Source of the DNA: Microbacterium sp. Yaish 1
GTDB taxonomy: Bacteria; Actinomycetota; Actinomycetes; Actinomycetales; Microbacteriaceae
Direction: 5' to 3'
Assembly: GCF_002245215.1 (NCBI RefSeq)
Contig: NZ_NPMR01000001.1
Location: 930,001-994,000, forward strand
Length of the DNA: 64,000 nt
This document shows, piece by piece, positions 1-64,000 of this stretch. The number at the start of each line of letters is the position of its first letter. Positions within the stretch are counted from its first letter, which is position 1. The position numbers and the translations under genes were made by a program. The notes beneath the pieces were generated by a model that saw only the letters and a program-made list of their open reading frames with translations, had not been told where the DNA came from and searched no databases.

Positions 1-1525
1 AGTGGCCGCCGACGTTGCCGGTCAGGCGCCCGTGCAGAGCGGATGCCGAGGCATTGAGCCCGTCGATCGTGACGGTCTTGCCGTGCCGCTCGTATTTGTT
101 CACGACCGCGTCGAGCGCGGCCACGGTCGAGGCATCCCAGACGTGCGACCGGCTCATGTCGATCACGACGCGCTCGGGGTCGTCGGCGTACGCGAACTGC
201 GTCGTGAGGTCGTTGCTCGAGGCGAAGAAGAGCTCGCCGTCGACCTCGTACCGCGCGACCGGCTCGTCGCCGGCGGCGTCGAGCCGGCGGGTGACGGTGA
301 CGAAGTGGGCGACGCGACGGGCGAACATCACCATCGCGGCGAGCACGCCGAGGATGACGCCGATCGCGAGGTTGTGGGTCCACACCGTCGCCACGACCGT
401 GATGAGCATGACGGCGGTCTCGCTCTTCGGCATCCGCCGGAGGGTCGCGGGCCGGATGCTGTGCCAGTCGAACGTGGCCACCGTGACCATGATCATGACC
501 GCCACGAGCGCCGCCATCGGCATGATCGCGACGACATCGCCGAGCGCGAGCACGAGGATCAGCAGGAACACCCCCGCGAGGAAGGTCGAGATGCGCGTGC
601 GCGCCCCTGACGCCTTCACGTTGATCATCGTCTGCCCGATCATGGCGCAGCCGCCCATCCCGCCGAACGCGCCCGACAGGATGTTCGCGGCCCCCTGCCC
701 GAGCGCCTCGCGGGTCTTGCGCGAGTGGGTGTCGGTGATGTCGTCGACGAGCTTCGCGGTCATGAGCGATTCGAGCAGCCCGACGACCGCCATTGCGAGG
801 GCGTAGGGCGCGATGATGCGGAGCGTCTCGAGCGTGAGCGGAACATCGGGGACGAACAGTTCGGGCAGGCTCGCGGGCAGCTCCCCCTGATCGCCGACGG
901 TCGGCACCTGCCACCCGAAGGCGACGACGGCCGCGGTGAGCAGCACGATGGTGACGAGCGGCGCCGGGATCACCTTCGTCAGCCGGGGCAGCACGACGAG
1001 GATCACGAGCCCCGCGGCCACGAGCGGCCAGACGAGCCACGGGATGCCGTCGCCGAAGAGCTGCGGCAGCTGCGCGAGGAAGATCAGGATCGCGAGCGCG
1101 TTGACGAAGCCCACCATCACCGACCGCGGGATGAACCGCATGAGCTTCGCGACGCCCAGCACCGCCAGCACGATCTGGATGACGCCCCCGAGCAGGACGG
1201 TGGCGATGAAGTAGTCCATGCCGTGCTCGCGCATCACCGGCGCGATGACGAGCGCGATCGCACCGGTCGCGGCCGTGATCATCGCCGGACGCCCGCCGAG
1301 GAAGGCGATCGCGACCGCCATGATGAACGACGAGAACAACCCGACCCGGGGGTCGACCCCGGCGATGATCGAGAACGCGATCGCCTCGGGGATGAGCGCG
1401 AGGGCGACGACGAGCCCCGCCAGCACCTCGCGGGTCAGCAGCCGGGGGCTGCGGAGCGCCTGCACGACGGTGGGTTCGATGCGGTAGCGCGACGCGCTGT
1501 CGCGGGCGGGGGTGACGGCGGTCAC
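1..1525 (-). CDS. SulP-family inorganic anion transporter, C-terminus cut by window edge
   Basis: Multi-pass membrane carrier of the SulP/SLC26 family, expected to move sulfate, bicarbonate or a similar anion across the plasma membrane. About 508 residues are visible on the minus strand from a GTG at 1525. The N-terminal half carries the typical LAGLVVALALIPEAIAF segment and a long run of hydrophobic helices. The last 90 or so residues look like a STAS domain (VVIDMSRSHVWDASTVAALD). SulP proteins usually have 480-570 residues, so little is missing beyond base 1. The gene is divergent from a MerR-type regulator at 1689, with an imperfect palindrome between them at 1642-1662, so local control by that regulator is likely. 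The transported anion cannot be read from the sequence. Confidence 0.9.
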   Translation of the reverse strand, partial: MTAVTPARDSASRYRIEPTVVQALRSPRLLTREVLAGLVVALALIPEAIAFSIIAGVDPRVGLFSSFIMAVAIAFLGGRPAMITAATGAIALVIAPVMREHGMDYFIATVLLGGVIQIVLAVLGVAKLMRFIPRSVMVGFVNALAILIFLAQLPQLFGDGIPWLVWPLVAAGLVILVVLPRLTKVIPAPLVTIVLLTAAVVAFGWQVPTVGDQGELPASLPELFVPDVPLTLETLRIIAPYALAMAVVGLLESLMTAKLVDDITDTHSRKTREALGQGAANILSGAFGGMGGCAMIGQTMINVKASGARTRISTFLAGVFLLILVLALGDVVAIMPMAALVAVMIMVTVATFDWHSIRPATLRRMPKSETAVMLITVVATVWTHNLAIGVILGVLAAMVMFARRVAHFVTVTRRLDAAGDEPVARYEVDGELFFASSNDLTTQFAYADDPERVVIDMSRSHVWDASTVAALDAVVNKYERHGKTVTIDGLNASASALHGRLTGNVGGH

Positions 1526-1641
1526 TCGGTGCCTTTCGGTCGGTGCCCGACGGGGCGGGCGGACGGTCGCGCGAGCGCGCGCAGCGTCGGCTGTCCGACG
1601 CGGGCAGAATGAGGGGGTCGGCGCGGAACGGCGCCGACGAG

Positions 1642-1662
1642 AATCTAACGTAACGTGAGGTT
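1642..1662. promoter_or_regulatory. Imperfect palindrome, candidate MerR operator
   Basis: AATCTAACGT and ACGTGAGGTT face each other around one base, and 8 of 10 positions pair. The half-site ACGTGAGG resembles the perfect site in front of the TipA-type MerR operon at 62130-62148. It lies between the divergent SulP and MerR genes, where an autoregulatory MerR site would be expected. Confidence 0.55.
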
Positions 1663-1688
1663 TGATGTCGAATCGCGACGAGGTCACC

Positions 1689-2042
1689 ATGCGCATCGGA
1701 GAGGTGACCGAGCGGACCGAGATGTCGTTCCGCACGCTCCGGCACTACGACGAGATCGGCCTCGTCACCCCGTCGGCGCGCACCGAGGGCGGCTTCCGCC
1801 TGTACACGGAGGACGACGTCGCCCGCATCCTGCTCATCCGACGTATGAAGCCCCTCGGCTACAGCCTCGACGAGATGCGGGAGCTGCTCGACGTCGTCGA
1901 TGCCCTGGCCGCCTCCCCGGCCGACACGGAGCTGCGCGCCCGCCTCGAGACGATCCGCGCCGGCGCGACCGAGCGCCGCGAGAAGCTGACCCGCCAGGTC
2001 GCGATGGCCGACGAGTTCCTCGCGCAGCTCGGCGACATCTGA
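1689..2042 (+). CDS. MerR-family transcriptional regulator
   Basis: Small one-component DNA-binding regulator of about 117 residues. The N-terminal winged helix-turn-helix is clear (MRIGEVTERTEMSFRTLRHY then EIGLV and GFRLYTEDDV), followed by a dimerisation coiled coil (residues ~75-110). It has no long effector domain and no metal-binding cysteines, so the ligand is unknown. The ATG at 1689 is chosen because GACGAGG lies 5 nt upstream and because this start leaves the palindrome at 1642-1662 free to act as operator; an in-frame ATG at 1665 is the alternative. It is divergent from the SulP transporter and most simply controls it and itself. Confidence 0.88.
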   Translation: MRIGEVTERTEMSFRTLRHYDEIGLVTPSARTEGGFRLYTEDDVARILLIRRMKPLGYSLDEMRELLDVVDALAASPADTELRARLETIRAGATERREKLTRQVAMADEFLAQLGDI

Positions 2043-2090
2043 CGGGCCTCGCACCGGGACGCCGACGAGCACCCCACGAGGTCGACGCGC

Positions 2091-2357
2091 TCAGGCGTAG
2101 GCCCGGTGCACGTGCCATCCACCCTCACCGGAATAGACGTCGAAGACGAACGCCTCGCCGTCGGGGTCGGTCGCCTGGAAGCGCCAGCCGTAGAGCCCGC
2201 GGCGCAGATCGTCGTCCGCGGCGAGCGACCACACCGAGTCGCGCAGGCGCGTCGGGATGTCGCTGACGGTCCAGCGCCGGCCCGCGTAGAACATCCGCGC
2301 CGGGATGTCGTCGACGAGCCAGAGGGTGACGTCGTGGGCGCTCGTCGTATCGGTCAT
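2091..2357 (-). CDS. Small protein of unknown function
   Basis: 88-residue soluble protein with no signal peptide. It begins VTLWLVDDIPARMFYAGRRW and ends with an FVFDV, W-H-V-H pattern that suggests a small beta-rich fold. It faintly resembles short actinobacterial proteins of the DUF6504 type (a GRxWxV motif near the N-terminus), but I cannot confirm the family. It is convergent with the MerR gene and separated from it by 48 bases. The product is a plausible real protein because its codon use matches the neighbours and no better frame exists here. No function is assigned. Confidence 0.65.
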   Translation of the reverse strand: MTDTTSAHDVTLWLVDDIPARMFYAGRRWTVSDIPTRLRDSVWSLAADDDLRRGLYGWRFQATDPDGEAFVFDVYSGEGGWHVHRAYA

Positions 2358-2405
2358 GACAACCGAGGATAGAACACATCTTCGACACTCGCCAGACCCG
2401 AACGG

Positions 2406-3356
2406 TCATCCCTCGCCCCGTCTGACACCCACCCCGTCGACGCCCGCGAGGTCGTCGATCCCGACCAGATCGGCCATCGTGACGGCACCCCGCACGCCCT
2501 GCTCGACCAGACGCGTCGCCGCGAGCGCGGCGAGCCGCCCGGTCGCGAGCGACTGCCCCTCCCCCCATGCCGAGAACGACCGCCCGCTCTGCCGATGCAC
2601 GGCACCGACGTGCCACCTGCTCGTTCCGAACTGCGGTGCCCGCCGGAGCAGCGGCGCCAGTCGCGGAAACGCTCCGACCACGCGGAGCGCCCCCGTCGCG
2701 ACCCTGCTGTCGAGCGCGAGCCAGCTGCGGACCGCGACTCCGGACGAGACGCCCAAAAGCAGGTCGTCCGGAAAGTCCGCTCGCAGATAGGTTCGGCTTC
2801 CCCGTCGTGGCGCGCGGAACCGTCGAGCCGACCTCAGGTTCACGACCGGTCCGGCCTCGGGCGCCGCGTGGACCGGGGCACCGGCGAGCCCCACCATCCA
2901 GTCGACAGCCGCCGCGCCGTGATGCTCACCCGCTCCGAGCATCACGGTGACGTCGACGTCGTCTCCCGGCACGGCGGCGAGCGCCCGCACGAGAACGGTG
3001 CTCGCGCCCGGCGCGATCCCCGCCCCCAGCAGCACGGCCCCGCCGTCGGCGACGCGATCGGCGAGCCGCGCGAGATGGGATGCCGTCGCCGATACGTCGA
3101 CGAGGGGCGTGGCGCCCACGGCATCCTGCACCGCCGTGACCTCGAGACCGCTCGCGTCGATCACGGCATCCGCTCGACGCGCCGCCTCGGCAAGCGCGTC
3201 CCGCCCGCGCGCGGTCGTGACGTCGGCGGTGATGCCCCCGGGTTCCGGGCGGCGCGAGACGCCGACGACGGCGTGCCCGCCTGCGCGCAGGGCGTCGGCG
3301 GCGGCCGCCCCGACGGCTCCGCGCGAGCCGAGGACGAGGACAGAGAGGTGGGACAT
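2406..3356 (-). CDS. Saccharopine dehydrogenase-like NAD(P)-binding protein
   Basis: 316-residue soluble oxidoreductase-like protein. A Rossmann nucleotide-binding motif opens the sequence (SVLVLGSRGAVGAAAADAL, residues ~4-22), and the dinucleotide fold continues with DALAEAARRADAVIDASGLE and a GAGIAPGAST segment. This is the architecture of the saccharopine-dehydrogenase NADP-binding superfamily, whose distant members have many substrates, so no reaction is assigned. The ATG at 3356 is used because the reading frame open upstream runs through the TetR operators. The gene is divergent from the TetR regulator at 3444, and both operators (3361-3382, 3410-3425) sit just upstream of its start, so it is the likely repressed target. 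Confidence 0.85.
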   Translation of the reverse strand: MSHLSVLVLGSRGAVGAAAADALRAGGHAVVGVSRRPEPGGITADVTTARGRDALAEAARRADAVIDASGLEVTAVQDAVGATPLVDVSATASHLARLADRVADGGAVLLGAGIAPGASTVLVRALAAVPGDDVDVTVMLGAGEHHGAAAVDWMVGLAGAPVHAAPEAGPVVNLRSARRFRAPRRGSRTYLRADFPDDLLLGVSSGVAVRSWLALDSRVATGALRVVGAFPRLAPLLRRAPQFGTSRWHVGAVHRQSGRSFSAWGEGQSLATGRLAALAATRLVEQGVRGAVTMADLVGIDDLAGVDGVGVRRGEG

Positions 3357-3360
3357 GAAA

Positions 3361-3382
3361 ACTCCAAACGTTCGGTTGGAGT
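3361..3382. promoter_or_regulatory. TetR operator candidate 1
   Basis: ACTCCAAAC and GGTTGGAGT form a 22-bp inverted repeat, 8 of 9 positions pairing. It starts 5 bases upstream of the minus-strand dehydrogenase start codon and shares its half-site GGTTGGAG with the second site at 3410-3425. Confidence 0.7.
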
Positions 3383-3409
3383 CACCGTAGTCGCCAGGGC
3401 GTCCGGCGG

Positions 3410-3425
3410 CCAACCGGAAGGTTGG
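3410..3425. promoter_or_regulatory. TetR operator candidate 2
   Basis: CCAACC-GGAA-GGTTGG is a perfect 6-bp-arm palindrome 18 bases upstream of the TetR start codon, extended to the right as GGTTGGAGTT. Together with 3361-3382 it covers the whole divergent promoter region, as expected for a repressor controlling itself and the neighbour. Confidence 0.7.
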
Positions 3426-3443
3426 AGTTGCTAGGCTCGGATC

Positions 3444-4001
3444 ATGGCGTGGGACACCGAGGCGACGCGGCGCCGCCTGCTCGAAGCCGCGACCGAGCAC
3501 TTCTCCGCGCGGGGATACGCCGGCGCACGTGTCGAGGCGATCGCCCGGACCGCCGGGGTGAACAAAGAGCGCATCTACTCGTACTTCGTCGACAAGGCGG
3601 GTCTGTTCGGCGCCGTGCTCGCCGCCGAGGTCGACCGCCTGCTCGACGGCATCGAGATCCGCGGCACCGGCGCCGACGCGCTCGGCGGTCTCGCCCACGA
3701 CCTGTACGACCGCGCCGCGTCGCACCCGCAGCTCGCTCGCCTGCTGTCGTGGGAGAGCCTCGAGCTCGACGCCCCGGTGTCGGGGCCCAGCCGCGCCGAG
3801 GGGTGCGCCGCGATGGTCGACGCTCTCACTGCGGCTTTACCCGGTCGCTCTCGCGACGAGGCCGCCCAGCTGCTGGTGAGCATCATCGCGATCGCGACGG
3901 CCGACGGATGCCTCCCCCATCTCGTCACGCTCATCACGGGCTCGGCATCCCCGGACGCCCGCCGAGCCGCCGTCGTCGCGCAGGCCCGATCGCTCGCCTG
4001 A
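3444..4001 (+). CDS. TetR/AcrR-family transcriptional regulator
   Basis: 185-residue repressor. The TetR helix-turn-helix is textbook: TRRRLLEAATEHFSARGYAG, then RVEAIARTAGVNKERIYSYF, then DKAGLFGAVL (residues ~6-60). The remainder is the helical ligand-binding and dimer domain, too divergent to reveal a ligand. It is divergent from the dehydrogenase-like gene at 3356, with two matching palindromes in the 87-base gap, which strongly suggests autoregulation and repression of that gene. A run of six CGGT units follows the stop codon. Confidence 0.93.
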   Translation: MAWDTEATRRRLLEAATEHFSARGYAGARVEAIARTAGVNKERIYSYFVDKAGLFGAVLAAEVDRLLDGIEIRGTGADALGGLAHDLYDRAASHPQLARLLSWESLELDAPVSGPSRAEGCAAMVDALTAALPGRSRDEAAQLLVSIIAIATADGCLPHLVTLITGSASPDARRAAVVAQARSLA

Positions 4002-4006
4002 ACCGC

Positions 4007-4030
4007 CGGTCGGTCGGTCGGTCGGTCGGT
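4007..4030. repeat. Tetranucleotide tandem repeat (CGGT)x6
   Basis: Six exact CGGT units begin five bases after the TetR stop codon. It lies in non-coding sequence between the TetR and MarR genes, so length changes should not affect a protein. Confidence 0.9.
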
Positions 4031-4148
4031 CGACTGAGGTCCACCTTCCTTCGCCCATACCAGGTGAGCGCTCCCACGGGAAGGGCTCCCCTTCGGCCGG
4101 GCGCTCGGACAGACTGAGCCGCTAGGCCGATCAACACGGGGAGTCGTC

Positions 4149-4604
4149 ATGGCAGTGCAGGGTGAGACATCGTCGGCATCGGCAGTCCTCGACGCGCTGT
4201 GGGCGTACGAGGCCGCGGAAGGCGCCATCCGGCTGCGCCTGCGCGACTCGATGCTCGTGTGCGAGAACGACCTGATCGCGCTCGAGAAGCTCATCGAGGC
4301 CCAGGACCGCGACATCGCGCTGACCCCGTCGAACATCACCCAGGAGCTCGGGATCTCGTCCGCGAGCACGACCGCGATGCTCGATCGCCTGGAGCGCTCT
4401 GGGTATCTGCGGCGGCAGCCGCATCCCTCCGACCGCCGCAAGGTCTTCGTCACGCTCGGTGATCGCCCCGTCGAGAGCCTGCGCCAGTCGGGATCGGACG
4501 TGCAGCATCGCGTCGAGGACGTCATCGCCGACATGCCGCCCGGATCCGCGGCCGTGCTCGTCGATTTCCTCTCGCGCATGCGGGTCGCCGCCGAAGCCGC
4601 CTGA
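4149..4604 (+). CDS. MarR-family winged-helix regulator
   Basis: 151-residue regulator. A helical dimerisation segment (residues ~10-55, ALWAYEAAEGAIRLRLRDSM) precedes the winged helix: LTPSNITQELGISSASTTAM, LDRLERSGYLRRQPHPSDRR and VFVTLGD. The D-R-R-K wing is a MarR hallmark. GGGGAG lies upstream of the ATG. No ligand can be inferred. The 3' side is followed by intergenic sequence holding the first 83-bp repeat and then the convergent membrane-protein gene. Its targets are not obvious, because no gene is divergent from it and the TetR gene upstream has its own operator. Confidence 0.9.
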   Translation: MAVQGETSSASAVLDALWAYEAAEGAIRLRLRDSMLVCENDLIALEKLIEAQDRDIALTPSNITQELGISSASTTAMLDRLERSGYLRRQPHPSDRRKVFVTLGDRPVESLRQSGSDVQHRVEDVIADMPPGSAAVLVDFLSRMRVAAEAA

Positions 4605-4702
4605 CACCCCACGGTCGGCCCCGCCCGCGTGGCCTGGCCGTGCCTGTATGCCGAGCCCGTGTGCCCCTACCCGTGCGCTTGTGCCCGTTCCCGTGTGCCC
4701 GT

Positions 4703-4785
4703 GCCGCGATGCAAGACATCCGCCCCGACACCCCGGCCCGGATGCCGCATCCCCGGCGCGTCGCCCACGATCCCTTGCATCCGCG
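4703..4785 (+). repeat. 83-bp dispersed repeat, copy 1
   Basis: The 83 bases match 6333-6415 in the same orientation with two mismatches. The element is bounded by GATGCAAG and its complement CTTGCATC and contains the near-palindrome GGATGCCGCATCC in the middle. It lies between the convergent MarR and membrane-protein genes. The terminal inverted repeats suggest a REP- or MITE-like element. No coding frame is evident. Confidence 0.85.
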
Positions 4786-4800
4786 CACCGGCGCACGGGC

Positions 4801-5922
4801 TCAGGACGTCAGCGGCACGCCCGTTGTTCGACGCCCCGCCGGCGCCCAGCCGAAGAGGAGCAGCGCCGCAGCGAAACTGAGCGGCCCGACCAGGTGGAAG
4901 ACCTGCGACAGCGCAGACACGTCACCGCCCGAGGTGCCGAAGGTGTCGGCGATCGACATCCCGATCGAGAATCCGGCGAACAGCCGCAGGAACAGCGCGG
5001 CCCCGATGATCGAGAGGTAGAGGATGCCGAGCCGGCGAGGCGTCAGCCACGCCCCTCCCCTCGTGAGCGCGACGACTGTCACACCGACTGCCGCCACCAG
5101 CCACACCCCGCCCCACACGGCCACCGACTGTGCAGCGAGCGCCGGGTCGAAACCGTCGGCCGCGATCATCTCGGCGTAGATGGCGCTCAGCTCGTAGCCG
5201 GGCACCTTGGCGAGCGGGTTCCACACCAGCAGATCGAGCACGCCGAGCGCGAGCAACGCCGTCACGGACACGAGCCCCGCGATCGCGACCGGCCGTCGTC
5301 GGGTAAGCGGTGAGGAGCGGTCCTCCAGGACGAGCGGCATCGATCGCCAGGCGCCGGCCAGCCCGATCGCGGCGCCGCCGACCGTGAGGCCGACGCCCGC
5401 TGCGCTCACCCCCGCCGGAATGGGGCACATCGCGGCGAGCGCGAGCACGGGGATGCCGAGCGCGGTGACGGCGAACGCGCCCCGCACGACCGCCGATCGC
5501 GACAGCGCGGCAGCCCCGATGAAGAGGACGATCGCGAGCAGCACTCCCCCGAGCAGGACCACGCCGAGCGCAGAACGGCCGACCGCGAGCGCGATCTCGA
5601 CAGCGGACGGAATCGCGACGGCGGGAGAAGCGAGGTCGGCGGTCAGCCAGAGCGCGGCCGAGGTCGTACCGACCGCGGCGAGCAGCGTGACGCCCCGCCG
5701 ACTCAAGCGACGCGAAGCTGCACCTCGGGGCTCACCGGTCAGCACCGGAGAGTCGCGGTCCGCGGTGAGGGCGACCGCGATCGCGCCGCGCACGACGTCA
5801 CCCCGACCCACCCCGGCCTCGTGAGCGCCCGCGACATCCGCCCGCCACTGCTCGAGATGACGCTCACGCGACGCGGCCGGCATCGTCCGACTCACCACTC
5901 GGAGAACAAGGTCGAGGCTCAC
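4801..5922 (-). CDS. Multi-pass membrane protein, partner of PadR regulator
   Basis: 373-residue integral membrane protein of unknown function. A soluble N-terminal segment (residues ~1-60, with ASRERHLEQWRADVAGA) resembles the short prefix found on many actinobacterial membrane proteins that follow PadR genes. About eight to ten hydrophobic helices follow (for example VTLLAAVGTTSAALWLTADL and LGVVLLGGVLLAIVLFIGAA). Its start overlaps the PadR stop by four bases (ATGA), so the two are translationally coupled and probably functionally linked. PadR-coupled membrane proteins often act in stress or drug responses, but nothing here shows a substrate. The pair is bracketed by the two 83-bp repeats. 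Confidence 0.8.
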   Translation of the reverse strand: MSLDLVLRVVSRTMPAASRERHLEQWRADVAGAHEAGVGRGDVVRGAIAVALTADRDSPVLTGEPRGAASRRLSRRGVTLLAAVGTTSAALWLTADLASPAVAIPSAVEIALAVGRSALGVVLLGGVLLAIVLFIGAAALSRSAVVRGAFAVTALGIPVLALAAMCPIPAGVSAAGVGLTVGGAAIGLAGAWRSMPLVLEDRSSPLTRRRPVAIAGLVSVTALLALGVLDLLVWNPLAKVPGYELSAIYAEMIAADGFDPALAAQSVAVWGGVWLVAAVGVTVVALTRGGAWLTPRRLGILYLSIIGAALFLRLFAGFSIGMSIADTFGTSGGDVSALSQVFHLVGPLSFAAALLLFGWAPAGRRTTGVPLTS

Positions 5923-6272
5923 GCGATCACTCCCCTCGCGTCGCCCCGGCCATGCCCGGGCTCGGGCTCCTGCCGACGCGCGCGGCGACGCTGCATCCGC
6001 ACCGCGTGCTTATCGACGGCGGCGCGGGCCGCGGCGAGGCCGTCCGGCGACAGGCGGTACAGCCGCCGACGGGGTCCGCTGCGGTTCGGGTCGACCTCCC
6101 ACTCGGAGGTCACCCACTCCATCGACTCGAGGCGTTCGAGGATCGGGTACACGCTGCCGGCGGGCCGCCCGGTGCTGTTGACGATGCGCAGCCCCCACAC
6201 CGGTTCGGGCTCGCTGATCAGAGCCTCGAGCACGTCGACGGTCGCCGGGGTGATGCGTCTGAGCGTCTGCAT
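5919..6272 (-). CDS. PadR-family transcriptional regulator
   Basis: 117-residue winged-helix repressor. The PadR signature is clear: VLEALISEPEPVWGLRIVN, then GSVYPILERLESMEWVTSEW, then GPRRRLYRLSPDGLAAARAA. The C-terminal dimerisation helix is short, placing it in the small PadR subgroup; the last 25 residues are Arg-rich and then low-complexity. The ATG at 6272 lies nine bases from a perfect 26-bp palindrome (6281-6306) that also contains a TATATA-like -10, so autorepression is likely and the leader is very short with no Shine-Dalgarno. It is coupled to the downstream membrane protein. Confidence 0.92.
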   Translation of the reverse strand: MQTLRRITPATVDVLEALISEPEPVWGLRIVNSTGRPAGSVYPILERLESMEWVTSEWEVDPNRSGPRRRLYRLSPDGLAAARAAVDKHAVRMQRRRARRQEPEPGHGRGDARGVIA

Positions 6273-6280
6273 GACCGCAT

Positions 6281-6306
6281 GCTATCTCTATATACGTAGA
6301 GATAGC
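6281..6306. promoter_or_regulatory. PadR operator and promoter
   Basis: GCTATCTCTA and TAGAGATAGC are perfect 10-bp inverted arms around six bases. The AT-rich centre supplies a minus-strand -10 (TATAGA, 6292-6287), giving a start site about nine bases before the PadR ATG. A bound PadR dimer would block the promoter. Confidence 0.8.
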
Positions 6307-6332
6307 CGCCCTGCCTGCGCTGCGACGCCGCA

Positions 6333-6415
6333 CCGCGATGCAAGACATCCGCCCCGACACCCCGGCCCGGATGCCGCATCCTCGGCGCGTCGCACACGAT
6401 CCCTTGCATCCGCGC
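6333..6415 (+). repeat. 83-bp dispersed repeat, copy 2
   Basis: Direct copy of 4703-4785 with two substitutions and the same GATGCAAG/CTTGCATC ends. It lies between the PadR promoter and the 3' end of the LuxR-type gene. The two copies therefore flank exactly the PadR-membrane protein operon. Confidence 0.85.
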
Positions 6416-6432
6416 CCGCGTCCGCGCCCACG

Positions 6433-6457
6433 CCCGACCCGACCCGACCCGACCCGA
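6433..6457. repeat. Pentanucleotide tandem repeat (CCCGA)x5
   Basis: Five exact CCCGA units end three bases before the stop codon of the minus-strand LuxR-type gene. The repeat is non-coding and directly downstream of that gene. Confidence 0.9.
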
Positions 6458-6460
6458 GCG

Positions 6461-8158
6461 TCAGCGCCTCCCGCCGAGCACACGTGCGATCTCGCGGCGG
6501 CTCGACACCCCCAGGCGCCGCATGATGTTGGCCACGTGGTAGTCGACGGTCCGCTTCGACAGGTGCAGCAGTCCCGCGATCTCGCCGCTCGTGTAGCCCT
6601 GCCCGACGGCGTCGGCGACCTTCCGCTGCTGCTCGGTCAGCCGCGCCGCGGGGTCGGCGCCGCGCGACCCGCGCTGCATCTCGGTCGTCGTCGCAGCAAC
6701 GGCCTCGTCGTACCGGCGCGCAAGGCCGACCGCGCCGAGCTCCTGCAGCTCGGCGCTGGCGTCTTCGTAGACGGCGAGCGCGCGCCGCGGATCCGGCCGT
6801 CCGTGCGCGCCGAAGAGGCTGTAGTGGATGCCGGCGACGACGCGCACCCACGCCCGCCCGAGCGGGTCGTGATCGAGCGTCAGCAGCGCGAGGGCGCGGT
6901 CGACGGCGATCGTCGCCTCGGCGTAGCGCTCGTCATGCTCGGCGAGGATCGAGACGAACGCCCAGGCGTACGCGCTGCCGTCCGCCCCCGGTTGCACCCG
7001 CCACGCGGCGACACCGCGCCGCACCTCGTCGACGCGGCCGAGGTGCCACGAGGCGAGCAGGTTCAGCATCCGCCATTCCTCGCCCCGGTACGGATGCCGG
7101 TACCCGGGCTCGGCGGCATCCTCCAGCGCCCGCCGCAGCGCCGGCCAGTCGCTGAGCGAGATCGCCATCATGATCCGGGCGTGCGTGATGACCATCTGCG
7201 CGAGGAACGAGGGGGTGTCGCGGCACAGCAGCGCCGCCCGGTCGAGCACGGGCCGGCTCGCCTCCATGTCACCGCGGAGCGCCAGGAGCAGCCCGTGCAC
7301 CGCGAGCGCCTGAGGTTCGAGCCAGTCGTGCTCGATCAGCCCGGACGGCGGCGTCGTCGCGCGAACCACCTCGGCCGCGTCGCGCCACCATCCCTGGCGG
7401 ATGCGGACGAACGCGAGCTCGACCTCGCCGTGCAGGCGCACACCGTGCCGCCAGGCGGGCGCGAGCCGCGCTCCGCGCGCGAGGTTCAGCGCCGCTTCGC
7501 CGAGGCGTCCCGACAGGTGCTCGACGCTGCCGAGGCACACGAGGGCCAGCGCGTGGACGGCCGACAGGCTGTTGCGCATCCGCAGCGGGGCGAGAGTGTC
7601 GGTGAGGGCCCGGCGCGCGGCGTCCCCCGCTCCGGTGTGCTGTTCGACCATCGCGTCGAGACCGAGCAGGTCGAAGGGCACATGCTCGGGGGCCGGCACC
7701 CGGCCGTCACGAGCGGATGCCGCGGCCATGACCGCGCGCGACGCATCGATGCATCGGCGTGCGTTCACCCAGGATGCCGATGCGACGCAGCCGGTCGCGA
7801 GGTACGACAGCAGCATGGGCAGCAGCATCCCCTCGCCGTCCAGGGGGTCGGGGGAACCACCCTCCGGCGACTCGGCGAGCGCGATGATGCGGGCCACCGC
7901 ACTGTCGAGGTCGCCGGCGGCGATCTGGAGCATGGCGAGCACACCCTCGCGCAGCACCCCCTCGGGCAGTGCGGCCACGTCGTCGCGGTGCGCGGCGAGC
8001 AGGTCGACGCGATACCCCCGGATGCCGACCGAGCACGCGAGCGCGAGGCCGTCGGGATCGCCGCCGGCATGTGCGGTGAGTGCAGCGCGGACGGCGGTCT
8101 CGGTCTCCCGACGCCGCCACGCGGAGCGAGCATCGTCGAGAAGAGGGTGTGGTGGCAT
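6461..8158 (-). CDS. LuxR-type (FixJ/NarL HTH) regulator with large helical N-terminus
   Basis: 565-residue transcriptional regulator. The last 60 residues form a LuxR helix-turn-helix: LTEQQRKVADAVGQGYTSGE, IAGLLHLSKRTVDYHVANIM and RRLGVSSRREIARVL. The first ~480 residues are Ala-rich helices, probably TPR-like, with no Walker A motif. This distinguishes it from the ATPase-bearing MalT/LAL regulator at 42313. The sensing mode is unknown. It lies 22 bases downstream of the uncharacterised gene 8180-9217 on the same strand, so the two are probably co-transcribed. Confidence 0.85.
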   Translation of the reverse strand: MPPHPLLDDARSAWRRRETETAVRAALTAHAGGDPDGLALACSVGIRGYRVDLLAAHRDDVAALPEGVLREGVLAMLQIAAGDLDSAVARIIALAESPEGGSPDPLDGEGMLLPMLLSYLATGCVASASWVNARRCIDASRAVMAAASARDGRVPAPEHVPFDLLGLDAMVEQHTGAGDAARRALTDTLAPLRMRNSLSAVHALALVCLGSVEHLSGRLGEAALNLARGARLAPAWRHGVRLHGEVELAFVRIRQGWWRDAAEVVRATTPPSGLIEHDWLEPQALAVHGLLLALRGDMEASRPVLDRAALLCRDTPSFLAQMVITHARIMMAISLSDWPALRRALEDAAEPGYRHPYRGEEWRMLNLLASWHLGRVDEVRRGVAAWRVQPGADGSAYAWAFVSILAEHDERYAEATIAVDRALALLTLDHDPLGRAWVRVVAGIHYSLFGAHGRPDPRRALAVYEDASAELQELGAVGLARRYDEAVAATTTEMQRGSRGADPAARLTEQQRKVADAVGQGYTSGEIAGLLHLSKRTVDYHVANIMRRLGVSSRREIARVLGGRR

Positions 8159-8179
8159 CCGCCGCCCTTCTGTCGGCGT

Positions 8180-9217
8180 TCAGTCTGCCATCTGCGGCGG
8201 GCTCTCCCGCGTCTCGGAGGGCGCCACGCGATCGAGCCCGGCAAGGGTCGCTTCGTGCTGCGCGATCTCGGCGGCCATCCGCCCGTGCTCGTTGGGCCCG
8301 AGGTGGCTGAGGGGCGAGTGGTAGATGCGCGACGCGTCGTCGGCGGGACAACCGAGCAGAGCGGCCAGCCGTTCGACGATCTCGGCGTCCGATTCGGCGT
8401 CGGCGACGACCTCGGCGATCGCCACGAGCGAGGGGCGCGCCGCCCGCGCCGCCCGGGCAGCGGCGATGCGCTCGGTCAGCATGCGGCGCGTCGCCGCGCG
8501 CCCTCGCCGGGAGTCGCGCCGCGGTGTGCGGGCCCGTCCGAGCTCGATCCGTTCGCGGGTGAGCTCGATCCGGAGCGGCTCGGGATGCAGCCCGAGCCCC
8601 GGGGAGTGCGCGTGCAGCCAGACCGTCCCCGGCTCGAGCTCGTGCCAGATGTCTCTCGACAGGCCCACCGCGACCCGCGCGTAGTCGCCGGGCTCGAGGG
8701 GCACGGCGGCCGGGGTGCCGGAGAGCATGTAGCCGAAGCTGTAGCTCTCGTCGCGTGCGCGGGTGAAGGCGCCCATCGTCTGGAAGTCGTCGCCGGTCGG
8801 CATCCACCGCTCCGTGCCGGTGTTGACGATGTCGACGGCGAAGTCGGTCGCCGTCTCGTCGGCGGCGACGATGCTCGGCCACCGCATGACGAGCCCCGCG
8901 CGCCGCTCGGCCGGGCTCGGCCGCAGGGGAATCGGTTCGTCGTGCAGATGCAGCCCGCGCTCCGGCGTCGCGGGATATCCCTGCCCGGCGAACCACATCC
9001 CCTCGCGCGCGGGGTCGGGCGCCCCGACGAAGGCGGCGCCGTCTGCCTGCCGCAGCACGCGCCAGCCGTCGGCGGGCACATCGGCCGCGTCGGTATACGG
9101 GTCGAGCTGCAGGCCGAGCGAGGTCAACAGCTCCTCGAGCGTCACTCCCGCCTCGGCGAGCGCCGCGGGGTCGACCGGCGAGGAACCGAGCTGGGGCAGA
9201 TCATCCGTGGGGTTCAT
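8180..9217 (-). CDS. Uncharacterised protein with beta-sandwich-like middle and helical C-terminus
   Basis: 345-residue soluble protein; family not recognised. Residues ~50-225 are strand-rich with motifs such as FAVDIVNTGTERWMPTGDDF and YARVAVGLSRDIWHELEPG, reading like an Ig-like or jelly-roll module. Residues ~235-280 are very basic and helical (ARTPRRDSRRGRAATRR). The final 60 residues (EIVERLAALLGCPADDASRI, then PLSHLGPNEHGRMAAEIAQH) recall the helical segment of GyrA/ParC-type proteins that precedes the exit gate, an impression rather than an assignment. The ATG at 9217 is preferred over longer upstream frames. It probably forms an operon with the LuxR-type regulator 22 bases downstream. 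Confidence 0.7.
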   Translation of the reverse strand: MNPTDDLPQLGSSPVDPAALAEAGVTLEELLTSLGLQLDPYTDAADVPADGWRVLRQADGAAFVGAPDPAREGMWFAGQGYPATPERGLHLHDEPIPLRPSPAERRAGLVMRWPSIVAADETATDFAVDIVNTGTERWMPTGDDFQTMGAFTRARDESYSFGYMLSGTPAAVPLEPGDYARVAVGLSRDIWHELEPGTVWLHAHSPGLGLHPEPLRIELTRERIELGRARTPRRDSRRGRAATRRMLTERIAAARAARAARPSLVAIAEVVADAESDAEIVERLAALLGCPADDASRIYHSPLSHLGPNEHGRMAAEIAQHEATLAGLDRVAPSETRESPPQMAD

Positions 9218-9267
9218 CCCGCCATGCTCGCAGGCGCCATGCCGCCATGCCCAGCCCGTCGGGCGAA

Positions 9268-9309
9268 CGGGCGAAGGGCCGGGGACGCCACTCCCCGGCC
9301 CTTCGCCCG
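9268..9309 (-). terminator. Long hairpin terminator of the GH121-like gene
   Basis: Two perfect 17-bp arms (CGGGCGAAGGGCCGGGG and its complement) enclose an 8-base loop. The hairpin starts 26 bases after the minus-strand stop codon at 9336. No clear T-run follows, which is common for actinobacterial terminators. Confidence 0.8.
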
Positions 9310-9335
9310 TGTCGCGCGGCGCGCTGGTCAGACCG

Positions 9336-12300
9336 TCAGGCGAGTCCTCGGCGGTGGCGACGGACGCCGGCGACCGCGAGCGCCAGTCCGAGCAGCAGCG
9401 CCAGAGCGCCCGCTCCAGCGAAGCTCGCGAGTCCGCCGGCATCCTGTCCCGTCGACGCGAGCGGCGGGTTCGCCGACGAGGTCGCGCCGGGAGTGACGAC
9501 CGTCACCTGCGCCGTCAGTTCGCCACCCGGCACGACGAGCGCGACGGTGTGGGTTCCGGCCTCGGCGTAAGCGGGCACCGTGAACACTCCGGATGCGGTT
9601 CCGTCGGCGCCCACCGTGAGGGTGCCCAGTCGTACCGGGGTCGACCGGAACTCGACCGCGAACACGGTCCCCGGCGCCGCACCCGAGACGCTCACCGGCA
9701 GCTGACCGCCCGGCGCGACCTGGCTCACCCCGACGCGCAGCACCTCGGCTCCGGTCAGCGAACCGCTCGGCTCCGAACCCGGTCCGCCGGCGCCGGGGCC
9801 GCCCGCGCCCGGCCCACCGGTTCCCGGCTCGCCCGTGCCCGGGCCGCCGGTGCCCGGATCGACCGCCTTGGCCGGGATCTCGGCCGTCACGACGTCCGAG
9901 ACGTTGCCGGCGACGTCGGTCGCGCGCACCCGCACCGTCGTGGCGGAGTCGCCGACGGCGACAGCGCCGCTCGCCGCCGTCCACGTCCCGTCGCCGAGGC
10001 GGTACTCGACGAGCGCGATGCCGGAATGAGCGTCGCTGCCGCTCGGGGCGATGGTGCGGGCACGATCGTCCCACCCGGTGCTCGCCTCCGGCAAGGCGGC
10101 GTCGCGCCGCACTTCGACGGCGACCTCGTCCGACGCATGGCCGGCGGCATCCGTCGCGCGGAACCGCACCGTCGTCGCACCGTCCGCGTCCACGACCACG
10201 GGAGCCGTGTACGCACCCCAGTCGCCGTCGCCGACCCGCACCTCGAGAGCCGGGGCCGCATCGCGGTCGTCGATGGCGGTCGCCGACACGCTCGGCGACG
10301 CGACGTACCAGCCGCTGGCCGGTGCCGCCGGAGCGACGGCCGCGGTCACGACCGGAGCCTGCGTGTCGGGGACGACCGTCTCGGGCTGCTCCCACACCTG
10401 CCACTCCTTGATGCCGACGCTGCCCTTGCCCTGCTCGGTTCCGACCGGGGTGAGGTTCAGCCGCAGGCGCGTCGTGGTGACGGGGTCGAACTCGACGGTG
10501 TTGAAGGCGTCGGTCGCCGTGCCGTACGCGCCGGTGGCCGTCACGGGTACCCAGGCCTCGGTCTCGGCATCCCAGTACTCCGCTTGCCAGTCCTCGGGCA
10601 CCTCGATGCCGAGTCCCTGCGCGTCGAGGTTCGAGACGAAGTACACCCCGACCGAGCCGACCCGCACCTCCTCGGACCAGTCGTACTGCACCCATTGCGG
10701 CCCCACCTGCGGCCAGACACCCCAGACGTTCGCGTTGTCGCTCGGGGTGACATCGCCCGACGACGTCGGCTGCACGTCGTCGTTCAGCCCGGCGACCGTG
10801 TTCCACGCAGCCGTTCCGGATGCCGTGGGCGTGGCCAGCAGCGCCAGGTTGCGCCGCTGGGTGCCGTCGGCCTCGGGCACGACCCGCTCGATCGTCTCCG
10901 AGACGTTGCCCGCGGCATCCGTCGCCCGCAGCTCGACGCGCGTCTCGTCGAGGCCGACCAGCACACTGCGGGTCAGCGGCGCCCAGTCCTCCTCGTCGCC
11001 GAGGCGGTACTCGATCGAGGCGACGCCCGAGCCGGCATCGGTCGCACTCGCCTTCACGGTGCGCGACACGGCGTCGGCGACCGCCTCGAGGGCGGGAGCG
11101 GTCGTATCGATGCGCACGGGCTGCGCTGCGGCCTCGGAGGTGTTGCCCGCGGCATCCGTCGCCCGCGCCTGCATCGTGTGGTCGCCCTCCGCCGAGACCG
11201 TCACGGGCTCGGTGTAGGTCGCCCACGCCCCCTCGTCGACGCGCACCTCGATGCGCGGCGCCGAGTCGCGGTCGTCGGTCGCCCCGACGGTGACGGTGAC
11301 GTCCTCCCGGTGCCACCCCGATGCGGGCGCAGCGGGCGCGACCTCGAAGGTGATGCTCGGTGCCGTCGTGTCGGCGGCGCCTTCGCCCACGGTCACCGCC
11401 GCCGAAGCCGCCGTGGTGCCGGGCAGGTCGGTCTGCACCGTGCCGCCGACGGTGAACTGACCGGGCTCGGCATACGACGCCGCGTCCACCGCGTCCCACG
11501 TGACCGGCAGGTCTTCGCGCGATCCGTCGTTGTAGAGCACGCCCACTGTCGCCGGGAGGGCCGGAGCGACCTCCGGCAGCGTCCGCACTGCCACCGGGTC
11601 GACCAGGTTGATCTGCCCGGGCGGGGTGGCCCGGACCCACACCGTCGCCTTCGCCGCGACGGGCGAACCCGGGACGATGCCCGACAGCGCGAAGCTGCCT
11701 TCGCCGGCGACCTGCGCGTCGGTGACGGCGGGCCACGCGACGGAGAGGTCTGCCGCGCTGCCGTCGCCGAAGGTCGCGCTCACCGTCTCGGGAAGCTGCG
11801 GCAGCGTGCCCACCGTCGTGCGGATGTCGATCGGCTCGATGGCCACCGGCGCGTCGGCGAAGACGGCCAGCTCGCTGACGGCGACCGCTGCTCGCGCCGA
11901 GCCCGTGCCCGCCGCCTCGAGCACGACCCGCAGGCGCGTCGTGGTCACGGCGTCGAAGGTGACGGCGTTCGAGGCGTCCCGGGCGATCCCGTACTCCGAG
12001 GCTCCGGTGACGTCGGCCCACGCCGACCCGGTCCAGTACTGCGCCTTCCAGGCCCGGGGGACGTTGACGCCACTCGTCGAACCGGCATCCGCCTGGTCGC
12101 GCCAGAAGCTGATCTCCGCTCCCGCGATGCGCTGCGGCGTCGACCATTCGTACTGCAGCCAGCGTGTGGCCGGGTGGTTGCCCGACCAGGTTCCCCAGAT
12201 GTCGCTCTGGGCCCCGCCGGTGAAGAGCACCTTGCCGTCGTTGACAGCGCGCACGTTGTTCCACGACGCGGTGTACTCGGCGGTGGGCACCGCGGCGGGT

Positions 12301-15300
12301 GCGATGTTCACGCCGGCGCCGGCGGGCGCTCCCTGCACGGCGACGTCGGCGAAGGACGTCTTCTCGCCGTCGGACGCGGTCAGGCGCAGCACGTACGCAC
12401 CCTCGGTCGAGAACCGGGCCGTCGTGGTGGCGGCGGTCGCGTCGTCAAAGAGCACGGTGGCTCCCTCCGGCGCGCTCTCGACGGTCCACTGCGCGGTGAG
12501 GTCACCGCCGGGCAGGCCGTCGTCCTTGACGGTTCCGATCAGGGCCGCAGCCCCGCCCGCCGACGCCTGCCGGTTCTCCCAGGCCGTCACGAGGGGCGCC
12601 TGGTTCGTCGACTCGGGCGCCGGAAGACCCGTGCGGAAGACCTGCAGCTCCTTCACGCCGGTCTTCGCGCCGGCGGCGTGGGCGACGGTCAGTCGCACCG
12701 CGTCGCCGGTGACCTCGGGGAACTGGATGCGGTTGTAGTTGGCTCGCGGGTACGCGGGTGTCCGCGCCTGCGACGGGATCATCGTCCACTCGCCGTTCCG
12801 CCGCACCTCGAGGGTGTACACCGAGGGCTCGGCGTATCCGGGCACGGTGGCCGACGACGAGCTGTCGTAGAAGTACACGCGCGCGTCGTCGAACGTCTGC
12901 TCACCGTCGAGCTCGACCGTCAGGGCGTCGATCGGGTTCGGAGAGCCCGCCGTGCCCCAGAAGGGCTCGTTGATCGTGGTGCCGTTGACCGCGCCGGCGG
13001 GTTCGCGACCCGGTGCCGAGAACGTCGCCGACGCGGATGCCGCCAGGTTGGGGCTGCCCGTGCTGGCGGTCTGGATGTCGGCGCCGGCCTTGGCGAAGAG
13101 GTCGACCACGCGCGCGTCGTCGGCGAAGCGCACCTCCTGCGGCGTCTGCACGGCGGAGGAGGTCGCCGTCACGACCGATGCATCGCCGTCGACGATCTCG
13201 ACCGAGCCGGTGGCGGGGTCGTAGACGACGTGGGCGAGGTCGTCGACCGTGAAGGCCAGCTCGCCGTCGAGGAACACCGAGTACCCCTCGGGCACGCTGT
13301 CGCCGTAGTGCCGCTCGCCGCCCGGCTGATCCCATGTCACGGTGAGGTCGCGGTCGCGGTAGCGGATGTTGTTGGCCGTGAAGTGGTCCCAGCCGATCGC
13401 GATCGGGTCGAGCTCGATCTTGGCGTCGCTGCGGGTGCGCACGCCCATCGCGTCCTCGATCATCGTGAAGTTCGTCGCCCCGAGGATCGTGTGGTGGATC
13501 CACGAGCGGTAGTCGATCGTCTGCGGATCGGCCGATCCGTTGGCCCAGAACTCGTTCTGGTCGGGCAGGCGGTTGTCGCCGCCGTTCTGGTAGTGCGCCC
13601 AGGCGTTCCAGTACAGGAGCTTCTTGTACCACTCGGCGTCGATCGCGTCGGTGGGGTACTCGCGCAGCACGGTGCTCAGCATCCGGAACATCACGGTCGA
13701 GTTGATGACCGAGAAGTTGTTGCTGCCCTGACCGCCGGTCGCCGCGTAAGCGGCCTGGTCGGCCTGGTTCGCGGTGTAGAAGGGGAAGATCGGGTACTGC
13801 TCGTCGTCGGCGAAGAGCCGCAGCGCCTCGACGTAGTCGTCGTCGTAGTCGCTGTCACCGGGCTTCGGGACGAGGCCGACGGTGAACGGGTAGTAGTTGT
13901 TGATCTCCTTCCAGGGCACGTGCTCGCCATCGCTGGCCATCGCGTGCTCGAGGAGCTTGCGCTCGGGGTTCCACAGCACGTCCATGACCTGGGTCTTGAT
14001 GTTCTGAGCGAAGGCCTCCATCTCATCGGCCTTGGCGGTGTCGCCGGCGACACGGTACGCCTCGGCTGCGGCGAGCGCGTTGGAGTACAGGTAGGCGTTC
14101 TCGGCGCGGTCCTGGTAGCCGCCCTTCCAGTGGAACGACACCGCGTCGGCGTCGTTTCCGGTCATCGCGCCCCAGTTGTACTCGATGAGCCCGTTGCCGT
14201 TGTTGTCGTAGGCGTCGACGAGGCCCTTCACGTCGTACTCGGCGTACTCGGCGAGGTTCTGCGCGATCGCGGTCGGGCCGCCGTGAAGCTCGTAGGCACG
14301 CCAGGCCGCCTCGGAGATGTACTGCGTGTAGCTGTTCGACCAGTTGGCCGGGTCGCCGGGATTGTCGACGAACTTGTAGCTCTTGCTCGTCTCGCCCGCC
14401 GACACCCACGGCCCGTACGAGTAGATCGGGTCGCGGAAGTACTTGAGGTCGTCGATGAACATGCCCGTGGTGAGCACGATCGAGTTGTTGTACCCGAGCA
14501 CGCCCTCCATCGCCGTGGGGAACTGGTAGGTGTTGCCCGGCATGTCGGCGTCGAGGAAGTTGTAACGCATCAGCCACCAGCGGTAGTAGAGCGTCTTGTC
14601 GATGTTGTCTTCGGGGGTGTCGAGGTACGGCACGTTGTCGGCCCACCACCGGTTGTAGGCGGTGACGTGCGCCGTGTACGCCTCACCGGGCGTCTGTGCG
14701 CGCAGCGCGTCGTAGTCGGTGCGCGAGGCGGCGATCTCGTCGGTGACGAGCGCCAGCTGCACCTTCGTCGAGACCGATCCCCCGGGCGCGACGCTGAGCG
14801 TCCGACTCAGCGTCTCGCCCGCGGGGACGAAGCCGTCACCCGAGAGGCGCGGCGTGAGCTTGGTCAGGTCGTTGAGCGCGGCGACGTGGCCGGTCAGCTC
14901 GTCGCCCTCGGCCGTCGTGGCGTACGGCGACGAGACGACCAGCTCGATGTCGACGGCACCTCCGGTGGCGCGGACGTCGAGGTTCGTCACGAGGACGTTC
15001 GCATCGGTGATGAACTTCGTCTGCACGACCTCGATGCCGGCGGCCGCGTTGCGGTGCACGCTGCGCCAGTAACTCGGGGTCTGCTTCCGCTGCGCGGTGT
15101 CTTCGGTGAGGGGGATGTCGGAGCCGCCGACCCGCGCGGTGATCGTGTAGCCGCCGCGACCGTCGATCGACTCCCAGTAGGCCAGCTGCCCGCCGAAGCC
15201 GAGCACGGACGGGTCGTGCTCCTTCATGAAGGAGGCGCGGCCTCGGGTGAAGAGCCACTGGTTGTTGTCGCCGAAGCTGCCCGCGGTCCCGGTTCGGGCG

Positions 15301-15575
15301 AGCATCTCGTCCATCCAGAAGTCGTTGTCGGGGCTGCTGCCGGCGCCGGCCGCGACGTCGCCGTCGAAGATGCGCAGCAGCTGGTTGCCCGGCGTATAGG
15401 TCACACCGGTGTCGGGTACGGGGTCGGGGCTCCCGGTGAAGGTCGGGTAGCCGATGTCGGTGTTGGCGGCGTGCGCCGGGGCGACCGCGAAGGTCGCCGC
15501 GAGCACGGCCGAGACCGCCGCTGTGGCGATCGCGGTTCGCCCGATGCGACGCGAGGTCGTCGGAGTGCAGTCCAC
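9336..15575 (-). CDS. Secreted, wall-anchored GH121-like beta-L-arabinobiosidase
   Basis: 2079-residue extracellular enzyme. A signal peptide (residues 1-36, ending APAHA) precedes an (alpha/alpha)6-barrel catalytic region (about 40-830). Then come a discoidin/F5-8C-like domain (~840-980), a PKD-like segment, a second discoidin-like domain (~1090-1240), two Big_4 Ig-like domains (~1245-1390), OmpL47-type repeats, a third discoidin-like domain (~1575-1730), more repeats, a Gly-Pro linker (~1907-1935), and LASTG at 2039-2043 followed by a membrane helix and Arg tail: a sortase E type anchor. Candidate catalytic acids are E357, D489 and E675; from memory these match the order and E-to-D spacing of the three acids in Bifidobacterium HypBA2 (GH121). 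GAGAGGAA precedes the GTG start. The nearby ABC genes and GH127 support release of beta-L-arabinobiose from plant glycoproteins. A GH63/MGH1-like activity is the main alternative. Confidence 0.82.
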   Translation of the reverse strand: MDCTPTTSRRIGRTAIATAAVSAVLAATFAVAPAHAANTDIGYPTFTGSPDPVPDTGVTYTPGNQLLRIFDGDVAAGAGSSPDNDFWMDEMLARTGTAGSFGDNNQWLFTRGRASFMKEHDPSVLGFGGQLAYWESIDGRGGYTITARVGGSDIPLTEDTAQRKQTPSYWRSVHRNAAAGIEVVQTKFITDANVLVTNLDVRATGGAVDIELVVSSPYATTAEGDELTGHVAALNDLTKLTPRLSGDGFVPAGETLSRTLSVAPGGSVSTKVQLALVTDEIAASRTDYDALRAQTPGEAYTAHVTAYNRWWADNVPYLDTPEDNIDKTLYYRWWLMRYNFLDADMPGNTYQFPTAMEGVLGYNNSIVLTTGMFIDDLKYFRDPIYSYGPWVSAGETSKSYKFVDNPGDPANWSNSYTQYISEAAWRAYELHGGPTAIAQNLAEYAEYDVKGLVDAYDNNGNGLIEYNWGAMTGNDADAVSFHWKGGYQDRAENAYLYSNALAAAEAYRVAGDTAKADEMEAFAQNIKTQVMDVLWNPERKLLEHAMASDGEHVPWKEINNYYPFTVGLVPKPGDSDYDDDYVEALRLFADDEQYPIFPFYTANQADQAAYAATGGQGSNNFSVINSTVMFRMLSTVLREYPTDAIDAEWYKKLLYWNAWAHYQNGGDNRLPDQNEFWANGSADPQTIDYRSWIHHTILGATNFTMIEDAMGVRTRSDAKIELDPIAIGWDHFTANNIRYRDRDLTVTWDQPGGERHYGDSVPEGYSVFLDGELAFTVDDLAHVVYDPATGSVEIVDGDASVVTATSSAVQTPQEVRFADDARVVDLFAKAGADIQTASTGSPNLAASASATFSAPGREPAGAVNGTTINEPFWGTAGSPNPIDALTVELDGEQTFDDARVYFYDSSSSATVPGYAEPSVYTLEVRRNGEWTMIPSQARTPAYPRANYNRIQFPEVTGDAVRLTVAHAAGAKTGVKELQVFRTGLPAPESTNQAPLVTAWENRQASAGGAAALIGTVKDDGLPGGDLTAQWTVESAPEGATVLFDDATAATTTARFSTEGAYVLRLTASDGEKTSFADVAVQGAPAGAGVNIAPAAVPTAEYTASWNNVRAVNDGKVLFTGGAQSDIWGTWSGNHPATRWLQYEWSTPQRIAGAEISFWRDQADAGSTSGVNVPRAWKAQYWTGSAWADVTGASEYGIARDASNAVTFDAVTTTRLRVVLEAAGTGSARAAVAVSELAVFADAPVAIEPIDIRTTVGTLPQLPETVSATFGDGSAADLSVAWPAVTDAQVAGEGSFALSGIVPGSPVAAKATVWVRATPPGQINLVDPVAVRTLPEVAPALPATVGVLYNDGSREDLPVTWDAVDAASYAEPGQFTVGGTVQTDLPGTTAASAAVTVGEGAADTTAPSITFEVAPAAPASGWHREDVTVTVGATDDRDSAPRIEVRVDEGAWATYTEPVTVSAEGDHTMQARATDAAGNTSEAAAQPVRIDTTAPALEAVADAVSRTVKASATDAGSGVASIEYRLGDEEDWAPLTRSVLVGLDETRVELRATDAAGNVSETIERVVPEADGTQRRNLALLATPTASGTAAWNTVAGLNDDVQPTSSGDVTPSDNANVWGVWPQVGPQWVQYDWSEEVRVGSVGVYFVSNLDAQGLGIEVPEDWQAEYWDAETEAWVPVTATGAYGTATDAFNTVEFDPVTTTRLRLNLTPVGTEQGKGSVGIKEWQVWEQPETVVPDTQAPVVTAAVAPAAPASGWYVASPSVSATAIDDRDAAPALEVRVGDGDWGAYTAPVVVDADGATTVRFRATDAAGHASDEVAVEVRRDAALPEASTGWDDRARTIAPSGSDAHSGIALVEYRLGDGTWTAASGAVAVGDSATTVRVRATDVAGNVSDVVTAEIPAKAVDPGTGGPGTGEPGTGGPGAGGPGAGGPGSEPSGSLTGAEVLRVGVSQVAPGGQLPVSVSGAAPGTVFAVEFRSTPVRLGTLTVGADGTASGVFTVPAYAEAGTHTVALVVPGGELTAQVTVVTPGATSSANPPLASTGQDAGGLASFAGAGALALLLGLALAVAGVRRHRRGLA

Positions 15576-15653
15576 GGTGTCTGTTCCTCTCGGCGCCGCT
15601 CACCGATGAGCGACGCGTGCATGGCAGGCACGCTACCGAGGGCCCGAGATTCT

Positions 15654-15670
15654 CCGCAATCCTTTTCGGG
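15654..15670 (-). promoter_or_regulatory. Operator upstream of GH121-like gene
   Basis: On the minus strand this 17-mer reads CCCGAAAAGGATTGCGG and matches the site at 16796-16812 in 15 of 17 positions. It lies 79 bases before the GH121-like start. The neighbouring TTTCGGTTG is also shared by the two promoters. Confidence 0.7.
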
Positions 15671-15708
15671 CTTTTCGCTCTCAACCGAAAACCGGGAGCC
15701 TACGCCGG

Positions 15709-16731
15709 TCAGCGGTGCGCGATCGTCGATCCGCGGATGACGAGGCGCACAGGCAGCTGGTGCGTCCCCGACTCGGCACTCACGCCGTCGATGGCCTCGA
15801 ACAGACGCTGCGCCGCCTGGCGACCCAGCTGCTGCAGGTTCGCGTCGATGCTCGTGAGGGGCGGGCGGGCGTTCGCGGCGACGATCTCCCAGTTGTCGTA
15901 GCCGATCACGGCGAGATCGCCGGGCACGTCGCGACCGAAATCGCGCGCGGTGTCGAGCACGCCGCGGGCGATCTGGTCGGAGCCGCAGAAGACGGCGTCG
16001 ATGTCGGGATGCCGCTCCAGCAGCATCGCGGCGGCATCCCGGCCCCAGTGCTCGGTCCACGCCGCGAAGAGCGGCTCGCCGACGAAGTCGAGGCCGGCGT
16101 CGGCGAGCGCCGCCCGGGCACCCGCGACGCGGTCTTGCGCAGCGGCGTAGGTCGGGTCGCCCGAGATGTGGGCGATGCGGGTGCGGCCGCACGAGAGCAG
16201 ATGCTCGATCGCGAGGCGTCCGCCCGCGTGATTGTCGGGCGTGAGCGAGACATCGCGGGGGTCGTCCGACGGCGAGTAGGCGTAGACCACGGGCACCGGC
16301 AGCTCCTGGCCGAGCGATGGCCGGGGGTCGGTCTGACGCCCCACGACGATGATGCCGTCGACGCGCCGGCTGAGGAGGGCGCGCAGGTGATGCTGCTCGC
16401 GGATGGCGTCGCCGCGGGCGTCGCAGAGGAAGACGTTCACCTGGCCCGCGCCGAAGGCGTCTTCGGCGCCCATGAGGATCGGCAGCACGAAACGGCCCTC
16501 GAGGTCGCTCGTGAGCAGTCCGACGGTGCCGGTCCGGCCCGCCAGGAGGCCGCGGGCCATCGCGTTCGGCGTGAAGGTGAGCTCCTCCGCGGCGGCCATC
16601 ACGCGGCGGCGCGTGCTGGGCGCCACGTCGCCGCGTCCGTTCAGGGCTTTGGATGCCGTCGCGATCGACACCCCCGCACGCTGGGCGACGTCGCTGAGGG
16701 TGGCGGCGCGGGCCGGGTCGGTCGAGGGCAT
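15709..16731 (-). CDS. LacI-family regulator of the arabinofuranoside locus
   Basis: 340-residue repressor. The LacI helix-turn-helix is at residues ~9-35 (ATLSDVAQRAGVSIATASKA, then LNGRGDVAPSTRRRV), followed by the hinge (FTPNAMARGLLAGRTGTVGL) and a periplasmic-binding-protein-like sugar domain ending in VIGYDNWEIV. The ATG at 16731 is taken because GGAG lies upstream and the N-terminus then has normal length; an in-frame ATG at 16749 is possible. It sits between the divergent transporter operon and the co-directional GH121-like gene, and a 17-bp motif occurs in front of both. It probably releases DNA on binding L-arabinose or an arabino-oligosaccharide. Confidence 0.92.
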   Translation of the reverse strand: MPSTDPARAATLSDVAQRAGVSIATASKALNGRGDVAPSTRRRVMAAAEELTFTPNAMARGLLAGRTGTVGLLTSDLEGRFVLPILMGAEDAFGAGQVNVFLCDARGDAIREQHHLRALLSRRVDGIIVVGRQTDPRPSLGQELPVPVVYAYSPSDDPRDVSLTPDNHAGGRLAIEHLLSCGRTRIAHISGDPTYAAAQDRVAGARAALADAGLDFVGEPLFAAWTEHWGRDAAAMLLERHPDIDAVFCGSDQIARGVLDTARDFGRDVPGDLAVIGYDNWEIVAANARPPLTSIDANLQQLGRQAAQRLFEAIDGVSAESGTHQLPVRLVIRGSTIAHR

Positions 16732-16766
16732 CCTGATCCGTTTCTCCATCGTTATCCGAGGGCGTC

Positions 16767-16812
16767 TTGACGACGGCCTAGACACACGTTACCTTCCCGA
16801 AAGGGATTTCGG
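16767..16812 (+). promoter_or_regulatory. Promoter and LacI operator of the transporter operon
   Basis: TTGACG (16767-16772), a 17-base spacer and TACCTT (16790-16795) form a sigma-70-type promoter. Directly downstream, CCGAAA-GGGA-TTTCGG (16797-16812) is a perfect palindrome that would cover the transcription start. The 17-mer 16796-16812 recurs upstream of the GH121-like gene. Confidence 0.75.
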
Positions 16813-16890
16813 TTGTTTCGAATCCCTCCCACACCGGCGGTGCCCGCCCGAACGGCGCAGCCGCTCAATGAAGAGCAAGAGGAGACTGCA

Positions 16891-18192
16891 ATGACCCCAT
16901 TCCGGCGCCGCCCGGCGTTCCGGGCCGCGACCGCCGCGCTCGTCGCCGGCGTCCTCGTCGGCGGCCTCGCCGCGTGTTCGAACAGCGGCGGCGGCGACAC
17001 CGCTGCCCCGGCCGACATCCCCGCCGCGGGAACCGACGACGGCACGACGCTGACCCTGTGGACGCGCGCACCGCTCGAGCGTCAGGCGAAGCTGCTCGTC
17101 GAGGCGTACAACGCCAGCCACGAGAACCAGGTCGAGCTGACCGTCGTCCCCAACGACGACTACGTCGCCAAGGTCGGGGCCGCCGCCGGCTCGGGAGGGC
17201 TCCCCGACCTGTTCGCCGCCGACATCGTCTACGTGCCGAACTGGGTAGAGCAGGGCCTCTTCCAGGACATCTCCGCGCAGATCGACGGCCTCGACTACAA
17301 GGACGACATCAACGCCGGGCACCTCTCCGCCGGAACGGTCGACGGCAAGGAGCACGTGCTGCCGTTCGTGCTCGACCTGTCGATGCTGATGTGGAACAAG
17401 GAGCTCTTCGCCGAGGCCGGCCTCGACCCCGACAAGGCCCCCGCGACGCTGTCGGAGTTCGCCGACGCGGCCACGGCCGTGCAGAACTTGAACAAGCCGG
17501 GCGTCTCGGGCACCTCGACGGGCCTGAACTGCGGTGGATGCCTCGTCTTCACGTGGTTCCCCTCGGTGTGGGCATCGGGAGAGCAGGTCCTGAGCGAAGA
17601 CGGCACCGAGTCGCTCCTCGCGGGTGACGCCGCGCAGGAGGTCTACAAGACCTGGAAGGGCCTCGAGGATGCCGGCGCTGTGGCCCCCGGCTCGGCCGAC
17701 GAGACCGGCGCCACGTGGGTCGCAGGCTTCCAGGAGGGCAAGGTCGGCGTCATGCCGTTCCCGGCCACCCTGCTGTCGGGTCTCGACTTCGAGGCCGGCG
17801 TCGCCGGCATCCCGGGTGTCGACGGCGGCGCCTCGACGTTCGTCGGCGGTGACGGCATCGGCATCTCGAAGGACTCGAAGCAGTCGGCGCAGGCATGGAA
17901 CTTCCTGTCGTGGCTGATGTCGGAGGACGCTCAGGTCGAGGTTCTCGCGAAGGACGGCAACGCCGTCTCGCGCGGTGACCTCGCCGAGAACAGCTACGCC
18001 GCGGCCGACCCGCGTCAGGTGACGATCAACCAGGTCGCCGCCGAGGGTCAGACGCCCGTCGCCCTCAACTTCCAGCAGGCGTTCAACGCTCCGGGCAGCC
18101 CCTGGCTGACCCTCGTGCGCAACGCGGTGCTCGAAGGCACGTCGACGGTCGACGCCGACAACGACGAGATCACGGCGATCCTCGGTCAGTGA
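16891..18192 (+). CDS. ABC transporter solute-binding lipoprotein, arabino-oligosaccharide type
   Basis: 433-residue extracellular sugar-binding lipoprotein of the carbohydrate-uptake-1 class. Its signal ends in a lipobox (VLVGGLAACS), so the mature protein would be lipid-anchored at Cys. The body has the family-1 fold signatures LTLWTRAPLERQAKLLVEAY, PDLFAADIVYVPNWVEQG and WNFLSWLMSEDAQVE. AGAGGAGA precedes the ATG at 16891. It is the first gene of the operon, behind a LacI-controlled promoter and ahead of two permeases and GH127. This order matches the Bifidobacterium longum hypBA region as I recall it, so the ligand is probably beta-L-arabinobiose. No ATPase gene is present; such importers usually share a genomic MsmK/MalK-type ATPase. 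Confidence 0.9.
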   Translation: MTPFRRRPAFRAATAALVAGVLVGGLAACSNSGGGDTAAPADIPAAGTDDGTTLTLWTRAPLERQAKLLVEAYNASHENQVELTVVPNDDYVAKVGAAAGSGGLPDLFAADIVYVPNWVEQGLFQDISAQIDGLDYKDDINAGHLSAGTVDGKEHVLPFVLDLSMLMWNKELFAEAGLDPDKAPATLSEFADAATAVQNLNKPGVSGTSTGLNCGGCLVFTWFPSVWASGEQVLSEDGTESLLAGDAAQEVYKTWKGLEDAGAVAPGSADETGATWVAGFQEGKVGVMPFPATLLSGLDFEAGVAGIPGVDGGASTFVGGDGIGISKDSKQSAQAWNFLSWLMSEDAQVEVLAKDGNAVSRGDLAENSYAAADPRQVTINQVAAEGQTPVALNFQQAFNAPGSPWLTLVRNAVLEGTSTVDADNDEITAILGQ

Positions 18193-18199
18193 TACCCCC

Positions 18200-18228
18200 G
18201 GGGGCGCCGTCGCATCGGCGGCGCCCCC
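18200..18228 (+). terminator. Intercistronic hairpin after the binding-protein gene
   Basis: GGGGGCGCCG and CGGCGCCCCC are perfect 10-bp arms around a 9-base loop, between the binding-protein stop and the first permease. Such hairpins usually act as partial terminators or stabilise the upstream mRNA, giving more binding protein than permease. Confidence 0.75.
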
Positions 18229-18247
18229 ACCCTCCGAAAGGAATGTC

Positions 18248-19156
18248 GTGGCACTCTCCGTCACTTCCACGCGGCGCCCGCGCTACCGGCGCACGGCGCT
18301 GGGCGGGCCGCTGCAGGGCTGGCTGTACGCCGCCCCGACGGCACTGTTCGTCATCGCGCTCTTCCTCATCCCCCTCGTGCTGGTGCTGCAGATGTCCGGC
18401 TCGGACTGGCCGCTGCTGCGCGGCAACATGGGGCCGAACTTCCCGAACAACTTCGCCGAGGCGCTCGACCACCGGCTGTTCTGGGACTCGGTGCGGTTCA
18501 CCCTGATCTACACCGCGATCACGACCGTGCTGCTGATCGGCCTGGGTCTCGGGCTCGCCCTGCTCGTGCAGGAGTCGACCGCCTGGAAGGGCTTCCTCCG
18601 CACGGCGTTCCTGCTGCCGAGCGCCCTGGGTCTCGCCTCGGCATCCCTCCTCTTCTACGTGCTTTACTCCCCCATCGCCGGTCCCTTCGCGGGGCTGATG
18701 GAATCGTGGGGCATCACGTTCTTGGGCACGCCTGAAGGCGCCCTATGGTCGACGGTGTTCCTCATCGTCTGGCGGTACGCGGGCTTCTACATGCTGCTGC
18801 TGCTCGTGGGCCTGCAGGGCATCCCGGAGGACGTCTACGAGGCCGCCCGCATCGACGGCGCGTCGCGCTGGCAGATCTTCCGCGACATCACCGTGCCGCT
18901 GCTGCGGCCGACCTTCGCGCTGACGACCGTCATGTGCGTCACCGGCTCGCTGCTGGCGTTCGACCAGTTCTACATCCTGACCAAGGGCGGACCCGACAAC
19001 AGCACGATGACCGTCGTGCAGCTCATCTACAACATCGCGTTCCAGGGGCAGAACAACCTCGGTGTCGCCGCAGCGCTGTCGGTCATCATCCTGCTGGCCC
19101 TGGTCGTCATCAACGTCGTGCAGCTGCGCGCGTTCCGTCGCCCCGAGGAGGCCTGA
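18248..19156 (+). CDS. ABC sugar transporter permease, MalF-like
   Basis: 302-residue inner-membrane permease with six predicted helices. The first lies at residues ~25-50 (YAAPTALFVIALFLIPLVLV). The EAA loop that docks the ATPase is clear: EAARIDGASRWQIFRDITVP (residues ~199-218). GAAAGGA lies upstream of the GTG start at 18248. It is followed one base later by the second permease, forming the heterodimeric channel for the binding protein encoded at 16891. The substrate is inferred from the locus, not from this sequence. Confidence 0.92.
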   Translation: MALSVTSTRRPRYRRTALGGPLQGWLYAAPTALFVIALFLIPLVLVLQMSGSDWPLLRGNMGPNFPNNFAEALDHRLFWDSVRFTLIYTAITTVLLIGLGLGLALLVQESTAWKGFLRTAFLLPSALGLASASLLFYVLYSPIAGPFAGLMESWGITFLGTPEGALWSTVFLIVWRYAGFYMLLLLVGLQGIPEDVYEAARIDGASRWQIFRDITVPLLRPTFALTTVMCVTGSLLAFDQFYILTKGGPDNSTMTVVQLIYNIAFQGQNNLGVAAALSVIILLALVVINVVQLRAFRRPEEA

Positions 19157-19157
19157 C

Positions 19158-20081
19158 ATGGCTCTGACCGACGCTCCGGCCGGCTCCGTCCCGCCCGCCG
19201 CTCCCGACACCACGCGCACGATCGTCATCCCGAAGTCCCGGCCGCGCACGCGCCGCCGCCCCACGGGGCGCCTGCTGTGGGGCATCCCGTCGACCGTGTT
19301 CACGGGGGCGCTGGCGATCATCTTCCTGTACCCGCTCGTGTGGACCGGAGTCGCCTCGGTGAGCCCGCAGGCGGGCACGAGCCAGTCCGACGGCTGGGGG
19401 TTCGGCAACTACGTCACCCTCGCCAACTTCCAGTCGGGCATCTGGGTCTACCTCGGCAACTCGCTCTTCGTCTCGCTGCTGACCGTCACGCTGACGCTGC
19501 TGACCTCGTTCCTCGGCGGGTACGCGTTCGCGCGCTTCCACTTCCCCGGCAAGAACATGCTGTTCCTGCTCGTGCTGGCGATCCTCATGGTGCCGTACGC
19601 GACGCTGCTCATTCCGCTGTACGTCATCCTGAACGCCGTCGGCCTGCAGAACTCGCTCGTCGGGGTCGCGCTGGTGCTGACGATGTTCCAGCTGCCGTTC
19701 TCGATGTTCATGATGCGCATCTCGTTCGAGTCGGTGCCGCGCGAGCTCGACGAGGCCGCGCTGGTCGACGGATGCACGAGCCTCACCGCCCTGTGGCGCG
19801 TGCTGCTTCCCGCCGTCAAGCCCGGCCTCATCACGGTGGGTCTGTTCGCGTTCCTCACCGCGTGGAACGACTTCATCGCGCCGCTCATCCTCATCAACGA
19901 CACCTCGCGCATCACGCTGCCCCTCGCGGTGGCGAACCTGCGCGGCCAGACGATGGGCGTCATCGACTACGGCGTCACCGAAGCCGGTGTCGTCGTGCTC
20001 GCACTGCCGTGCATCGTGCTCTTCCTGATCCTTCAACGCCACTACGTGCGCGGCTTCATGTCGGGCGCATTCAAGGGATGA
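19158..20081 (+). CDS. ABC sugar transporter permease, MalG-like
   Basis: 307-residue inner-membrane permease. A 40-residue soluble N-terminus rich in Pro and Arg precedes six helices. The EAA loop reads ELDEAALVDGCTSLTALWRV (residues ~195-214). The C-terminal half has the conserved MalG-type WNDFIAPLILI segment. The ATG at 19158 follows the upstream stop by one base, and AGGAGGCC lies before it. It pairs with the MalF-like permease. Its stop overlaps an ATG of the GH127 frame, so translation of the operon is tightly coupled. Confidence 0.92.
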   Translation: MALTDAPAGSVPPAAPDTTRTIVIPKSRPRTRRRPTGRLLWGIPSTVFTGALAIIFLYPLVWTGVASVSPQAGTSQSDGWGFGNYVTLANFQSGIWVYLGNSLFVSLLTVTLTLLTSFLGGYAFARFHFPGKNMLFLLVLAILMVPYATLLIPLYVILNAVGLQNSLVGVALVLTMFQLPFSMFMMRISFESVPRELDEAALVDGCTSLTALWRVLLPAVKPGLITVGLFAFLTAWNDFIAPLILINDTSRITLPLAVANLRGQTMGVIDYGVTEAGVVVLALPCIVLFLILQRHYVRGFMSGAFKG

Positions 20082-20083
20082 CC

Positions 20084-22048
20084 ATGTCGACTACCTTCCC
20101 CGCACGCTCCATCGGCTCCGCGGCATCCGCCGTCGCCGCTGCTCCCGTCGTGCCCGCTCATTCGCGGCTGCGTCCGCTCGGCCTGCACGAGGTGCGCATC
20201 ACCGGAGGCTTCTGGGGCGAGCGCCAGCGCATCAATGCCGCTCACACCCTCGGCCACGTGCTCGGTCGCCTCGAGTCGGAGGGCTGGCTGCCCAACTTCG
20301 ATCGCGCCGCCGCCGGCACGCTGCCCGCCGGACGCCGCGGGCGCGAGTTCTCCGACTCGGAGGTCTACAAGTACCTCGAGGCCGCCGCCTGGGAGATCGG
20401 CCGCAGCGACGACGCCGAGCTCGAGGCGACGCTGCGCTCGGTCGTCGCCCGGGTCGCCGCCGCTCAGGAGCCCGACGGCTACCTCAACACCCGGTTCGGC
20501 CGCCCGGGCCAGCAGCCGCGCTGGTCCGACCTCGAGTGGGGGCACGAGCTGTACTGCCTCGGTCACCTGTTCCAGGCGGCCGTCGCCCGCGAGCGCACGC
20601 GCCCGGGAGCGGATGACGGCCTGCTCGGCATCGCCCGACGTGCCGCCGACCTCGTGTGCGAGGTCTTCGGGCCGACCGGCATCCCGGCCTTCTGCGGGCA
20701 TCCCGAGGTCGAGACCGCACTGGCCGAGCTCGCCCGCGTGACCGGTGACGAGCGCTACCGCGCACAGGCGGAGCTGTTCGTCGAGCGTCGCGGACACGAG
20801 ACGCTCCGCGACATCGAGTTCGGGCGCACCTACTTCCAGGACGACGTGCCCGTCCGCGACGCCGACGCCCTCGCGGGGCACGCCGTCCGCGCGAACTATC
20901 TCGCCGCGGGGGCGGTCGACGTCGCCGTCGACGCAGGTGATGTCGAGCTGCTCAGCGCCCTGCGACACCAGTGGGCCCGCACCCGCGGCCGCCGCACCTA
21001 CATCACCGGCGGTCAGGGGTCGCACCACCAGGACGAGGCGTTCGGCGACGACTGGGAACTGCCGCCGGACCGCGCCTACTCCGAGACGTGCGCGGGCATC
21101 GCGTCGATCATGTTCTCGTGGCGGCTGCTGCTCGCCGAGGGGGATGCCGCGTACGCCGACCTCATCGAGCGCACGCTTTACAACGTTGTAGCCACGTCGC
21201 CCGCGGCCGACGGCCGCAGCTTCTTCTACGCGAACACGCTGCACCAGCGCGTACCGGGCGTCGAGGCGGACCCCGAGGGCACGTCGCCGCGCGCGTCGTC
21301 GTCGCTGCGAGCGCCGTGGTTCGAGGTCTCGTGCTGCCCGCCCAACGTGGCGCGCACGCTCGCGAGCCTCGACGCCTACGTGGCGACCGCCGACGACGAG
21401 GGCGTGCAGCTGCACCAGTACGCGCCCTCGGAGATCCGCACGGCCCTCCCCGACGGCCGGGCTGTGTCGCTCGACGTGCAGACGGCGTACCCCGCCGACG
21501 GTGTCGTGCGGGTGGTGGTCAGTGAGGATGCCGGCGGCGCGTGGACTCTGTCGCTGCGGGTGCCCGAGTGGGCCGAGGGCGCGCGCCTGCGCGTTCTGGA
21601 TGCCGCGGGCACTATCATCGACGACGATGCCACCGGCCCGGGCCGCGTTGAGGTGCGCCGCGACTTCCGCGCCGGCGAGGCCGTCGAGCTCGAGCTGCCG
21701 ATGGCGCCGCGCCTCGTCGCTCCCGATGCGCGTATCGACGCCGTGCGCGGTTGCGTCGCCGTCGAGCGAGGCCCCGAGGTACTCGCGCTCGAATCGACCG
21801 ATCTGCCGGGCGGTGCCGACGTCGGTCGGGCGGCGATCGCGGGCGACGCCGAGCCGGTCGAGCGCGACGGTCGCGTGTGGCTGCGGGTCGGGCTGCGCCC
21901 CGATGAAAGCGATGGATGGCCATATGGCAATCCATCGGCGAGCGCCTCCGCCGCCGCCGAAGAGGCCGAGCTGGTCCCCCTTGTGGCCTATCACGACTGG
22001 GCCAACCGCGGCCCGTCGACGATGCGGGTCTGGCTGCCCGTCGAGTGA
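20084..22048 (+). CDS. GH127 beta-L-arabinofuranosidase (HypBA1-like)
   Basis: 654-residue cytoplasmic glycoside hydrolase with no signal peptide. It should hydrolyse imported beta-L-arabinobiose to L-arabinose. The family GH127 active site is intact: E334 and C336 in YSETCAGI and the pair C417-C418 in VSCCPPNVAR. These correspond to the zinc-binding Glu and three Cys of Bifidobacterium HypBA1, where one Cys is the nucleophile. The (alpha/alpha)6 barrel fills residues ~40-440 and beta-sandwich domains follow. AAGGG lies upstream of the ATG at 20084; an ATG at 20078 overlaps the permease stop and is the alternative. It is the last gene of the LacI-controlled operon and is followed by a strong hairpin. 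Confidence 0.93.
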   Translation: MSTTFPARSIGSAASAVAAAPVVPAHSRLRPLGLHEVRITGGFWGERQRINAAHTLGHVLGRLESEGWLPNFDRAAAGTLPAGRRGREFSDSEVYKYLEAAAWEIGRSDDAELEATLRSVVARVAAAQEPDGYLNTRFGRPGQQPRWSDLEWGHELYCLGHLFQAAVARERTRPGADDGLLGIARRAADLVCEVFGPTGIPAFCGHPEVETALAELARVTGDERYRAQAELFVERRGHETLRDIEFGRTYFQDDVPVRDADALAGHAVRANYLAAGAVDVAVDAGDVELLSALRHQWARTRGRRTYITGGQGSHHQDEAFGDDWELPPDRAYSETCAGIASIMFSWRLLLAEGDAAYADLIERTLYNVVATSPAADGRSFFYANTLHQRVPGVEADPEGTSPRASSSLRAPWFEVSCCPPNVARTLASLDAYVATADDEGVQLHQYAPSEIRTALPDGRAVSLDVQTAYPADGVVRVVVSEDAGGAWTLSLRVPEWAEGARLRVLDAAGTIIDDDATGPGRVEVRRDFRAGEAVELELPMAPRLVAPDARIDAVRGCVAVERGPEVLALESTDLPGGADVGRAAIAGDAEPVERDGRVWLRVGLRPDESDGWPYGNPSASASAAAEEAELVPLVAYHDWANRGPSTMRVWLPVE

Positions 22049-22053
22049 GGTTC

Positions 22054-22092
22054 GCCCGGCTCGTGGGTCCAGAGACCCATCCCGAGCCGGGC
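22054..22092 (+). terminator. Hairpin terminator after GH127
   Basis: GCCCGGCTCG and CGAGCCGGGC are perfect 10-bp arms, continued inward by TGGGT/ACCCA past a 3-base bulge, with a 6-base loop. It starts six bases after the stop codon and closes the transporter-GH127 operon. Confidence 0.8.
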
Positions 22093-22095
22093 GAT

Positions 22096-22134
22096 CCCTC
22101 GGTATGGTGCGGGCACGTCGCACCATACCGAGGG
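22096..22134. repeat. Perfect 16-bp inverted repeat before lipoprotein gene
   Basis: CCCTCGGTATGGTGCG and its exact complement enclose the loop GGCACGT. The right arm ends in GAGGG, which continues into the GGGAGAAG ribosome binding site of the lipoprotein gene at 22144. It could be a second terminator, an RNA hairpin that masks that site, or an operator. Confidence 0.85.
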
Positions 22135-22143
22135 AGAAGCAAC

Positions 22144-23598
22144 GTGGCCGAGACTCCTGAACGGGCCGGTGGCGCGCTGCGACCGACCGCCGGCGCGGCT
22201 CTTCTGGCGATCGCGGGACTGCTCATCGCGGGGTGCACCGGCACCCCCGACGCCGAGGCGTTCGCGCCGCGCTGGGAGACCACGTTCGACGTGGCGACCC
22301 GGGTCGTCGCATCCGACGACGGCGTCGTCGTCGTCGCATCCGACGAGGGGCAGATGCTCGCGGCGCTGAACACGAGGAACGGCGGCACGCGGTGGAGCCT
22401 GCCGTTCACGCCGCCCCCGTCGGCCGTCACGGTTCGCGGGGATGTCGTCACCGTGCAGCAGCAGCTCGAGACCGGCGTTCAGGTCTCCGCGGTGAGCGCG
22501 TCGACCGGCAACGCGATGTGGACGCGCACCGCCAACGGCGGGTCGGTCATCGGCGCGTTCTCCGACGGGCGGGTCGCTGCCGTACGGGATGACGCGGTCT
22601 CGATCTCGGATGTCGCCAACGTCCGCACCGCCGATCCGTGGATGCCGCGAGAGTCGTGCTCGGTCGGGTCGGCCCACCTCTCGCCGGGCAAAGACCCGTG
22701 GCTGGCCGTCCTCGAGGTCTGCGACGACGACCCCTCGCATCTCGTCCGTTTGGACGATTCCCTCCGGGAGGTTTGGCGCACGCCGGCAGCCACCGCCGCC
22801 CGGTTCGACTTCGTCGACGGGCTCATCGCTGCAACCGACGATGCCGCGAGCGATGATGCCGCGACGAACGAGGCCGCGAACCTATGGCTCGTCGGCGACG
22901 ACGGGTCTGTCGTGCAGGCACTCGCGGGATTCATCCCGCCCGGGGCGGCCGTGGTGCACCGCACCGCCGAAGACGACATCGTCGCGGTCACGGGGTCGGG
23001 CGAGCTGCATCCCGCCGGCTACCTGCGCGCGCAGAACACACCCGACCTCGGGGTCGTCACGGTCACCCGCGTCGGCGACGGCCCCGACGCGACGCTCGCC
23101 ACGGTCGTCGGAGTCGACGGCGAGCTCACGCCGTTGAAGGGCGACAACTATGTGCTCGCGCGCCAGGTCGGCGACACGACCGTCCTTACCCTGTGGCGGT
23201 GGCAGGAGAGCGGCACGCTGCCCGACGACATCCCTTCGTGGCCCGACACCTTCGACGTCGACGCCGGTTCCGCCGGGCGCCTGACGGCCACCGCGACCGG
23301 CGAGCCCGGCGACCTCGGCTTCGACCTCACCCGCGACGGCGCCCGGTTCGCGACGGTGCGCCTGGTGACGCTCGCGTCCGCCGCGTCGGCGCGCGCGGCG
23401 TTCGAGCTGACGGCATCCGCCGAGGCCTCAGCGGATGCCGCGACCACGGTCCACCGCGACGACGGCACGCTCACCGCGGTGAGCGGTTCGTGCCTGCTGG
23501 CCTTGCACCTCGAGACGGGCCCCCTCGCCGCCGCTGACGAGAAGAGCCTCGTCGACGCGATCTTCAGCGCCGAGACATCGGGAGCCTGCGAGGCGTAA
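22144..23598 (+). CDS. Putative PQQ-like beta-propeller lipoprotein
   Basis: 484-residue exported protein of unknown function. The N-terminal signal ends in a lipobox (LLIAGC), so it should be lipid-anchored on the outer face of the membrane. The body repeats short strands with GxVxxV patterns (for example VVASDDGVVVVASDEGQMLA, then ALNTRNGGTRWSLPF and SASTGNAMWTR), typical of PQQ-like beta-propeller blades. No PQQ-binding or catalytic motif is evident, so a scaffold or binding role is more likely than enzyme activity. GGGAGAAG precedes the GTG start, and the right arm of a perfect inverted repeat overlaps that site. It is unlikely to belong to the GH127 operon because a terminator hairpin intervenes. 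Confidence 0.78.
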   Translation: MAETPERAGGALRPTAGAALLAIAGLLIAGCTGTPDAEAFAPRWETTFDVATRVVASDDGVVVVASDEGQMLAALNTRNGGTRWSLPFTPPPSAVTVRGDVVTVQQQLETGVQVSAVSASTGNAMWTRTANGGSVIGAFSDGRVAAVRDDAVSISDVANVRTADPWMPRESCSVGSAHLSPGKDPWLAVLEVCDDDPSHLVRLDDSLREVWRTPAATAARFDFVDGLIAATDDAASDDAATNEAANLWLVGDDGSVVQALAGFIPPGAAVVHRTAEDDIVAVTGSGELHPAGYLRAQNTPDLGVVTVTRVGDGPDATLATVVGVDGELTPLKGDNYVLARQVGDTTVLTLWRWQESGTLPDDIPSWPDTFDVDAGSAGRLTATATGEPGDLGFDLTRDGARFATVRLVTLASAASARAAFELTASAEASADAATTVHRDDGTLTAVSGSCLLALHLETGPLAAADEKSLVDAIFSAETSGACEA

Positions 23599-23792
23599 CA
23601 AGCGGTAAGGCCGGTACGCGCAAGCCCCTGGTACGAAATACGAGTCAGCGTGCGCATCCGGCTTCGCGATTTGTCCTTTTGACCAGCATCTTTTCCCGCG
23701 TGTCCACCGGATGGGGGACTTAAGTCATTCGCATGGAACCGATACCATCGGCTCGGGAGAGGCGCCCGTTAGCTCGGTGATCCCAATTTCAC

Positions 23793-23818
23793 GCGTACGA
23801 CACACACGCGGCGTACGA
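23793..23818. promoter_or_regulatory. Direct repeat in the exopolysaccharide promoter region
   Basis: GCGTACGA occurs at 23793-23800 and again at 23811-23818, 18 bases apart start to start, 44 bases upstream of the sugar-transferase ATG. Each contains the palindrome CGTACG. The 263-base gap 23599-23861 otherwise holds no gene; a TTGACC at 23679-23684 lacks a convincing -10. Confidence 0.5.
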
Positions 23819-23861
23819 TCTCTCCCTCAGCAACTCATCACGCGCCGCGAGGGAGGATGTC

Positions 23862-25424
23862 ATGCCGTACGACTCCCCCACTGCGCCCGCATCCGCGACC
23901 GCCGCCCCTCCCCTCATATCGGGACTCTCGTCGAATCGCGAGAACAACCCCGGCACAGCCTCCGCGCCGGCGGCATACCGCGGACCGCGTGACTGGCGCC
24001 GCCGATACGCCTCGCTCTTGCGGTTGACCGATCTACTGGTGCTCATCTGGGTCGTCTACGGAACGCAGATCGCCTGGTTCGGGTTCGGCAACGCGCAGGT
24101 ATCGATCCGTGAAGACTCGCGGATCACCGACTTCTCGTACTGGCTCTTCTCTGCGGGGCTGATCGCCGTGTGGATGTGGACGCTCAGCCTCGCCGACACC
24201 CGCGATCACCGCATCATCGGGGCCGGCGCCGAGGAGTACGCGCGCATCGCACGTTCGAGCCTGTCGCTCTTCGGTGTCATCGCGATCCTCGCCTTCCTCG
24301 CGCGGGTCGATGTCGCGCGCGGATTCCTGCTCATCAGCTTGCCCGTCGGCGTCGGGATGCTGCTCTTCTCTCGCTGGCTCTGGCGACAGTGGCTCGTCGC
24401 GAAACGTTCGGTCGGCGAATACTCGGCGCGCGTCCTGCTGGTGGGGTCGGAGGCATCCGTCACCCATCTCGCTCGCGAGCTGAAGCGCATGCCCGGATCG
24501 GGATACCGCGTCGTCGGCGCCTGCGTTCCCTCGGGTCGCGTCGCGGGCAGCGTAACGGGCACGAAGATCCCGATCATGGGCAGCGTGGATGCCGTGGCCC
24601 AGGCCATGGCCGCAACGGGCGCCGACACCGTCGCCGTCACGAGCACCGACGAGCTGCCGCCCGACAAGGTGAAGCAGATCTCGTGGGGACTCGAGGCCGG
24701 CCGTCAGCACCTCGTGCTCGCACCGAGCATCGTCGACGTCGCGGGCCCGCGAGTCCAGACCCGCCCCGTCGCCGGTGTCCCCCTCATGCACGTCGAGACG
24801 CCGAAGTTCAGTCGCGGACAGCTCTTCCTCAAGCGCACCGTCGACATCGTCGCCAGCACGATCGGTGTCGTCTTCCTGAGCCCCGTTCTGCTGTTCCTGG
24901 CGCTCAGCGTTCGCCTGTCGAGCCAGGGGCCGATCTTCTTCCGGCAGACGCGCGTGGGCCTGCGCGGGCGCGAGTTCACGATGCTGAAGTTCCGCACGAT
25001 GGTCGTCAACGCCGAGGACATGCTCGAGGCTCTTGCCAAACAGCAACGCGACTCGGGCAACGAGGTGCTCTTCAAGATGAAGAACGACCCGCGCGTGACG
25101 CCCGTGGGACGCGTGATGCGGAAGTTCAGCCTTGACGAGCTGCCCCAGCTCTTCAACGTCATCGGCGGATCAATGTCGCTCGTCGGCCCCCGACCGCCGC
25201 TGCCCTCGGAGGTCGCGAAGTACGCCGACCACGTGCACCGCCGGTTCCTCGTGAAGCCGGGCATCACCGGACTGTGGCAGGTGAGCGGGAGGTCCAGCTT
25301 GTCTTGGGAAGAGTCGGTTCGCCTCGACCTGTCGTACGTGGAAAACTGGACGTTGGTAGGCGATCTGGTGATCGCAGCGCGGACCGGTCGAGCAGCGCTC
25401 GCACCGGGGGAAAGCGCTTGGTGA
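23862..25424 (+). CDS. Undecaprenyl-phosphate sugar phosphotransferase (WcaJ/CpsE-like)
   Basis: 520-residue membrane enzyme that starts exopolysaccharide repeat-unit synthesis by moving a sugar-1-phosphate to undecaprenyl phosphate. A ~45-residue disordered N-terminus precedes four or five helices (residues ~50-185), a Rossmann-like domain (ARVLLVGSEASVTHLARELK, ~190-320) and the C-terminal catalytic domain. The latter has LKRTVDIVASTIGVVFLSPV, FFRQTRVGLRGREFTMLKFR, SLDELPQLFNVIGGSMSLVG and GITGLWQVSGRSS, all bacterial sugar transferase hallmarks. A GGGAGGA site precedes the ATG. The donor is probably UDP-glucose or UDP-galactose. It opens the polysaccharide island and abuts the next, convergent gene with no gap. 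Confidence 0.95.
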   Translation: MPYDSPTAPASATAAPPLISGLSSNRENNPGTASAPAAYRGPRDWRRRYASLLRLTDLLVLIWVVYGTQIAWFGFGNAQVSIREDSRITDFSYWLFSAGLIAVWMWTLSLADTRDHRIIGAGAEEYARIARSSLSLFGVIAILAFLARVDVARGFLLISLPVGVGMLLFSRWLWRQWLVAKRSVGEYSARVLLVGSEASVTHLARELKRMPGSGYRVVGACVPSGRVAGSVTGTKIPIMGSVDAVAQAMAATGADTVAVTSTDELPPDKVKQISWGLEAGRQHLVLAPSIVDVAGPRVQTRPVAGVPLMHVETPKFSRGQLFLKRTVDIVASTIGVVFLSPVLLFLALSVRLSSQGPIFFRQTRVGLRGREFTMLKFRTMVVNAEDMLEALAKQQRDSGNEVLFKMKNDPRVTPVGRVMRKFSLDELPQLFNVIGGSMSLVGPRPPLPSEVAKYADHVHRRFLVKPGITGLWQVSGRSSLSWEESVRLDLSYVENWTLVGDLVIAARTGRAALAPGESAW

Positions 25425-26690
25425 TTAGCCGTTGGAGCATGCAGTGTCGAGGAACGCTGCGATCTCGTCTTCGTAACGGCCCCAAGTGAACCGCGAGGCA
25501 GTCTCCGCCGCGGCCGCGCCGACGCCCTCGAGGATTGTGCGATCTTCGAAGAGCCTCCACATGATGCTTGCCAGCTCCGAAGACGAACGGCTAGGCACAA
25601 TCCAGCCGTCGTGGTTGTCCGTGACAACGTCGCCAGCGAACGTCTCTTCGGATACGATCGCGGGCGTCCCTACCAGCATCGCTTCTATTCCTACAAGCCC
25701 GAACCCTTCGGCGAGGCTTGGCAAGACGAGCAAATCCGCGTCCGCCATTCGCGCCATGAGCGTCGCGCGCGGCATGGTGCCCAGAAAATCGACGAAATCG
25801 TAACGCTGCTCGATGAAACGGCGCATTGAGGGCGAGCACGGGCCAGCAACCTGCAGACTAACCGCTGCCTTCCCCAGCATCGCGGCTGCATCTAAGAGAT
25901 ATGATATTCCCTTTCGCTGATTCACTTGCCCAGCAAACAACACTCGCAACGGCCCCCGGCGCTTTAGTTTGTGACTCGAGGCAGCTCGTAAACTCGCTGC
26001 AACCTCATGATCCATGCTGGCCCCGAGGCTCATGACGTGCACACGACCGGACTCCACGCCGGCTTCCACAAACGTACGCTTCGCAAAGGTGCTGGGAACT
26101 ACTATGTCCGTAGCATGGGAAATCTCCGCCTCCAGCACGCTGCGACGTTCTACGCTTAGCGCCGCCCCCTGGAGAAACGGCTTCCACCCCGGGTTTGCTT
26201 CGGCTTCAGAGGCGAACGCGTCCACCATCCAGTCATGATGAGCGATCGGATAAAGCAGCACCTTCCTCGCCTGCGGGGCTGCCTGAAATCCCCCGAGTGC
26301 GGAGGTATATTGCCCGATAATCAGCTCCGGCCGCAGCCGATCGGAGAGGCGACGCGTCGTAGCACGGAATCGTGACATCCGGGCCGCAACCAGCGCATCC
26401 GAATCCGAAGATGACCTCGATCGAAACTGCTCATAGGCCGCAAGAGTCCGAGCACGGCCGACAACCCGAAATCCAGTAGCACTAGCTGGGAGACTTCGCC
26501 GTAAAACATGCCGCGAAAGCGGGTCCCCGAGGCTCGTTGCCGCGCGGGCGATTCGCATAAGCCGCGAGTCATAGGCCCACGAAGTAGAGGTGGCGTACAA
26601 ACAATGATCCGAAGAACGCGCCAGCACCGAAGCCCAGTAGATCGGCTCGGGGTGAGTGCCAGAATTCAGCACTAGCGAACGTGTCATCAT
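25425..26690 (-). CDS. GT4-family glycosyltransferase
   Basis: 421-residue cytoplasmic glycosyltransferase of the GT-B fold, probably adding one sugar to the lipid-linked repeat unit. The C-terminal donor-binding half has LRVLFAGQVNQRKGISYLLD, ADLLVLPSLAEGFGLVGIEA and MLVGTPAIVSEE, the GT4 E(x7)E pattern. The ATG at 26690 follows GGAG by nine bases. Base composition is lower in GC than the core genome, suggesting transfer of this part of the island. Its stop directly abuts the sugar-transferase stop. The donor sugar and linkage cannot be read. Confidence 0.88.
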   Translation of the reverse strand: MMTRSLVLNSGTHPEPIYWASVLARSSDHCLYATSTSWAYDSRLMRIARAATSLGDPLSRHVLRRSLPASATGFRVVGRARTLAAYEQFRSRSSSDSDALVAARMSRFRATTRRLSDRLRPELIIGQYTSALGGFQAAPQARKVLLYPIAHHDWMVDAFASEAEANPGWKPFLQGAALSVERRSVLEAEISHATDIVVPSTFAKRTFVEAGVESGRVHVMSLGASMDHEVAASLRAASSHKLKRRGPLRVLFAGQVNQRKGISYLLDAAAMLGKAAVSLQVAGPCSPSMRRFIEQRYDFVDFLGTMPRATLMARMADADLLVLPSLAEGFGLVGIEAMLVGTPAIVSEETFAGDVVTDNHDGWIVPSRSSSELASIMWRLFEDRTILEGVGAAAAETASRFTWGRYEDEIAAFLDTACSNG

Positions 26691-26981
26691 CGGCAAACAC
26701 TCCACGAGGATACGAATTCCGAGGTCCGTTTGACAGCAGCACCAACCCAGGCAGGCTTCCTGTCAGCCACAGGGCTGATCGCTGCAATGCCCAAAATTGG
26801 GCGATCCGTGTCGACCATCTACTCTAAGACCGCCAGAAGGAGACCCGCAAATAGACGAAACCGGCAAATGATCCGTACGCGTCCGCCACGCCGACCGGCT
26901 GATGTGGTGACGCTCACAACCCGCGTCAAAACTCGCGAGCTTGCCAGACTTCGAGTGCGACGAGGACCCCAGATACGACAT
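26691..26981. other. Gene-free gap inside the polysaccharide island
   Basis: 291 bases between two minus-strand genes. No frame has a convincing start, ribosome binding site or family similarity. The minus strand carries short hydrophobic stretches broken by stops, so a decayed membrane-protein gene is possible but not demonstrated. GC is lower than in the flanking core genome. Confidence 0.4.
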
Positions 26982-28229
26982 TCACTCGGACCCGAGAACA
27001 CGGTGCTCCCTCCGCATGGCAAGGACGTACCCCACGCCCCATCCGAGTATGCCCAGCAAAGCAGCCACTAGAGCAACAGCGCCGATTGGGTCATCAATAG
27101 GCGCATTGACACCCGCGGACACCGTCCAGCTGATAAAGATGGAAAAGGTAACCACCAAAATCCTCACGATGAGGCCGAGGAACTGGTATCCCAGCGCTGA
27201 CGAGGCGGCAGCCAACGGGCTAGTCCACGCACCCAAAATAGCCGCCACAAAGAGGACCGCGACAACGCGGATGGAATCACTCCATGAGATCCCCGCCGCC
27301 AAGATTATGATGGTGAACGCCAAGCCTACATAGAGGATTGTAGCCGCGAGCAGAACCATAACACTCTTCTTCACACGCGATCGGAGGTCGCGTAGCGCTT
27401 CGACGCTGGTGAGCCGCCAACTATTCAATCCGAATGACGCCATCAATGTCGTGTTCACGATATTCAGCGGGCCTAGCGCCGTCTGCAGAACTCTATAAAC
27501 GGCGGCGAGGGGCGTCGCTATGGTGAGCGTCGCGACCGCCATCGGCACCAAGTTCGCCGTGACGGAGAGTAAATTGTCGAGGCCGCTCCACCGCCCCAGC
27601 CGTAACGTTCCCGCCAAGGTTACCGTCGCCCTCGACTTCGGCCCTTCAGCTTTGATCGCAATGACGGCGCCAACCGCGCAGGCCAACGCTCCGCAAACGG
27701 ACCAACCGTACGCGAAGGACAGCCAACTCGGCTGCGCAATGACGATTAGCCCGCCAATCACGAGCATTCCCACCCATGCGATATCCATAATGACGGCATA
27801 TCTCGGCATGTCGCGCGATATGAACATATAGCGAACGAAATCCAAACCAACTGCAGCGATGCCAAATGCTGCTGCGGCCGGCACCGCAATGAATACCGCC
27901 TCAGAAGCCCCCATGACAAAAGGACAGATGGCAGCCACCGGCAGCGCGAATACTGGGACCGAGAACCAGGCCCACCGCGTGGGTATAGCCGCCGGCGCGC
28001 CCAGCTGTCGTCGAGCCGCAAGCGCCGGCGACAACAGCGTTGCTCGCTGCAAGATAACGGCAGACGATGCAAACAATTGCACCATGGCCAGTGGAACCAA
28101 TCCACCTGATCCGAGGACCCGTGAACCGACGATGAGCAGTATCGCACTCGCGGCAGCCGTAATCGCGCTGTCAACCCCTATCCAGAAGTCGGGTCTATCG
28201 AATCTTGCCACAGTCGACCGAATCTTCAC
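26982..28229 (-). CDS. Polysaccharide flippase-like membrane protein (Wzx type)
   Basis: 415-residue integral membrane protein with about twelve helices. It lies among glycosyltransferases and has the layout of the MOP/Wzx flippases: an N-terminal amphipathic start then DSAITAAASAILLIVGSRVL, a central LRLGRWSGLDNLLSVTANLV, and a C-terminal helical half (FLGLIVRILVVTFSIFISWT). It should move the lipid-linked repeat unit to the outer leaflet. GC is well below the window average; bases 27121-27180 are 30/60 GC. No ribosome binding site is strong before the ATG at 28229. Confidence 0.8.
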   Translation of the reverse strand: MKIRSTVARFDRPDFWIGVDSAITAAASAILLIVGSRVLGSGGLVPLAMVQLFASSAVILQRATLLSPALAARRQLGAPAAIPTRWAWFSVPVFALPVAAICPFVMGASEAVFIAVPAAAAFGIAAVGLDFVRYMFISRDMPRYAVIMDIAWVGMLVIGGLIVIAQPSWLSFAYGWSVCGALACAVGAVIAIKAEGPKSRATVTLAGTLRLGRWSGLDNLLSVTANLVPMAVATLTIATPLAAVYRVLQTALGPLNIVNTTLMASFGLNSWRLTSVEALRDLRSRVKKSVMVLLAATILYVGLAFTIIILAAGISWSDSIRVVAVLFVAAILGAWTSPLAAASSALGYQFLGLIVRILVVTFSIFISWTVSAGVNAPIDDPIGAVALVAALLGILGWGVGYVLAMRREHRVLGSE

Positions 28230-28494
28230 CTCAGCTGACTCGCTTCTGTCTCGGACCTGCTAGCAAAGAAGGGGATAGCACCCGGGTACGGCGCCCGTGC
28301 GTGATGCATTACCCTCGCGCGTCAGCCTCGCTATGGGGATGGACTCGAATGGTCTAACGGAGTCGCCTGATGGCGCTATCCCAGCCTACCGGGCTTGTCT
28401 AGTCGGTGGGAACGGCGCGGGACGGGTTCGATCCGTTCAGCCAGAACGACTAGCTGACATGCCAGATGTCCGAAGACGAGTTGCTCCCCGACCT
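28230..28494. other. Gene-free gap inside the polysaccharide island
   Basis: 265 bases between two minus-strand genes with no supported reading frame. A tRNA T-arm-like hairpin at 28421-28437 has no accompanying acceptor or anticodon arm. The gap probably holds the promoter for the flippase and its downstream glycosyltransferase. Confidence 0.4.
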
Positions 28495-29601
28495 TCACCC
28501 CGTCCGTTCGAAGCTGCTGAGGAAGACCTCCGCGAACGCCTCGGGGGTGTGACGCGCAATCGCGGGGTCGCGACGCGGACCGGCCCAAGCTTGTCGGGAG
28601 TCCGCCATCGCTTGTTGCAAACCAGTGGCCGGCGGACACACATAGACCCCGGGCATACCGGACACGCTCTGCGCGACTCCGGCCTGATCACTGACCACAA
28701 CGTGCCGGCCGGCGGCGAGCGCCTCATTCACGACCAGACCCCAGACTTCCTCTGTCGACGGGAGAACAAGAGTGTGGTGGTCTGCCATCAGGTTCGGGAG
28801 CAGCTCGTATGCCAAGCTGCCGACGAACTGGACGGTCGAACCCAGGCCCGATCGGGCGACCAGATGTTCGAGACTCGCGCCTTGCTCGCCGGTTCCGACG
28901 ATTGTCAGCGAATCTTCCGGGCGCCTGCAGCGAGCAAACGCATGGATAAGTCCGTCGACATTCTTACGCTCAATCAGCTGCCCAACGAACAGATAACGAT
29001 GCCCCTCGCCCTCGGGAGCTAGATGCGCGACCGCGGCGAACCGGGCTACATCGACCGCATTGAACCCCTCGAAGATCCTGGACTCGTGCACCCCGAGGTC
29101 GCGCAGCGCGTCGGCAGCAGCAGGCCCGGGTACCACGACAGCATCCATGCTACGGAAGAACCTGCCTCGAGCTCGAGCGATGGGGCCAGCGTGATGCCGC
29201 TGAGACATGCGAGTCGATTCATAGAACCCGACTCGCCTCACGCCGAGCCGTCCCGCCGCAGCAGACAGTTGCCAGCATGCCGGCGATTCCCAAGCCCCGA
29301 GCAGGACGGCGTCACAGCCGTCAACTAAGCGGGAGGCCGATTCGCGCAGACCGTAGTAACGGCGCTCCCCGCGACCGACGCGCATGGTCCGCAGGGTGGA
29401 GATGTCTAGACCACTCGAGCGCGCAGACGAGACGGTCCACTCCGCGGATCGTCGCCCCGCAGACAGCAGCTCTTCATCGTCCTGCAAGAGGCGGATCCTC
29501 AGCTCGACATTCTCGGCGAGAGACTCCCAGACCGGCATCCGGTAAGGCGCGGCATTATTGGTCACCCAGAGGACGCGGGGCTTCCCAGACAGCGATGACA
29601 C
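28495..29601 (-). CDS. GT4-family glycosyltransferase
   Basis: 368-residue cytoplasmic glycosyltransferase. It starts PRVLWVTNNAAPYRMPVWES, a typical N-terminal strand and glycine-free loop for this group. The donor-binding half shows YLFVGQLIERKNVDGLIHAF, LPSTEEVWGLVVNEALAAGR and HVVVSDQAG, matching GT4 enzymes. The GTG at 29601 is chosen because GGGGAG lies just upstream. It belongs to the minus-strand half of the polysaccharide island; the next gene upstream ends 237 bases away. The sugar it transfers is unknown. Confidence 0.88.
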   Translation of the reverse strand: MSSLSGKPRVLWVTNNAAPYRMPVWESLAENVELRIRLLQDDEELLSAGRRSAEWTVSSARSSGLDISTLRTMRVGRGERRYYGLRESASRLVDGCDAVLLGAWESPACWQLSAAAGRLGVRRVGFYESTRMSQRHHAGPIARARGRFFRSMDAVVVPGPAAADALRDLGVHESRIFEGFNAVDVARFAAVAHLAPEGEGHRYLFVGQLIERKNVDGLIHAFARCRRPEDSLTIVGTGEQGASLEHLVARSGLGSTVQFVGSLAYELLPNLMADHHTLVLPSTEEVWGLVVNEALAAGRHVVVSDQAGVAQSVSGMPGVYVCPPATGLQQAMADSRQAWAGPRRDPAIARHTPEAFAEVFLSSFERTG

Positions 29602-29838
29602 ACAAGCTCCCCAGCGGCCCGACGGCAGGAAAGACCGTCGGGGCCACAATGGTCATTTCGGGTATGACAATCGTGGAGTCGAAGCCCCCCCGCGAGCGGA
29701 GTCCCCTAGGCCCTCATCGAGGTCGCTGTCGGAGCGTACCGCATAACGCGAACCGGATCGTTCGCTTCGGATGCCGGACGATGAACATCTTGCCGCAGTC
29801 GTGTGAACGGTGACACCCGTCGCACTCGCTCGCTCGCC

Positions 29839-30939
29839 TCATCCGTCCAGCATCGAACGAACGCCGCGTTGAAAGTTCGCGACCATGTCGCGCAGCCTTG
29901 GGGGGTGAGGCCAATCCTCAGCAGGGTGCGATGGTGCTCCGCGCATCGCCACGCCCATGGTCTCGGCGAACGTCCCTGCGTCATCAGCCACGAGCTTGGC
30001 GAGGCTGCCACCCCGCAGGTACTCGAGTTCAGGAGCATGCCAGGGCCAGTCCGTGGTGATGAGCGGTGTACGAGCCGCTAGACAGTCGACCGCGAGCAAC
30101 CCGACACGGCCCGGATTGACGACCGCTCGCGCTCCGCGCAAGACAGCAGCCTTGTCGGTGACACCGCCGTAGCCCAGCCTGGTCACCTGTCCACGAGCGA
30201 CTGCCCGGCCCAGAAGCTCGGCCTGGTCGCCGCGGCCGAGCACCACGATGTGCACGTCGATGCCTCGTCGGTGGGCGATGTCCAGCGACTCTGCGAGGAA
30301 TCTGATTCGTTTGCTCTCGTCGAGACCACCGATGTACGCGAGATAGGGGGCGTCGGGTACACCGCGCTCACTCAGCGCCGCACGCGCCCCCGCGACCGAC
30401 AGCTGGTCCAGCGCGCGCAACAATTCGTCAGAGTCGATGGTGTTCATGACGGTAGTGATATTGCGCGGGCTTACACCGGTGTTCCTGGCGAACTCCGCGC
30501 CCCCGGGGGTATACGCGAAGACGTGGTGAGCGCGTCGTAGCTGCCATCGTTCGACCAGGCCGTCCACGACGTTCAGAGGAGAGGTGTAGGACGCGATGTG
30601 GCCCCACACGCCCACGCGAGTCTCTCCCCGGCGCGCCAGCGCGGAGACCGCGTCCAACGATGACCCCTGGTGTGGCACGATGACCGCTTCAGATCCGCGC
30701 CAAAGCGAACGTGAGTAAGTGAGCGACAGATGCCGGCCGCCGATCTCGACTATTCGCGGCGCCACTGTCTCGAGCCACTCCGCCGTGGCAGCATCTCCCC
30801 GCGCCTTCTGGCTCTTCGTCGGCTCTCCCGCGATGACTCGTAGGCGAACGTCGTCGTCTCGAAGCGCCTGAGCCAAGCCATCGAAGAAGGCCACGCGGTA
30901 GCGCGGCACGTAGGGCTGCACGATCGACAGCTCACGCAT
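29839..30939 (-). CDS. Glycosyltransferase (GT4-like)
   Basis: 366-residue GT-B glycosyltransferase. It opens with RELSIVQPYVPRYRVAFFDG and has the donor-site segments YLAYIGGLDESKRIRFLAES and VVNPGRVGLLAVDCLAARTP. The usual EGFGL-type loop is replaced by NPGRVGLLAVD, which places it in the more divergent GT4-like group. The ATG at 30939 overlaps the stop of the upstream glycosyltransferase by eight bases, so the two are coupled. Function within the pathway is inferred only from context. Confidence 0.86.
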   Translation of the reverse strand: MRELSIVQPYVPRYRVAFFDGLAQALRDDDVRLRVIAGEPTKSQKARGDAATAEWLETVAPRIVEIGGRHLSLTYSRSLWRGSEAVIVPHQGSSLDAVSALARRGETRVGVWGHIASYTSPLNVVDGLVERWQLRRAHHVFAYTPGGAEFARNTGVSPRNITTVMNTIDSDELLRALDQLSVAGARAALSERGVPDAPYLAYIGGLDESKRIRFLAESLDIAHRRGIDVHIVVLGRGDQAELLGRAVARGQVTRLGYGGVTDKAAVLRGARAVVNPGRVGLLAVDCLAARTPLITTDWPWHAPELEYLRGGSLAKLVADDAGTFAETMGVAMRGAPSHPAEDWPHPPRLRDMVANFQRGVRSMLDG

Positions 30940-32059
30940 GCCGTGCCGGTTCCTGAGCGAGCTCATACTCCCGCTCCAGCGTCGCCGCGACAGCTTCAAT
31001 GTCGAGTTCCGTTTCCACGTAACGCCGCGCGCCGTCGCGCAGCTCTTTCGAGCGCGCTGGCGACCTCCACACCTCTTGCACGGCATTCGCCAGCGCTTCG
31101 ACGGAGCCGTCTGTCACCATCGCGGCGCCATATCGTTCACAATCGCGCGCAATGCCAAGCGACGAGGTGGTCACGACAGGAGTCCCCGCGATGAAGGCCT
31201 CGAGGACGGACATCGGGAACACCTCGTTCACTGAGGGAAGCACGTACACCCGAGCGGACGCGAGAGCATCGGCGGTCTCCGATGGCGGAAGCGGCCCCGA
31301 CCACACGAGCCGGTCACCCATCCGCGCCGCGTCGATCGCGGCTGCGACTTTGCCGCCTTCGCCTTCGTCGGGTCCGATGATCCGGAACGTCGTAGTCGGC
31401 AGGCGATCCGCCAGCAGCCGGGCCATCTCGACGAACGCCAGGGGCCGCTTGCGCTCGTGCAGTCGAGCAAGAAACACAACCTCGTCACGTCGACCGTCAT
31501 AGGGCGGCGGCGGCGTGGGCTCCACACCGTTGACAAGGCGCGTCACGCGTGCGGCGGATGCGAGATCAGCGAGATCGGCATGCTCCCGCTCCGTCAGGAC
31601 GAGCCAGGCCCGCGCACGCCGCAACACTCTTCGCATCGCGACGGCATCGAGCAGCTTGGCGAGGAGACGATCGGAGGCGTCCACCATGCCGTGGGGCTGC
31701 ACGACAAAGGGGACCCCCGACGTCGCGGACAGCATCGCCGCGGGGAGGGTGACCAGGTCACGGGCGAGATGGATGTGCGCGACGTCGGTGTCGCTGAGGT
31801 CACGACGCAACGCTCGCTGCATCCCCTCCGGCCACAGCGTGGCAAATCCGCCAAAAGGCGCCAGCCGCCGAGCGGGAAAGGTACGCAACCGGTAGCCGTC
31901 CTGGACAACATCGTTCGCCTCGTCACGCGGACTGCCGGCGTAAACCGTGACCTCGTGCCCGCGGCGAGCCAGGGCCTTAGCTTGGGCGAGAGCGACCCGC
32001 GTCGGCCCGCCGAACGCGCCGTCCGACGACGAATAGGTGACGACGTGCGCGATTTTCAC
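30932..32059 (-). CDS. GT4-family glycosyltransferase
   Basis: 375-residue GT-B glycosyltransferase. The acceptor half begins KIAHVVTYSSSDGAFGGPTR and contains DVAHIHLARDLVTLPAAML and FVVQPHGMVD. The donor half has VVFLARLHERKRPLAFVEMA, YVLPSVNEVFPMSVLEAFIA and GTPVVTTSSLGIA, a clear GT4 signature. The GTG at 32059 overlaps the upstream acetyltransferase stop as GTGA; the longer open frame upstream is antisense-like and rejected. It forms a coupled trio with 32056-32631 and 29839-30939. Confidence 0.9.
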   Translation of the reverse strand: MKIAHVVTYSSSDGAFGGPTRVALAQAKALARRGHEVTVYAGSPRDEANDVVQDGYRLRTFPARRLAPFGGFATLWPEGMQRALRRDLSDTDVAHIHLARDLVTLPAAMLSATSGVPFVVQPHGMVDASDRLLAKLLDAVAMRRVLRRARAWLVLTEREHADLADLASAARVTRLVNGVEPTPPPPYDGRRDEVVFLARLHERKRPLAFVEMARLLADRLPTTTFRIIGPDEGEGGKVAAAIDAARMGDRLVWSGPLPPSETADALASARVYVLPSVNEVFPMSVLEAFIAGTPVVTTSSLGIARDCERYGAAMVTDGSVEALANAVQEVWRSPARSKELRDGARRYVETELDIEAVAATLEREYELAQEPARHA

Positions 32060-32631
32060 TCGGGCACGGCCGTCTTCGAGAAGCGCGGAGCGACGTACGC
32101 CAGCGGATTGCCGCCCCACACCTCGGCATCCGGAACGAGGCGTCCGTCGATCAGGCTCAACGGGCGCACGAGCGCGCTCCGTCCTACGCGGCTCCCCCCG
32201 AGCACGACGCACCGGGATGTGATCCATGCCCCGTCCCCGATGTGGACCGGGCGCGTGATCAGCGCCATGTCGCGTCGGTGCGCATGGCTACCCGTAGTGA
32301 TGAAGGTCTCCTGCGAGATGACGGCATCATGACCGACATACACATGATCCTGGTTGTGGAACCAGACGCCTTCTCCGATCCATGAGCGGTCTCCAATATG
32401 GAGCTTCCACGGAAACTTGACCCGCGTCCGCGGGCGGAAGACGACTCCGCGACCGATCTCGGCGCCGAACGCGCGAAGGGCGCGGATGCGTAAGCCGGAG
32501 CTGATCTGCCACGGATTGGTGACGAGCAGGAGTTCGACCACTGCCCACAGGTAGACCTGCCAAGTGGGACGGCCCCAGGCCGCACGCTCGCCAGGCGCCT
32601 GGGAGAGGTCGATCACCGGGATGTCATCCAA
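32056..32631 (-). CDS. Hexapeptide-repeat acetyltransferase (WcaF-like)
   Basis: 191-residue left-handed beta-helix O-acetyltransferase, predicted to acetylate a sugar of the exopolysaccharide using acetyl-CoA. Hexapeptide repeats run through residues ~55-170 (FGAEIGRGVVFRPRTRV, IGDRSWIGEGVWFHNQDHVY, VGHDAVISQETFITTG). The active-site His lies in the GSHAHRRD segment, and VWGGNPLAYV closes the family pattern. The start is TTG at 32631, supported by a GGAGG exactly seven bases upstream. It is the first gene of the coupled minus-strand trio and is divergent from the WcaI-like gene 40 bases away. Confidence 0.9.
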   Translation of the reverse strand: MDDIPVIDLSQAPGERAAWGRPTWQVYLWAVVELLLVTNPWQISSGLRIRALRAFGAEIGRGVVFRPRTRVKFPWKLHIGDRSWIGEGVWFHNQDHVYVGHDAVISQETFITTGSHAHRRDMALITRPVHIGDGAWITSRCVVLGGSRVGRSALVRPLSLIDGRLVPDAEVWGGNPLAYVAPRFSKTAVPE

Positions 32632-32671
32632 TGTGCGCCCTCCGTAACGACTGCGAAACGATGCCCGCTAT

Positions 32672-33976
32672 ATGGTCGGGGGTATGCCGAAGGATGCCCC
32701 CGCTGTCACTGTAGTCGGCATCAACTACCCCCCGGAGCCCACAGGCATCGCCCCGTACACCGGAGCGATGACTCGGGGCCTCGCCGCCCGCGGAAACCGC
32801 GTGCGAGCGGTAACGGCTCACCCTCATTATCCGGACTGGCAGGTCGCGCCAGGTTACGGCCAGTGGTCGCGCCGTGAACATCTCGCGTCGGTCGCGGTGC
32901 ACCGGGTCCGGCACTACGTGCCGCGCCCTCCAACGGGTCTACGAAGGCTGCTCTCGGAGATCACTTTCGGTGTCCGGGCGGCGATGACACGGTGGGGCCG
33001 GCCTAACGTTCTGGTGTTCGTGTCTCCAGCGCTCTTCGCGACGTGCATCGGCATGCTCCGCGCGAAACTCACCCACAGACGCACTCCAACTGTCGTCTGG
33101 GTGCAGGACCTGTACAGTCTCGGGCTTGCCGAAACCGGTCAAGGCGCCGGCGTCACCGGGCGGATTATGAGGCTCGCCGAGGGCAGCGTTCTGAGAGCGG
33201 CAGACAAGGTCGTCGTCATCCACGACCGATTCGCTCGCCGCGTTTCGGACGACTTCGGGGTGGCTCGCGACCGCATCAGTGTCGTGCGGAACTGGACGCA
33301 CCTGCCCTCCTTGCCCGCGGTGGATCGAGCTGCTGTCCGCAAGAGCCTCGGGTGGGGCGACGAGACCGTCGTACTGCACGCCGGCAATATGGGAGTCAAG
33401 CAGGGGCTCGAGAACGTCGTCGAAGCGGCTCGTCTTTCGGATGACACTAAGGCCGGCGTACGTTTCGTCCTTCTCGGAAACGGCGGCGAGCGGGCCGCAC
33501 TCGAGTCGTCGGCGGAGGGCGTGACTCAACTCGATTTCCTCGACCCTTTGCCAGACGCTCAGTTCGCGACAGCTCTGGCCGCCGCCGATGTTCTCCTTGT
33601 GAACGAGAAGCCCGGCGTCTCGGAGATGGCTGTGCCGAGCAAGCTCACCTCATACTTCTCGACAGGCCGCCCCGTGCTGGCCGCTACCGACGAGAGCGGC
33701 ATTACGGCCGAAGAGATTCGCGCTGCTGAGGCGGGAGTGGTTGTTCCGGCGGGCTCTCCGTCAGCGCTCCTCGAAGCGGCCGTTTCTCTCGGTCGTGATG
33801 CCGCGCGCGCCGACGCGCTGGGTGCTAGTGGGCGTCGGTACAGAGAGACCGTTCTCGACGAATCCTTCGCGATCGATCGCTTCGCTAACCTACTGGAGCA
33901 GCTCATCCGTGGGGGACATGAGCAGCATGGAGCTCCCTCGACTCGTCATAGCCCCCCGGATGGAGCTTCATCTTGA
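32672..33976 (+). CDS. WcaI-like glycosyltransferase (colanic-acid fucosyltransferase type)
   Basis: 434-residue GT4 enzyme. The opening [20 protein letters not shown] and [18 protein letters not shown] are characteristic of WcaI, which in colanic acid synthesis transfers fucose. The donor half has [40 protein letters not shown] and [19 protein letters not shown]. An ATG at 32684 is an alternative start; neither has a strong ribosome binding site. It overlaps the gmd start as TTGA, and gmd and fcl make GDP-L-fucose directly downstream, which supports a fucosyltransferase role. Confidence 0.9.
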
Positions 33977-35001
33977 CCAAGCGCGCACTCATCACCGGCA
34001 TCACGGGCCAGGATGGTTCCTACCTCGCAGAGCTACTGCTGTCGAAGGGATACGAGGTGCACGGCCTGATTCGCCGCGCGTCTACCTTCAACACGCACCG
34101 GATCGACCACCTCTACGTCGACCCTCACGAGCCCGGCGCCAAGCTGTTCCTGCACTACGGTGACCTCTCCGACGGCGCGCGCATGGTCACGCTCATGTCG
34201 GAGATCAACCCCGACGAGGTTTACAACCTGGCCGCGCAGTCGCACGTGCGAGTTTCGTTCGACGAGCCCGAGCACACGGCCGACACCACCGGCACCGGCA
34301 CGATCCGATTGCTCGAGGCAGTTCGCCTCTCGGGAATCACGACCCGCTTTTACCAGGCATCGACCTCCGAGCTCTACGGCGCCACTCCCCCGCCGCAGAA
34401 CGAAGAGACTCCGTTCTACCCCCGCTCGCCCTATGGCGTCGCGAAGCTGTACTCGTACTGGATCACCAAGAACTACCGCGAGGCGTACGACATGTTCGCG
34501 GTCAACGGCATCCTCTTCAACCACGAGTCGCCGCGTCGCGGCGAGACATTCGTGACGCGCAAGATCACGCGTGCCGTCGCTCGCATCAAGGCGGGCGTTC
34601 AGAAAGACATCTACCTCGGCAACCTCGACTCCATCCGCGACTGGGGGTACGCCGCCGAGTACGTCGAAGGCATGTGGCGGATGCTGCAGGTCGACGAGCC
34701 CGAGGACTTCGTTCTCGCCACCGGTGTCGGCTACACGATCCGCGACTTCCTGGAAACGGCGTTCGGACACGTCGGCCTCGACTGGCGGGAGTACGTGAAG
34801 TTCGACGAGCGCTACCTGCGTCCCACCGAGGTCGACGCCCTCATCGGCGAGCCCGCGAAGGCTGCGGACAAGCTCGGCTGGGTTCCCACCATCGATGGGA
34901 AGGAACTGGCGAAGCTGATGGTTGATGCAGACGTGGAAGCACTCGAACAGGGCCCCGATTGGATCGACACTGTGAAGCTCGCCTCGTGGGGCCACAAGTG
35001 A
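33973..35001 (+). CDS. gmd: GDP-mannose 4,6-dehydratase
   Basis: 342-residue cytoplasmic enzyme of the extended short-chain dehydrogenase family. It converts GDP-D-mannose to GDP-4-keto-6-deoxy-D-mannose, the first step to GDP-L-fucose. The NADP motif GITGQDG is at residues 9-15, STSELYG at 130-136 gives the catalytic Thr and Glu, and Tyr154/Lys158 (YGVAK) complete the active site. [17 protein letters not shown] is a Gmd hallmark. The start is TTG at 33973, with GGAG seven bases upstream, overlapping the WcaI-like stop. The stop overlaps the fcl start as GTGA, so the three genes are coupled. Confidence 0.97.
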
Positions 35002-35978
35002 CCGCCAGCGACGGACTGACCTACACGCCGGGCGAGCTCGACCGCGACGCGACGTTCTACGTCGCGGGTCACCGCGGGCTCGTTGGCTCGGCCATCGTGC
35101 GCCGGCTCGAGAAGGCCGGGTTCACCAATGTCGTCGGCAAGATGTCGAAGGAGCTCGACCTCAAGAACCGCGATGATGTCTTCGCGTACCTCGGCGAGAT
35201 CAAGCCGAAATACGTCGTGTTGGCGGCAGCCAAGGTCGGCGGCATCATGGCGAACAGCACGTACCCCGTCGACTTCCTCAGCGACAACATGCGCATCCAG
35301 ACGAACGTGCTCGATGCCGCACTCGCGAACGACGTCGAACGTGTCGCCTTCCTCGGCTCGTCGTGCATCTACCCCAAGTTCGCCGAGCAGCCCATCCGCG
35401 AGGACTCGCTGCTGACGGGCCACCTGGAGCCGACGAACGACGCCTATGCGATCGCAAAGATCGCCGGCATCCTGCACACTCAGGCGGTCCGGCGACAGTA
35501 CGGGCTTCCCTGGATCTCGGCCATGCCGACGAACCTCTACGGGCCGAACGACAACTTCTCGCCGCAGGGCTCTCACGTCCTGCCCGCGCTCATCCGTCGT
35601 TATGACGAGGCGGCGCGTTCGGGTGCGAGCTCCGTGACGAACTGGGGCACCGGGACCCCGCGCCGCGAGTTCCTCCACTCCGACGACATGGCGGATGCTG
35701 TGCTCCACCTGCTCGAGCACTACGACGGCCCGGAGCAGGTCAATGTCGGCACCGGGACCGACGTCACGATTCGCGAGATCGCCGAGACGATCGCCGACGT
35801 CACCGGCTTCGAGGGCGAGACCGAGTGGGACACCTCGAAGCCCGATGGAACGCCGCAGAAGCTGCTCGACGTATCGAAGCTCGCCGAGGCTGGCTGGACC
35901 GCTCAGATCTCGCTGCAGGAGGGCTTGGAGCGCACCGTGGCCTGGTACCACGACAACGTGGAGCGCATTCGCGAGTGA
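34998..35978 (+). CDS. fcl: GDP-L-fucose synthase
   Basis: 326-residue epimerase-reductase that turns GDP-4-keto-6-deoxymannose into GDP-L-fucose with NADPH. The nucleotide motif [10 protein letters not shown] is at residues 23-32, GSSCIYP at 120-126, and the catalytic pair Tyr150/Lys154 lies in [24 protein letters not shown] and [12 protein letters not shown] are typical of the family. The GTG at 34998 overlaps the gmd stop. About 15 residues precede the first strand, slightly longer than usual. It forms the fucose module with gmd and the WcaI-like enzyme; its stop overlaps a GTG that opens a degenerate Dabb-like frame. Confidence 0.97.
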
Positions 35979-36304
35979 GCGCCTTCCGCCACATCGTGCT
36001 GTTCGGCATCCACGATGAGGTCTCGGATGAACGAGTGACCGAAGCGATCGACGCGCTTCACTGCACCGGTGCCTGGGTCGACGGCCCGATCGACTCTTCG
36101 AACCCGCGGGCGGCACCGCTCGAGCCACCGGCGCCCAGTGTGGGCCGTGGAAGGGTCGCTCGCCTGGCACGCGAGCGTCGGCGAAGCGCGACGTGCATTA
36201 CCGGGCCAGGACTAACCCGAGCCTTAAGACGCAGAGCCGCCCGTCTAGCCGGTCCGCGGCGCGCGCCCCTTCAAAGTCAAGCAGGTCAGCAACGTGGGTC
36301 ATGA
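35975..36304 (+). pseudogene. Degenerate Dabb-domain (stress-responsive A/B barrel) remnant
   Basis: A GTG overlapping the fcl stop opens a 109-codon frame. Its first 30 residues ([20 protein letters not shown], then TEAIDAL) match the N-terminus of Dabb-type ferredoxin-fold proteins. After that the frame turns Arg-rich and loses all family similarity, so the second half of the domain is gone. A second fragment with the same EAIDAL core lies at 39497-39541. It is probably a decayed gene rather than a working protein. Bases 36305-36415 hold no gene but include a heptamer repeat. Confidence 0.55.
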
Positions 36305-36373
36305 GCCAATTCTCCGCTGGGCCGGCCGGCGCGATCAGCCACCCGCGATACCTGGCCGATCGTTGCCGACTGC

Positions 36374-36396
36374 GGCGACAGGCGACAGGCGACAGG
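36374..36396. repeat. Heptanucleotide tandem repeat before acyltransferase
   Basis: GCGACAG units repeat three times, about 20 bases upstream of the acyltransferase GTG at 36416. It lies in the likely promoter or leader, so copy number could affect spacing. Confidence 0.75.
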
Positions 36397-36415
36397 CACA
36401 CATAGACTTCGTCCC

Positions 36416-37441
36416 GTGCGAACGGAACAGAGGGCGCGGTCAGGCGCAATCGACATGGTCCGAGTGATCGGAATCGTTGCTGTCGTCGCGGGACACATCT
36501 CCACAGAAGGCGTGATCCGCCCTCTCCTCTACAGCTGGCATGTCCCGTTGTTCTTCGTGCTCGTCGGGTACTTCTGGTCTGCCGAGCGAACGCTGCGAGC
36601 CGAGACTGTCTCTCGGTTGCGCTCCCTCGTCGTTCCAACCCTCGTATGGGGCACGGGCATCTACCTTGCCTACAGCGCAATCAACCTGCTCGCGGGCAGT
36701 TTCGATGGCGCGGTGCCGGTCTCGGCCTACATGGCCTACTGGTTCACACCCGCCCTCTTGATGGCCGCCCTCGTCTGCCGATTGCTGTCTCCGCTCCCGG
36801 CATGGGTGAGTTGGGCTGTGGCTTCCGTGGGCGTCGGGGCGGCGTATGTTGCTAACGATATCGTCGCGTCGGCACCTCTCTATGTTGGCGCAGCACTGCC
36901 CGGGCTCTTCTTCGTGATGATCGGTCGCGCCGCCCGTCGCTACCGCGGGCGATTGCGTCTGCGGTTTGTCCTGCCCGTGTTCGCGACCGTTGTTTCGCTG
37001 ATCGCGCTCGGCGTTTCCGCGCCGGTGGACATGAAGAACGGCGATCTGGGCACGCCGATCCTCAGCGTTCTCGCGGCTGCGGTGATTTCGTTGACGCTTA
37101 TCGTAGTTTCCGAGACATACGCACCGCGCCTCCCAAGGGTCGTCTCCACCGTCGCCACCCACCTAGCGCTCTCAGGATGGGCAGTGATCCTTGGCCACGC
37201 TGCGTTCATCCTCGCGTTCAGGCACCTGGGCGCTCCCCCGGCGTTCGTGTTCCTGAGCGCACTCGTCCTGCCCTGGGTGATCGGACTCGTCGCCCTACCA
37301 ACGCGCGCCTCGCCAGCAGTGAACGGCAGTCCAAAACAGGTCGGGCTGGGGTCCGGGAGTAGCACTTCGCCGCGCTCGAGCACCAAACGGCCTGTCGCGT
37401 CGAACGGCGCGAGTCACGCGACGCGCCCGTGCGAGGATTAG
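36416..37441 (+). CDS. Acyltransferase-3 family membrane protein
   Basis: 341-residue integral membrane acyltransferase with about ten helices, probably adding acetyl or another acyl group to the exopolysaccharide. The N-terminus carries the family signature SGAIDMVRVIGIVAVVAGHI, with the catalytic His in VVAGHIS, then LLYSWHVPLFFVLVGYFWS. The C-terminal 45 residues are polar, low-complexity and probably disordered. The GTG at 36416 has no strong ribosome binding site. It is followed four bases later by the polymerase-like gene, so both are probably co-transcribed within the polysaccharide island. Confidence 0.87.
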   Translation: MRTEQRARSGAIDMVRVIGIVAVVAGHISTEGVIRPLLYSWHVPLFFVLVGYFWSAERTLRAETVSRLRSLVVPTLVWGTGIYLAYSAINLLAGSFDGAVPVSAYMAYWFTPALLMAALVCRLLSPLPAWVSWAVASVGVGAAYVANDIVASAPLYVGAALPGLFFVMIGRAARRYRGRLRLRFVLPVFATVVSLIALGVSAPVDMKNGDLGTPILSVLAAAVISLTLIVVSETYAPRLPRVVSTVATHLALSGWAVILGHAAFILAFRHLGAPPAFVFLSALVLPWVIGLVALPTRASPAVNGSPKQVGLGSGSSTSPRSSTKRPVASNGASHATRPCED

Positions 37442-37445
37442 GCGC

Positions 37446-38831
37446 ATGCCCGCCCCTCGCACACTCATCCTGTGGGCGGTCGTTGCCGCCACGGTGATCG
37501 TCGCCGTGGTACTGGCGGTCTCGAGCTCGCCCGAGTCCACGTGGCTCCCGTTCGCAGTACCGCTTGCTCCTCTGCTCCTGCTTGCATCGATGCGGTCGCG
37601 TCTGCAGATCGTGCCGCTTTCGCCGGTTTGGCTGATTGGTATCATCATCGCTGTCGTCGGCGCGTTCGGCTACGTTCTTGCTGAGCCGCTCGCGGGTATG
37701 GCCGGCGGCGGGATCATACTGAATCTCCCCGTGGCGGATCGAGCGCCAACAGCCTACGTCTACGCGGTATCCGTCGCCGCGTTCTGCGTAGGGGCTCTTG
37801 CCGCCTCGCTGTTCACCCGACGGCGTGATCGTCTGGCGCTCACGGCCGTTGAGGTGTCCCCCCGTGGCCAGCTTTGGATGAATGCGATAGCCCTCGTGCC
37901 CTTCACGATGGTGCTAATCGCCTTGGGCAGCACCATTATCAGCCGCGATGTGTACCTCGCGGGCGCCAGTTCCAAAGCCTTATTCGGCTTGGGCCAACAA
38001 CTTGCCACAGCTACGACGGCTCTCCTCGGCTACGTGGTCGCGGCAGGTAATAGGGGCCGGCGAGCCTTTGCGCTGCTGCTCACCGTCGCCTACCTCGCAA
38101 CGTTCTTCGCGCTCGGCTCTCGCCGGCTCGCGCTCTTGCCGATCGTTTTCATCATCGGCATGCTCATGGCAAAGCCGACGCGTATCTGTCTCAAGCTCGC
38201 CGTCGCGGGTGCTGTCGCAGTCGTCTTACTCCCTCTGCCATTGTTCCTCCGCAACCTGTCACAGCACGGCCTCGCGGCTTACACGGAAGCACTCGGAGGC
38301 TATGATCTCGGCGAGGTTGACTGGCTCACCACGATCAATAACGTGCTGATCTCATTCCCGACGACAGGCATGTCCGCCTTCCACGTCAACCGCTTACCGC
38401 TTGACTACTTGTGGATCAGTATCAATCCCCTGCCTGGCCAAGACGCTGGCTGGTACAGCATCGCGTCATCACTCACCCTCAACCAATGGACGCCGTATTC
38501 GACTCTCGGCGAGTTGTGGAACTACGGCACCTTGCCGGCGCTCCTCGTCTGGGGCGCATTCGGTGTCTTCGCCGTTATCCTCGACCGCGCGGTTGGCTAT
38601 TTGTGGGAGGCGCGCATACCGTTTGTGAGCCTCGCCATCGTCGGACTGTCAGCATTGTTCGCAATCCAAACACTGCAGTACAACCTGCGGTCATCCTCGA
38701 GGATGCTGCTGTACGCGCTTCTGATCGCGGCAGGGGCCACGTTTTATATCAAGCTGCGTGACAACGCTCGACGCGCGGACGTCGATCGAGCCGCGCACGC
38801 CGGGCGTCGAAACGCTCTGCATGCCCGGTAG
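37446..38831 (+). CDS. Wzy-like oligosaccharide repeat-unit polymerase
   Basis: 461-residue membrane protein with ten or more helices. The long extracytoplasmic loop near residues ~270-345 (SQHGLAAYTEALGGYDLGEV, WISINPLPGQDAGWYSIASS and YSTLGELWNYGTLPALLVWG) is typical of O-antigen polymerase and related EpsG/Wzy proteins. It should join repeat units exported by the flippase. The assignment rests on topology and context because these polymerases share little sequence. It starts four bases after the acyltransferase and ends the polysaccharide island. Confidence 0.82.
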   Translation: MPAPRTLILWAVVAATVIVAVVLAVSSSPESTWLPFAVPLAPLLLLASMRSRLQIVPLSPVWLIGIIIAVVGAFGYVLAEPLAGMAGGGIILNLPVADRAPTAYVYAVSVAAFCVGALAASLFTRRRDRLALTAVEVSPRGQLWMNAIALVPFTMVLIALGSTIISRDVYLAGASSKALFGLGQQLATATTALLGYVVAAGNRGRRAFALLLTVAYLATFFALGSRRLALLPIVFIIGMLMAKPTRICLKLAVAGAVAVVLLPLPLFLRNLSQHGLAAYTEALGGYDLGEVDWLTTINNVLISFPTTGMSAFHVNRLPLDYLWISINPLPGQDAGWYSIASSLTLNQWTPYSTLGELWNYGTLPALLVWGAFGVFAVILDRAVGYLWEARIPFVSLAIVGLSALFAIQTLQYNLRSSSRMLLYALLIAAGATFYIKLRDNARRADVDRAAHAGRRNALHAR

Positions 38832-38965
38832 CGTGGTCCCGCTCTGCGCTATCCCCGCGTGGTCCGCATCTTCGACATCGGCGGGCACCTAGGGCATGTG
38901 AGCGCTCCGGGGGGGGCGACAGCGGTCTCCTCAGTGAGGGCCCGATTCTAGCGACCGCGCCCGCC

Positions 38966-39148
38966 TCAGTGCAGGTCGCGCACGCGAAGGAGCGAGAGCT
39001 TGCGGTGCGTGAGCCCTGAGCGCACTCGCACCATGCTGCATCCGCCCGGCACGAGCTCATCGCGGATCTCCGCGGTCAGCATGAAGGGCTGAACCTGTCG
39101 CCAGCCGTCGGCGGCGTCGTAGATGTGAGTCACTCGATACTTGCGCAT
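38966..39148 (-). CDS. Small conserved-looking protein
   Basis: 60-residue soluble protein of unknown function, opening RKYRVTHIYDAADGWRQVQP and ending in a basic segment (GLTHRKLSLLRVRDLH). The alternating hydrophobic pattern suggests a small beta-sheet domain. The ATG at 39148 is preceded by GGGGAGGAACC, one of the strongest ribosome binding sites in the window and almost identical to that of the DUF5979 gene (GGGGAGGAAAC). It is convergent with the polymerase gene. Bases 38832-38965 and 39149-39385 hold no other supported gene. Confidence 0.7.
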   Translation of the reverse strand: MRKYRVTHIYDAADGWRQVQPFMLTAEIRDELVPGGCSMVRVRSGLTHRKLSLLRVRDLH

Positions 39149-39385
39149 GGTTCCTCCCCGTCCGATGACCGGCCCCGATCGGCGCGCGTCGGGCCCAGCG
39201 CCCGACGGACGCGACGATACGCGCCTCGGGCTTCGAGCACAGGAGGCCTGAGTGAACCCAGGGCTACGACCCGTATCGGCTACCGGTCCGGTTGCGCTGG
39301 CGCTGAGATTCCGGCGCTACGGAGCCGCCCGCGGCATCCGTCTCCCGCGTAACGTGGCGTGGACCGAGAACCGTCAGGGGCCGTC

Positions 39386-39484
39386 GTGGACACCACCGTT
39401 TTCTTCATCGCCGCTTTGCTCGCCGTCGCCGCGATCGCGACCGCGGCCGCGTACGGTCGGCGCCGCGGCCGCCGCAAGCGCTGA
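39386..39484 (+). CDS. Very small membrane protein
   Basis: 32-residue frame from GTG 39386, with AGGGG six bases upstream. It encodes one hydrophobic helix (TVFFIAALLAVAAIATAAA) followed by an Arg-rich tail (YGRRRGRRKR), giving a clear inside-positive single-pass topology. Such tiny proteins are easily missed and equally easily over-called in GC-rich DNA. The tail and ribosome binding site favour a real gene, but no homologue is known to me. Confidence 0.4.
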   Translation: MDTTVFFIAALLAVAAIATAAAYGRRRGRRKR

Positions 39485-39496
39485 CCGAACGAGCGA

Positions 39497-39541
39497 GTGG
39501 CCGAAGCGATCGATGCACTCCGGCCACTCATTGCCACTTGG
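39497..39541 (+). pseudogene. Second Dabb-like fragment
   Basis: Fifteen codons read VAEAIDALRPLIATW. The first 26 bases match 36035-36060 in 21 positions, with CCGAAGCGATCGA identical. No start, ribosome binding site or continuation exists, and the stretch ends eleven bases before the convergent surface-protein stop. It looks like a leftover of the same ancestral gene as 35975-36304. Confidence 0.45.
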
Positions 39542-39551
39542 CAATACCGCT

Positions 39552-42113
39552 CTACTCGGCCGCAGCTCCCGAGCGCGAGCGCCGCGTGCGGGATGCCGTC
39601 AGCACCGCTGCTCCCACGGCGAGCATGAGAACCGCAGCCCCGGTCGCCCACCACACGGTCGCCTCGCCGCCCGGCACACCGGTGGCGGCGAGGTCACTCG
39701 GGTCGCCCGAGGTCGTCACCGCGAGCTCCGGCGCGGTGAGCGTGTTCGTCAGCGTCACCTCGACGACCGTGCCGTCGCCGATCGTCACGCTCACCGGGCT
39801 GAACGCCGGAGCCTCCCACGTCGCGCCCTCGATGTCGGCGGGCGCGATCTCCGTGAGGGTGACCTGCGCACCGAAGGGCAGCTGCGGGCTCGTCACGGTC
39901 TGACCGGCACGGACGGTCAGCTCACCCTCGGCGCCGCCGAAACCGACGCCGGCGGGGTACGCGTAGTGCACGGTGAACTCGGTGTCGGCCGGCACCTGAC
40001 CCGCGGCGTTGCCCTCGATGACCTTGTGGATCGAGAACGCGCCCGTGTTCAGGTCGAGCAGGTTCGTCAGCGTGATCCGCGCGGTCTCGTTCTGCACGAC
40101 CGTGAACGTGTTGCCCGGCTCGAAGGTCGGGGCCGCCCACGTGCCTCCCGTGATCGCGACGGGCGCTTCGCTGAGCGTGACCTCGGCGCCGGCGGGCGCG
40201 GTGACGGCCACGGCATCCTCGTCCGCGGCGACCGTGACCGTTCCCGACCCCGCCTCGATGCCGAGCTCGCTGTTCGCAGGCCACGCGTAGTCGACCTCGA
40301 AGGTGCGGTCGACGACCAGGTCGGCGGCGTCACCGGTGAGCTTCTTCTCGATCGCGAAGAACCCGACGTCGCGGGCGATCACGTTCGTCGCGGTCACGGT
40401 CGCGCCGACCGAATCGGCGCCGATGGTCATCGTCTGCGGCGAGACGCTCGATCCGGTCCACGTGCCGCCGGGAACATCGGCCGGCGCGGTCTCGGCGAAG
40501 CTGACCTCCGCCCCCACGGGCAGCGCGGGGAACTCCACGATCGACCCGTCGGCGGGAAGCGCGACGGATGCCGAGCCGGCCGCGATCGCGAGCTCGGGGT
40601 TCGCGGGCCACGACGCCGTGAGCTCGAACGCGGTGCCCTCCGGCATCCGCATCCCATCCGGGTTGTCGAGCTGCTTGCGCGCCTGCACGGCCTGCGTCTG
40701 CAACGCCGCAGCGTTCGTGAGCGTGACGTCGAGCGGCGTCGACGAGTGCGTCGCGGTGAAGCTGAACGAGCCGTCGCGGGCGGGCGCGACGGGAGCGCCG
40801 GCGAGCGTCAGCACCGACGATCCGTCGACATTGCTCGGCCACGGGTCGACCTCTTTCAGCGTCACCGTCGAGCCGGCGTAGATGTCGGAGCTCGTGTACG
40901 ACCAGTCGTTGCCGGCGTCGAGCGTGATGGTGCCCGAGGTGGGGGCCGGGATGCCGCCGGGGTACGCGATCGTGTAGTCGACCCGGATGCCGTCGGGCGC
41001 GATGACACCCGCATCGAGGTCGAAGGTCTTCCGCAGCTGGAACCGGGCGTAGTTCTGACCGACCGCCGAGCCGCTGCTGCTGTACCGGGTCGCGGTCGAC
41101 ACGGCCTCGCGAGCCGTCCCGCCGATCGCGACGGTGGCGTCGTTGCGGTACGAGCCGGGCCCCGTGACGCCCTTGCCGCCGTCCTCCGCGATGACGTCCC
41201 AGTTCACGCGGTACACCGATCCGGTCAGCGCGACGGGGTTCTCCGCGGCATCCTGACCGGAGCAGCCCGTGCCGGCGGTCGTCTCGAACCGCACCTGCCG
41301 GCCACCGTCGCTGACGGTGTACTGCGACGGGTCGAGGTCGGTCCAGACCGGCGTCTGCTGGTTCCACCGGTCGGTGACGACGCAGCTCGCGCGCTGGACG
41401 CGAGGCGATCCCTCGACGAGCGTGAAGGGGTTCTGCTCATCGAAACGGTCGGTGACGGTCACCGTCTGTCCAGCGGCGAGCGAACGCCCGTCGTCCTCCG
41501 ACTGCACGCCCTGGCCGCGGGTCGGCACGCCGATCCACCAGTGCACGGCGTCGTTCGCGTTCTCGTACCAGCCGCTCTTCCACGGATTCCAGACGCCGTC
41601 ATAGCTGCAGTTCTCGGCGCAGTACCGCGATGTGATGTGCACGGGCGGCGTCGCCACGCCCCCGACCGTGAACGTCGCGCTGGGAACGGCCTCGGTATTA
41701 CTGAGGTCGACCTGCGCGCGGATCGTGAACTCGCCTCGGATGTCGAGGGGGTTCGACATGACGTAGTCGTCGTCGATGACGCACTCGACCCGGCTCGCCG
41801 TGACGGTGCACGTGCCGTTGCCGATGCTGAACGACGTGCCCTGGCCGATGAGCTCGGACGGCAGGTCGAACGCGACACGAAGCGTCGGCGTCGCGGGCGA
41901 CTCGCTCGCGTGCCACGTCACCTTCAGCGTCTGGACCGACTGGTCCTGGAAGGTGTCGTTCGTGAACTCGACGGTGTCGAGCACCGCCGACGACCCCGCC
42001 GCCAGTGCCGGCGCGGCACCGCCCCACATCCCGACGGCCAGCACGGCGACGGCGAGCGCCGCACTCGCCCTGCCCCTTCGACGCAGGCGCGTGCCTGCAG
42101 CATCATGTTCCAT
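39552..42113 (-). CDS. LAATG-anchored surface protein with DUF5979-type repeats
   Basis: 853-residue exported protein. A signal peptide (ALAVAVLAVGMWGG then APALA) is followed by an adhesin-like N-terminal region containing paired cysteines (RYCAENC and GTGCSGQDAAENP). Four or so related beta-sandwich repeats of the DUF5979 kind follow (for example FSIHKVIEGNAAGQVPADTE and GAQVTLTEIAPADIEG). LAATG at 808-812, a hydrophobic helix and an Arg-rich end form a sortase E type wall anchor. The ATG at 42113 has the strong site GGGGAGGAAAC. A surface adhesin or stalk is likely. A MalT-like LuxR regulator is encoded 199 bases upstream on the same strand. Confidence 0.88.
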   Translation of the reverse strand: MEHDAAGTRLRRRGRASAALAVAVLAVGMWGGAAPALAAGSSAVLDTVEFTNDTFQDQSVQTLKVTWHASESPATPTLRVAFDLPSELIGQGTSFSIGNGTCTVTASRVECVIDDDYVMSNPLDIRGEFTIRAQVDLSNTEAVPSATFTVGGVATPPVHITSRYCAENCSYDGVWNPWKSGWYENANDAVHWWIGVPTRGQGVQSEDDGRSLAAGQTVTVTDRFDEQNPFTLVEGSPRVQRASCVVTDRWNQQTPVWTDLDPSQYTVSDGGRQVRFETTAGTGCSGQDAAENPVALTGSVYRVNWDVIAEDGGKGVTGPGSYRNDATVAIGGTAREAVSTATRYSSSGSAVGQNYARFQLRKTFDLDAGVIAPDGIRVDYTIAYPGGIPAPTSGTITLDAGNDWSYTSSDIYAGSTVTLKEVDPWPSNVDGSSVLTLAGAPVAPARDGSFSFTATHSSTPLDVTLTNAAALQTQAVQARKQLDNPDGMRMPEGTAFELTASWPANPELAIAAGSASVALPADGSIVEFPALPVGAEVSFAETAPADVPGGTWTGSSVSPQTMTIGADSVGATVTATNVIARDVGFFAIEKKLTGDAADLVVDRTFEVDYAWPANSELGIEAGSGTVTVAADEDAVAVTAPAGAEVTLSEAPVAITGGTWAAPTFEPGNTFTVVQNETARITLTNLLDLNTGAFSIHKVIEGNAAGQVPADTEFTVHYAYPAGVGFGGAEGELTVRAGQTVTSPQLPFGAQVTLTEIAPADIEGATWEAPAFSPVSVTIGDGTVVEVTLTNTLTAPELAVTTSGDPSDLAATGVPGGEATVWWATGAAVLMLAVGAAVLTASRTRRSRSGAAAE

Positions 42114-42312
42114 GTTTCCTCCCCAGACGCGCAGGGGTGTCGCCCCGAGCGCATCGTCCGTGTCGTCGCCCCCTTCGGCGACGACGGTTTCGCCGCGCTC
42201 GTAGCGAGGCTCATCCCACCGTCGCAGTCCGGTGACACGCCGGGCGCACCCGAGCCCGCGGCATAGTCCTTCGGCGGAGGATTTCACCCTCGGACTAGTA
42301 CCGGCCCGCCAC

Positions 42313-44907
42313 TCACGGCACGCGCGCGGGAACCTCCGGACCGAGGATGCCGAGCTCGCGGGCCACGTCGCACGCGGCGCGGCGCGACGTCACCCCGAGC
42401 TTGCGATAGATCGACTGCAACTGAGCCTTCACCGTCGACGGCGAGACGAACAGCGCCGCCGCGACGTCGCGGGTGCTCCCGTGCCGGTCGACCGCCGCGA
42501 GCACGACTCGCTCGCGATCGGTGAGCTCGACCGCCGCCGGCCGGGCAGCACCGCGGGCGCGGCCCGGGGTTCTGAGGTACCGCTGCAGCAACGGGGCGCT
42601 CCGCTGCGCGGCGAACTCCCCCAGTGCGAGCCGATCACGCGGAGGCAGCAAGGCGACATGCATCCGCGCGCCGTAGTGGTCGGATGCCAGCGCCGCCGCT
42701 CCGAGCCAGGCCCAGGCCCGTTCTTCGTCGCCGACCCGCAGCGCGGCGATCGCGCCCGACGTCTGCACCTCGGCGCGGGAACGGATCGTGTGACCGGTGC
42801 GTGCCAGCTCGGCCTCGGCCTGCTCGAACGCGGCGGCATCACGGCGCTCGGCCAGCAGCCACATCACGCGCGCGTGCGAGAGGTACGGGCTGTCGCTCGG
42901 CTGCGCCTCGAGCACCTCGGCCGCCCGGCGGTGATCGCCCGCGGCGAGCCAGGCCAGCGCGAGCGCGGCGTGGAGCTGCCGGCTCGCGATGTTCTCCCCC
43001 ACGCCGGGCAGATCGCTGCGCTCGAGCTCGGTGCTGACGCGTTCGGCCTCGGCCGCCGCGAACCCCTTGCCGTGCCAGACGGCGAGGCTCGTCGCGGTGA
43101 CCAGCGGCCAGCACTCGGACTGCGACTCCGTGGGGGCGAGCTTCAGCTGCTTAGCGGCACCGGCGAAGTCGAGCGCGTCCAAGCTGATCCAGGCCTCGGC
43201 GACGACCGCGAGACCGTTCGCCGACACCGGCCGCGGCGCCTGCAGAGGCCAGGTGCTGCGGTCGAGGGTCGCCAGCAGCGCCCGCGCCCGCACCGTGTCG
43301 CCCGCCGGGGCGGTCAGGGCCGCGGCGACGGCGGTCGACGAGTTCCGTGACGCCGGCTGCGACGACACCGACGCCGACGTCATCGCCGCTGACATCGCCT
43401 CGGGCAGACGCCCGCCCTGCCAGAGCGAGAGGCTCACTTGCCGCAGCATCGCGCCCAGCGGCTCTCCGACTCTCGACCTGGCGGCGGGCTCGATCCGAGC
43501 GATCAGCTCGAGGGCGCGCGCGCTCAGTTCGGTCGCGGCGCTCCCATCGCCGCGCAGCCGGTGCGCCGTCGCGCGGACGGTCATCCGGGTCACCTCATCG
43601 AGGGCCGGGTCGATGTACGTCGGGTACGACGGCGCGTCGATCGCCATCGCGAAGACACCGGCAGCCTCGGGCCAGCGCAGCGGGTTCGCCGAGAGTGCCA
43701 GGCCCAGGCCGAACGCCAGCATGGGATGCCGCGGAAGAACGTCCTGCGGCACGCGCTGCAGCACCGGAAGCAGCGTGTCGTCCGGGTAGCTGTCGGTGCT
43801 GGCCGCGACGAGGTGAGCGAGCACCCGGTCGGCGAGCGCCCAATCCATGCCCTCGACCGCCAGCTCGAGCGCGTGGCCGAGGGCGGTGCCGCCCTCGAGC
43901 AGAGACCGCGCGGCGGTCACGCACGACCGGCGGTAGCGCTCGCCATCGCGACGAGCACGCGCGCGGAACGCATCCTTCACGGGCTCGACGTACTGGAACA
44001 CGCGCCCACCCGACGCGCAGGGAATCCACCGGCCGAAACCCTCCCGCTCGAGCGTCGTGAGCAGCGAATCGGCATCCGGGTTTCCGCTCAATCGGCGGGC
44101 GAGCGCAGCACCCACGAACGGAGCGACGGCGGTGTCGGTCACGAAGTCGGCCGTCGCCGGGCCGCTCAGCGACGCGGCGATCCGGTCGGCCACGACGCCG
44201 TGCCACTGACTCGGATCGAGACGGAGGATGTGGCCGACCTGCGAGATTTCGTCGACGACGGCGCGAACGGCGAGCGCGAACCCGCCCGTCGCTGCGACGA
44301 CCTGGCGCGCGACGCGCTCATCGTCAGGTGCCCCCTGCTCGCGCAGGAGCGCGCCCACCTCGTCGGCGGTGAGCGACAGCTCGCCGTGACGGATGACCCG
44401 GGTGAGCCCGTCGTCGAGCGCAGCGACCGACAGCGCCGTATCGCCCCGCGTCGCCACGATGACGCGAAGCATCGGGTACATCGCGAGCAGGCGGACGAGG
44501 TCGCGGTCGATCTGATCGGTGAGCTCTCCGAGCCGCTCGTAGGCGTCGAGCACGAGCACGGCCGGATGATCGAGGGGGACGAGGCGGCGGGCGGTCTCGA
44601 TCGGATCGGCGCCCGACTCGACCAGCTCGATCGCGGTCGCGGCCGCCTCCTCCGGCAGATGCCCCGCGCGCCCCGCGGCGGCGATCACCCGGCGCCACAG
44701 CATGAGACTGCTGGAGATGCCCGCCGGCACGGAGACGAGCACGACGTCGCGGGGGCGCTCGGTGCTCAGCACCCAGGTGCGCAGGAGCGTCGTCTTGCCC
44801 GCCCCGGTCGGCCCCTGGACGACGCTCAGCCGCACCAGCGGCGACTCGAGCACCCGCGTCAGCCGGGGCCGGTCGGGCACACCGGTGGCCGGCTCGATCC
44901 GATTCAT
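42313..44907 (-). CDS. MalT/LAL-type LuxR regulator with ATPase domain
   Basis: 864-residue signal-responsive activator. The N-terminal STAND-type ATPase has a Walker A at residues 32-39 (GPTGAGKT) and a Walker B-like AVLVLDAYERLG near 120. A long helical, TPR-like sensor region follows. The C-terminal LuxR helix-turn-helix reads LTDRERVVLAAVDRHGSTRD, VAAALFVSPSTVKAQLQSIY and RKLGVTSRRAACDVA. Proteins of this design activate transcription when an inducer drives ATP-dependent oligomerisation. The inducer is unknown. It lies upstream of and co-directional with the surface-protein gene; bases 42114-42312 hold no gene. Confidence 0.92.
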   Translation of the reverse strand: MNRIEPATGVPDRPRLTRVLESPLVRLSVVQGPTGAGKTTLLRTWVLSTERPRDVVLVSVPAGISSSLMLWRRVIAAAGRAGHLPEEAAATAIELVESGADPIETARRLVPLDHPAVLVLDAYERLGELTDQIDRDLVRLLAMYPMLRVIVATRGDTALSVAALDDGLTRVIRHGELSLTADEVGALLREQGAPDDERVARQVVAATGGFALAVRAVVDEISQVGHILRLDPSQWHGVVADRIAASLSGPATADFVTDTAVAPFVGAALARRLSGNPDADSLLTTLEREGFGRWIPCASGGRVFQYVEPVKDAFRARARRDGERYRRSCVTAARSLLEGGTALGHALELAVEGMDWALADRVLAHLVAASTDSYPDDTLLPVLQRVPQDVLPRHPMLAFGLGLALSANPLRWPEAAGVFAMAIDAPSYPTYIDPALDEVTRMTVRATAHRLRGDGSAATELSARALELIARIEPAARSRVGEPLGAMLRQVSLSLWQGGRLPEAMSAAMTSASVSSQPASRNSSTAVAAALTAPAGDTVRARALLATLDRSTWPLQAPRPVSANGLAVVAEAWISLDALDFAGAAKQLKLAPTESQSECWPLVTATSLAVWHGKGFAAAEAERVSTELERSDLPGVGENIASRQLHAALALAWLAAGDHRRAAEVLEAQPSDSPYLSHARVMWLLAERRDAAAFEQAEAELARTGHTIRSRAEVQTSGAIAALRVGDEERAWAWLGAAALASDHYGARMHVALLPPRDRLALGEFAAQRSAPLLQRYLRTPGRARGAARPAAVELTDRERVVLAAVDRHGSTRDVAAALFVSPSTVKAQLQSIYRKLGVTSRRAACDVARELGILGPEVPARVP

Positions 44908-44968
44908 CCCTCTACCTCGATTCGTGACACCGAAACGACCAGCCTAGAAAGCGCACCTTGGGAAAAAT

Positions 44969-45010
44969 GGTCGGTTCTGACACATCAGCGATTCCTCCCC
45001 AGAACCGGCC
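44969..45010. promoter_or_regulatory. Inverted repeat in the LuxR-HNH intergenic region
   Basis: GGTCGGTTCTG and CAGAACCGGCC face each other around 20 bases, with 10 of 11 positions pairing. It sits between the divergent LuxR and HNH genes and could be an operator or an RNA hairpin. Confidence 0.5.
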
Positions 45011-45033
45011 GAGATTTGTTTTCCACAGATGTA

Positions 45034-45056
45034 CGGATATTCGATACGAATGTCCG
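45034..45056. promoter_or_regulatory. Operator-like palindrome before HNH gene
   Basis: CGGATATTCG-ATA-CGAATGTCCG pairs in 9 of 10 positions. It ends 22 bases upstream of the HNH start. The half-site orientation (TTCG then CGAA) is opposite to the actinobacterial LexA box, so SOS control is not implied. Confidence 0.55.
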
Positions 45057-45078
45057 ACCCCTCTGCCAAAATGGGAAC

Positions 45079-46464
45079 ATGACATCGAACGGCGACACCA
45101 CCGACGAACCGGATGCCGGCTCGTCGAGCTCGCCGTACGCGGGCATCGTCGATCGGGTGTCCGAGGCCGACGACCTGCTTCATGCGGCGCACATCGCGAT
45201 GACCCGCGCTCTCGCCGAGGCGGGACGCACCGCCGTCCAGCGCGCACGCACGAGCGAGCGGCCGCGCGGCATGGGGTCCGACATGGAGATGCGCTCGATC
45301 GCGGCGGAGATCGCCGGGGTGCGACGCTCGCACGACCGCCGTGCGCAGAGCGAGATCGACCACGCGCTGACCATCGTCGACGACTACCCCGCCGTGTTCG
45401 ACGCATGGGAGCAGCAGCGCATCACGCGCGACCACGTCGATGTGGTCGTCAAGATGGGATGCGGCCTCGCCGATGACATCCGCCCCGACTACGAGCGGCA
45501 GGCGATCGCGATCTGCGAGCGCGACATCGCATCGCGGGTGCGCGAGCCGCTGCGCAACCTCGCCGCCCGCATGGGGTCCGAGTCATTCGCCGAGCGGCAC
45601 CGCTCCGCTGCCGCCAAGCGAGGCGTCTGGGTGACGCACGGCACCGACGGCATGTCCGAGCTCGGCGCCACCCTGCCGACGGTGATCGCCACCGGCATCC
45701 ATGATCGCCTCACCGCGATGGCGCAGTCCGTCAAAGATGCCCGCGCCACCGCCGCGGATGCGCCGGTGACGGATGCCGCGGGTGAGGGCTCTGCGGGTGA
45801 GGGTTCTGCGGGTGAGGGTTCTGCGGCGCCCGACGTTCGCACGATGGATCAGCTGCGCGCCGACATCCTCGGCGATCTGCTGCTCGGCGGCGCTCCGGTC
45901 GTCGACCCCACCTATGGCCGCGACGGCGCGGGGCCGCTGGGCGCGATCCGGGCGCGGGTGCAGGTGACGCTGACGTCCGAGACGGTGACCGGCGTCGACG
46001 ATGCTCCCGCCGAGCTGGTGGGCGCCTCGCTCATCGACGCCGACACCGCCCGCAAGCTCGCCGGCCGCGCGCGGATCTGGAACCGGCTCTTCATCGACCC
46101 CATCACCCGCACGCCCGTCGAGGTCGACACCTACCGCCCGCCCGCGGCGATGAGCAGGCTGCTCAAAGCGAGAGACCAGCACTGCCGGTTCCCCGGATGC
46201 CGGCGGGCTGCGATCCGATGCGAACTCGATCACACGATCGATCACGCCCTCGGCGGCCACACCCACATCTTCAACCTCGCCCACCTCTGCCAAAGACACC
46301 ACTCCATGAAGCAATTCACCAAGTGGGAAGTTCGGCAGCTCGGCGGCGGGGTCCTGGAATGGACCTCACCCCTCGGCAGGGTCTACCGCGAAGATGTTCC
46401 GATTCCGTCGGTCTGTTTCGTCCCCGATTCCGGCGGGCCGCCCGACGAGCCACCGCCCTTCTGA
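45079..46464 (+). CDS. DUF222-HNH endonuclease domain protein (13E12 type)
   Basis: 461-residue protein with an N-terminal DUF222 helical region (residues ~20-330) and a C-terminal HNH nuclease motif: QHCRFPGCRRAAIRCELDHT, then HALGGHTHIFNLAHLCQRHH. The two CxxC-like cysteines and the D-H and N-H pairs form the metal site. This family is greatly expanded in Microbacteriaceae and mycobacteria; its substrate is unknown. A Gly-Glu-Gly-Ser-Ala unit repeats three times (DNA repeat 45778-45822), forming a flexible linker. The ATG at 45079 follows a palindromic promoter region and lies downstream of a GGGAAC site. It may be mobile, but no terminal repeats or transposase are nearby. Confidence 0.93.
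   Translation: MTSNGDTTDEPDAGSSSSPYAGIVDRVSEADDLLHAAHIAMTRALAEAGRTAVQRARTSERPRGMGSDMEMRSIAAEIAGVRRSHDRRAQSEIDHALTIVDDYPAVFDAWEQQRITRDHVDVVVKMGCGLADDIRPDYERQAIAICERDIASRVREPLRNLAARMGSESFAERHRSAAAKRGVWVTHGTDGMSELGATLPTVIATGIHDRLTAMAQSVKDARATAADAPVTDAAGEGSAGEGSAGEGSAAPDVRTMDQLRADILGDLLLGGAPVVDPTYGRDGAGPLGAIRARVQVTLTSETVTGVDDAPAELVGASLIDADTARKLAGRARIWNRLFIDPITRTPVEVDTYRPPAAMSRLLKARDQHCRFPGCRRAAIRCELDHTIDHALGGHTHIFNLAHLCQRHHSMKQFTKWEVRQLGGGVLEWTSPLGRVYREDVPIPSVCFVPDSGGPPDEPPPF
45778..45822. repeat. 15-bp in-frame tandem repeat in the HNH gene
   Basis: Three units of GCGGGTGAGGGTTCT, the first with one substitution, encode three AGEGS units. Copy-number change would alter linker length without shifting the frame. 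Confidence 0.9.
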
Positions 46465-46506
46465 CACGGGCTCTTCACGATCTGCGCCTCGGTTAGCCTG
46501 AGGAGC

Positions 46507-47013
46507 ATGGCCGACCCCGCGCTTCCCGGCCGCGTGGCATTCGACGGATCCTCCCGCAGCTCACTCGAGCAGCGCCTCGAGGGAGCAGGGGTCCAGCTCA
46601 ACGCTCACGCTCGGACGCTCCTGCTCGACCCGGTCTTCGACGCACCGATCGAGGGCGAGATCGCGATCATCGCGCTGTCCGCGGGCGAGCTCGGCTTCCC
46701 GGCCGGAGCGACATTGCCCCGCATCCTCGCCGCGGCTCGCGAACGCGGATTGCATCCGTGCCCGCCTCAAACCGGGCCCTACCTGCGGCTCGCATACCTC
46801 GGGCAGCCTTCAGCTCCGGACAACCGCACGAACGAGGGCCGCGCGCCCACGGCGTCGATGACGCTCGTGACCGAGCGCCTGAGCCCCGACGATGACTATC
46901 CGCGAGGCTTCTACCTGCGCACGATCGACGGCAAGCCCTGGCTGCGCGGATTCCGCTGCGACGACGAACACGTCTTCAGTGCCCACGATCGGCTCGTCTT
47001 CCGCAGCCGGTGA
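46507..47013 (+). CDS. Protein of unknown function
   Basis: 168-residue soluble protein; family not recognised. It has a hydrophobic IEGEIAIIALSAGELGFPAG core, an Arg-Leu-rich middle (PRILAAARERGLHPCPPQTG) and the end FRCDDEHVFSAHDRLVFR, a mixed alpha/beta pattern. GAGGAGC precedes the ATG. It follows the HNH gene by 42 bases on the same strand and may be co-transcribed, but nothing in the sequence links the two functions. It is convergent with the SRPBCC gene. Confidence 0.7.
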   Translation: MADPALPGRVAFDGSSRSSLEQRLEGAGVQLNAHARTLLLDPVFDAPIEGEIAIIALSAGELGFPAGATLPRILAAARERGLHPCPPQTGPYLRLAYLGQPSAPDNRTNEGRAPTASMTLVTERLSPDDDYPRGFYLRTIDGKPWLRGFRCDDEHVFSAHDRLVFRSR

Positions 47014-47030
47014 CGCCTCGGCGCGGCCGT

Positions 47031-47519
47031 CTACGCCGTCCGCAGGCGCTCCGCTTCGGCGAGCACGACGGGATCCACGCATCCGCGGGCGAACCCGGCG
47101 ATCCGCCGATCGATGTCGCGCTGCAGGATGACGCTGCCGATGCGCTCCGCGAGCGGCGCAAGCCACGCGGGGCGGCACGCGAAGTTGTAGCGCCAGACGG
47201 CCAGCGAACGCGACGGATCACCCTCGACCGGACTGAACCGCCACCCGCCGCCCATGCGCGCGAAGAACCACGAGCCTTTCGTCATCTTCATCCCCACGTT
47301 CGACGGCGGGTTGTACGAGACGTACTCGCTCTCCATCGCCAGACCGAAGCGCTGCACCGTGTACGTGCGGACGCCCTTCGCGGGCCGGACCGCGCCGATC
47401 AGGTGCTGCCGCCGGATGAAGGGATCCCACCGCTTGCGCACCTCACCCTGCGTCTGCGACACCGCGAAAGCGACGTCGGCGGGCACGGGAACGACGCAAC
47501 GCGACTCGACGACCGGCAC
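47031..47519 (-). CDS. SRPBCC (START-like) ligand-binding protein
   Basis: 162-residue protein of the SRPBCC fold, a helix-grip domain that binds hydrophobic ligands. Family features are the N-terminal strand VESRCVVPVPADVAFAVSQT, the long sheet (VRTYTVQRFGLAMESEYVSY then GSWFFARMGGGWRFSPVEGD) and the C-terminal helix that closes the cavity (LQRDIDRRIAGFARG). The GTG at 47519 gives a normal domain length; the open frame further upstream is not supported. No catalytic residues are evident, so ligand and role are unknown. Bases 47520-47739 are mostly non-coding. Confidence 0.75.
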   Translation of the reverse strand: MPVVESRCVVPVPADVAFAVSQTQGEVRKRWDPFIRRQHLIGAVRPAKGVRTYTVQRFGLAMESEYVSYNPPSNVGMKMTKGSWFFARMGGGWRFSPVEGDPSRSLAVWRYNFACRPAWLAPLAERIGSVILQRDIDRRIAGFARGCVDPVVLAEAERLRTA

Positions 47520-47739
47520 TCGCCCATCGTGGCACGGACCTGGCGAGGCGGGCCCTGAGCGTGGGCTCGCTCTGGGCTGGCAGTTGTTGCCCCTTCTGGG
47601 GCTGTGTGGGGGCACGAGCTGCCAGGTGAAGGGGATGCGACCCAGGTGAGCGCACGGCCCTCCCCTCGCTCCGACAGCCGATACTGAGAGGACGGCGGCA
47701 ACCACCGTGTCCGTCCCGCCCCTGAATCAACGGAGAGTC

Positions 47740-48675
47740 ATGCGCAGCGTCCCCCTCGGTCGGAGCAACATCCAGGTCCCCAACGTCGTCGCGGGCATGA
47801 TGCGGATCGAGGAGCTGTCCGACGACGACATCCGCGCCCTCTACGACCGCTGCCGCGAGGTGGGCGTCGACTTCTTCGACCACGCCGACCTCTACGGCTC
47901 GTCGCGTCACGCGTGCGAGCGGCGCTTCACCGAAGCGCTCAAGCTCACGGCATCTGAGCGTGACGAGATCACGCTGCAGACCAAGACCGGCATCGTCGCC
48001 GACGACTGGCACTTCGACCACTCGTACGAGCACATCGTGACCTCGGCCGAAGAGTCGCTCGCAGCGCTCGGCACCGACCGCATCGACGTGCTGCTGCTTC
48101 ACCGCCCCGACGCGCTCGTCGAACCCGAGGAGGTCGCCCGCGCCTTCGACCACCTCGAGTCATCGGGCAAGGTCCGCGCCTTCGGCGTCTCGAACCACAC
48201 GCCCCGCCAGATCGACCTGCTGAAGACGGCGGTGACTCAGCCGCTCGTCGCGAACCAGGTGCAGCTGTCGATCACGCACTCGACGATCATCGCGCAGGGG
48301 CTCGCGTCGAACATGGCCGGCGAAGACGACTCGATCACCCGCGACGGCGGCGGGCTCGTCGACTACTCGCGCATAAACGGGATCACCCTGCAGGCGTGGT
48401 CACCGTTCCAGAAGGGCTTCTTCGACGGCGTCATCTTCGGCGCCGAGGAGTACCCCGAGCTCAACGCGAAGCTCGATGAGCTCGCCGCGAAGTACGGCGT
48501 CACCCCGACCGCCATCGCGACCGCGTGGATCACCCGCCACCCCGCCGGGATGCAGGTCGTCCTCGGCACCACGAACCCGCAGCGCGTCGCGGATGCCGCC
48601 GAAGGCAGCGACATCCCCCTCACCCGGGGCGACTGGTACGGGCTCATCCAGGCCGCCGGGCACAAGGTGCCCTGA
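47740..48675 (+). CDS. Aldo/keto reductase
   Basis: 311-residue cytoplasmic NADPH-dependent oxidoreductase with a TIM-barrel fold. The catalytic tetrad is visible: Asp47, Tyr52 (FFDHADLYG), Lys82 (LQTKTGI) and His121 (LLLHRPD). The NADPH-binding end reads WITRHPAGMQVVLGTTNPQR. It most resembles the YdhF-like group. GGAG lies upstream of the ATG at 47740; an in-frame GTG at 47707 is less likely. The physiological substrate is unknown. It is convergent with the degraded Excalibur-domain gene. Confidence 0.94.
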   Translation: MRSVPLGRSNIQVPNVVAGMMRIEELSDDDIRALYDRCREVGVDFFDHADLYGSSRHACERRFTEALKLTASERDEITLQTKTGIVADDWHFDHSYEHIVTSAEESLAALGTDRIDVLLLHRPDALVEPEEVARAFDHLESSGKVRAFGVSNHTPRQIDLLKTAVTQPLVANQVQLSITHSTIIAQGLASNMAGEDDSITRDGGGLVDYSRINGITLQAWSPFQKGFFDGVIFGAEEYPELNAKLDELAAKYGVTPTAIATAWITRHPAGMQVVLGTTNPQRVADAAEGSDIPLTRGDWYGLIQAAGHKVP

Positions 48676-48686
48676 GCCCGGAAGGC

Positions 48687-49060
48687 TCACTCGCAGCCGA
48701 TGCCGTCGCCGTCCCGGTCGAGGTGCCGCCCGTAACCGGGGTCACCCGCCCGGACCGGAGCGGCGCCGGCGTTCCGGGTGCCTGAGCAGCGGGCGCCTGC
48801 ACCGTCCGGGCGGACAGCTGACCCTCGAGGTCGGAGATCCGCGCAGCGCGGGCGTCGAGCTCGGTCTGCGACGCCGTCGCCGCGGTCTGCATCTCGGTCA
48901 CCTGGGCCGTGGCGGTCTCGAGCGCCGCGGTCGCCGTTGCGAGATCGTCGAGCGCCTCGTCGAGATCCGCGCGGGCGTCGGTCAGCGCGGTGTCGTTCTC
49001 GACAGCCTGACCCCTCAGCGATTCCACCTCGGACTGGGCTCCGGCGCCATCGCCGCGCCC
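48687..49060 (-). pseudogene. Frameshifted coiled-coil and Excalibur-domain protein
   Basis: On the minus strand one frame encodes a coiled coil (SEVESLRGQAVENDTALTDA, then LDEALDDLATATAALETATA and ARAARISDLEGQL). Just beyond, a different frame encodes a complete Excalibur calcium-binding motif, CSGTRNAGAAPVRAGDPGYG followed by RHLDRDGDGIGCE and a stop at 48687. The two fit together only with a frameshift near 48800-48830. No signal peptide or convincing start remains at the 5' end, which abuts the SelO stop at 49113. Either the gene is decayed or the assembly has an error here. Confidence 0.7.
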
Positions 49061-49112
49061 CCGCGCGGCCGGGCGTCGCAATGCGGACCGGCGGTATCGC
49101 GTTCCGCTCCGG

Positions 49113-50609
49113 TCAGGTGCCGCAGAACGTCTGGTAGCCGGCCGCGAAGTCCGGACCAGCCGGCTCGGCATACCGCTCCGCGCCCGAGCGCGCCGTGAAC
49201 GGCGTCGACAGGACGGTGGTGAGCCAGCCGAGCGGCTCGAGGTTGCCCTCGGTCGCCGCGGCGAGCGCCTCCTCGACGAGGTGGTTGCGCGGCACGTAGA
49301 CCGGGTTCGCGGCATCCATCACCTCGGGGTCGGGATCGTGGGCGCGCCACCGGCCCAGCCAGCCGGTCAGCGCCGGATCCCCGCCGAGGGCCGCCTCGAG
49401 ACCGGCGGCGTCGCCCCGCGCGGCATCCGACAGCGACCGGAACGTCGAGGTGTAGTCCGCGCGCTTCCGCTCGAGCATCTCGTGCAACTCACCGGCGAGC
49501 GCCTCGACCTCGTCATCCGACACGGCGTCACCCGCACCGGCCACCAGCCCGAGCTTGCGCCGCATGCCCGCCGCGCGCGCCTGGGCGAACCGGGGTCGGA
49601 ACTCCGCCAGCGCGCCTTGAGCCAGCTCGACGGCCCGCTCGAGCTCGTCGTCGAACAGCGGCAGCATCGCCTCGGCGAGCCGGGCGAGGTTCCACTCCGC
49701 GATGTAGGGCTGGTTGCCGTAGGCGTAGCGTCCGCCGGTGTCGATCGAGCTGTAGACGGTGGCCGGGTCGTACGCGTCGAGGAACGCGCACGGACCGTAG
49801 TCGATCGTCTCGCCCGACAGCGTCATGTTGTCGGTGTTCATCACGCCGTGGATGAAGCCGACCAGCATCCACCGCGCCACGAGGTCGGCCTGCGCGCGAA
49901 CGACCCCACGGAACAGCCCCGGCGCGGGAACCTCCTCGGCCGCCGCCTCGGGATGGTGCCGGGCGATCGCATACTCGACGACGGAACGCAGCACGGCGAT
50001 GTCGCCCGTCCCCCGCGCGAACTCGACGCTGCCCACCCGCAGGTGGCTCGACGCGGTCCGCACCAGCACGGCACCCGGAAGCGCCGTCTCGCGCAGCACC
50101 TCGCGCCCGGTCGCGACGACGGCGAGCGAACGCGTCGTCGGGATGCCGAGGGCGTGCATCGCCTCGCTCATGACGTACTCGCGCAGCATCGGTCCGACAG
50201 CCGCGAGCCCGTCGCCCCCGCGCGCGAACGGCGTCGGCCCCGATCCCTTCAGGTGCAGGTCACGGAGCGAGCCGTCGGGCGCGGTCAGCTCGCCGAGCAG
50301 CAACGCCCGGCCGTCGCCCAGGCGGGGCGAGAACCCGCCGAACTGGTGGCCGGCGTACGCCTGCGCGACCGGCTGCGCACCATCGGGCAACGCGGCTCCC
50401 ACGAGAAGGTCGACCCCGGCGGGGCTGCGCAGGAACCCGGCATCCAGCCCGAGCTCACCGGCGAGCTGCTCATTGAGCACGAGCAGGCGCGGCTCGGGCG
50501 CGGGATCCGCCGACCACGGTCGCGCGAGCGCGGGCAACGCGTCGGCGAAGTCGTGCGACAGCGTGAGCGACTGCGACTGCGACTGCGACTGCGACGGAAC
50601 CGAAGACAT
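49113..50609 (-). CDS. selO: Protein adenylyltransferase SelO (YdiU)
   Basis: 498-residue pseudokinase-fold enzyme that transfers AMP from ATP to Ser, Thr or Tyr residues of target proteins, with roles in redox stress. Typical motifs are [40 protein letters not shown], the metal-binding [20 protein letters not shown] and [15 protein letters not shown]. The C-terminus ends YQTFCGT; the Cys occupies the position of the selenocysteine or cysteine in other SelO proteins. An unusual N-terminus of alternating Ser and Gln (residues ~5-14) is encoded by a hexanucleotide repeat at 50569-50595. The gene is monocistronic and divergent from UDP-glucose dehydrogenase. Confidence 0.95.
50569..50595. repeat. 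Hexanucleotide repeat encoding Ser-Gln in SelO
   Basis: GACTGC repeats four and a half times. On the coding strand it specifies alternating Gln and Ser near the SelO N-terminus. Changes in copy number keep the reading frame. Confidence 0.9.
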
Positions 50610-50723
50610 GCTCCGAGGCTACGCGCGCTGCGCCGCACCGGGGCCGGACCCGTTTACGCGTCTGACACAGGTTCTTGATATGAAAGGTGGGCGGTCCGCC
50701 CGGGTCCGCGGAGAGCGAGCGCC

Positions 50724-52034
50724 ATGCGTCTGTCAGTCATCGGTTGCGGTTACCTCGGCGCGGTGCACGCCGCCGCGATGGCGTCGATCGGTCACGAGGT
50801 CGTCGGGATCGACGTCGACGAGCGCAAGATCACGTCGCTCTCGAACGGCGAGGCGCCGTTCTTCGAGCCGGGGCTGCAGGAGATCCTGAGCGAGGGTCTC
50901 GCGTCGGGCCGGCTGCGCTTCTCGACCGACATGGCGGATGCCGCCGGCGCCGCCGTCCACTTCATCGGCGTCGGCACCCCGCAGCAGAAGGACGGCTACG
51001 CCGCCGACCTGACCTACGTCAACGCCGCCGTCGACGCGCTCATCCCGCACCTCGCCGAGGGCGACATCGTCGCCGGCAAGTCGACGGTCCCCGTCGGCAC
51101 CGCCGCCACGCTCGCCGAGCGCGTGACCCCCACCGGCGCGACTCTCGTCTGGAACCCCGAGTTCCTGCGCGAGGGCTGGGCGGTGCAGGACACCGTCGAC
51201 CCCGACCGCCTCGTCGCGGGCGTCCCCGCCGGCGCCGAGGGCGAGCGCGCCGCCGACATCCTGCGCGAGGTGTATCACCCCTCGGTCGCCAAGAACACGC
51301 CGTTCATCGTCACCGACCTCGCCACCGCCGAGCTCGTCAAGGTCGCCGCCAACGCCTTCCTCGCGACCAAGATCAGCTTCATCAACGCGATGGCCGAGAT
51401 CGCCGAGGTCACCGGCGCCGACGTCACGACCCTCGCCGACGCGATCGGCCACGACGCGCGCATCGGCCGCCGCTTCCTCGGAGCGGGCATCGGCTTCGGC
51501 GGCGGCTGCCTGCCGAAGGACATCCGCGCGTTCTCCGCCCGCGCCGAAGAGCTCGGCCGCGGCGAGTCCGTCGCGTTCCTCCGCGAGGTCGACGCCATCA
51601 ACATGCGCCGACGCGACCGCGCCGTCGACCTCGTCGTCGACGCGCTCGGCGGCTCGGTGTACAAGAAGAACGTCACGGTGCTCGGTGCCGCGTTCAAGCC
51701 GCACAGCGACGACATCCGAGACTCCCCTGCCCTCGACGTCGCCGTGCGCCTGCACGGCCTCGGCGCCTGGGTCACCGTGACCGACCCCGAGGCGATCGAG
51801 AACGCCCGCCGCGTCCACCCGCAGCTCAACTACGTCGACGACCGCGACGAGGCCCTCCGCGCCGCCGACGCCGTCATCGTCGTCACCGAGTGGGACGAGT
51901 ACCGCCGCCAGCTCGACCCCGCTCACGCCGCGACGCTCACCGCGGGCCGGCTCGTCATCGACGGCCGCAACTGCCTCGACGCCGACGCCTGGCGCGCGGC
52001 CGGGTGGGACTACCGCGGCATGGGCCGCCCCTGA
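50724..52034 (+). CDS. ugd: UDP-glucose 6-dehydrogenase
   Basis: 436-residue cytoplasmic enzyme oxidising UDP-glucose to UDP-glucuronate with two NAD+. The N-terminal Rossmann motif is SVIGCGYLGAVHAAAMASIG (residues ~4-23). The catalytic Cys262 lies in GFGGGCLPKD, with Lys205-region ELVKVAANAFLATKISFINA and NPEFLREGWAVQD as further signatures. The C-terminal domain has VLGAAFKPHSDDIRDSPALD. The enzyme could feed glucuronate into the exopolysaccharide whose genes lie 12 kb away, but it stands alone here. It is convergent with the thioesterase gene with no gap. Confidence 0.96.
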   Translation: MRLSVIGCGYLGAVHAAAMASIGHEVVGIDVDERKITSLSNGEAPFFEPGLQEILSEGLASGRLRFSTDMADAAGAAVHFIGVGTPQQKDGYAADLTYVNAAVDALIPHLAEGDIVAGKSTVPVGTAATLAERVTPTGATLVWNPEFLREGWAVQDTVDPDRLVAGVPAGAEGERAADILREVYHPSVAKNTPFIVTDLATAELVKVAANAFLATKISFINAMAEIAEVTGADVTTLADAIGHDARIGRRFLGAGIGFGGGCLPKDIRAFSARAEELGRGESVAFLREVDAINMRRRDRAVDLVVDALGGSVYKKNVTVLGAAFKPHSDDIRDSPALDVAVRLHGLGAWVTVTDPEAIENARRVHPQLNYVDDRDEALRAADAVIVVTEWDEYRRQLDPAHAATLTAGRLVIDGRNCLDADAWRAAGWDYRGMGRP

Positions 52035-52508
52035 TCAGGGCAGGCGCACCGAGTCGGTCTTCGGGTGCTCGCGCGGCATCCGGTCACGGTCGTACGTGAT
52101 GGCGGAGTAGCCGTGCGGGATCGGCTGCCCCTGCTCGTCGACGCTCACGAACACGAGCCGCTCGATCGAGAGGATGCGCTTGCGCGTGATCATGTTGCGC
52201 ACCACGGCGCGCATCGTCAGCGACGTGCGGCCGAAGTGCGTCGCCGTCAGCCCCATCTCGATGAGGTCGCCCTGCAGGGCCGACGACTCGAAGTTGATCT
52301 CGGAGATCAGCTTGGTCACCACCCGGTAGTTGCCGAGCTGGATGATCGCGTAGATCGCGGCCTCTTCGTCGATCCAGCGAAGAAGGCTGCCGCCGAAGAG
52401 CGTGCCGTTGGCGTTGAGGTCCTCCGGTCGCACCCACTTGCGCGTGTGGAAGTTGATGCCGCCCTCTGACCAGGGCCATTCGGAACTCGTCTGATCGCTC
52501 ACGTTCAT
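52035..52508 (-). CDS. Acyl-CoA thioesterase, hotdog fold
   Basis: 157-residue hotdog-fold hydrolase of the YciA/BFIT type that should cleave acyl-CoA thioesters. The hallmark segment LNANGTLFGGSLLRWIDEEA contains the N..G.LFGG active-site loop and catalytic acidic residues. Later strands read INFESSALQGDLIEMGLTAT and GRTSLTMRAVVRN. The ATG at 52508 is chosen; the open frame upstream is unsupported. The preferred chain length is unknown. It is divergent from the small three-helix protein and abuts the UDP-glucose dehydrogenase stop. Confidence 0.92.
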   Translation of the reverse strand: MNVSDQTSSEWPWSEGGINFHTRKWVRPEDLNANGTLFGGSLLRWIDEEAAIYAIIQLGNYRVVTKLISEINFESSALQGDLIEMGLTATHFGRTSLTMRAVVRNMITRKRILSIERLVFVSVDEQGQPIPHGYSAITYDRDRMPREHPKTDSVRLP

Positions 52509-52591
52509 CCAGCCTAGCTCGCCATGATCGCACGGTCCGGGCGTCGCGTCGACCGGTTCCGCGCGCACGGCGGGCGGCGGATGATGTGCGC

Positions 52592-52828
52592 ATGGACAAG
52601 CCTGCGAAAGACTTCGACGCTCACGAGGTGGCGGAGGAGGTCGCCGAACGCGTGAAGAAGCGGATGCCGGATGTCGACGACGATCTCATCCGCCGCGAGG
52701 CGGCGGCATCGGTCGACAGCCACGCCGACGCGCGGGTGACCGACTTCATCGGCATCATCGCCGAGCGCGAGACCCGCGAGCGCCTCGCCGACATCGCCGA
52801 CGAGTCCTCAGGCGCCGCCTCCGACTGA
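52592..52828 (+). CDS. Three-helix bundle dimerisation-like small protein
   Basis: 78-residue acidic, all-helical protein: HEVAEEVAERVKKRMPDVDD, LIRREAAASVDSHADARVTD, then FIGIIAERETRERLADIA. The layout fits the three-helix bundle dimerisation domain common in actinobacteria (formerly DUF3562-like). An in-frame GTG at 52586 is an alternative start. Its 3' end overlaps the convergent MrpE-like gene by 21 bases, an unusual arrangement that could couple the two transcripts by antisense pairing. No function is assigned. Confidence 0.72.
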   Translation: MDKPAKDFDAHEVAEEVAERVKKRMPDVDDDLIRREAAASVDSHADARVTDFIGIIAERETRERLADIADESSGAASD

Positions 52829-53341
52829 CCAGGCCTCCTCGATGCGGGCGATGCGCCGCTCCAGGGAAGCGAGCGCCCCGGCGACGTCCACCGAGGGGCT
52901 GATCGTGTGCACCGCGATCAGCCGCCCGTCGATGCTGGCGGTGAGACTGCCCGGCATCAGGTTCGCCACGAGCGCCAGCGCGGCGCGGCCCGTCGATGTC
53001 TCGAGCACCGTCGTATGCGTCACCCACTCGGGATCGATGTCGGCCCGCGGCAACCAGATCGCCCGGCGTGCGACATCGATCCCGCCGACGATCGAGCGAC
53101 CGATCACCCACGATGCCAGCTCGAGAGCCCCGAGCGCTCCTCGCACCGAGCGGATCAGCCCGACCCGGCGCCTCGGTATTCCCGTCAGGGCATACGTGGT
53201 CGCCACGACCACCGGGACGGCGACCATGCCGTAGCCGAACGCCGCCACCGACGCCTCGGTCGCCGCGATCCAGACGATGCCGATCACGACGAGCCGGCAC
53301 AGCACCGAGACGATCACCGTTCCCACCCGTCCAGCCCTCAC
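52808..53341 (-). CDS. MrpE-like subunit of cation antiporter
   Basis: 177-residue membrane subunit of the Mrp/Mnh antiporter class. Two N-terminal helices (VSVLCRLVVIGIVWIAATEA then VAAFGYGMVAVPVVVATTYA) precede the cytoplasmic MnhE domain, which shows ELASWVIGRSIVGGIDVARR and the conserved LETSTGRAALALVANLMPGS. The GTG at 53341 overlaps the upstream gene stop (GTGA). It is the last of eight coupled genes; MrpE is usually placed before MrpF, so its terminal position here is unusual. Confidence 0.9.
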   Translation of the reverse strand: MRAGRVGTVIVSVLCRLVVIGIVWIAATEASVAAFGYGMVAVPVVVATTYALTGIPRRRVGLIRSVRGALGALELASWVIGRSIVGGIDVARRAIWLPRADIDPEWVTHTTVLETSTGRAALALVANLMPGSLTASIDGRLIAVHTISPSVDVAGALASLERRIARIEEAWSVGGGA

Positions 53342-55095
53342 GACACCATCACCGCCGCCACAACCGCGACGAGCACAGCACCGCCCAGGGCGAGCACGAT
53401 CACCGAGCCCGAGCCGGACCACGTGCCGATCGCGCGCTGCGCGCGGTCGAGCCCCGGCCCCGCGCTCGGGCCCGCGGCGATCCGGGCGACGACGGCACCC
53501 CGGACCTGTCCCAGGCCGTTCGACGCGACGGTGAGACCCCGCAGGACGATCCGCGCCGCGCGCTCCTCGACCACGACGATGTCGCCCGGCGGCACGGTGG
53601 GTGAGCGCTCCGGCGAGCGCCGCGTGACCGCAAGGGCGACCGCGGCGCCGGCGAGCCCGAGCAGCAGCGGCCAGGTCTGCGCCCAGACGGCCGACGGATC
53701 GAGCCAGCCCGGCACGCTCAGCGGCGGTGCCCATGCCGACGCGAGCGCCGCGACCGGCACCGCCGCGAGCACCGACAGGGCGACCCACGCGATGCCTCGC
53801 GTACGCGCCGTGTGCTTCGGCGCGCGCTCGCGCCGCGACAGCGCGACGGCGAACCGGGCCAGCAGCAGCGTCGACCCCACACCGAACCACGGCAGCACAT
53901 CGGCGACGCCGAGGGCCGGCAGCAGCGGCACCGCCACCTCGCCGACGGCCTCCTTCGCGACGTACTTCGCGATGAACCCGCTCGTGAACGGCGCACCGAC
54001 GAGCGCGAGAGACGCGACGGCGAGCGCCGCCGTGACGATCCATCGCGGCAGCCGTTCGCTGTCCCACGCCTGCACCCCCAGGAACAGCGCCCCCTTCACG
54101 AGCCCGTGCGAGACGCTGTAGACCACGACGGCGGCGATGCAGGCGGGCGCGAGCGGCGGCGCGACGAGGGCCGCGCCGATGACGGCCGTCAGGAAGCCCA
54201 TCTGGCTGATGCTGCTGTAGGCGAGGATGACCTTGGGGTTGCGCTGCAGCACGCCCGCGGGCACCGCCAGCAGCCCGCCGACGAGGCCGAGCACGAGGAA
54301 CACCGCTCCCCACGTCGGTTCGCCGGCTCCCTCGCCGAGCGGCAGGAAGCGCAGCCACCCGACGATCCCCGCCTTCAGCATCGCTCCCGACAGCACCGCG
54401 CTCGCGGGACTCGGCGCTGCCGGATGCGCGAGCGGCAGCCAGACGTGCAGCGGGACGGTGCCCGCCTTCACTCCGAAGCCGATCAGCAGCAGCAGGATGA
54501 TCGTCCCCTGAGCGGGCGAGGCGGCGACGGCCGCCGGAGCGTCCCCGACCGTGGTGACGCCGTCCGCGGCCAGCAGCAGGAGCGCCGCGAGCACGGCGCA
54601 CTCCCCGAACACCGTCAGCACCAGATAGATGGCGCCGGCACGCCGCGCACTCGCCGTCCGGTCGTGCACGACGATCGCGTACCCGAGGAAGCTCATCGCG
54701 GCGAAGGCCAGGTAGAACGTCACGAGATCGTCGGCGAGGAACACCGCGATGTTGCCGGTGAAGCACAGCAGCAGGAAGGCCGTCAGCACGTGCGGACGCT
54801 CGGCTTTCGACCGGGCCACGAACGACAGGGCCACGCCGTACAGGACGACCGCCATCAGCACCAGGGGCCGTGCGACGGCGTCGAGCCGGATGGAGGTGCC
54901 GAGCAGCATCCACGCGATCTCATGGCGGGTGCCGGCGTCGACGACCGCGGCCACACCGGCGGGCAGCACGACGAGCCAGGAGAAGCGGGTGATCGCCTCC
55001 CGCGCCCGGCGCGCCCCCGCGCCCCCGATACCGCTCAACACGGCGATGAGCGCCGCGACGAGCAGCGGCAACGACAGCGCGGGGAGGAAGATCAC
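53338..55095 (-). CDS. NuoL/MrpA-like antiporter subunit lacking the TM5 glutamate
   Basis: 585-residue proton-translocating-type membrane subunit with about 14 helices plus C-terminal extras. The half-channel lysines K210 (GFGVKAGTVPLHVWLP) and K241 (GAMLKAGIVGWLR) are present, and YSSISQMGFLTA and HGLVKGALFLGVQAW follow. The usual Glu of the WE(L)MS motif in TM5 is replaced: FAAMS at 131-135, with Ala132 in its place. It lacks the C-terminal MbhD/MbhE region of a full MrpA, which is instead part of 58377-59327. The GTG at 55095 overlaps the upstream stop. It may be the terminal, MrpA-like module of the complex. Confidence 0.88.
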   Translation of the reverse strand: MIFLPALSLPLLVAALIAVLSGIGGAGARRAREAITRFSWLVVLPAGVAAVVDAGTRHEIAWMLLGTSIRLDAVARPLVLMAVVLYGVALSFVARSKAERPHVLTAFLLLCFTGNIAVFLADDLVTFYLAFAAMSFLGYAIVVHDRTASARRAGAIYLVLTVFGECAVLAALLLLAADGVTTVGDAPAAVAASPAQGTIILLLLIGFGVKAGTVPLHVWLPLAHPAAPSPASAVLSGAMLKAGIVGWLRFLPLGEGAGEPTWGAVFLVLGLVGGLLAVPAGVLQRNPKVILAYSSISQMGFLTAVIGAALVAPPLAPACIAAVVVYSVSHGLVKGALFLGVQAWDSERLPRWIVTAALAVASLALVGAPFTSGFIAKYVAKEAVGEVAVPLLPALGVADVLPWFGVGSTLLLARFAVALSRRERAPKHTARTRGIAWVALSVLAAVPVAALASAWAPPLSVPGWLDPSAVWAQTWPLLLGLAGAAVALAVTRRSPERSPTVPPGDIVVVEERAARIVLRGLTVASNGLGQVRGAVVARIAAGPSAGPGLDRAQRAIGTWSGSGSVIVLALGGAVLVAVVAAVMVS

Positions 55096-56633
55096 AGCCA
55101 CGCTCCGTCCGCGATGAACCGGGCGAGCGACCACGGCGAGAACTCCCAGCCCGCGGCGACGCCGAGTCCGACGACGGCCGCGGCCGTGATGAGGGTGGGA
55201 ACGAGCAGCGCGGCGGGCGCCTCGAGGCGCCGCGCGCGGTCGCCCGGCTCGGTCAGCCGGGGCGCCCGCTCCGCCGACGCGGCGGTGGCCGCCGGCTCCG
55301 TCCACATCGCGATGATCACCGGCAGGAAGTACCCGGCGTTGAGGATCGTGCTCGTCAGCAGCACCGCGATGACCCACGGCTCGCCGGCGTCCAGGGCCCC
55401 CACGCCCAGCGCCCACTTCGAGATGAATCCGGCGAAGGGCGGCAGCCCGATCATCCCGAGCGCCGCGATCGTGAAGGCCGTCGCCGTCAGCGGCATCCGC
55501 CGTCCGACTCCGCCGAGTTCGCTGATCCTGTGGATCTTCAGCTCCTCCGCGAACAGCCCGGCGCAGAAGAAGAGGGTGATCTTCATGAACCCCTGATTGA
55601 CCATGTGCACGATCGCGCCGGCGGTGGCCATCGGGGCCAGCAGCGCCGCGCCGAGCGCGATGTAGGCCACCTGCGACACCGTCGAGTACGCGAGGCGCTT
55701 CTTCAGATCGTCCTGGGTGAGCGCACGGAGCGAGCCGTAGACGATCGTGATCGCGGCGACGACGGCGAGCACCGCGAGCAGGCCGAGGTCGGCGAACAGC
55801 TCGAAGCCGAACGTGTCCTCGACGACCCGGATGATGCCGAAGGCGCCGGCCTTGACCACCGCCACCGCGTGCAGGAGCGCGCTGACGGGCGCCGGGGCGA
55901 CCATCGCGACCGGCAGCCAGCCGTGCAGGGGGAACAGCGCTGCTTTCACCCCGACGCCCGTGAGCAGCAGGGCACCGATCGCGGTCGCCGTCGCGGGGTC
56001 ACGCGCGGCGAGTGCGGCGACCTCGGGGATGCCCCCGGAGACGAACTCGACCGGTCCCACCTCGAGGGTCAGCCACGCGACGCCGAGCAGCAGCACGACC
56101 CCGCCCACGAGCGTGTAGCCGAGATAGGTGCGCGCTCCGCGCATCGCCTCGGGCGTGCCGCGGTGGGCGACGAGCGGATACGTCACGAGCGTCAGCAGCT
56201 CGAAGAAGATCAAGAAGGTGAAGAGGTTCTGCGCGAGCGCGATACCCGTCGTCGCCGTCACGCACAGGCTGAAGAACCCGAAGAACCGGCTGCGGTTCGG
56301 GGCGCCTTCGAGATAGCCGATCGCGTAGACGGTCGTGACGAGCCAGAGTCCCGACGAGAGCGCGACGAAGAACAGCGAGAACGTGTCGGTGACGAAGACG
56401 ATCTCGAGCCCGGGGATCCACTCGAATGACGAACGGAGCTTCTCGCCCGACACGACGATGGGGATGAGCACGACCACGATCGCCACCTTCGCGATCGCGC
56501 CGGCGAGGTTGAGCGCCGTGCGCAGCCGCCGCTGCTCCTCCTTCAGGGCGAAGATGACGAGCGCCGGCACCAGCGAGGTCAGCAGCAGCACGACCGGGAT
56601 GAGGCTGGGCGAGACGACGGAACCCGGGATCAT
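55092..56633 (-). CDS. MrpD/NuoN-like antiporter subunit (second copy)
   Basis: 513-residue membrane subunit with about 14 helices. All key ionisable residues are in place: Glu145 (FFELLTLVTYPL), Lys230 (GVGVKAALFPLHGWLP) and Lys261 (AVVKAGAFGIIRV). YSTVSQVAYIALGAALLAP and HMVNQGFMKITLFFCAGLFA are typical. It overlaps both neighbours by four bases. It differs enough from 56630-58072 to be a distinct subunit rather than a recent duplicate. A functional proton or sodium pathway is likely. Confidence 0.9.
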   Translation of the reverse strand: MIPGSVVSPSLIPVVLLLTSLVPALVIFALKEEQRRLRTALNLAGAIAKVAIVVVLIPIVVSGEKLRSSFEWIPGLEIVFVTDTFSLFFVALSSGLWLVTTVYAIGYLEGAPNRSRFFGFFSLCVTATTGIALAQNLFTFLIFFELLTLVTYPLVAHRGTPEAMRGARTYLGYTLVGGVVLLLGVAWLTLEVGPVEFVSGGIPEVAALAARDPATATAIGALLLTGVGVKAALFPLHGWLPVAMVAPAPVSALLHAVAVVKAGAFGIIRVVEDTFGFELFADLGLLAVLAVVAAITIVYGSLRALTQDDLKKRLAYSTVSQVAYIALGAALLAPMATAGAIVHMVNQGFMKITLFFCAGLFAEELKIHRISELGGVGRRMPLTATAFTIAALGMIGLPPFAGFISKWALGVGALDAGEPWVIAVLLTSTILNAGYFLPVIIAMWTEPAATAASAERAPRLTEPGDRARRLEAPAALLVPTLITAAAVVGLGVAAGWEFSPWSLARFIADGAWL

Positions 56634-58072
56634 GGCGCCGCTCCCTCGATGATCGCGACGAGCGGCCCCGGGAAGACGCCCATGACGACGGATGCCGCGG
56701 CCAGGACGAACGGCACGATCGACAGCGTGCGGCTCGGCAGGCCGTTCGGGGGCGGCGGGTCATCGCCCGGCGGCGCGAACATCGCCCGGAGCATCTTCGC
56801 GACGTACGCGAAGGTCAGCAGTCCGCCGGCGAGCAGCACCACGACCCACCACCAGGCGCCGACCGCGAGCGAGGACTCGAGCAGCTGCCACTTGCCCACG
56901 AACCCGAGGGTCGGCGGCAGCCCCGCCAGGCCGACTCCGGCGATCCCGATCGTGGCTGCCGTGAGCGGCATCCGGGCGAGCGCGCCCCGCAGCCCGCCGA
57001 GACGGTCGCTGCCGTAAGCGACCATGAGAGTGCCGGCCGCGAGGAACATCGCCGCCTTCGCGAGCCCGTGCGCGACGGCGAGCACGACTCCGCCGCTCCA
57101 CCCGGCCACGGCCGCGTCGCTCCCGTGTGCGCCGCCGTCGAGCATCAGCGGCAGCATCAGCACGAGGTACCCGACCTGCGCGACCGTCGAATAGGCGATG
57201 ACGGTCTTCAGCCGATCGCGACGCAGCGCCATGAACCCGCCCCACAGGATGCCGGCGGCTCCGGCCGCGGCCGCGGCGTTCGCGAGCACGGGTCCGAGGG
57301 CGGTCTCGGGACCGATCGCGGCGAACACGCGCCACAGCACGAACAGCGACGCCTTGATCACGAGCGCCGACAGCAGCGCGCTCACGGCGGCGGGCGCAGC
57401 CGGATGCGCGACCGGAAGCCACGAATGCAGCGGGAACAGCGCCATCTTCGCCCCCATGCCGACCAGCGTCAGGGCGAGCACGGCCGCCGTGACGGGGCCG
57501 TCGTCGAGGCGACCCGCCGCCAGAGCGAGGTCGAGCGTCCCGGCCTGCCCGTACACGAGCGCGACCGCCAGGAGGTAGAACAGCGAACCGGTCACCGCCA
57601 CGAACAGGTATCGCAGAGCCGCCGCACGCGCCCGCGCACCTCCCAGAGCGACGAGCGCGACCGCGGCCAGGGTCAGCAGCTCGAGCAGGACGTAGATGGT
57701 GAACAGGTCCGCGGCGACGAAGACGCCCGAGATGGCGGCCATCGCAAAGAGCGCGAGCGGCCAGAAGCTCTCGGCGCCGATGAGACGTGGCTCCGCCGCG
57801 CCCATGACGAAGGCGGCGAGGAACACGACATGCGCGAGGGCGAGCATCGCGACCGACGCCCCATCCGCCTGCAACGCGATGCCGAGCGGGGGAACCCATC
57901 CCGCGAGCTCGACGCGCACGAGGCCGGCGCCCGCGACAGCCGGCCACAGCGCGACCACGACGGAGCCGCTCGCGACGACGGCGACGACTCCCACGGCAGC
58001 GCGGAACCGGGCGGGAACGAGCGCGGCGACCACAGCGGCGGCCACCGGCACGAAGACCAGCAGCGGGATCAT
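56630..58072 (-). CDS. MrpD-like antiporter subunit (first copy)
   Basis: 480-residue membrane subunit of the NuoL/M/N family. Glu131 (LLELLTLAAVAL), Lys209 (GMGAKMALFPLHSWLP) and Lys240 (SALVIKASLFVLW) mark the ion half-channels, and the later AYSTVAQVGYLVLMLPL and HGLAKAAMFLAAGTLM are conserved. It directly follows the MrpC-like gene, as MrpD does in classical operons, so it is the best MrpD counterpart. Both ends overlap neighbouring genes by four bases. Confidence 0.92.
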   Translation of the reverse strand: MIPLLVFVPVAAAVVAALVPARFRAAVGVVAVVASGSVVVALWPAVAGAGLVRVELAGWVPPLGIALQADGASVAMLALAHVVFLAAFVMGAAEPRLIGAESFWPLALFAMAAISGVFVAADLFTIYVLLELLTLAAVALVALGGARARAAALRYLFVAVTGSLFYLLAVALVYGQAGTLDLALAAGRLDDGPVTAAVLALTLVGMGAKMALFPLHSWLPVAHPAAPAAVSALLSALVIKASLFVLWRVFAAIGPETALGPVLANAAAAAGAAGILWGGFMALRRDRLKTVIAYSTVAQVGYLVLMLPLMLDGGAHGSDAAVAGWSGGVVLAVAHGLAKAAMFLAAGTLMVAYGSDRLGGLRGALARMPLTAATIGIAGVGLAGLPPTLGFVGKWQLLESSLAVGAWWWVVVLLAGGLLTFAYVAKMLRAMFAPPGDDPPPPNGLPSRTLSIVPFVLAAASVVMGVFPGPLVAIIEGAAP

Positions 58073-58380
58073 CCGTCCACCTGCTCGTTCTCGTCGGTGG
58101 TGTCCTCGACCCGGCGAGCGAGTGCGAGGGCGAGGCCCGTGATCGCGGCCATGACGACGATCCCCGTCAGGACGAGGGCCTGCGGCACAGGATCGGGCGC
58201 GCCGCCGTCAGCGCCGTCCGCGCCGCGGTCGGCGAGAGCCAGCAGCACGAGCATCACCCCGCCGGAGGCGACGTTCAGTGCGACGATGCGGCGGATGAGG
58301 TCGCGCACGACGAGGTGCGCCACGGTGCCGATGACGAACACCACGACGCCCGCGCCGAGGAAGAGCAGCGTCGCGTTCAT
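58069..58380 (-). CDS. MrpC-like (NuoK-type) antiporter subunit
   Basis: 103-residue protein with three helices: LLFLGAGVVVFVIGTVAHLV, IRRIVALNVASGGVMLVLLA and PQALVLTGIVVMAAITGLAL. The last contains the PQALVLTAIVI-like motif of MnhC/NuoK proteins. The ATG at 58380 overlaps the upstream stop (ATGA), and the stop overlaps the MrpD-like start. Its length is normal for MrpC. The Glu seen in many NuoK helices is not obvious in the second helix. Confidence 0.92.
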   Translation of the reverse strand: MNATLLFLGAGVVVFVIGTVAHLVVRDLIRRIVALNVASGGVMLVLLALADRGADGADGGAPDPVPQALVLTGIVVMAAITGLALALARRVEDTTDENEQVDG

Positions 58381-59327
58381 GCGCGCACCTCGTCCACCGC
58401 GCCGGCGGGACCCGCGCTGTCGTCGACCGCGCCGGCGGCGAAGAAGATCTCGCTGAGCGCGACGCCGATCCCGACGGCGAGCACAGCTTCGATCGTGAGG
58501 ATCGCCCCACCCGCCCAGGCGGTGTCGAGCCCGAGCCACGCCCCCGTCGCGCCGAGGCCGATGACGGCGAGGGCGACGAACGCAAGCAGACTCGCGCCCA
58601 CGATCGCCGTCGCGACGGGGCGCGAGACGGCGGCGACTCGGATGCCGCACAGCCGGGCGATCACGAGAGCTGCGGCGATCAGCGCGCCCGACTGGAACGC
58701 CCCGCCGGGCTGAACGCTGCCGGCCACCAGCACCCAGATCGCGAGCACGAGGACGACCGGCACGAGCACGACCGCGAGGGCCCGCCGCACCGGATCAGCC
58801 GGAGTCACGGGCCGCAGCCGCTCGCGGCCGATCGCGCCCGCGGCCACTGCGGCGACGACGAGGACGGCGATCTCGAGGAGCGTGTCGAGGCTGCGGTAGT
58901 TCAGCAGCACGGCTGTCACGGGGTGCGAGACGCCCGCCGCGTCCGTCGCCGCGACCGCCTCCCGGCCCAGATCGGCGGGTTCGGCGCTCACGCTGCGCAC
59001 CACCAGCAGCAGACCGACCAGACCCGCCGCACCTCCCACGGCGGCGACCCCGATCGCCATCGCCCGGCCCCGCGGATCGGCGCCCGGTCGCGGCGGCGTC
59101 CGGCGTTCGAGCGCGTCGACCAGCAACGCCCCGGCGATGCCGCCGCCCAGCGCCGCCTCCGCGAGCGCGACATCGGGCGCATCGATGCGGCCCCACAGGA
59201 CCGCCAGCAGGATGCCGAACACCAGGAACGCGGTCGTCGCGGCGGCCCGGCCCCGCACGAGCACCGCCACCGAAGCGGCGACGACGACGGCGCCGACCGC
59301 GAGCACGTCCAGCAGGTCGACGTTCAT
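58377..59327 (-). CDS. Fused MbhD-MbhE-MrpB antiporter subunit
   Basis: 316-residue membrane protein combining three modules that are separate genes in hydrogenase-type complexes. Residues ~25-75 form an MbhD/DUF4040 unit (GRIDAPDVALAEAALGGGIA). Residues ~90-170 form an MbhE unit (LLNYRSLDTLLEIAVLVVAA). Residues ~180-300 form an MrpB/MnhB unit (VAGSVQPGGAFQSGALIAAA). In classical Mrp the first two modules are the C-terminus of MrpA. Their transfer onto MrpB explains why no full MrpA is encoded. Both ends overlap neighbours by four bases. Confidence 0.9.
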   Translation of the reverse strand: MNVDLLDVLAVGAVVVAASVAVLVRGRAAATTAFLVFGILLAVLWGRIDAPDVALAEAALGGGIAGALLVDALERRTPPRPGADPRGRAMAIGVAAVGGAAGLVGLLLVVRSVSAEPADLGREAVAATDAAGVSHPVTAVLLNYRSLDTLLEIAVLVVAAVAAGAIGRERLRPVTPADPVRRALAVVLVPVVLVLAIWVLVAGSVQPGGAFQSGALIAAALVIARLCGIRVAAVSRPVATAIVGASLLAFVALAVIGLGATGAWLGLDTAWAGGAILTIEAVLAVGIGVALSEIFFAAGAVDDSAGPAGAVDEVRA

Positions 59328-59668
59328 GAGCCGCCGTCCGCGTCGCTCCGGCGCCTCCGGCGCTCACTGCCGGCCAGCAGGTGGGAGTTGCCGGCGGTGC
59401 CGAGGAGCGCGAGCACCCAGATCAGCAGCAGCTTCGCCGCGACCCCGAGGATGCCGAGCCCGTCGCCGCCCCGGGCGAACGCGTCGACGATGAGGGCGAC
59501 GACGATGAACCCGAGGCCGAGGTTGTCGGCCTTGGCGACAGCGTGGAGGCGGGTCGGAAGATCCGGAAAACGAAGCAGCCCCAGCGTCCCGACGACGACG
59601 AACAGGCATCCGATCGTCAGCAGGCCGATCACGAGCGAGTCAAGCACGCCGACGTTCGCTCCGGTCAC
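59324..59668 (-). CDS. MrpG-like antiporter subunit
   Basis: 114-residue protein with three helices. The MnhG signature LFVVVGTLGLLRFPDLPTRL followed by HAVAKADNLGLGFIVVALIV is unmistakable. The C-terminal 15 residues are Arg-rich and polar. It overlaps the MrpF-like gene and the fused MbhD-MbhE-MrpB gene by four bases each. Length matches MrpG of other bacteria. Confidence 0.95.
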   Translation of the reverse strand: MTGANVGVLDSLVIGLLTIGCLFVVVGTLGLLRFPDLPTRLHAVAKADNLGLGFIVVALIVDAFARGGDGLGILGVAAKLLLIWVLALLGTAGNSHLLAGSERRRRRSDADGGS

Positions 59669-59925
59669 CGCTCTGCCCGCCGGGTGTAGACGACCACGAC
59701 GACCGTCGCGAGGGCGACGACCGTGACGGCGACATCACGAAGAGCCGGGACGCCCAGCGCCGAGGCGAGGACGATGAAGAGCGCGGCGCCGCTCGTGCCG
59801 AGAAGCACGAAGGCCGTCAGCCGGTCCTCGGGGCTCGGCCCGCGCACCGCGCGCCAGAGTCCCGCGACGATGCAGACGAGCAGGATGGCGGCGACCGCAT
59901 ACAGCGCGATGTCCACTGCGGTCAT
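59665..59925 (-). CDS. MrpF-like antiporter subunit, first gene of operon
   Basis: 86-residue protein with three helices: YAVAAILLVCIVAGLWRAVR, RLTAFVLLGTSGAALFIVLA and VAVTVVALATVVVVVYTRR. RGPSPEDRLTAF is the conserved MnhF segment. The ATG at 59925 has GGGAGA six bases upstream; an ATG at 59937 is possible. It opens the eight-gene operon, so the promoter must lie in 59926-59991. The downstream end overlaps the MrpG-like gene. Confidence 0.93.
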   Translation of the reverse strand: MTAVDIALYAVAAILLVCIVAGLWRAVRGPSPEDRLTAFVLLGTSGAALFIVLASALGVPALRDVAVTVVALATVVVVVYTRRAER

Positions 59926-59991
59926 GGCGTCTCCCATCCGACGTCGTCACCACTGACGATATCCGGAATGCGAAGCCGCCCCGGTGCGGGG

Positions 59992-60696
59992 CTACCGGCG
60001 GTCGTCGGTGGTCTGTCCGTAAACGTTCTGATACCGGTCGTACAGCGCATCGATCGCGTCCTGCGGGATCGGGAGCAGCTCCCCCGCCTGCCGGGCGATG
60101 TGCACCGTGCGGGCGACGTCCTCGACCATCACCGCGGCCTTGACCGCATCCTTCGCACTCGACCCGATCGTGAACGGCCCGTGATTCTGCATCAGCACCG
60201 CCCGAGAACGATGCCCCCGCAGGGTCTCCACGATCCCCCGGCCGATCGAGTCATCACCGATGATCGCGAACGGCCCCACCGGGATCGGACCCCCGAACTC
60301 ATCGGCCATCGCCGTGATCACACACGGGATCTCCTCACCCCGCGCCGCCCACGCCACCGCATACGTCGAATGCGTGTGCACCACACCACCCACCTCGGGC
60401 ATGTTCCGATACACATACGCATGAGCCGCCGTATCACTCGACGGCGCCCGGTCACTGCCCGGCGTCCCCGGCACCACAACGCCGTTCAGATCGCACACGA
60501 TCATGTTCTCCGGCGCCAACTCGTCATACGACACCCCCGACGGCTTGATGACCATGAGGTCGTCGGCGGGGTCTCCGCCCAGGCGCACCCGGCCCGACAC
60601 GTTGCCGCCGGTCCACACGACCAGCCCGTAACGCACCAGCTCCGCGTGCAACGACGCCACCTCGGCCCGAACCCGTGCCACCGCTTCGTGTTCCAT
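59992..60696 (-). CDS. araD: L-ribulose-5-phosphate 4-epimerase
   Basis: 234-residue class II aldolase-fold enzyme that converts L-ribulose-5-phosphate to D-xylulose-5-phosphate, the last step of L-arabinose catabolism. The zinc ligands are His107 and His109 (VVHTHSTYAVAWAARG) and His172 (QNHGPFTIG). SSDTAAHAYVYRNMPEVGG and GNVSGRV add further AraD signatures. The ATG at 60696 follows GGAGGAG. Kinase (AraB) and isomerase (AraA) genes are not in the window. A perfect 14-bp palindrome at 60754-60767 suggests LacI-type control. It would complete the arabinose route fed by the GH121/GH127 locus 38 kb away. Confidence 0.94.
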   Translation of the reverse strand: MEHEAVARVRAEVASLHAELVRYGLVVWTGGNVSGRVRLGGDPADDLMVIKPSGVSYDELAPENMIVCDLNGVVVPGTPGSDRAPSSDTAAHAYVYRNMPEVGGVVHTHSTYAVAWAARGEEIPCVITAMADEFGGPIPVGPFAIIGDDSIGRGIVETLRGHRSRAVLMQNHGPFTIGSSAKDAVKAAVMVEDVARTVHIARQAGELLPIPQDAIDALYDRYQNVYGQTTDDRR

Positions 60697-60753
60697 CGGA
60701 CTCCTCCGTCTCTCGGAATGAGCCGGATCCGCCTGCGGGACCGGCCGTCGACA

Positions 60754-60767
60754 TGTTACCGGTAACA
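60754..60767. promoter_or_regulatory. LacI-type operator upstream of araD
   Basis: TGTTACCGGTAACA is a perfect 14-bp palindrome with the central CG typical of LacI-family operators. It lies 58 bases upstream of the araD start. It differs from the CCGAAA-type site of the arabinofuranoside locus, so a different regulator is expected. Confidence 0.78.
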
Positions 60768-60813
60768 CTGCTCGAGACGCGGAACCCTCCGCTCATCTGG
60801 AAGAGTTGTCGGA

Positions 60814-61914
60814 ATGGGTGACAACGTCTTCCTCGGCGCCGTGGCGATCGGCATCGGCGCAATCGTCGGGATCGTGCTGTTCGTGCCCTTCGTGGCCATC
60901 CAGTACCGGCGCGCGGGGCACCTCACTGCGGGGCAGCTCGTGCTCTGGAGCGCGGCCCTCGTCTACTTCTTCGCCATCTGGACGTACACCCTCCTGCCGC
61001 TGCCCGACCCCGCCGGCATGCGGTGCGCGGGCGTCAACCTCAACCTCTTCGAGCTGGTCGACGACATCCGCGGCGCCGCGCAGCGCGCAGACGGCAGCGC
61101 CCGGGCGTTCCTCACCGACTTCGCGTTCCTGCAGCTCGCGCTCAACGTCCTGCTCTTCCTGCCGCTCGGCTTCTTCGTCCGGGTGCTCGCCCGCCGCGGC
61201 ATCCTCGTCGCCTTCGCCGCCGGCCTCGGCATCTCGCTCATCGTCGAGTTCACGCAGCTCACCGGCGTCTGGGGCGTCTACCCGTGCGCCTACCGGGTCT
61301 TCGACGTCGACGATCTGTTCACCAACACCGTCGGCGCCGTGATCGGCTCGATCCTCGCGCTCCTCGTGCCGCGCCGGCCGGTCTCCGACGAGCCCGACGC
61401 CCCGCGCCCCGTGACCCGGGGCCGGCGTATCCTCGCGATGGTGTGCGACCTGCTCGCCTACTCGCTCGTCGGCATCTTCGTGAGCGTCGGCATTCAGGCC
61501 GCGCTCGTGTTCACGGGCAACCGCGACGTCGCCGTCGAGACCGACATCGCCGGTCAGGTCGGCTCCGTCGCCGCCCTCGTCATCGTCGTGGGATGCGTCC
61601 TGGTGTCGGGGCGCACGATCGGCGACCTGACCGTGCGCCTGCGCTACGCGGGAGGGCCGGCCCCGGCCGTGGTGACGCGCCTGACCCGGATCATCGGCGG
61701 CATCGGCGGATACGCGCTGCTGGATCAGCTCCCGGGCCCCTGGGGCTTCCTCACCTTCGCGTTCCTCATGACCGCGACGATCCTCACGTTCACGACCCGC
61801 GCCGGCCGGGGCCTGCCCGGTGTCCTCGGCGCCCAGGAACTGCGCGACAGCCGTGAGCATGGTCCCGCAGGACGAGTCGAAATCACCCGTACGGGGGACG
61901 CGCGCCGGCGCTGA
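60814..61914 (+). CDS. VanZ-RDD membrane protein
   Basis: 366-residue membrane protein with two domains. Residues ~10-185 form a VanZ-like unit (LVLWSAALVYFFAIWTYTLL, NVLLFLPLGFFVRVLARRGI, then SLIVEFTQLTGVWG). Residues ~205-340 form an RDD unit, with the Arg-Asp region RRILAMVCDLLAYSLVGIFV and ISDLTVRLRY-like GDLTVRLRYAG. VanZ-RDD proteins are common in actinobacteria and of unknown function; VanZ itself gives low-level teicoplanin resistance in enterococci. The ATG at 60814 is the first in frame. It is divergent from araD. Confidence 0.88.
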   Translation: MGDNVFLGAVAIGIGAIVGIVLFVPFVAIQYRRAGHLTAGQLVLWSAALVYFFAIWTYTLLPLPDPAGMRCAGVNLNLFELVDDIRGAAQRADGSARAFLTDFAFLQLALNVLLFLPLGFFVRVLARRGILVAFAAGLGISLIVEFTQLTGVWGVYPCAYRVFDVDDLFTNTVGAVIGSILALLVPRRPVSDEPDAPRPVTRGRRILAMVCDLLAYSLVGIFVSVGIQAALVFTGNRDVAVETDIAGQVGSVAALVIVVGCVLVSGRTIGDLTVRLRYAGGPAPAVVTRLTRIIGGIGGYALLDQLPGPWGFLTFAFLMTATILTFTTRAGRGLPGVLGAQELRDSREHGPAGRVEITRTGDARRR

Positions 61915-61933
61915 GATCCGTACCGTCGAGGAC

Positions 61934-62110
61934 ATGGACGTCGAAGCACTCGCCCACACCGCCACCGGCGCTCTCGTCGGCATCGCCCTCGGATTCGTCG
62001 TGGGGCTGCTCACCCTCAACCCGATGCTCGGCGTCATCGTCGGGGGCGTCGCGATGATCGTCCTCGCGATCGCGGCCGTCATGCTGCTTCCCCGCGGCAT
62101 GTACCGCTGA
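61934..62110 (+). CDS. Small two-helix membrane protein
   Basis: 58-residue protein with two hydrophobic helices (GALVGIALGFVVGLLTL and MLGVIVGGVAMIVLAIAAVM) joined by a short loop around NPM. TCGAGGAC lies before the ATG. It starts 20 bases after the VanZ-RDD stop on the same strand and may be co-transcribed. No family is recognised and no function is assigned. Confidence 0.6.
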   Translation: MDVEALAHTATGALVGIALGFVVGLLTLNPMLGVIVGGVAMIVLAIAAVMLLPRGMYR

Positions 62111-62125
62111 CCGGGGCACCCCCGC

Positions 62126-62156
62126 TTGACCCTCACGCGACGTGAGGGCCGAGAGT
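62126..62156 (+). promoter_or_regulatory. MerR-type promoter with operator in the spacer
   Basis: TTGACC (62126-62131) and GAGAGT (62151-62156) are separated by 19 bases, the long spacer of MerR-regulated promoters. The palindrome CCCTCACGCGACGTGAGGG (62130-62148) fills it, with perfect 8-bp arms. A start seven bases after the -10 coincides with the ATG at 62163, so the mRNA is probably leaderless. Confidence 0.85.
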
Positions 62157-62162
62157 GGTCGC

Positions 62163-62714
62163 ATGACCGACCACCACACCCCCTATTACGACGCTTTCGA
62201 GATCAGCCCCGTTCCCCCGCCCGGACCGGATGCCGTCGCCCCCGAGCCGTATCGCGGCATCTACGGGATGCCGGCGTTCGTCACGATCCCCACGCGTGAC
62301 CTGCCGGCCTCGACGCGATTCTGGACCGCGGGCCTGGGGTTCTTCGAGCTCTTCACGATCCCCGGAACCCTCGTGCACCTGCGCCGCTGGGCCTTCCAGG
62401 ACGTGCTCCTCGTCGCCGCCGATCCCGCCTCGGCGCCGACGTCCGAACCGCCCGCGCTGACCTACAGCTACGCCTGCATCCTCGCGGAGCTCGACGGCAT
62501 CGCCGCGGCCTGCCGCGGGCTCGCCCCGGGGGCGGTCGGCGAGCCCCGCGACACCCCGTGGAACAGCCGCGAGGTCGAGATCCGCACCCCGGAGAACGCG
62601 CGTATCGTCGTCACGGCGGCGAAGCCGTACGACCCCGGCAGTGCCGCAGCACGCTCCCTCGCCGCCATCGGCATCACCCCGACCGAGAACCCGGCGAAGA
62701 AGGAGCAGCCATGA
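62163..62714 (+). CDS. VOC-family (glyoxalase/bleomycin-resistance-like) protein
   Basis: 183-residue protein of the vicinal oxygen chelate fold. A 35-residue Pro-rich N-terminus precedes one VOC module: AFVTIPTRDLPASTRFWTAG, FFELFTIPGTLVHLRRWAFQ, then a second half with AACRGLAPGAVGEPRDTPWN and REVEIRTPENARIVV. The conserved metal ligands are only partly evident, so drug or toxin binding is as likely as catalysis. It probably starts as a leaderless message from the MerR promoter and overlaps the downstream TipA-type MerR gene as ATGA, forming a ligand-response pair. Confidence 0.86.
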   Translation: MTDHHTPYYDAFEISPVPPPGPDAVAPEPYRGIYGMPAFVTIPTRDLPASTRFWTAGLGFFELFTIPGTLVHLRRWAFQDVLLVAADPASAPTSEPPALTYSYACILAELDGIAAACRGLAPGAVGEPRDTPWNSREVEIRTPENARIVVTAAKPYDPGSAAARSLAAIGITPTENPAKKEQP

Positions 62715-63511
62715 GCGGCATCAGCACGGACGGGGTGACCGTCGGGCGCGCGGCATCCGACCTCGCCGTCACGGTGCGCACTCTGCATCACTGGGACGAG
62801 ATCGGCCTCGCCTCGCCGTCGCTGCGCACCGACGCGGGCTACCGGCTGTATACCGCCGACGACATCGCGCGCCTGCAGCGCATCGTCGTGTACCGGGAGG
62901 TCGGGCTGGGGCTCGACCAGATCCGCTCGATCCTCGACGAGCCCGATCGCGACACCACCGCGGCTCTGCGGGAGCAACGCGACGAGGTGTCGCGCTCGCT
63001 CGTCCGCCTCGAGGCTCTCCGGGCCGGTCTCGATCGCATGATCGAGGCGCACGAGCGCGGCGTCCTGCTCACGGCCGAGGAGCAGCTGTCGATCTTCGGC
63101 CCCGACTGGAACCCCGACTGGCCCGCCCTCGCCCGGCACCGCTACGGCGATTCCCCGCAGTGGAAGCAGTACGCCGAGCGTTCCGCCACCCGCACCCCCG
63201 ACCAATGGCGGGAGATCACGGCGGCGATGACCGCGCTCGAGGCCGACCTCGCCGCGGCGACCGACGCGGGCATCGAGCCCGGCGCGCCGGAGGCCGAAGC
63301 CCTCGTCGAACGCCACCGTGCGGCGATCGGCGAGTACTTCCCGGTGACCCGGTCGATGCAGGTCTGCCTCGGCCGGATGTACGAGGCGGATGCCGCCTTC
63401 GCCGCGCACTACGATCGCCTCCGGCCCGGCCTCGCCTCGTGGCTGCGCCGCAGCATCGACGCGAGCGCCCGCGCGCACGGCATCGACCCCGACACCGCGG
63501 TGTGGGAGTGA
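62711..63511 (+). CDS. TipA-type MerR regulator with TipAS drug-binding domain
   Basis: 266-residue activator, the length of Streptomyces TipAL. Residues ~10-80 are the MerR helix-turn-helix (ASDLAVTVRTLHHWDEIGLA then RLYTADDIARLQRI). A coiled coil follows (~85-120). The C-terminal TipAS antibiotic-recognition domain is clear: TAEEQLSIFGPDWNPDW, RHRYGDSPQWKQYAERSATR, then FPVTRSMQVCLGRMYEAD. TipAS domains bind thiopeptide-like and other compounds, sometimes covalently through Cys; one Cys lies in the SMQVCLGRMY segment. It is coupled to the VOC gene and very likely activates the promoter at 62126-62156. Confidence 0.93.
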   Translation: MSGISTDGVTVGRAASDLAVTVRTLHHWDEIGLASPSLRTDAGYRLYTADDIARLQRIVVYREVGLGLDQIRSILDEPDRDTTAALREQRDEVSRSLVRLEALRAGLDRMIEAHERGVLLTAEEQLSIFGPDWNPDWPALARHRYGDSPQWKQYAERSATRTPDQWREITAAMTALEADLAAATDAGIEPGAPEAEALVERHRAAIGEYFPVTRSMQVCLGRMYEADAAFAAHYDRLRPGLASWLRRSIDASARAHGIDPDTAVWE

Positions 63512-63515
63512 CGGC

Positions 63516-64000
63516 TCAGCGGCGCCCGCCGGTGAACGCGCGCCACATGACGGCGGCGTGCGACTCCTTCGCGTGCTCGACGCCGACTTCATCGCCCTCC
63601 CGCGCGCTGAACCATTCCTGCACGCGATAGCGGGCCGCCCGCCACATGAGGGCGATCCCGCCGTACGCCGGCCGCGGGACGCGCGCCTCCTCCTGCGACA
63701 TCTGACCGCGGCGGGGAAGATCGCCGGCGACGAAGGCGTCCATGAGCTTGGCCACGCCGATCGCGTTGCCGTTGATGACGGAGTGCGCGGCGCCGTGGAT
63801 CTCCCACCGCCACGCATCGCGCGCGACGGCGACGAGCTCCGAGTGGAAGTAGCGCGGCGACGAGAAGTCCCGCGCGCCGCGAATGAGCAGCACCTGCGCC
63901 GAGACGTCCGCCAGGCGGCGTGGCAGCGGATACCGCATCATGTGCGGCAGCACCCGCATGAAGTAGGCGAAGCCGCAGAGCAGGTAGGCGCTGACCGCCA
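63516..64000 (-). CDS. Alpha/beta-fold hydrolase, N-terminus cut by window edge
   Basis: About 161 C-terminal residues are visible; the frame stays open to the last base of the window. DVSAQVLLIRGARDFSSPRY is the strand and loop that carry the acid of an alpha/beta hydrolase triad, and IHGAAHSVINGN supplies the catalytic His. The nucleophile elbow lies outside the window. The C-terminal 60 residues (GIALMWRAARYRVQEWFSA) extend beyond the usual fold. The substrate is unknown. It is convergent with the TipA-type regulator four bases away. Confidence 0.8.
   Translation of the reverse strand, partial: AVSAYLLCGFAYFMRVLPHMMRYPLPRRLADVSAQVLLIRGARDFSSPRYFHSELVAVARDAWRWEIHGAAHSVINGNAIGVAKLMDAFVAGDLPRRGQMSQEEARVPRPAYGGIALMWRAARYRVQEWFSAREGDEVGVEHAKESHAAVMWRAFTGGRR

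Follow-up and report, generated by a model that had tools for sequence, protein, structure and literature searches.

A LacI-associated HypBA-like locus in Microbacterium with a predicted role in beta-L-arabino-oligosaccharide use

Gene content of the locus

The locus lies within a 64-kb stretch of Microbacterium DNA (the window, which is the whole stretch analysed), and its genes and putative operator sites are collected in Table 1. A preliminary description had placed a GH121-like protein, a LacI regulator, a binding protein, two permeases and a GH127 enzyme together here. All six genes are present, the family matches of their products in profile and PDB-chain searches are far beyond chance, and the observation of a HypBA-like locus in Microbacterium is confirmed.

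Table 1. Genes and putative operator sites of the Microbacterium locus (window positions)
Feature	Position	Strand	Basis or remark
GH121 beta-L-arabinobiosidase homologue, 2079 aa	9336..15575	-	NF041578, PDB 6m5a, Pfam, residue mapping
Putative LacI-type operator CCGAAAAGGATTGCGG	15654..15669	-	78 bases 5' of the GH121 start codon
LacI-family regulator	15709..16785	-	PF00356 and PF13377; translation may instead begin at an ATG at 16749 or 16731
Putative LacI-type operator CCGAAAGGGATTTCGG in the LacI-SBP gap, perfect arms	16797..16812	+	One of two genome matches to YCGAAANNNNTTKCGR
ABC solute-binding lipoprotein (SBP)	16891..18192	+	Lipobox by eye; PDB 6lce match
ABC permease A (BPD_transp_1)	18248..19156	+	PF00528
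ABC permease B	about 19182..20081	+	PF00528; the frame is open from 19062, but translation starts near 19182
GH127 cysteine glycosidase, 654 aa	about 20084..22048	+	PF07944 (266 bits) with GH127 middle and C-terminal domains

Several other frames were considered and rejected. The frame at 22123-23598 was not accepted as a further downstream operon gene; it has one PQQ_2 match (31 bits, cut-off 27.6) and is followed by exopolysaccharide-type genes. Two long plus-strand frames, 8763-15740 over the GH121 gene and 6338-9496, are antisense to better frames, and the latter has no Pfam or NCBIfam match. For the further use of L-arabinose, the genome encodes AraD in the window (59992-60768) and AraA on its contig 2. 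No HypAA-type GH43 was found in the 64-kb window. The best match in the genome to a neighbour-type GH43 query is 37% identical, but GH43s that neighbour GH121 in bifidobacteria score similarly low against this query (35-39%), so a working HypAA equivalent elsewhere in the genome is possible.

The two glycosidases

The large protein consists of a signal peptide (judged by eye), a catalytic region at about residues 36-834, F5/8-C and Big_4 domains and OmpL47-type repeats. In the NCBIfam search it matched the HypBA2 model NF041578 with 1312 bits, and the HypBA2 crystal chain 6m5a aligned over residues 36-834 with 751 bits and 51% identity. Because 1312 bits is below the threshold of this equivalog model (at least 3200 bits, full length), we file the protein as GH121 and not as HypBA2 itself. 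E357, D475 and E675 align with the essential acids E383, D515 and E713 of HypBA2, reported to be fully conserved, with mutants that are inactive or very weak (PMC7263609), and P406, G407 and W412, which served to check the numbering, align with P437, G438 and W443, so that six of the six tested residues are kept. Among the acids named in the preliminary description (357, 489 and 675), the first and the last were right, while the second is D475 in the HypBA2 alignment and not residue 489. Judged from these matches, the 2079-aa protein belongs to GH121. The wall anchor proposed earlier agrees by eye with the N-terminal signal peptide and a C-terminal ...LASTG-(hydrophobic)-RRHRR, and the genome contains one sortase match. 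A fusion joining the GH121 tail to that of a lost GH43 was also considered and dropped after tail comparison. Residues 1400-2079 share 57-72% identity with seven tails from the same GH121 lineage, against 29-43% with GH43 tails, but since their identity to the other GH121 tails is just 28-38% too, the comparison argues only against a recent fusion with a GH43 tail.

In the GH127 protein, the PF07944 catalytic, middle and C-terminal domains are accompanied by the acid/base glutamate and the glutamate and cysteine zinc ligands of the family. The residues E334, C336, C417 and C418 listed in the preliminary description are exact when the start is set at 20084, and they align with E338, C340, C417 and C418 of HypBA1, while E318 corresponds to the acid/base E322. 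Altogether nine active-site residues of HypBA1 are retained, including H142, Y145, H194 and R273. Because the same nine are likewise kept in 6ex6 and 4qjy, however, these residues do not fix the specificity of a GH127 enzyme. In the phylogenetic trees, HypBA1 groups with 4qjy and Dyella, and the Microbacterium enzyme falls in a soil-actinobacterial branch; the first tree left out three wrong-frame rows (L096, L144 and L151) and 11 near-duplicates, and the second was built from 17 hand-chosen rows. Holding HypBA1 with the soil branch was rejected (p-AU 0.005, for a group named after the first tree had been seen), and orthology with HypBA1 was rejected on the trees and this test. No signal peptide is evident by eye, and the enzyme is probably cytoplasmic.

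Both enzyme assignments have a competitor. The sole Pfam enzyme domain in the large protein is an MGH1-like GH (7.6e-11), which would suit a GH63/MGH1-like enzyme and touches the refuting condition set in the preliminary description; yet the HypBA2 model and 6m5a match far better, so this domain does not refute GH121, and the conserved GH121 residues rule the competing identity out, leaving it with practically no chance of being correct. For the smaller enzyme, it could be supposed that it is not a beta-L-arabinofuranosidase and that the operon imports something else, as other activities are reported in GH127 (the aceric acid hydrolase BT1003 and DagA enzymes of carrageenan use; PMC5698469). 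The separate branch is in line with this idea, as are the best PDB matches, 4qjy (326 bits) and 6ex6 (321 bits) ahead of HypBA1 (266 bits), and the sole NCBIfam match, the aceric acid hydrolase model NF049879, which at 331 bits is below its cut-off of 950. However, 4qjy is recorded under the name GH127 beta-L-arabinofuranosidase, H142, Y145, H194 and R273 of HypBA1 are kept whereas a distant paralogue in the same genome is without three of these four, and the gene is co-conserved with a beta-Ara2-type SBP, often near araBDA. We therefore consider another GH127 activity improbable.

Transport module, putative operator and distribution

Among solved structures, the SBP is best matched by the beta-L-arabinobiose-binding protein of Bifidobacterium longum (6lce, 430 bits, 53.4% identity over 399 residues), and the next chain reaches 98 bits. 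The B. longum protein is reported to bind beta-Ara2 exclusively (PMC8106489), and the similarity of the SBP to this binder is the best clue to the likely cargo.

A putative operator, CCGAAA-N4-TT(T/G)CGG, stands once before the transporter genes and once before GH121, and the 3.4-Mb genome has no further match to its degenerate form YCGAAANNNNTTKCGR. Since the motif was spotted by eye in the two gaps of the window, its first choice was post hoc. At up to two mismatches, it is present in 58 of 58 distinct related LacI-SBP gaps, a count from which gaps whose LacI matched at under 55% (all bifidobacterial ones) were excluded. The motif also recurs 5' of GH121 genes standing apart from GH127 (7 of 45 have none even at two mismatches), is found at up to two mismatches in all six loci of a second GH121 lineage, and precedes GH121 in only 3 of 23 loci where this gene directly follows GH127; these upstream counts exclude seven bifidobacterial and 16 Xanthomonadales/Lysobacterales loci as well as flanks that were short or identical, and they include two genomes twice (L029=L123, L028=L125). 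A few repeat genomes may likewise be present in a separate set of 91 regions upstream of GH121. It seems that GH121 and the transporter have one putative LacI operator type in common.

We surveyed 149 sampled Microbacterium genomes, counting as GH127 orthologues the full-length matches of at least 66% (n=46; two partial matches, G023 at 70% and G091 at 62%, and six genomes with best matches of 54-59% were not counted). The orthologue occurs in 16 of 16 GH121-bearing genomes and in 30 of 133 others (Fisher 8e-10, which ignores relatedness among genomes); GH121 carriers in the genus include M. radiodurans and M. enclense. Because no GH121 was seen in 30 of the 46 species carrying the orthologue, a GH121 in the same cell is not a necessary source of the imported sugar. 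The whole module is present in each of the 16 GH121-less species whose loci were fetched, and 11 of 16 such loci lie near araBDA. In sister species, the same module adjoins a GH121 lineage only about 37% identical to the present one, and this lineage may have another linkage or aglycone as its target. The GH121 surveys scored at most three and at most two candidates per genome, so that any second GH121 of a genome may have escaped notice. Among the 84,980 species of a sequence collection, 283 candidate stretches encode a relative. The preliminary description regarded the trait as one studied mostly in gut bacteria; GH121 is found beyond the gut as well, as these relatives show, and was already known in Xanthomonas (PMC6085000; PMC7263609). 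The present host is a Microbacterium.

Proposed pathway and comparison with known systems

According to the above-described analysis, the HypBA-like reading is supported by GH121 membership with its essential residues, the SBP relative, the synteny and the common putative operator type, and it is corrected in the second acid, in the position of GH127 outside the HypBA1 branch and in the lack of a HypAA-type GH43 in the locus. We consider it highly probable that the genes form a LacI-controlled locus for the release, import and intracellular splitting of beta-L-arabino-oligosaccharides. Outside the cell, the wall-anchored GH121 would clip Araf-beta1,2-Araf (beta-Ara2) off hydroxyproline-linked arabinose chains; the lipoprotein SBP would catch this disaccharide, and the two permeases would import it together with an ATPase presumably encoded elsewhere. 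Cytoplasmic GH127 would then split it to L-arabinose through a zinc-thiolate mechanism with a cysteine nucleophile, and the AraA/AraD route would consume the product. LacI is predicted to bind both operator copies, before the transporter/GH127 genes and before GH121, and would dissociate in response to the sugar or a product.

We infer that this Microbacterium eats extensin sugars by this route. The same import and GH127 machinery could instead be fed by another beta-Araf plant glycan, such as arabinogalactan-protein or pectic side chains. The window without a HypAA-type GH43 and the many species with the GH127 orthologue in which no GH121 was seen would be compatible with such a source, and beta-linked Araf is also reported in AGPs, arabinan and RG-II (PMC10850190). 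But at the residue level the GH121 matches HypBA2, an enzyme known to act on Hyp-linked arabinosides, and the SBP match is a beta1,2-disaccharide binder. A non-extensin source is therefore a minority reading, unlikely though deserving some weight.

The putative operator, the soil-actinobacterial GH127 branch, the second GH121 lineage beside the same module and a locus without the GH43 partner HypAA are new here. Returning to the preferred beta-Ara2 pathway, we tentatively suggest, as a possibility we hold with some doubt, that soil actinobacteria have their own beta-arabinobiose regulon, in which a conserved module (LacI, beta-Ara2 binder, permeases and a non-HypBA1 GH127) under one operator type has different GH121 lineages slotted in; many Microbacterium species would be importers only, scavengers of the beta-Ara2 that neighbouring producers free from plant wall glycoproteins. 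The locus widens the range of a pathway examined chiefly in gut bifidobacteria and Xanthomonas to include actinobacteria of soil and plant surfaces. It also brings an operator that can be tested and a second cysteine-glycosidase branch that probably performs the intracellular step. The module with one GH121 lineage, another or none offers a natural experiment for telling the organisms that release plant wall-protein sugars from those that scavenge them.

The closest known counterpart is hypBA of B. longum JCM 1217 (BLLJ_0208-0213 plus LacI; the BauR1 regulon), which likewise comprises LacI, SBP, two permeases, GH127 and GH121, with GH121 extracellular and GH127 intracellular, as proposed for Microbacterium; the same members are reported for the bifidobacterial BauR1 regulon (PMC5928203). 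Unlike B. longum hypBA, the Microbacterium locus is without a GH43. The synteny LacI-SBP-PermA-PermB-GH127-GH121 is shared with three of the seven fetched bifidobacterial loci (Bifidobacterium saguini, phasiani and pullorum) and with 29 of 57 other actinobacterial GH121 loci. Compared with these three loci and the B. longum PDB chains, identities are 47-48% for LacI, 48-53% for the SBP, 54-58% for the permeases (A 55-58% and B 54-55% in the three loci) and 45-51% for GH121, whereas the bifidobacterial GH127s, on another branch, are only 32-34% identical. Moreover, the operator motif is absent from two of three scanned bifidobacterial gaps and weak (two mismatches) in the third, GH121 lies behind GH127 in bifidobacteria but behind LacI in Microbacterium, and the LASTG sorting signal contrasts with the reported bifidobacterial FIVAR-transmembrane tail (PMC7263609).

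In plant-associated Xanthomonas euvesicatoria (xehypBA2-xehypAA and XeHypBA1), GH121 is described as acting on Hyp-linked arabinosides (PMC6085000), together with a GH43 and a GH127/146 enzyme; the latter is called GH127 in PMC6085000 and GH146 in PMC10850190. The LacI/ABC module was found in none of the 16 fetched Xanthomonadales/Lysobacterales loci. The loci of Herbiconiux, Plantibacter, Streptomyces and Paractinoplanes share with Microbacterium the full module, the GH127 branch and the motif in the LacI-SBP gap, but in them GH121 stands directly behind GH127.

Enzymes and binding protein of the locus

Our analysis gives good support to a β-L-arabino-oligosaccharide locus of an ordinary kind; it has a GH127 branch of its own and a likely control site, and it lacks an adjoining cap-removing partner. 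The six genes of the preliminary description were all found where it had placed them. By aligning the window GH121 to the chain 6m5a of HypBA2 (the GH121 of the characterised hypBA system), with numbering anchored on residues given in PMC7263609, we found that HypBA2 E383, D515 and E713 correspond to E357, D475 and E675, and P437, G438 and W443 to P406, G407 and W412. Of the catalytic acids proposed earlier, 357 and 675 thus hold, while 489 gives way to D475. The protein scored 1312 bits against the HypBA2 family model, below its cut-off of 3200, and 751 bits against 6m5a, whereas the runner-up PDB chain across the catalytic region, 5mqr, reached 59 bits and is a GH142 enzyme (PMC7263609). Pfam gave an MGH1-like match alone in this region (43 bits).

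Judged by eye, GH121 starts with a signal peptide and ends in LASTG, a hydrophobic stretch and RRHRR. Actinobacterial class E sortases recognise LAxTG, and the window's genome holds one sortase match. Among the compared loci, GH43 is absent next to the long GH121s that carry an L-x-x-TG anchor (those of the window, L026, L028 and L029) and present next to the shorter unanchored ones (L027, L030, L031, L032).

All three GH127 Pfam domains are present in the window GH127, and E334, C336, C417 and C418 had been named correctly, given the translation start at 20084. The nine HypBA1 (characterised GH127) residues H142, Y145, H194, R273, E322, E338, C340, C417 and C418, with roles described in PMC8106489, PMC10728902 and PMC10850190, are all kept. 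The solute-binding protein (SBP) matched 6lce, the B. longum β-arabinobiose-binding protein, with 430 bits and 53.4% identity (second-best chain, 98 bits); the 6lce protein bound β-Ara2 exclusively (PMC8106489).

Two further PF07944 proteins lie on contig 1 of the same genome (L041:9088-10911 and L042:7954-10713); one has 5opj (GH146-like) as best PDB match, and one lacks three of the four HypBA1 binding residues. The final Araf-Hyp may be handled by the GH146-like enzyme at 322 kb of contig 1, a putative GH146. The exopolysaccharide-type genes of the window (a polyprenyl glycosylphosphotransferase and several glycosyltransferases) have a G+C of 0.62 to 0.65, below most of the window.

Positions of the locus genes, putative operators and other features in the window
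Feature	Position	Strand	Remark
GH121	9336-15575	-	
Putative operator CCGAAAAGGATTGCGG	15654-15669	-	upstream of GH121
LacI	15709-16785	-	
Putative operator CCGAAAGGGATTTCGG	16797-16812		palindrome, between LacI and SBP
SBP	16891-18192	+	
PermA	18248-19156	+	
PermB	~19182-20081	+	
GH127	20084-22048	+	
Exopolysaccharide-type genes	23862-33976		
AraD	59992-60768	-	~38 kb from locus

Putative control site

The pattern YCGAAANNNNTTKCGR occurs genome-wide (3.4 Mb) only at the two operator positions, and the backward control pattern gave 0; at up to 1 mismatch, the window holds 4 strand matches against 0.34 expected. Although the motif was chosen post hoc, after inspecting the window, and the scanned relatives are not independent sequences, it appears in 58/58 distinct LacI-SBP gaps at up to 2 mismatches, 51/58 at up to 1 and 17/58 exactly, while mononucleotide shuffles averaged 0.38 (up to 2) and 0.02 (up to 1). 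This set required a LacI at least 55% identical, which excludes Bifidobacterium; of three bifidobacterial gaps, two lack the motif and one (L096) has a single match with 2 mismatches.

Upstream of GH121, the motif was found in 32/91 cases at up to 1 mismatch and 41/91 at up to 2 (shuffles, 0.1 and 2.1). Splitting these by layout, with Bifidobacterium and Xanthomonadales excluded, gave 3/23 at up to 2 mismatches where GH121 directly follows GH127, and 29/45 (up to 1) and 38/45 (up to 2), with absence in 7/45, where it stands apart (two genomes counted twice); therefore, GH121 carries the site mainly where it likely has its own promoter. We infer that the locus LacI would bind this putative site; BauR1 offers a parallel regulon (PMC5928203).

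Distribution of GH121 and its import module

Scoring up to three GH121 candidates per genome in 149 Microbacterium genomes, including the window's, we found the window's lineage in 10 (1172 to 1292 bits) and a second lineage, 36 to 37% identical to it, in 6 (408 to 566 bits), with no genome holding both. All six GH121 residues are conserved in the second lineage, which also has the motif in 6/6 loci at up to 2 mismatches. Its loci (L035-L040) show open frames of 1572 to 1674 aa, no evident wall anchor and the same import module adjoining; an extra protein cluster lies nearby in 5/6, and a PF07944 domain was identified in L040:3709-6168, the member of it that was scanned. Three genomes from a different genus in the family carry a third lineage (about 51% identity with that of the window), again with the module adjoining and the same six residues. 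Family-wide, GH121 was found in 12/398 sampled genomes and 6/85 genera.

In 16/16 GH121-bearing Microbacterium genomes, a GH127 orthologue (at least 66% identity) shares a contig with GH121 and lies no more than about 20 kb away; such an orthologue also occurs in 30/133 without GH121 (Fisher 8e-10, relatedness ignored). In the 16 of these 30 loci that were fetched (L073-L087, L092), LacI, SBP and both permeases were present in all, and araA, araB or araD lay inside the 20-kb stretch in 11; none of these three was near GH121 in 15 stretches, but those were centred on GH121 and not on the module. The AraA of the window's genome is on contig 2, and AraD (L-ribulose-5-phosphate 4-epimerase; PRK06557, 373 bits) is in the window.

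Comparison with bifidobacterial and Xanthomonadales loci

The collection scan returned 401 stretches, 283 with an encoded relative, and the best 80 of the 283 were compared: 7 Bifidobacterium, 16 Xanthomonadales/Lysobacterales and 57 other, the nearest being Microbacterium sp. AG238 (GH121, 96%). The complete module (LacI-SBP-PermA-PermB-GH127; identity at least 45%, GH127 at least 30%) lay in the fetched flanks, some cut by contig ends, in 3/7, 0/16 and 29/57, respectively. The open-licence literature yielded no report joining extensin, arabinofuranosidase and Microbacterium, and the titles and abstracts screened gave no description of such a locus in this genus. GH121, soil and extensin come together in one paper, a plant review.

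Searching the fetched flanks with the GH43 adjoining GH121 in L036, a second-lineage Microbacterium locus, at 45% identity or more, we found GH43 near GH121 in 33/57 other actinobacterial and 16/16 Xanthomonadales/Lysobacterales loci among these 80, the latter being of the XeHypAA type as judged by position (PMC6085000). The window has no GH43 of this type, and the best genome match, a GH43 with a laminin-G domain, reached 37%. Because this query also shares just 35 to 39% identity with the GH43s near GH121 in Bifidobacterium, a working equivalent of HypAA (the characterised GH43) may still lie elsewhere in the genome.

In the trees, GH127s of the soil actinobacterial modules form a separate branch, and HypBA1 and the bifidobacterial locus copies cluster with Geobacillus 4qjy and Dyella. 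Constraining HypBA1 with the soil branch was 18 log units worse (p-AU 0.005), for a group named after the first tree was seen and with 6ex6 as a long branch. Compared with the window, three Bifidobacterium loci show 47 to 58% identity for LacI, SBP and permeases and 45 to 47% for GH121 but 32 to 34% for GH127, which argues that the intracellular hydrolase was probably swapped within its family, on either the window-type or the bifidobacterial side. The gene order also differs: GH121 stands behind LacI in the window, while in Bifidobacterium, Streptomyces and Herbiconiux it stands behind GH127.
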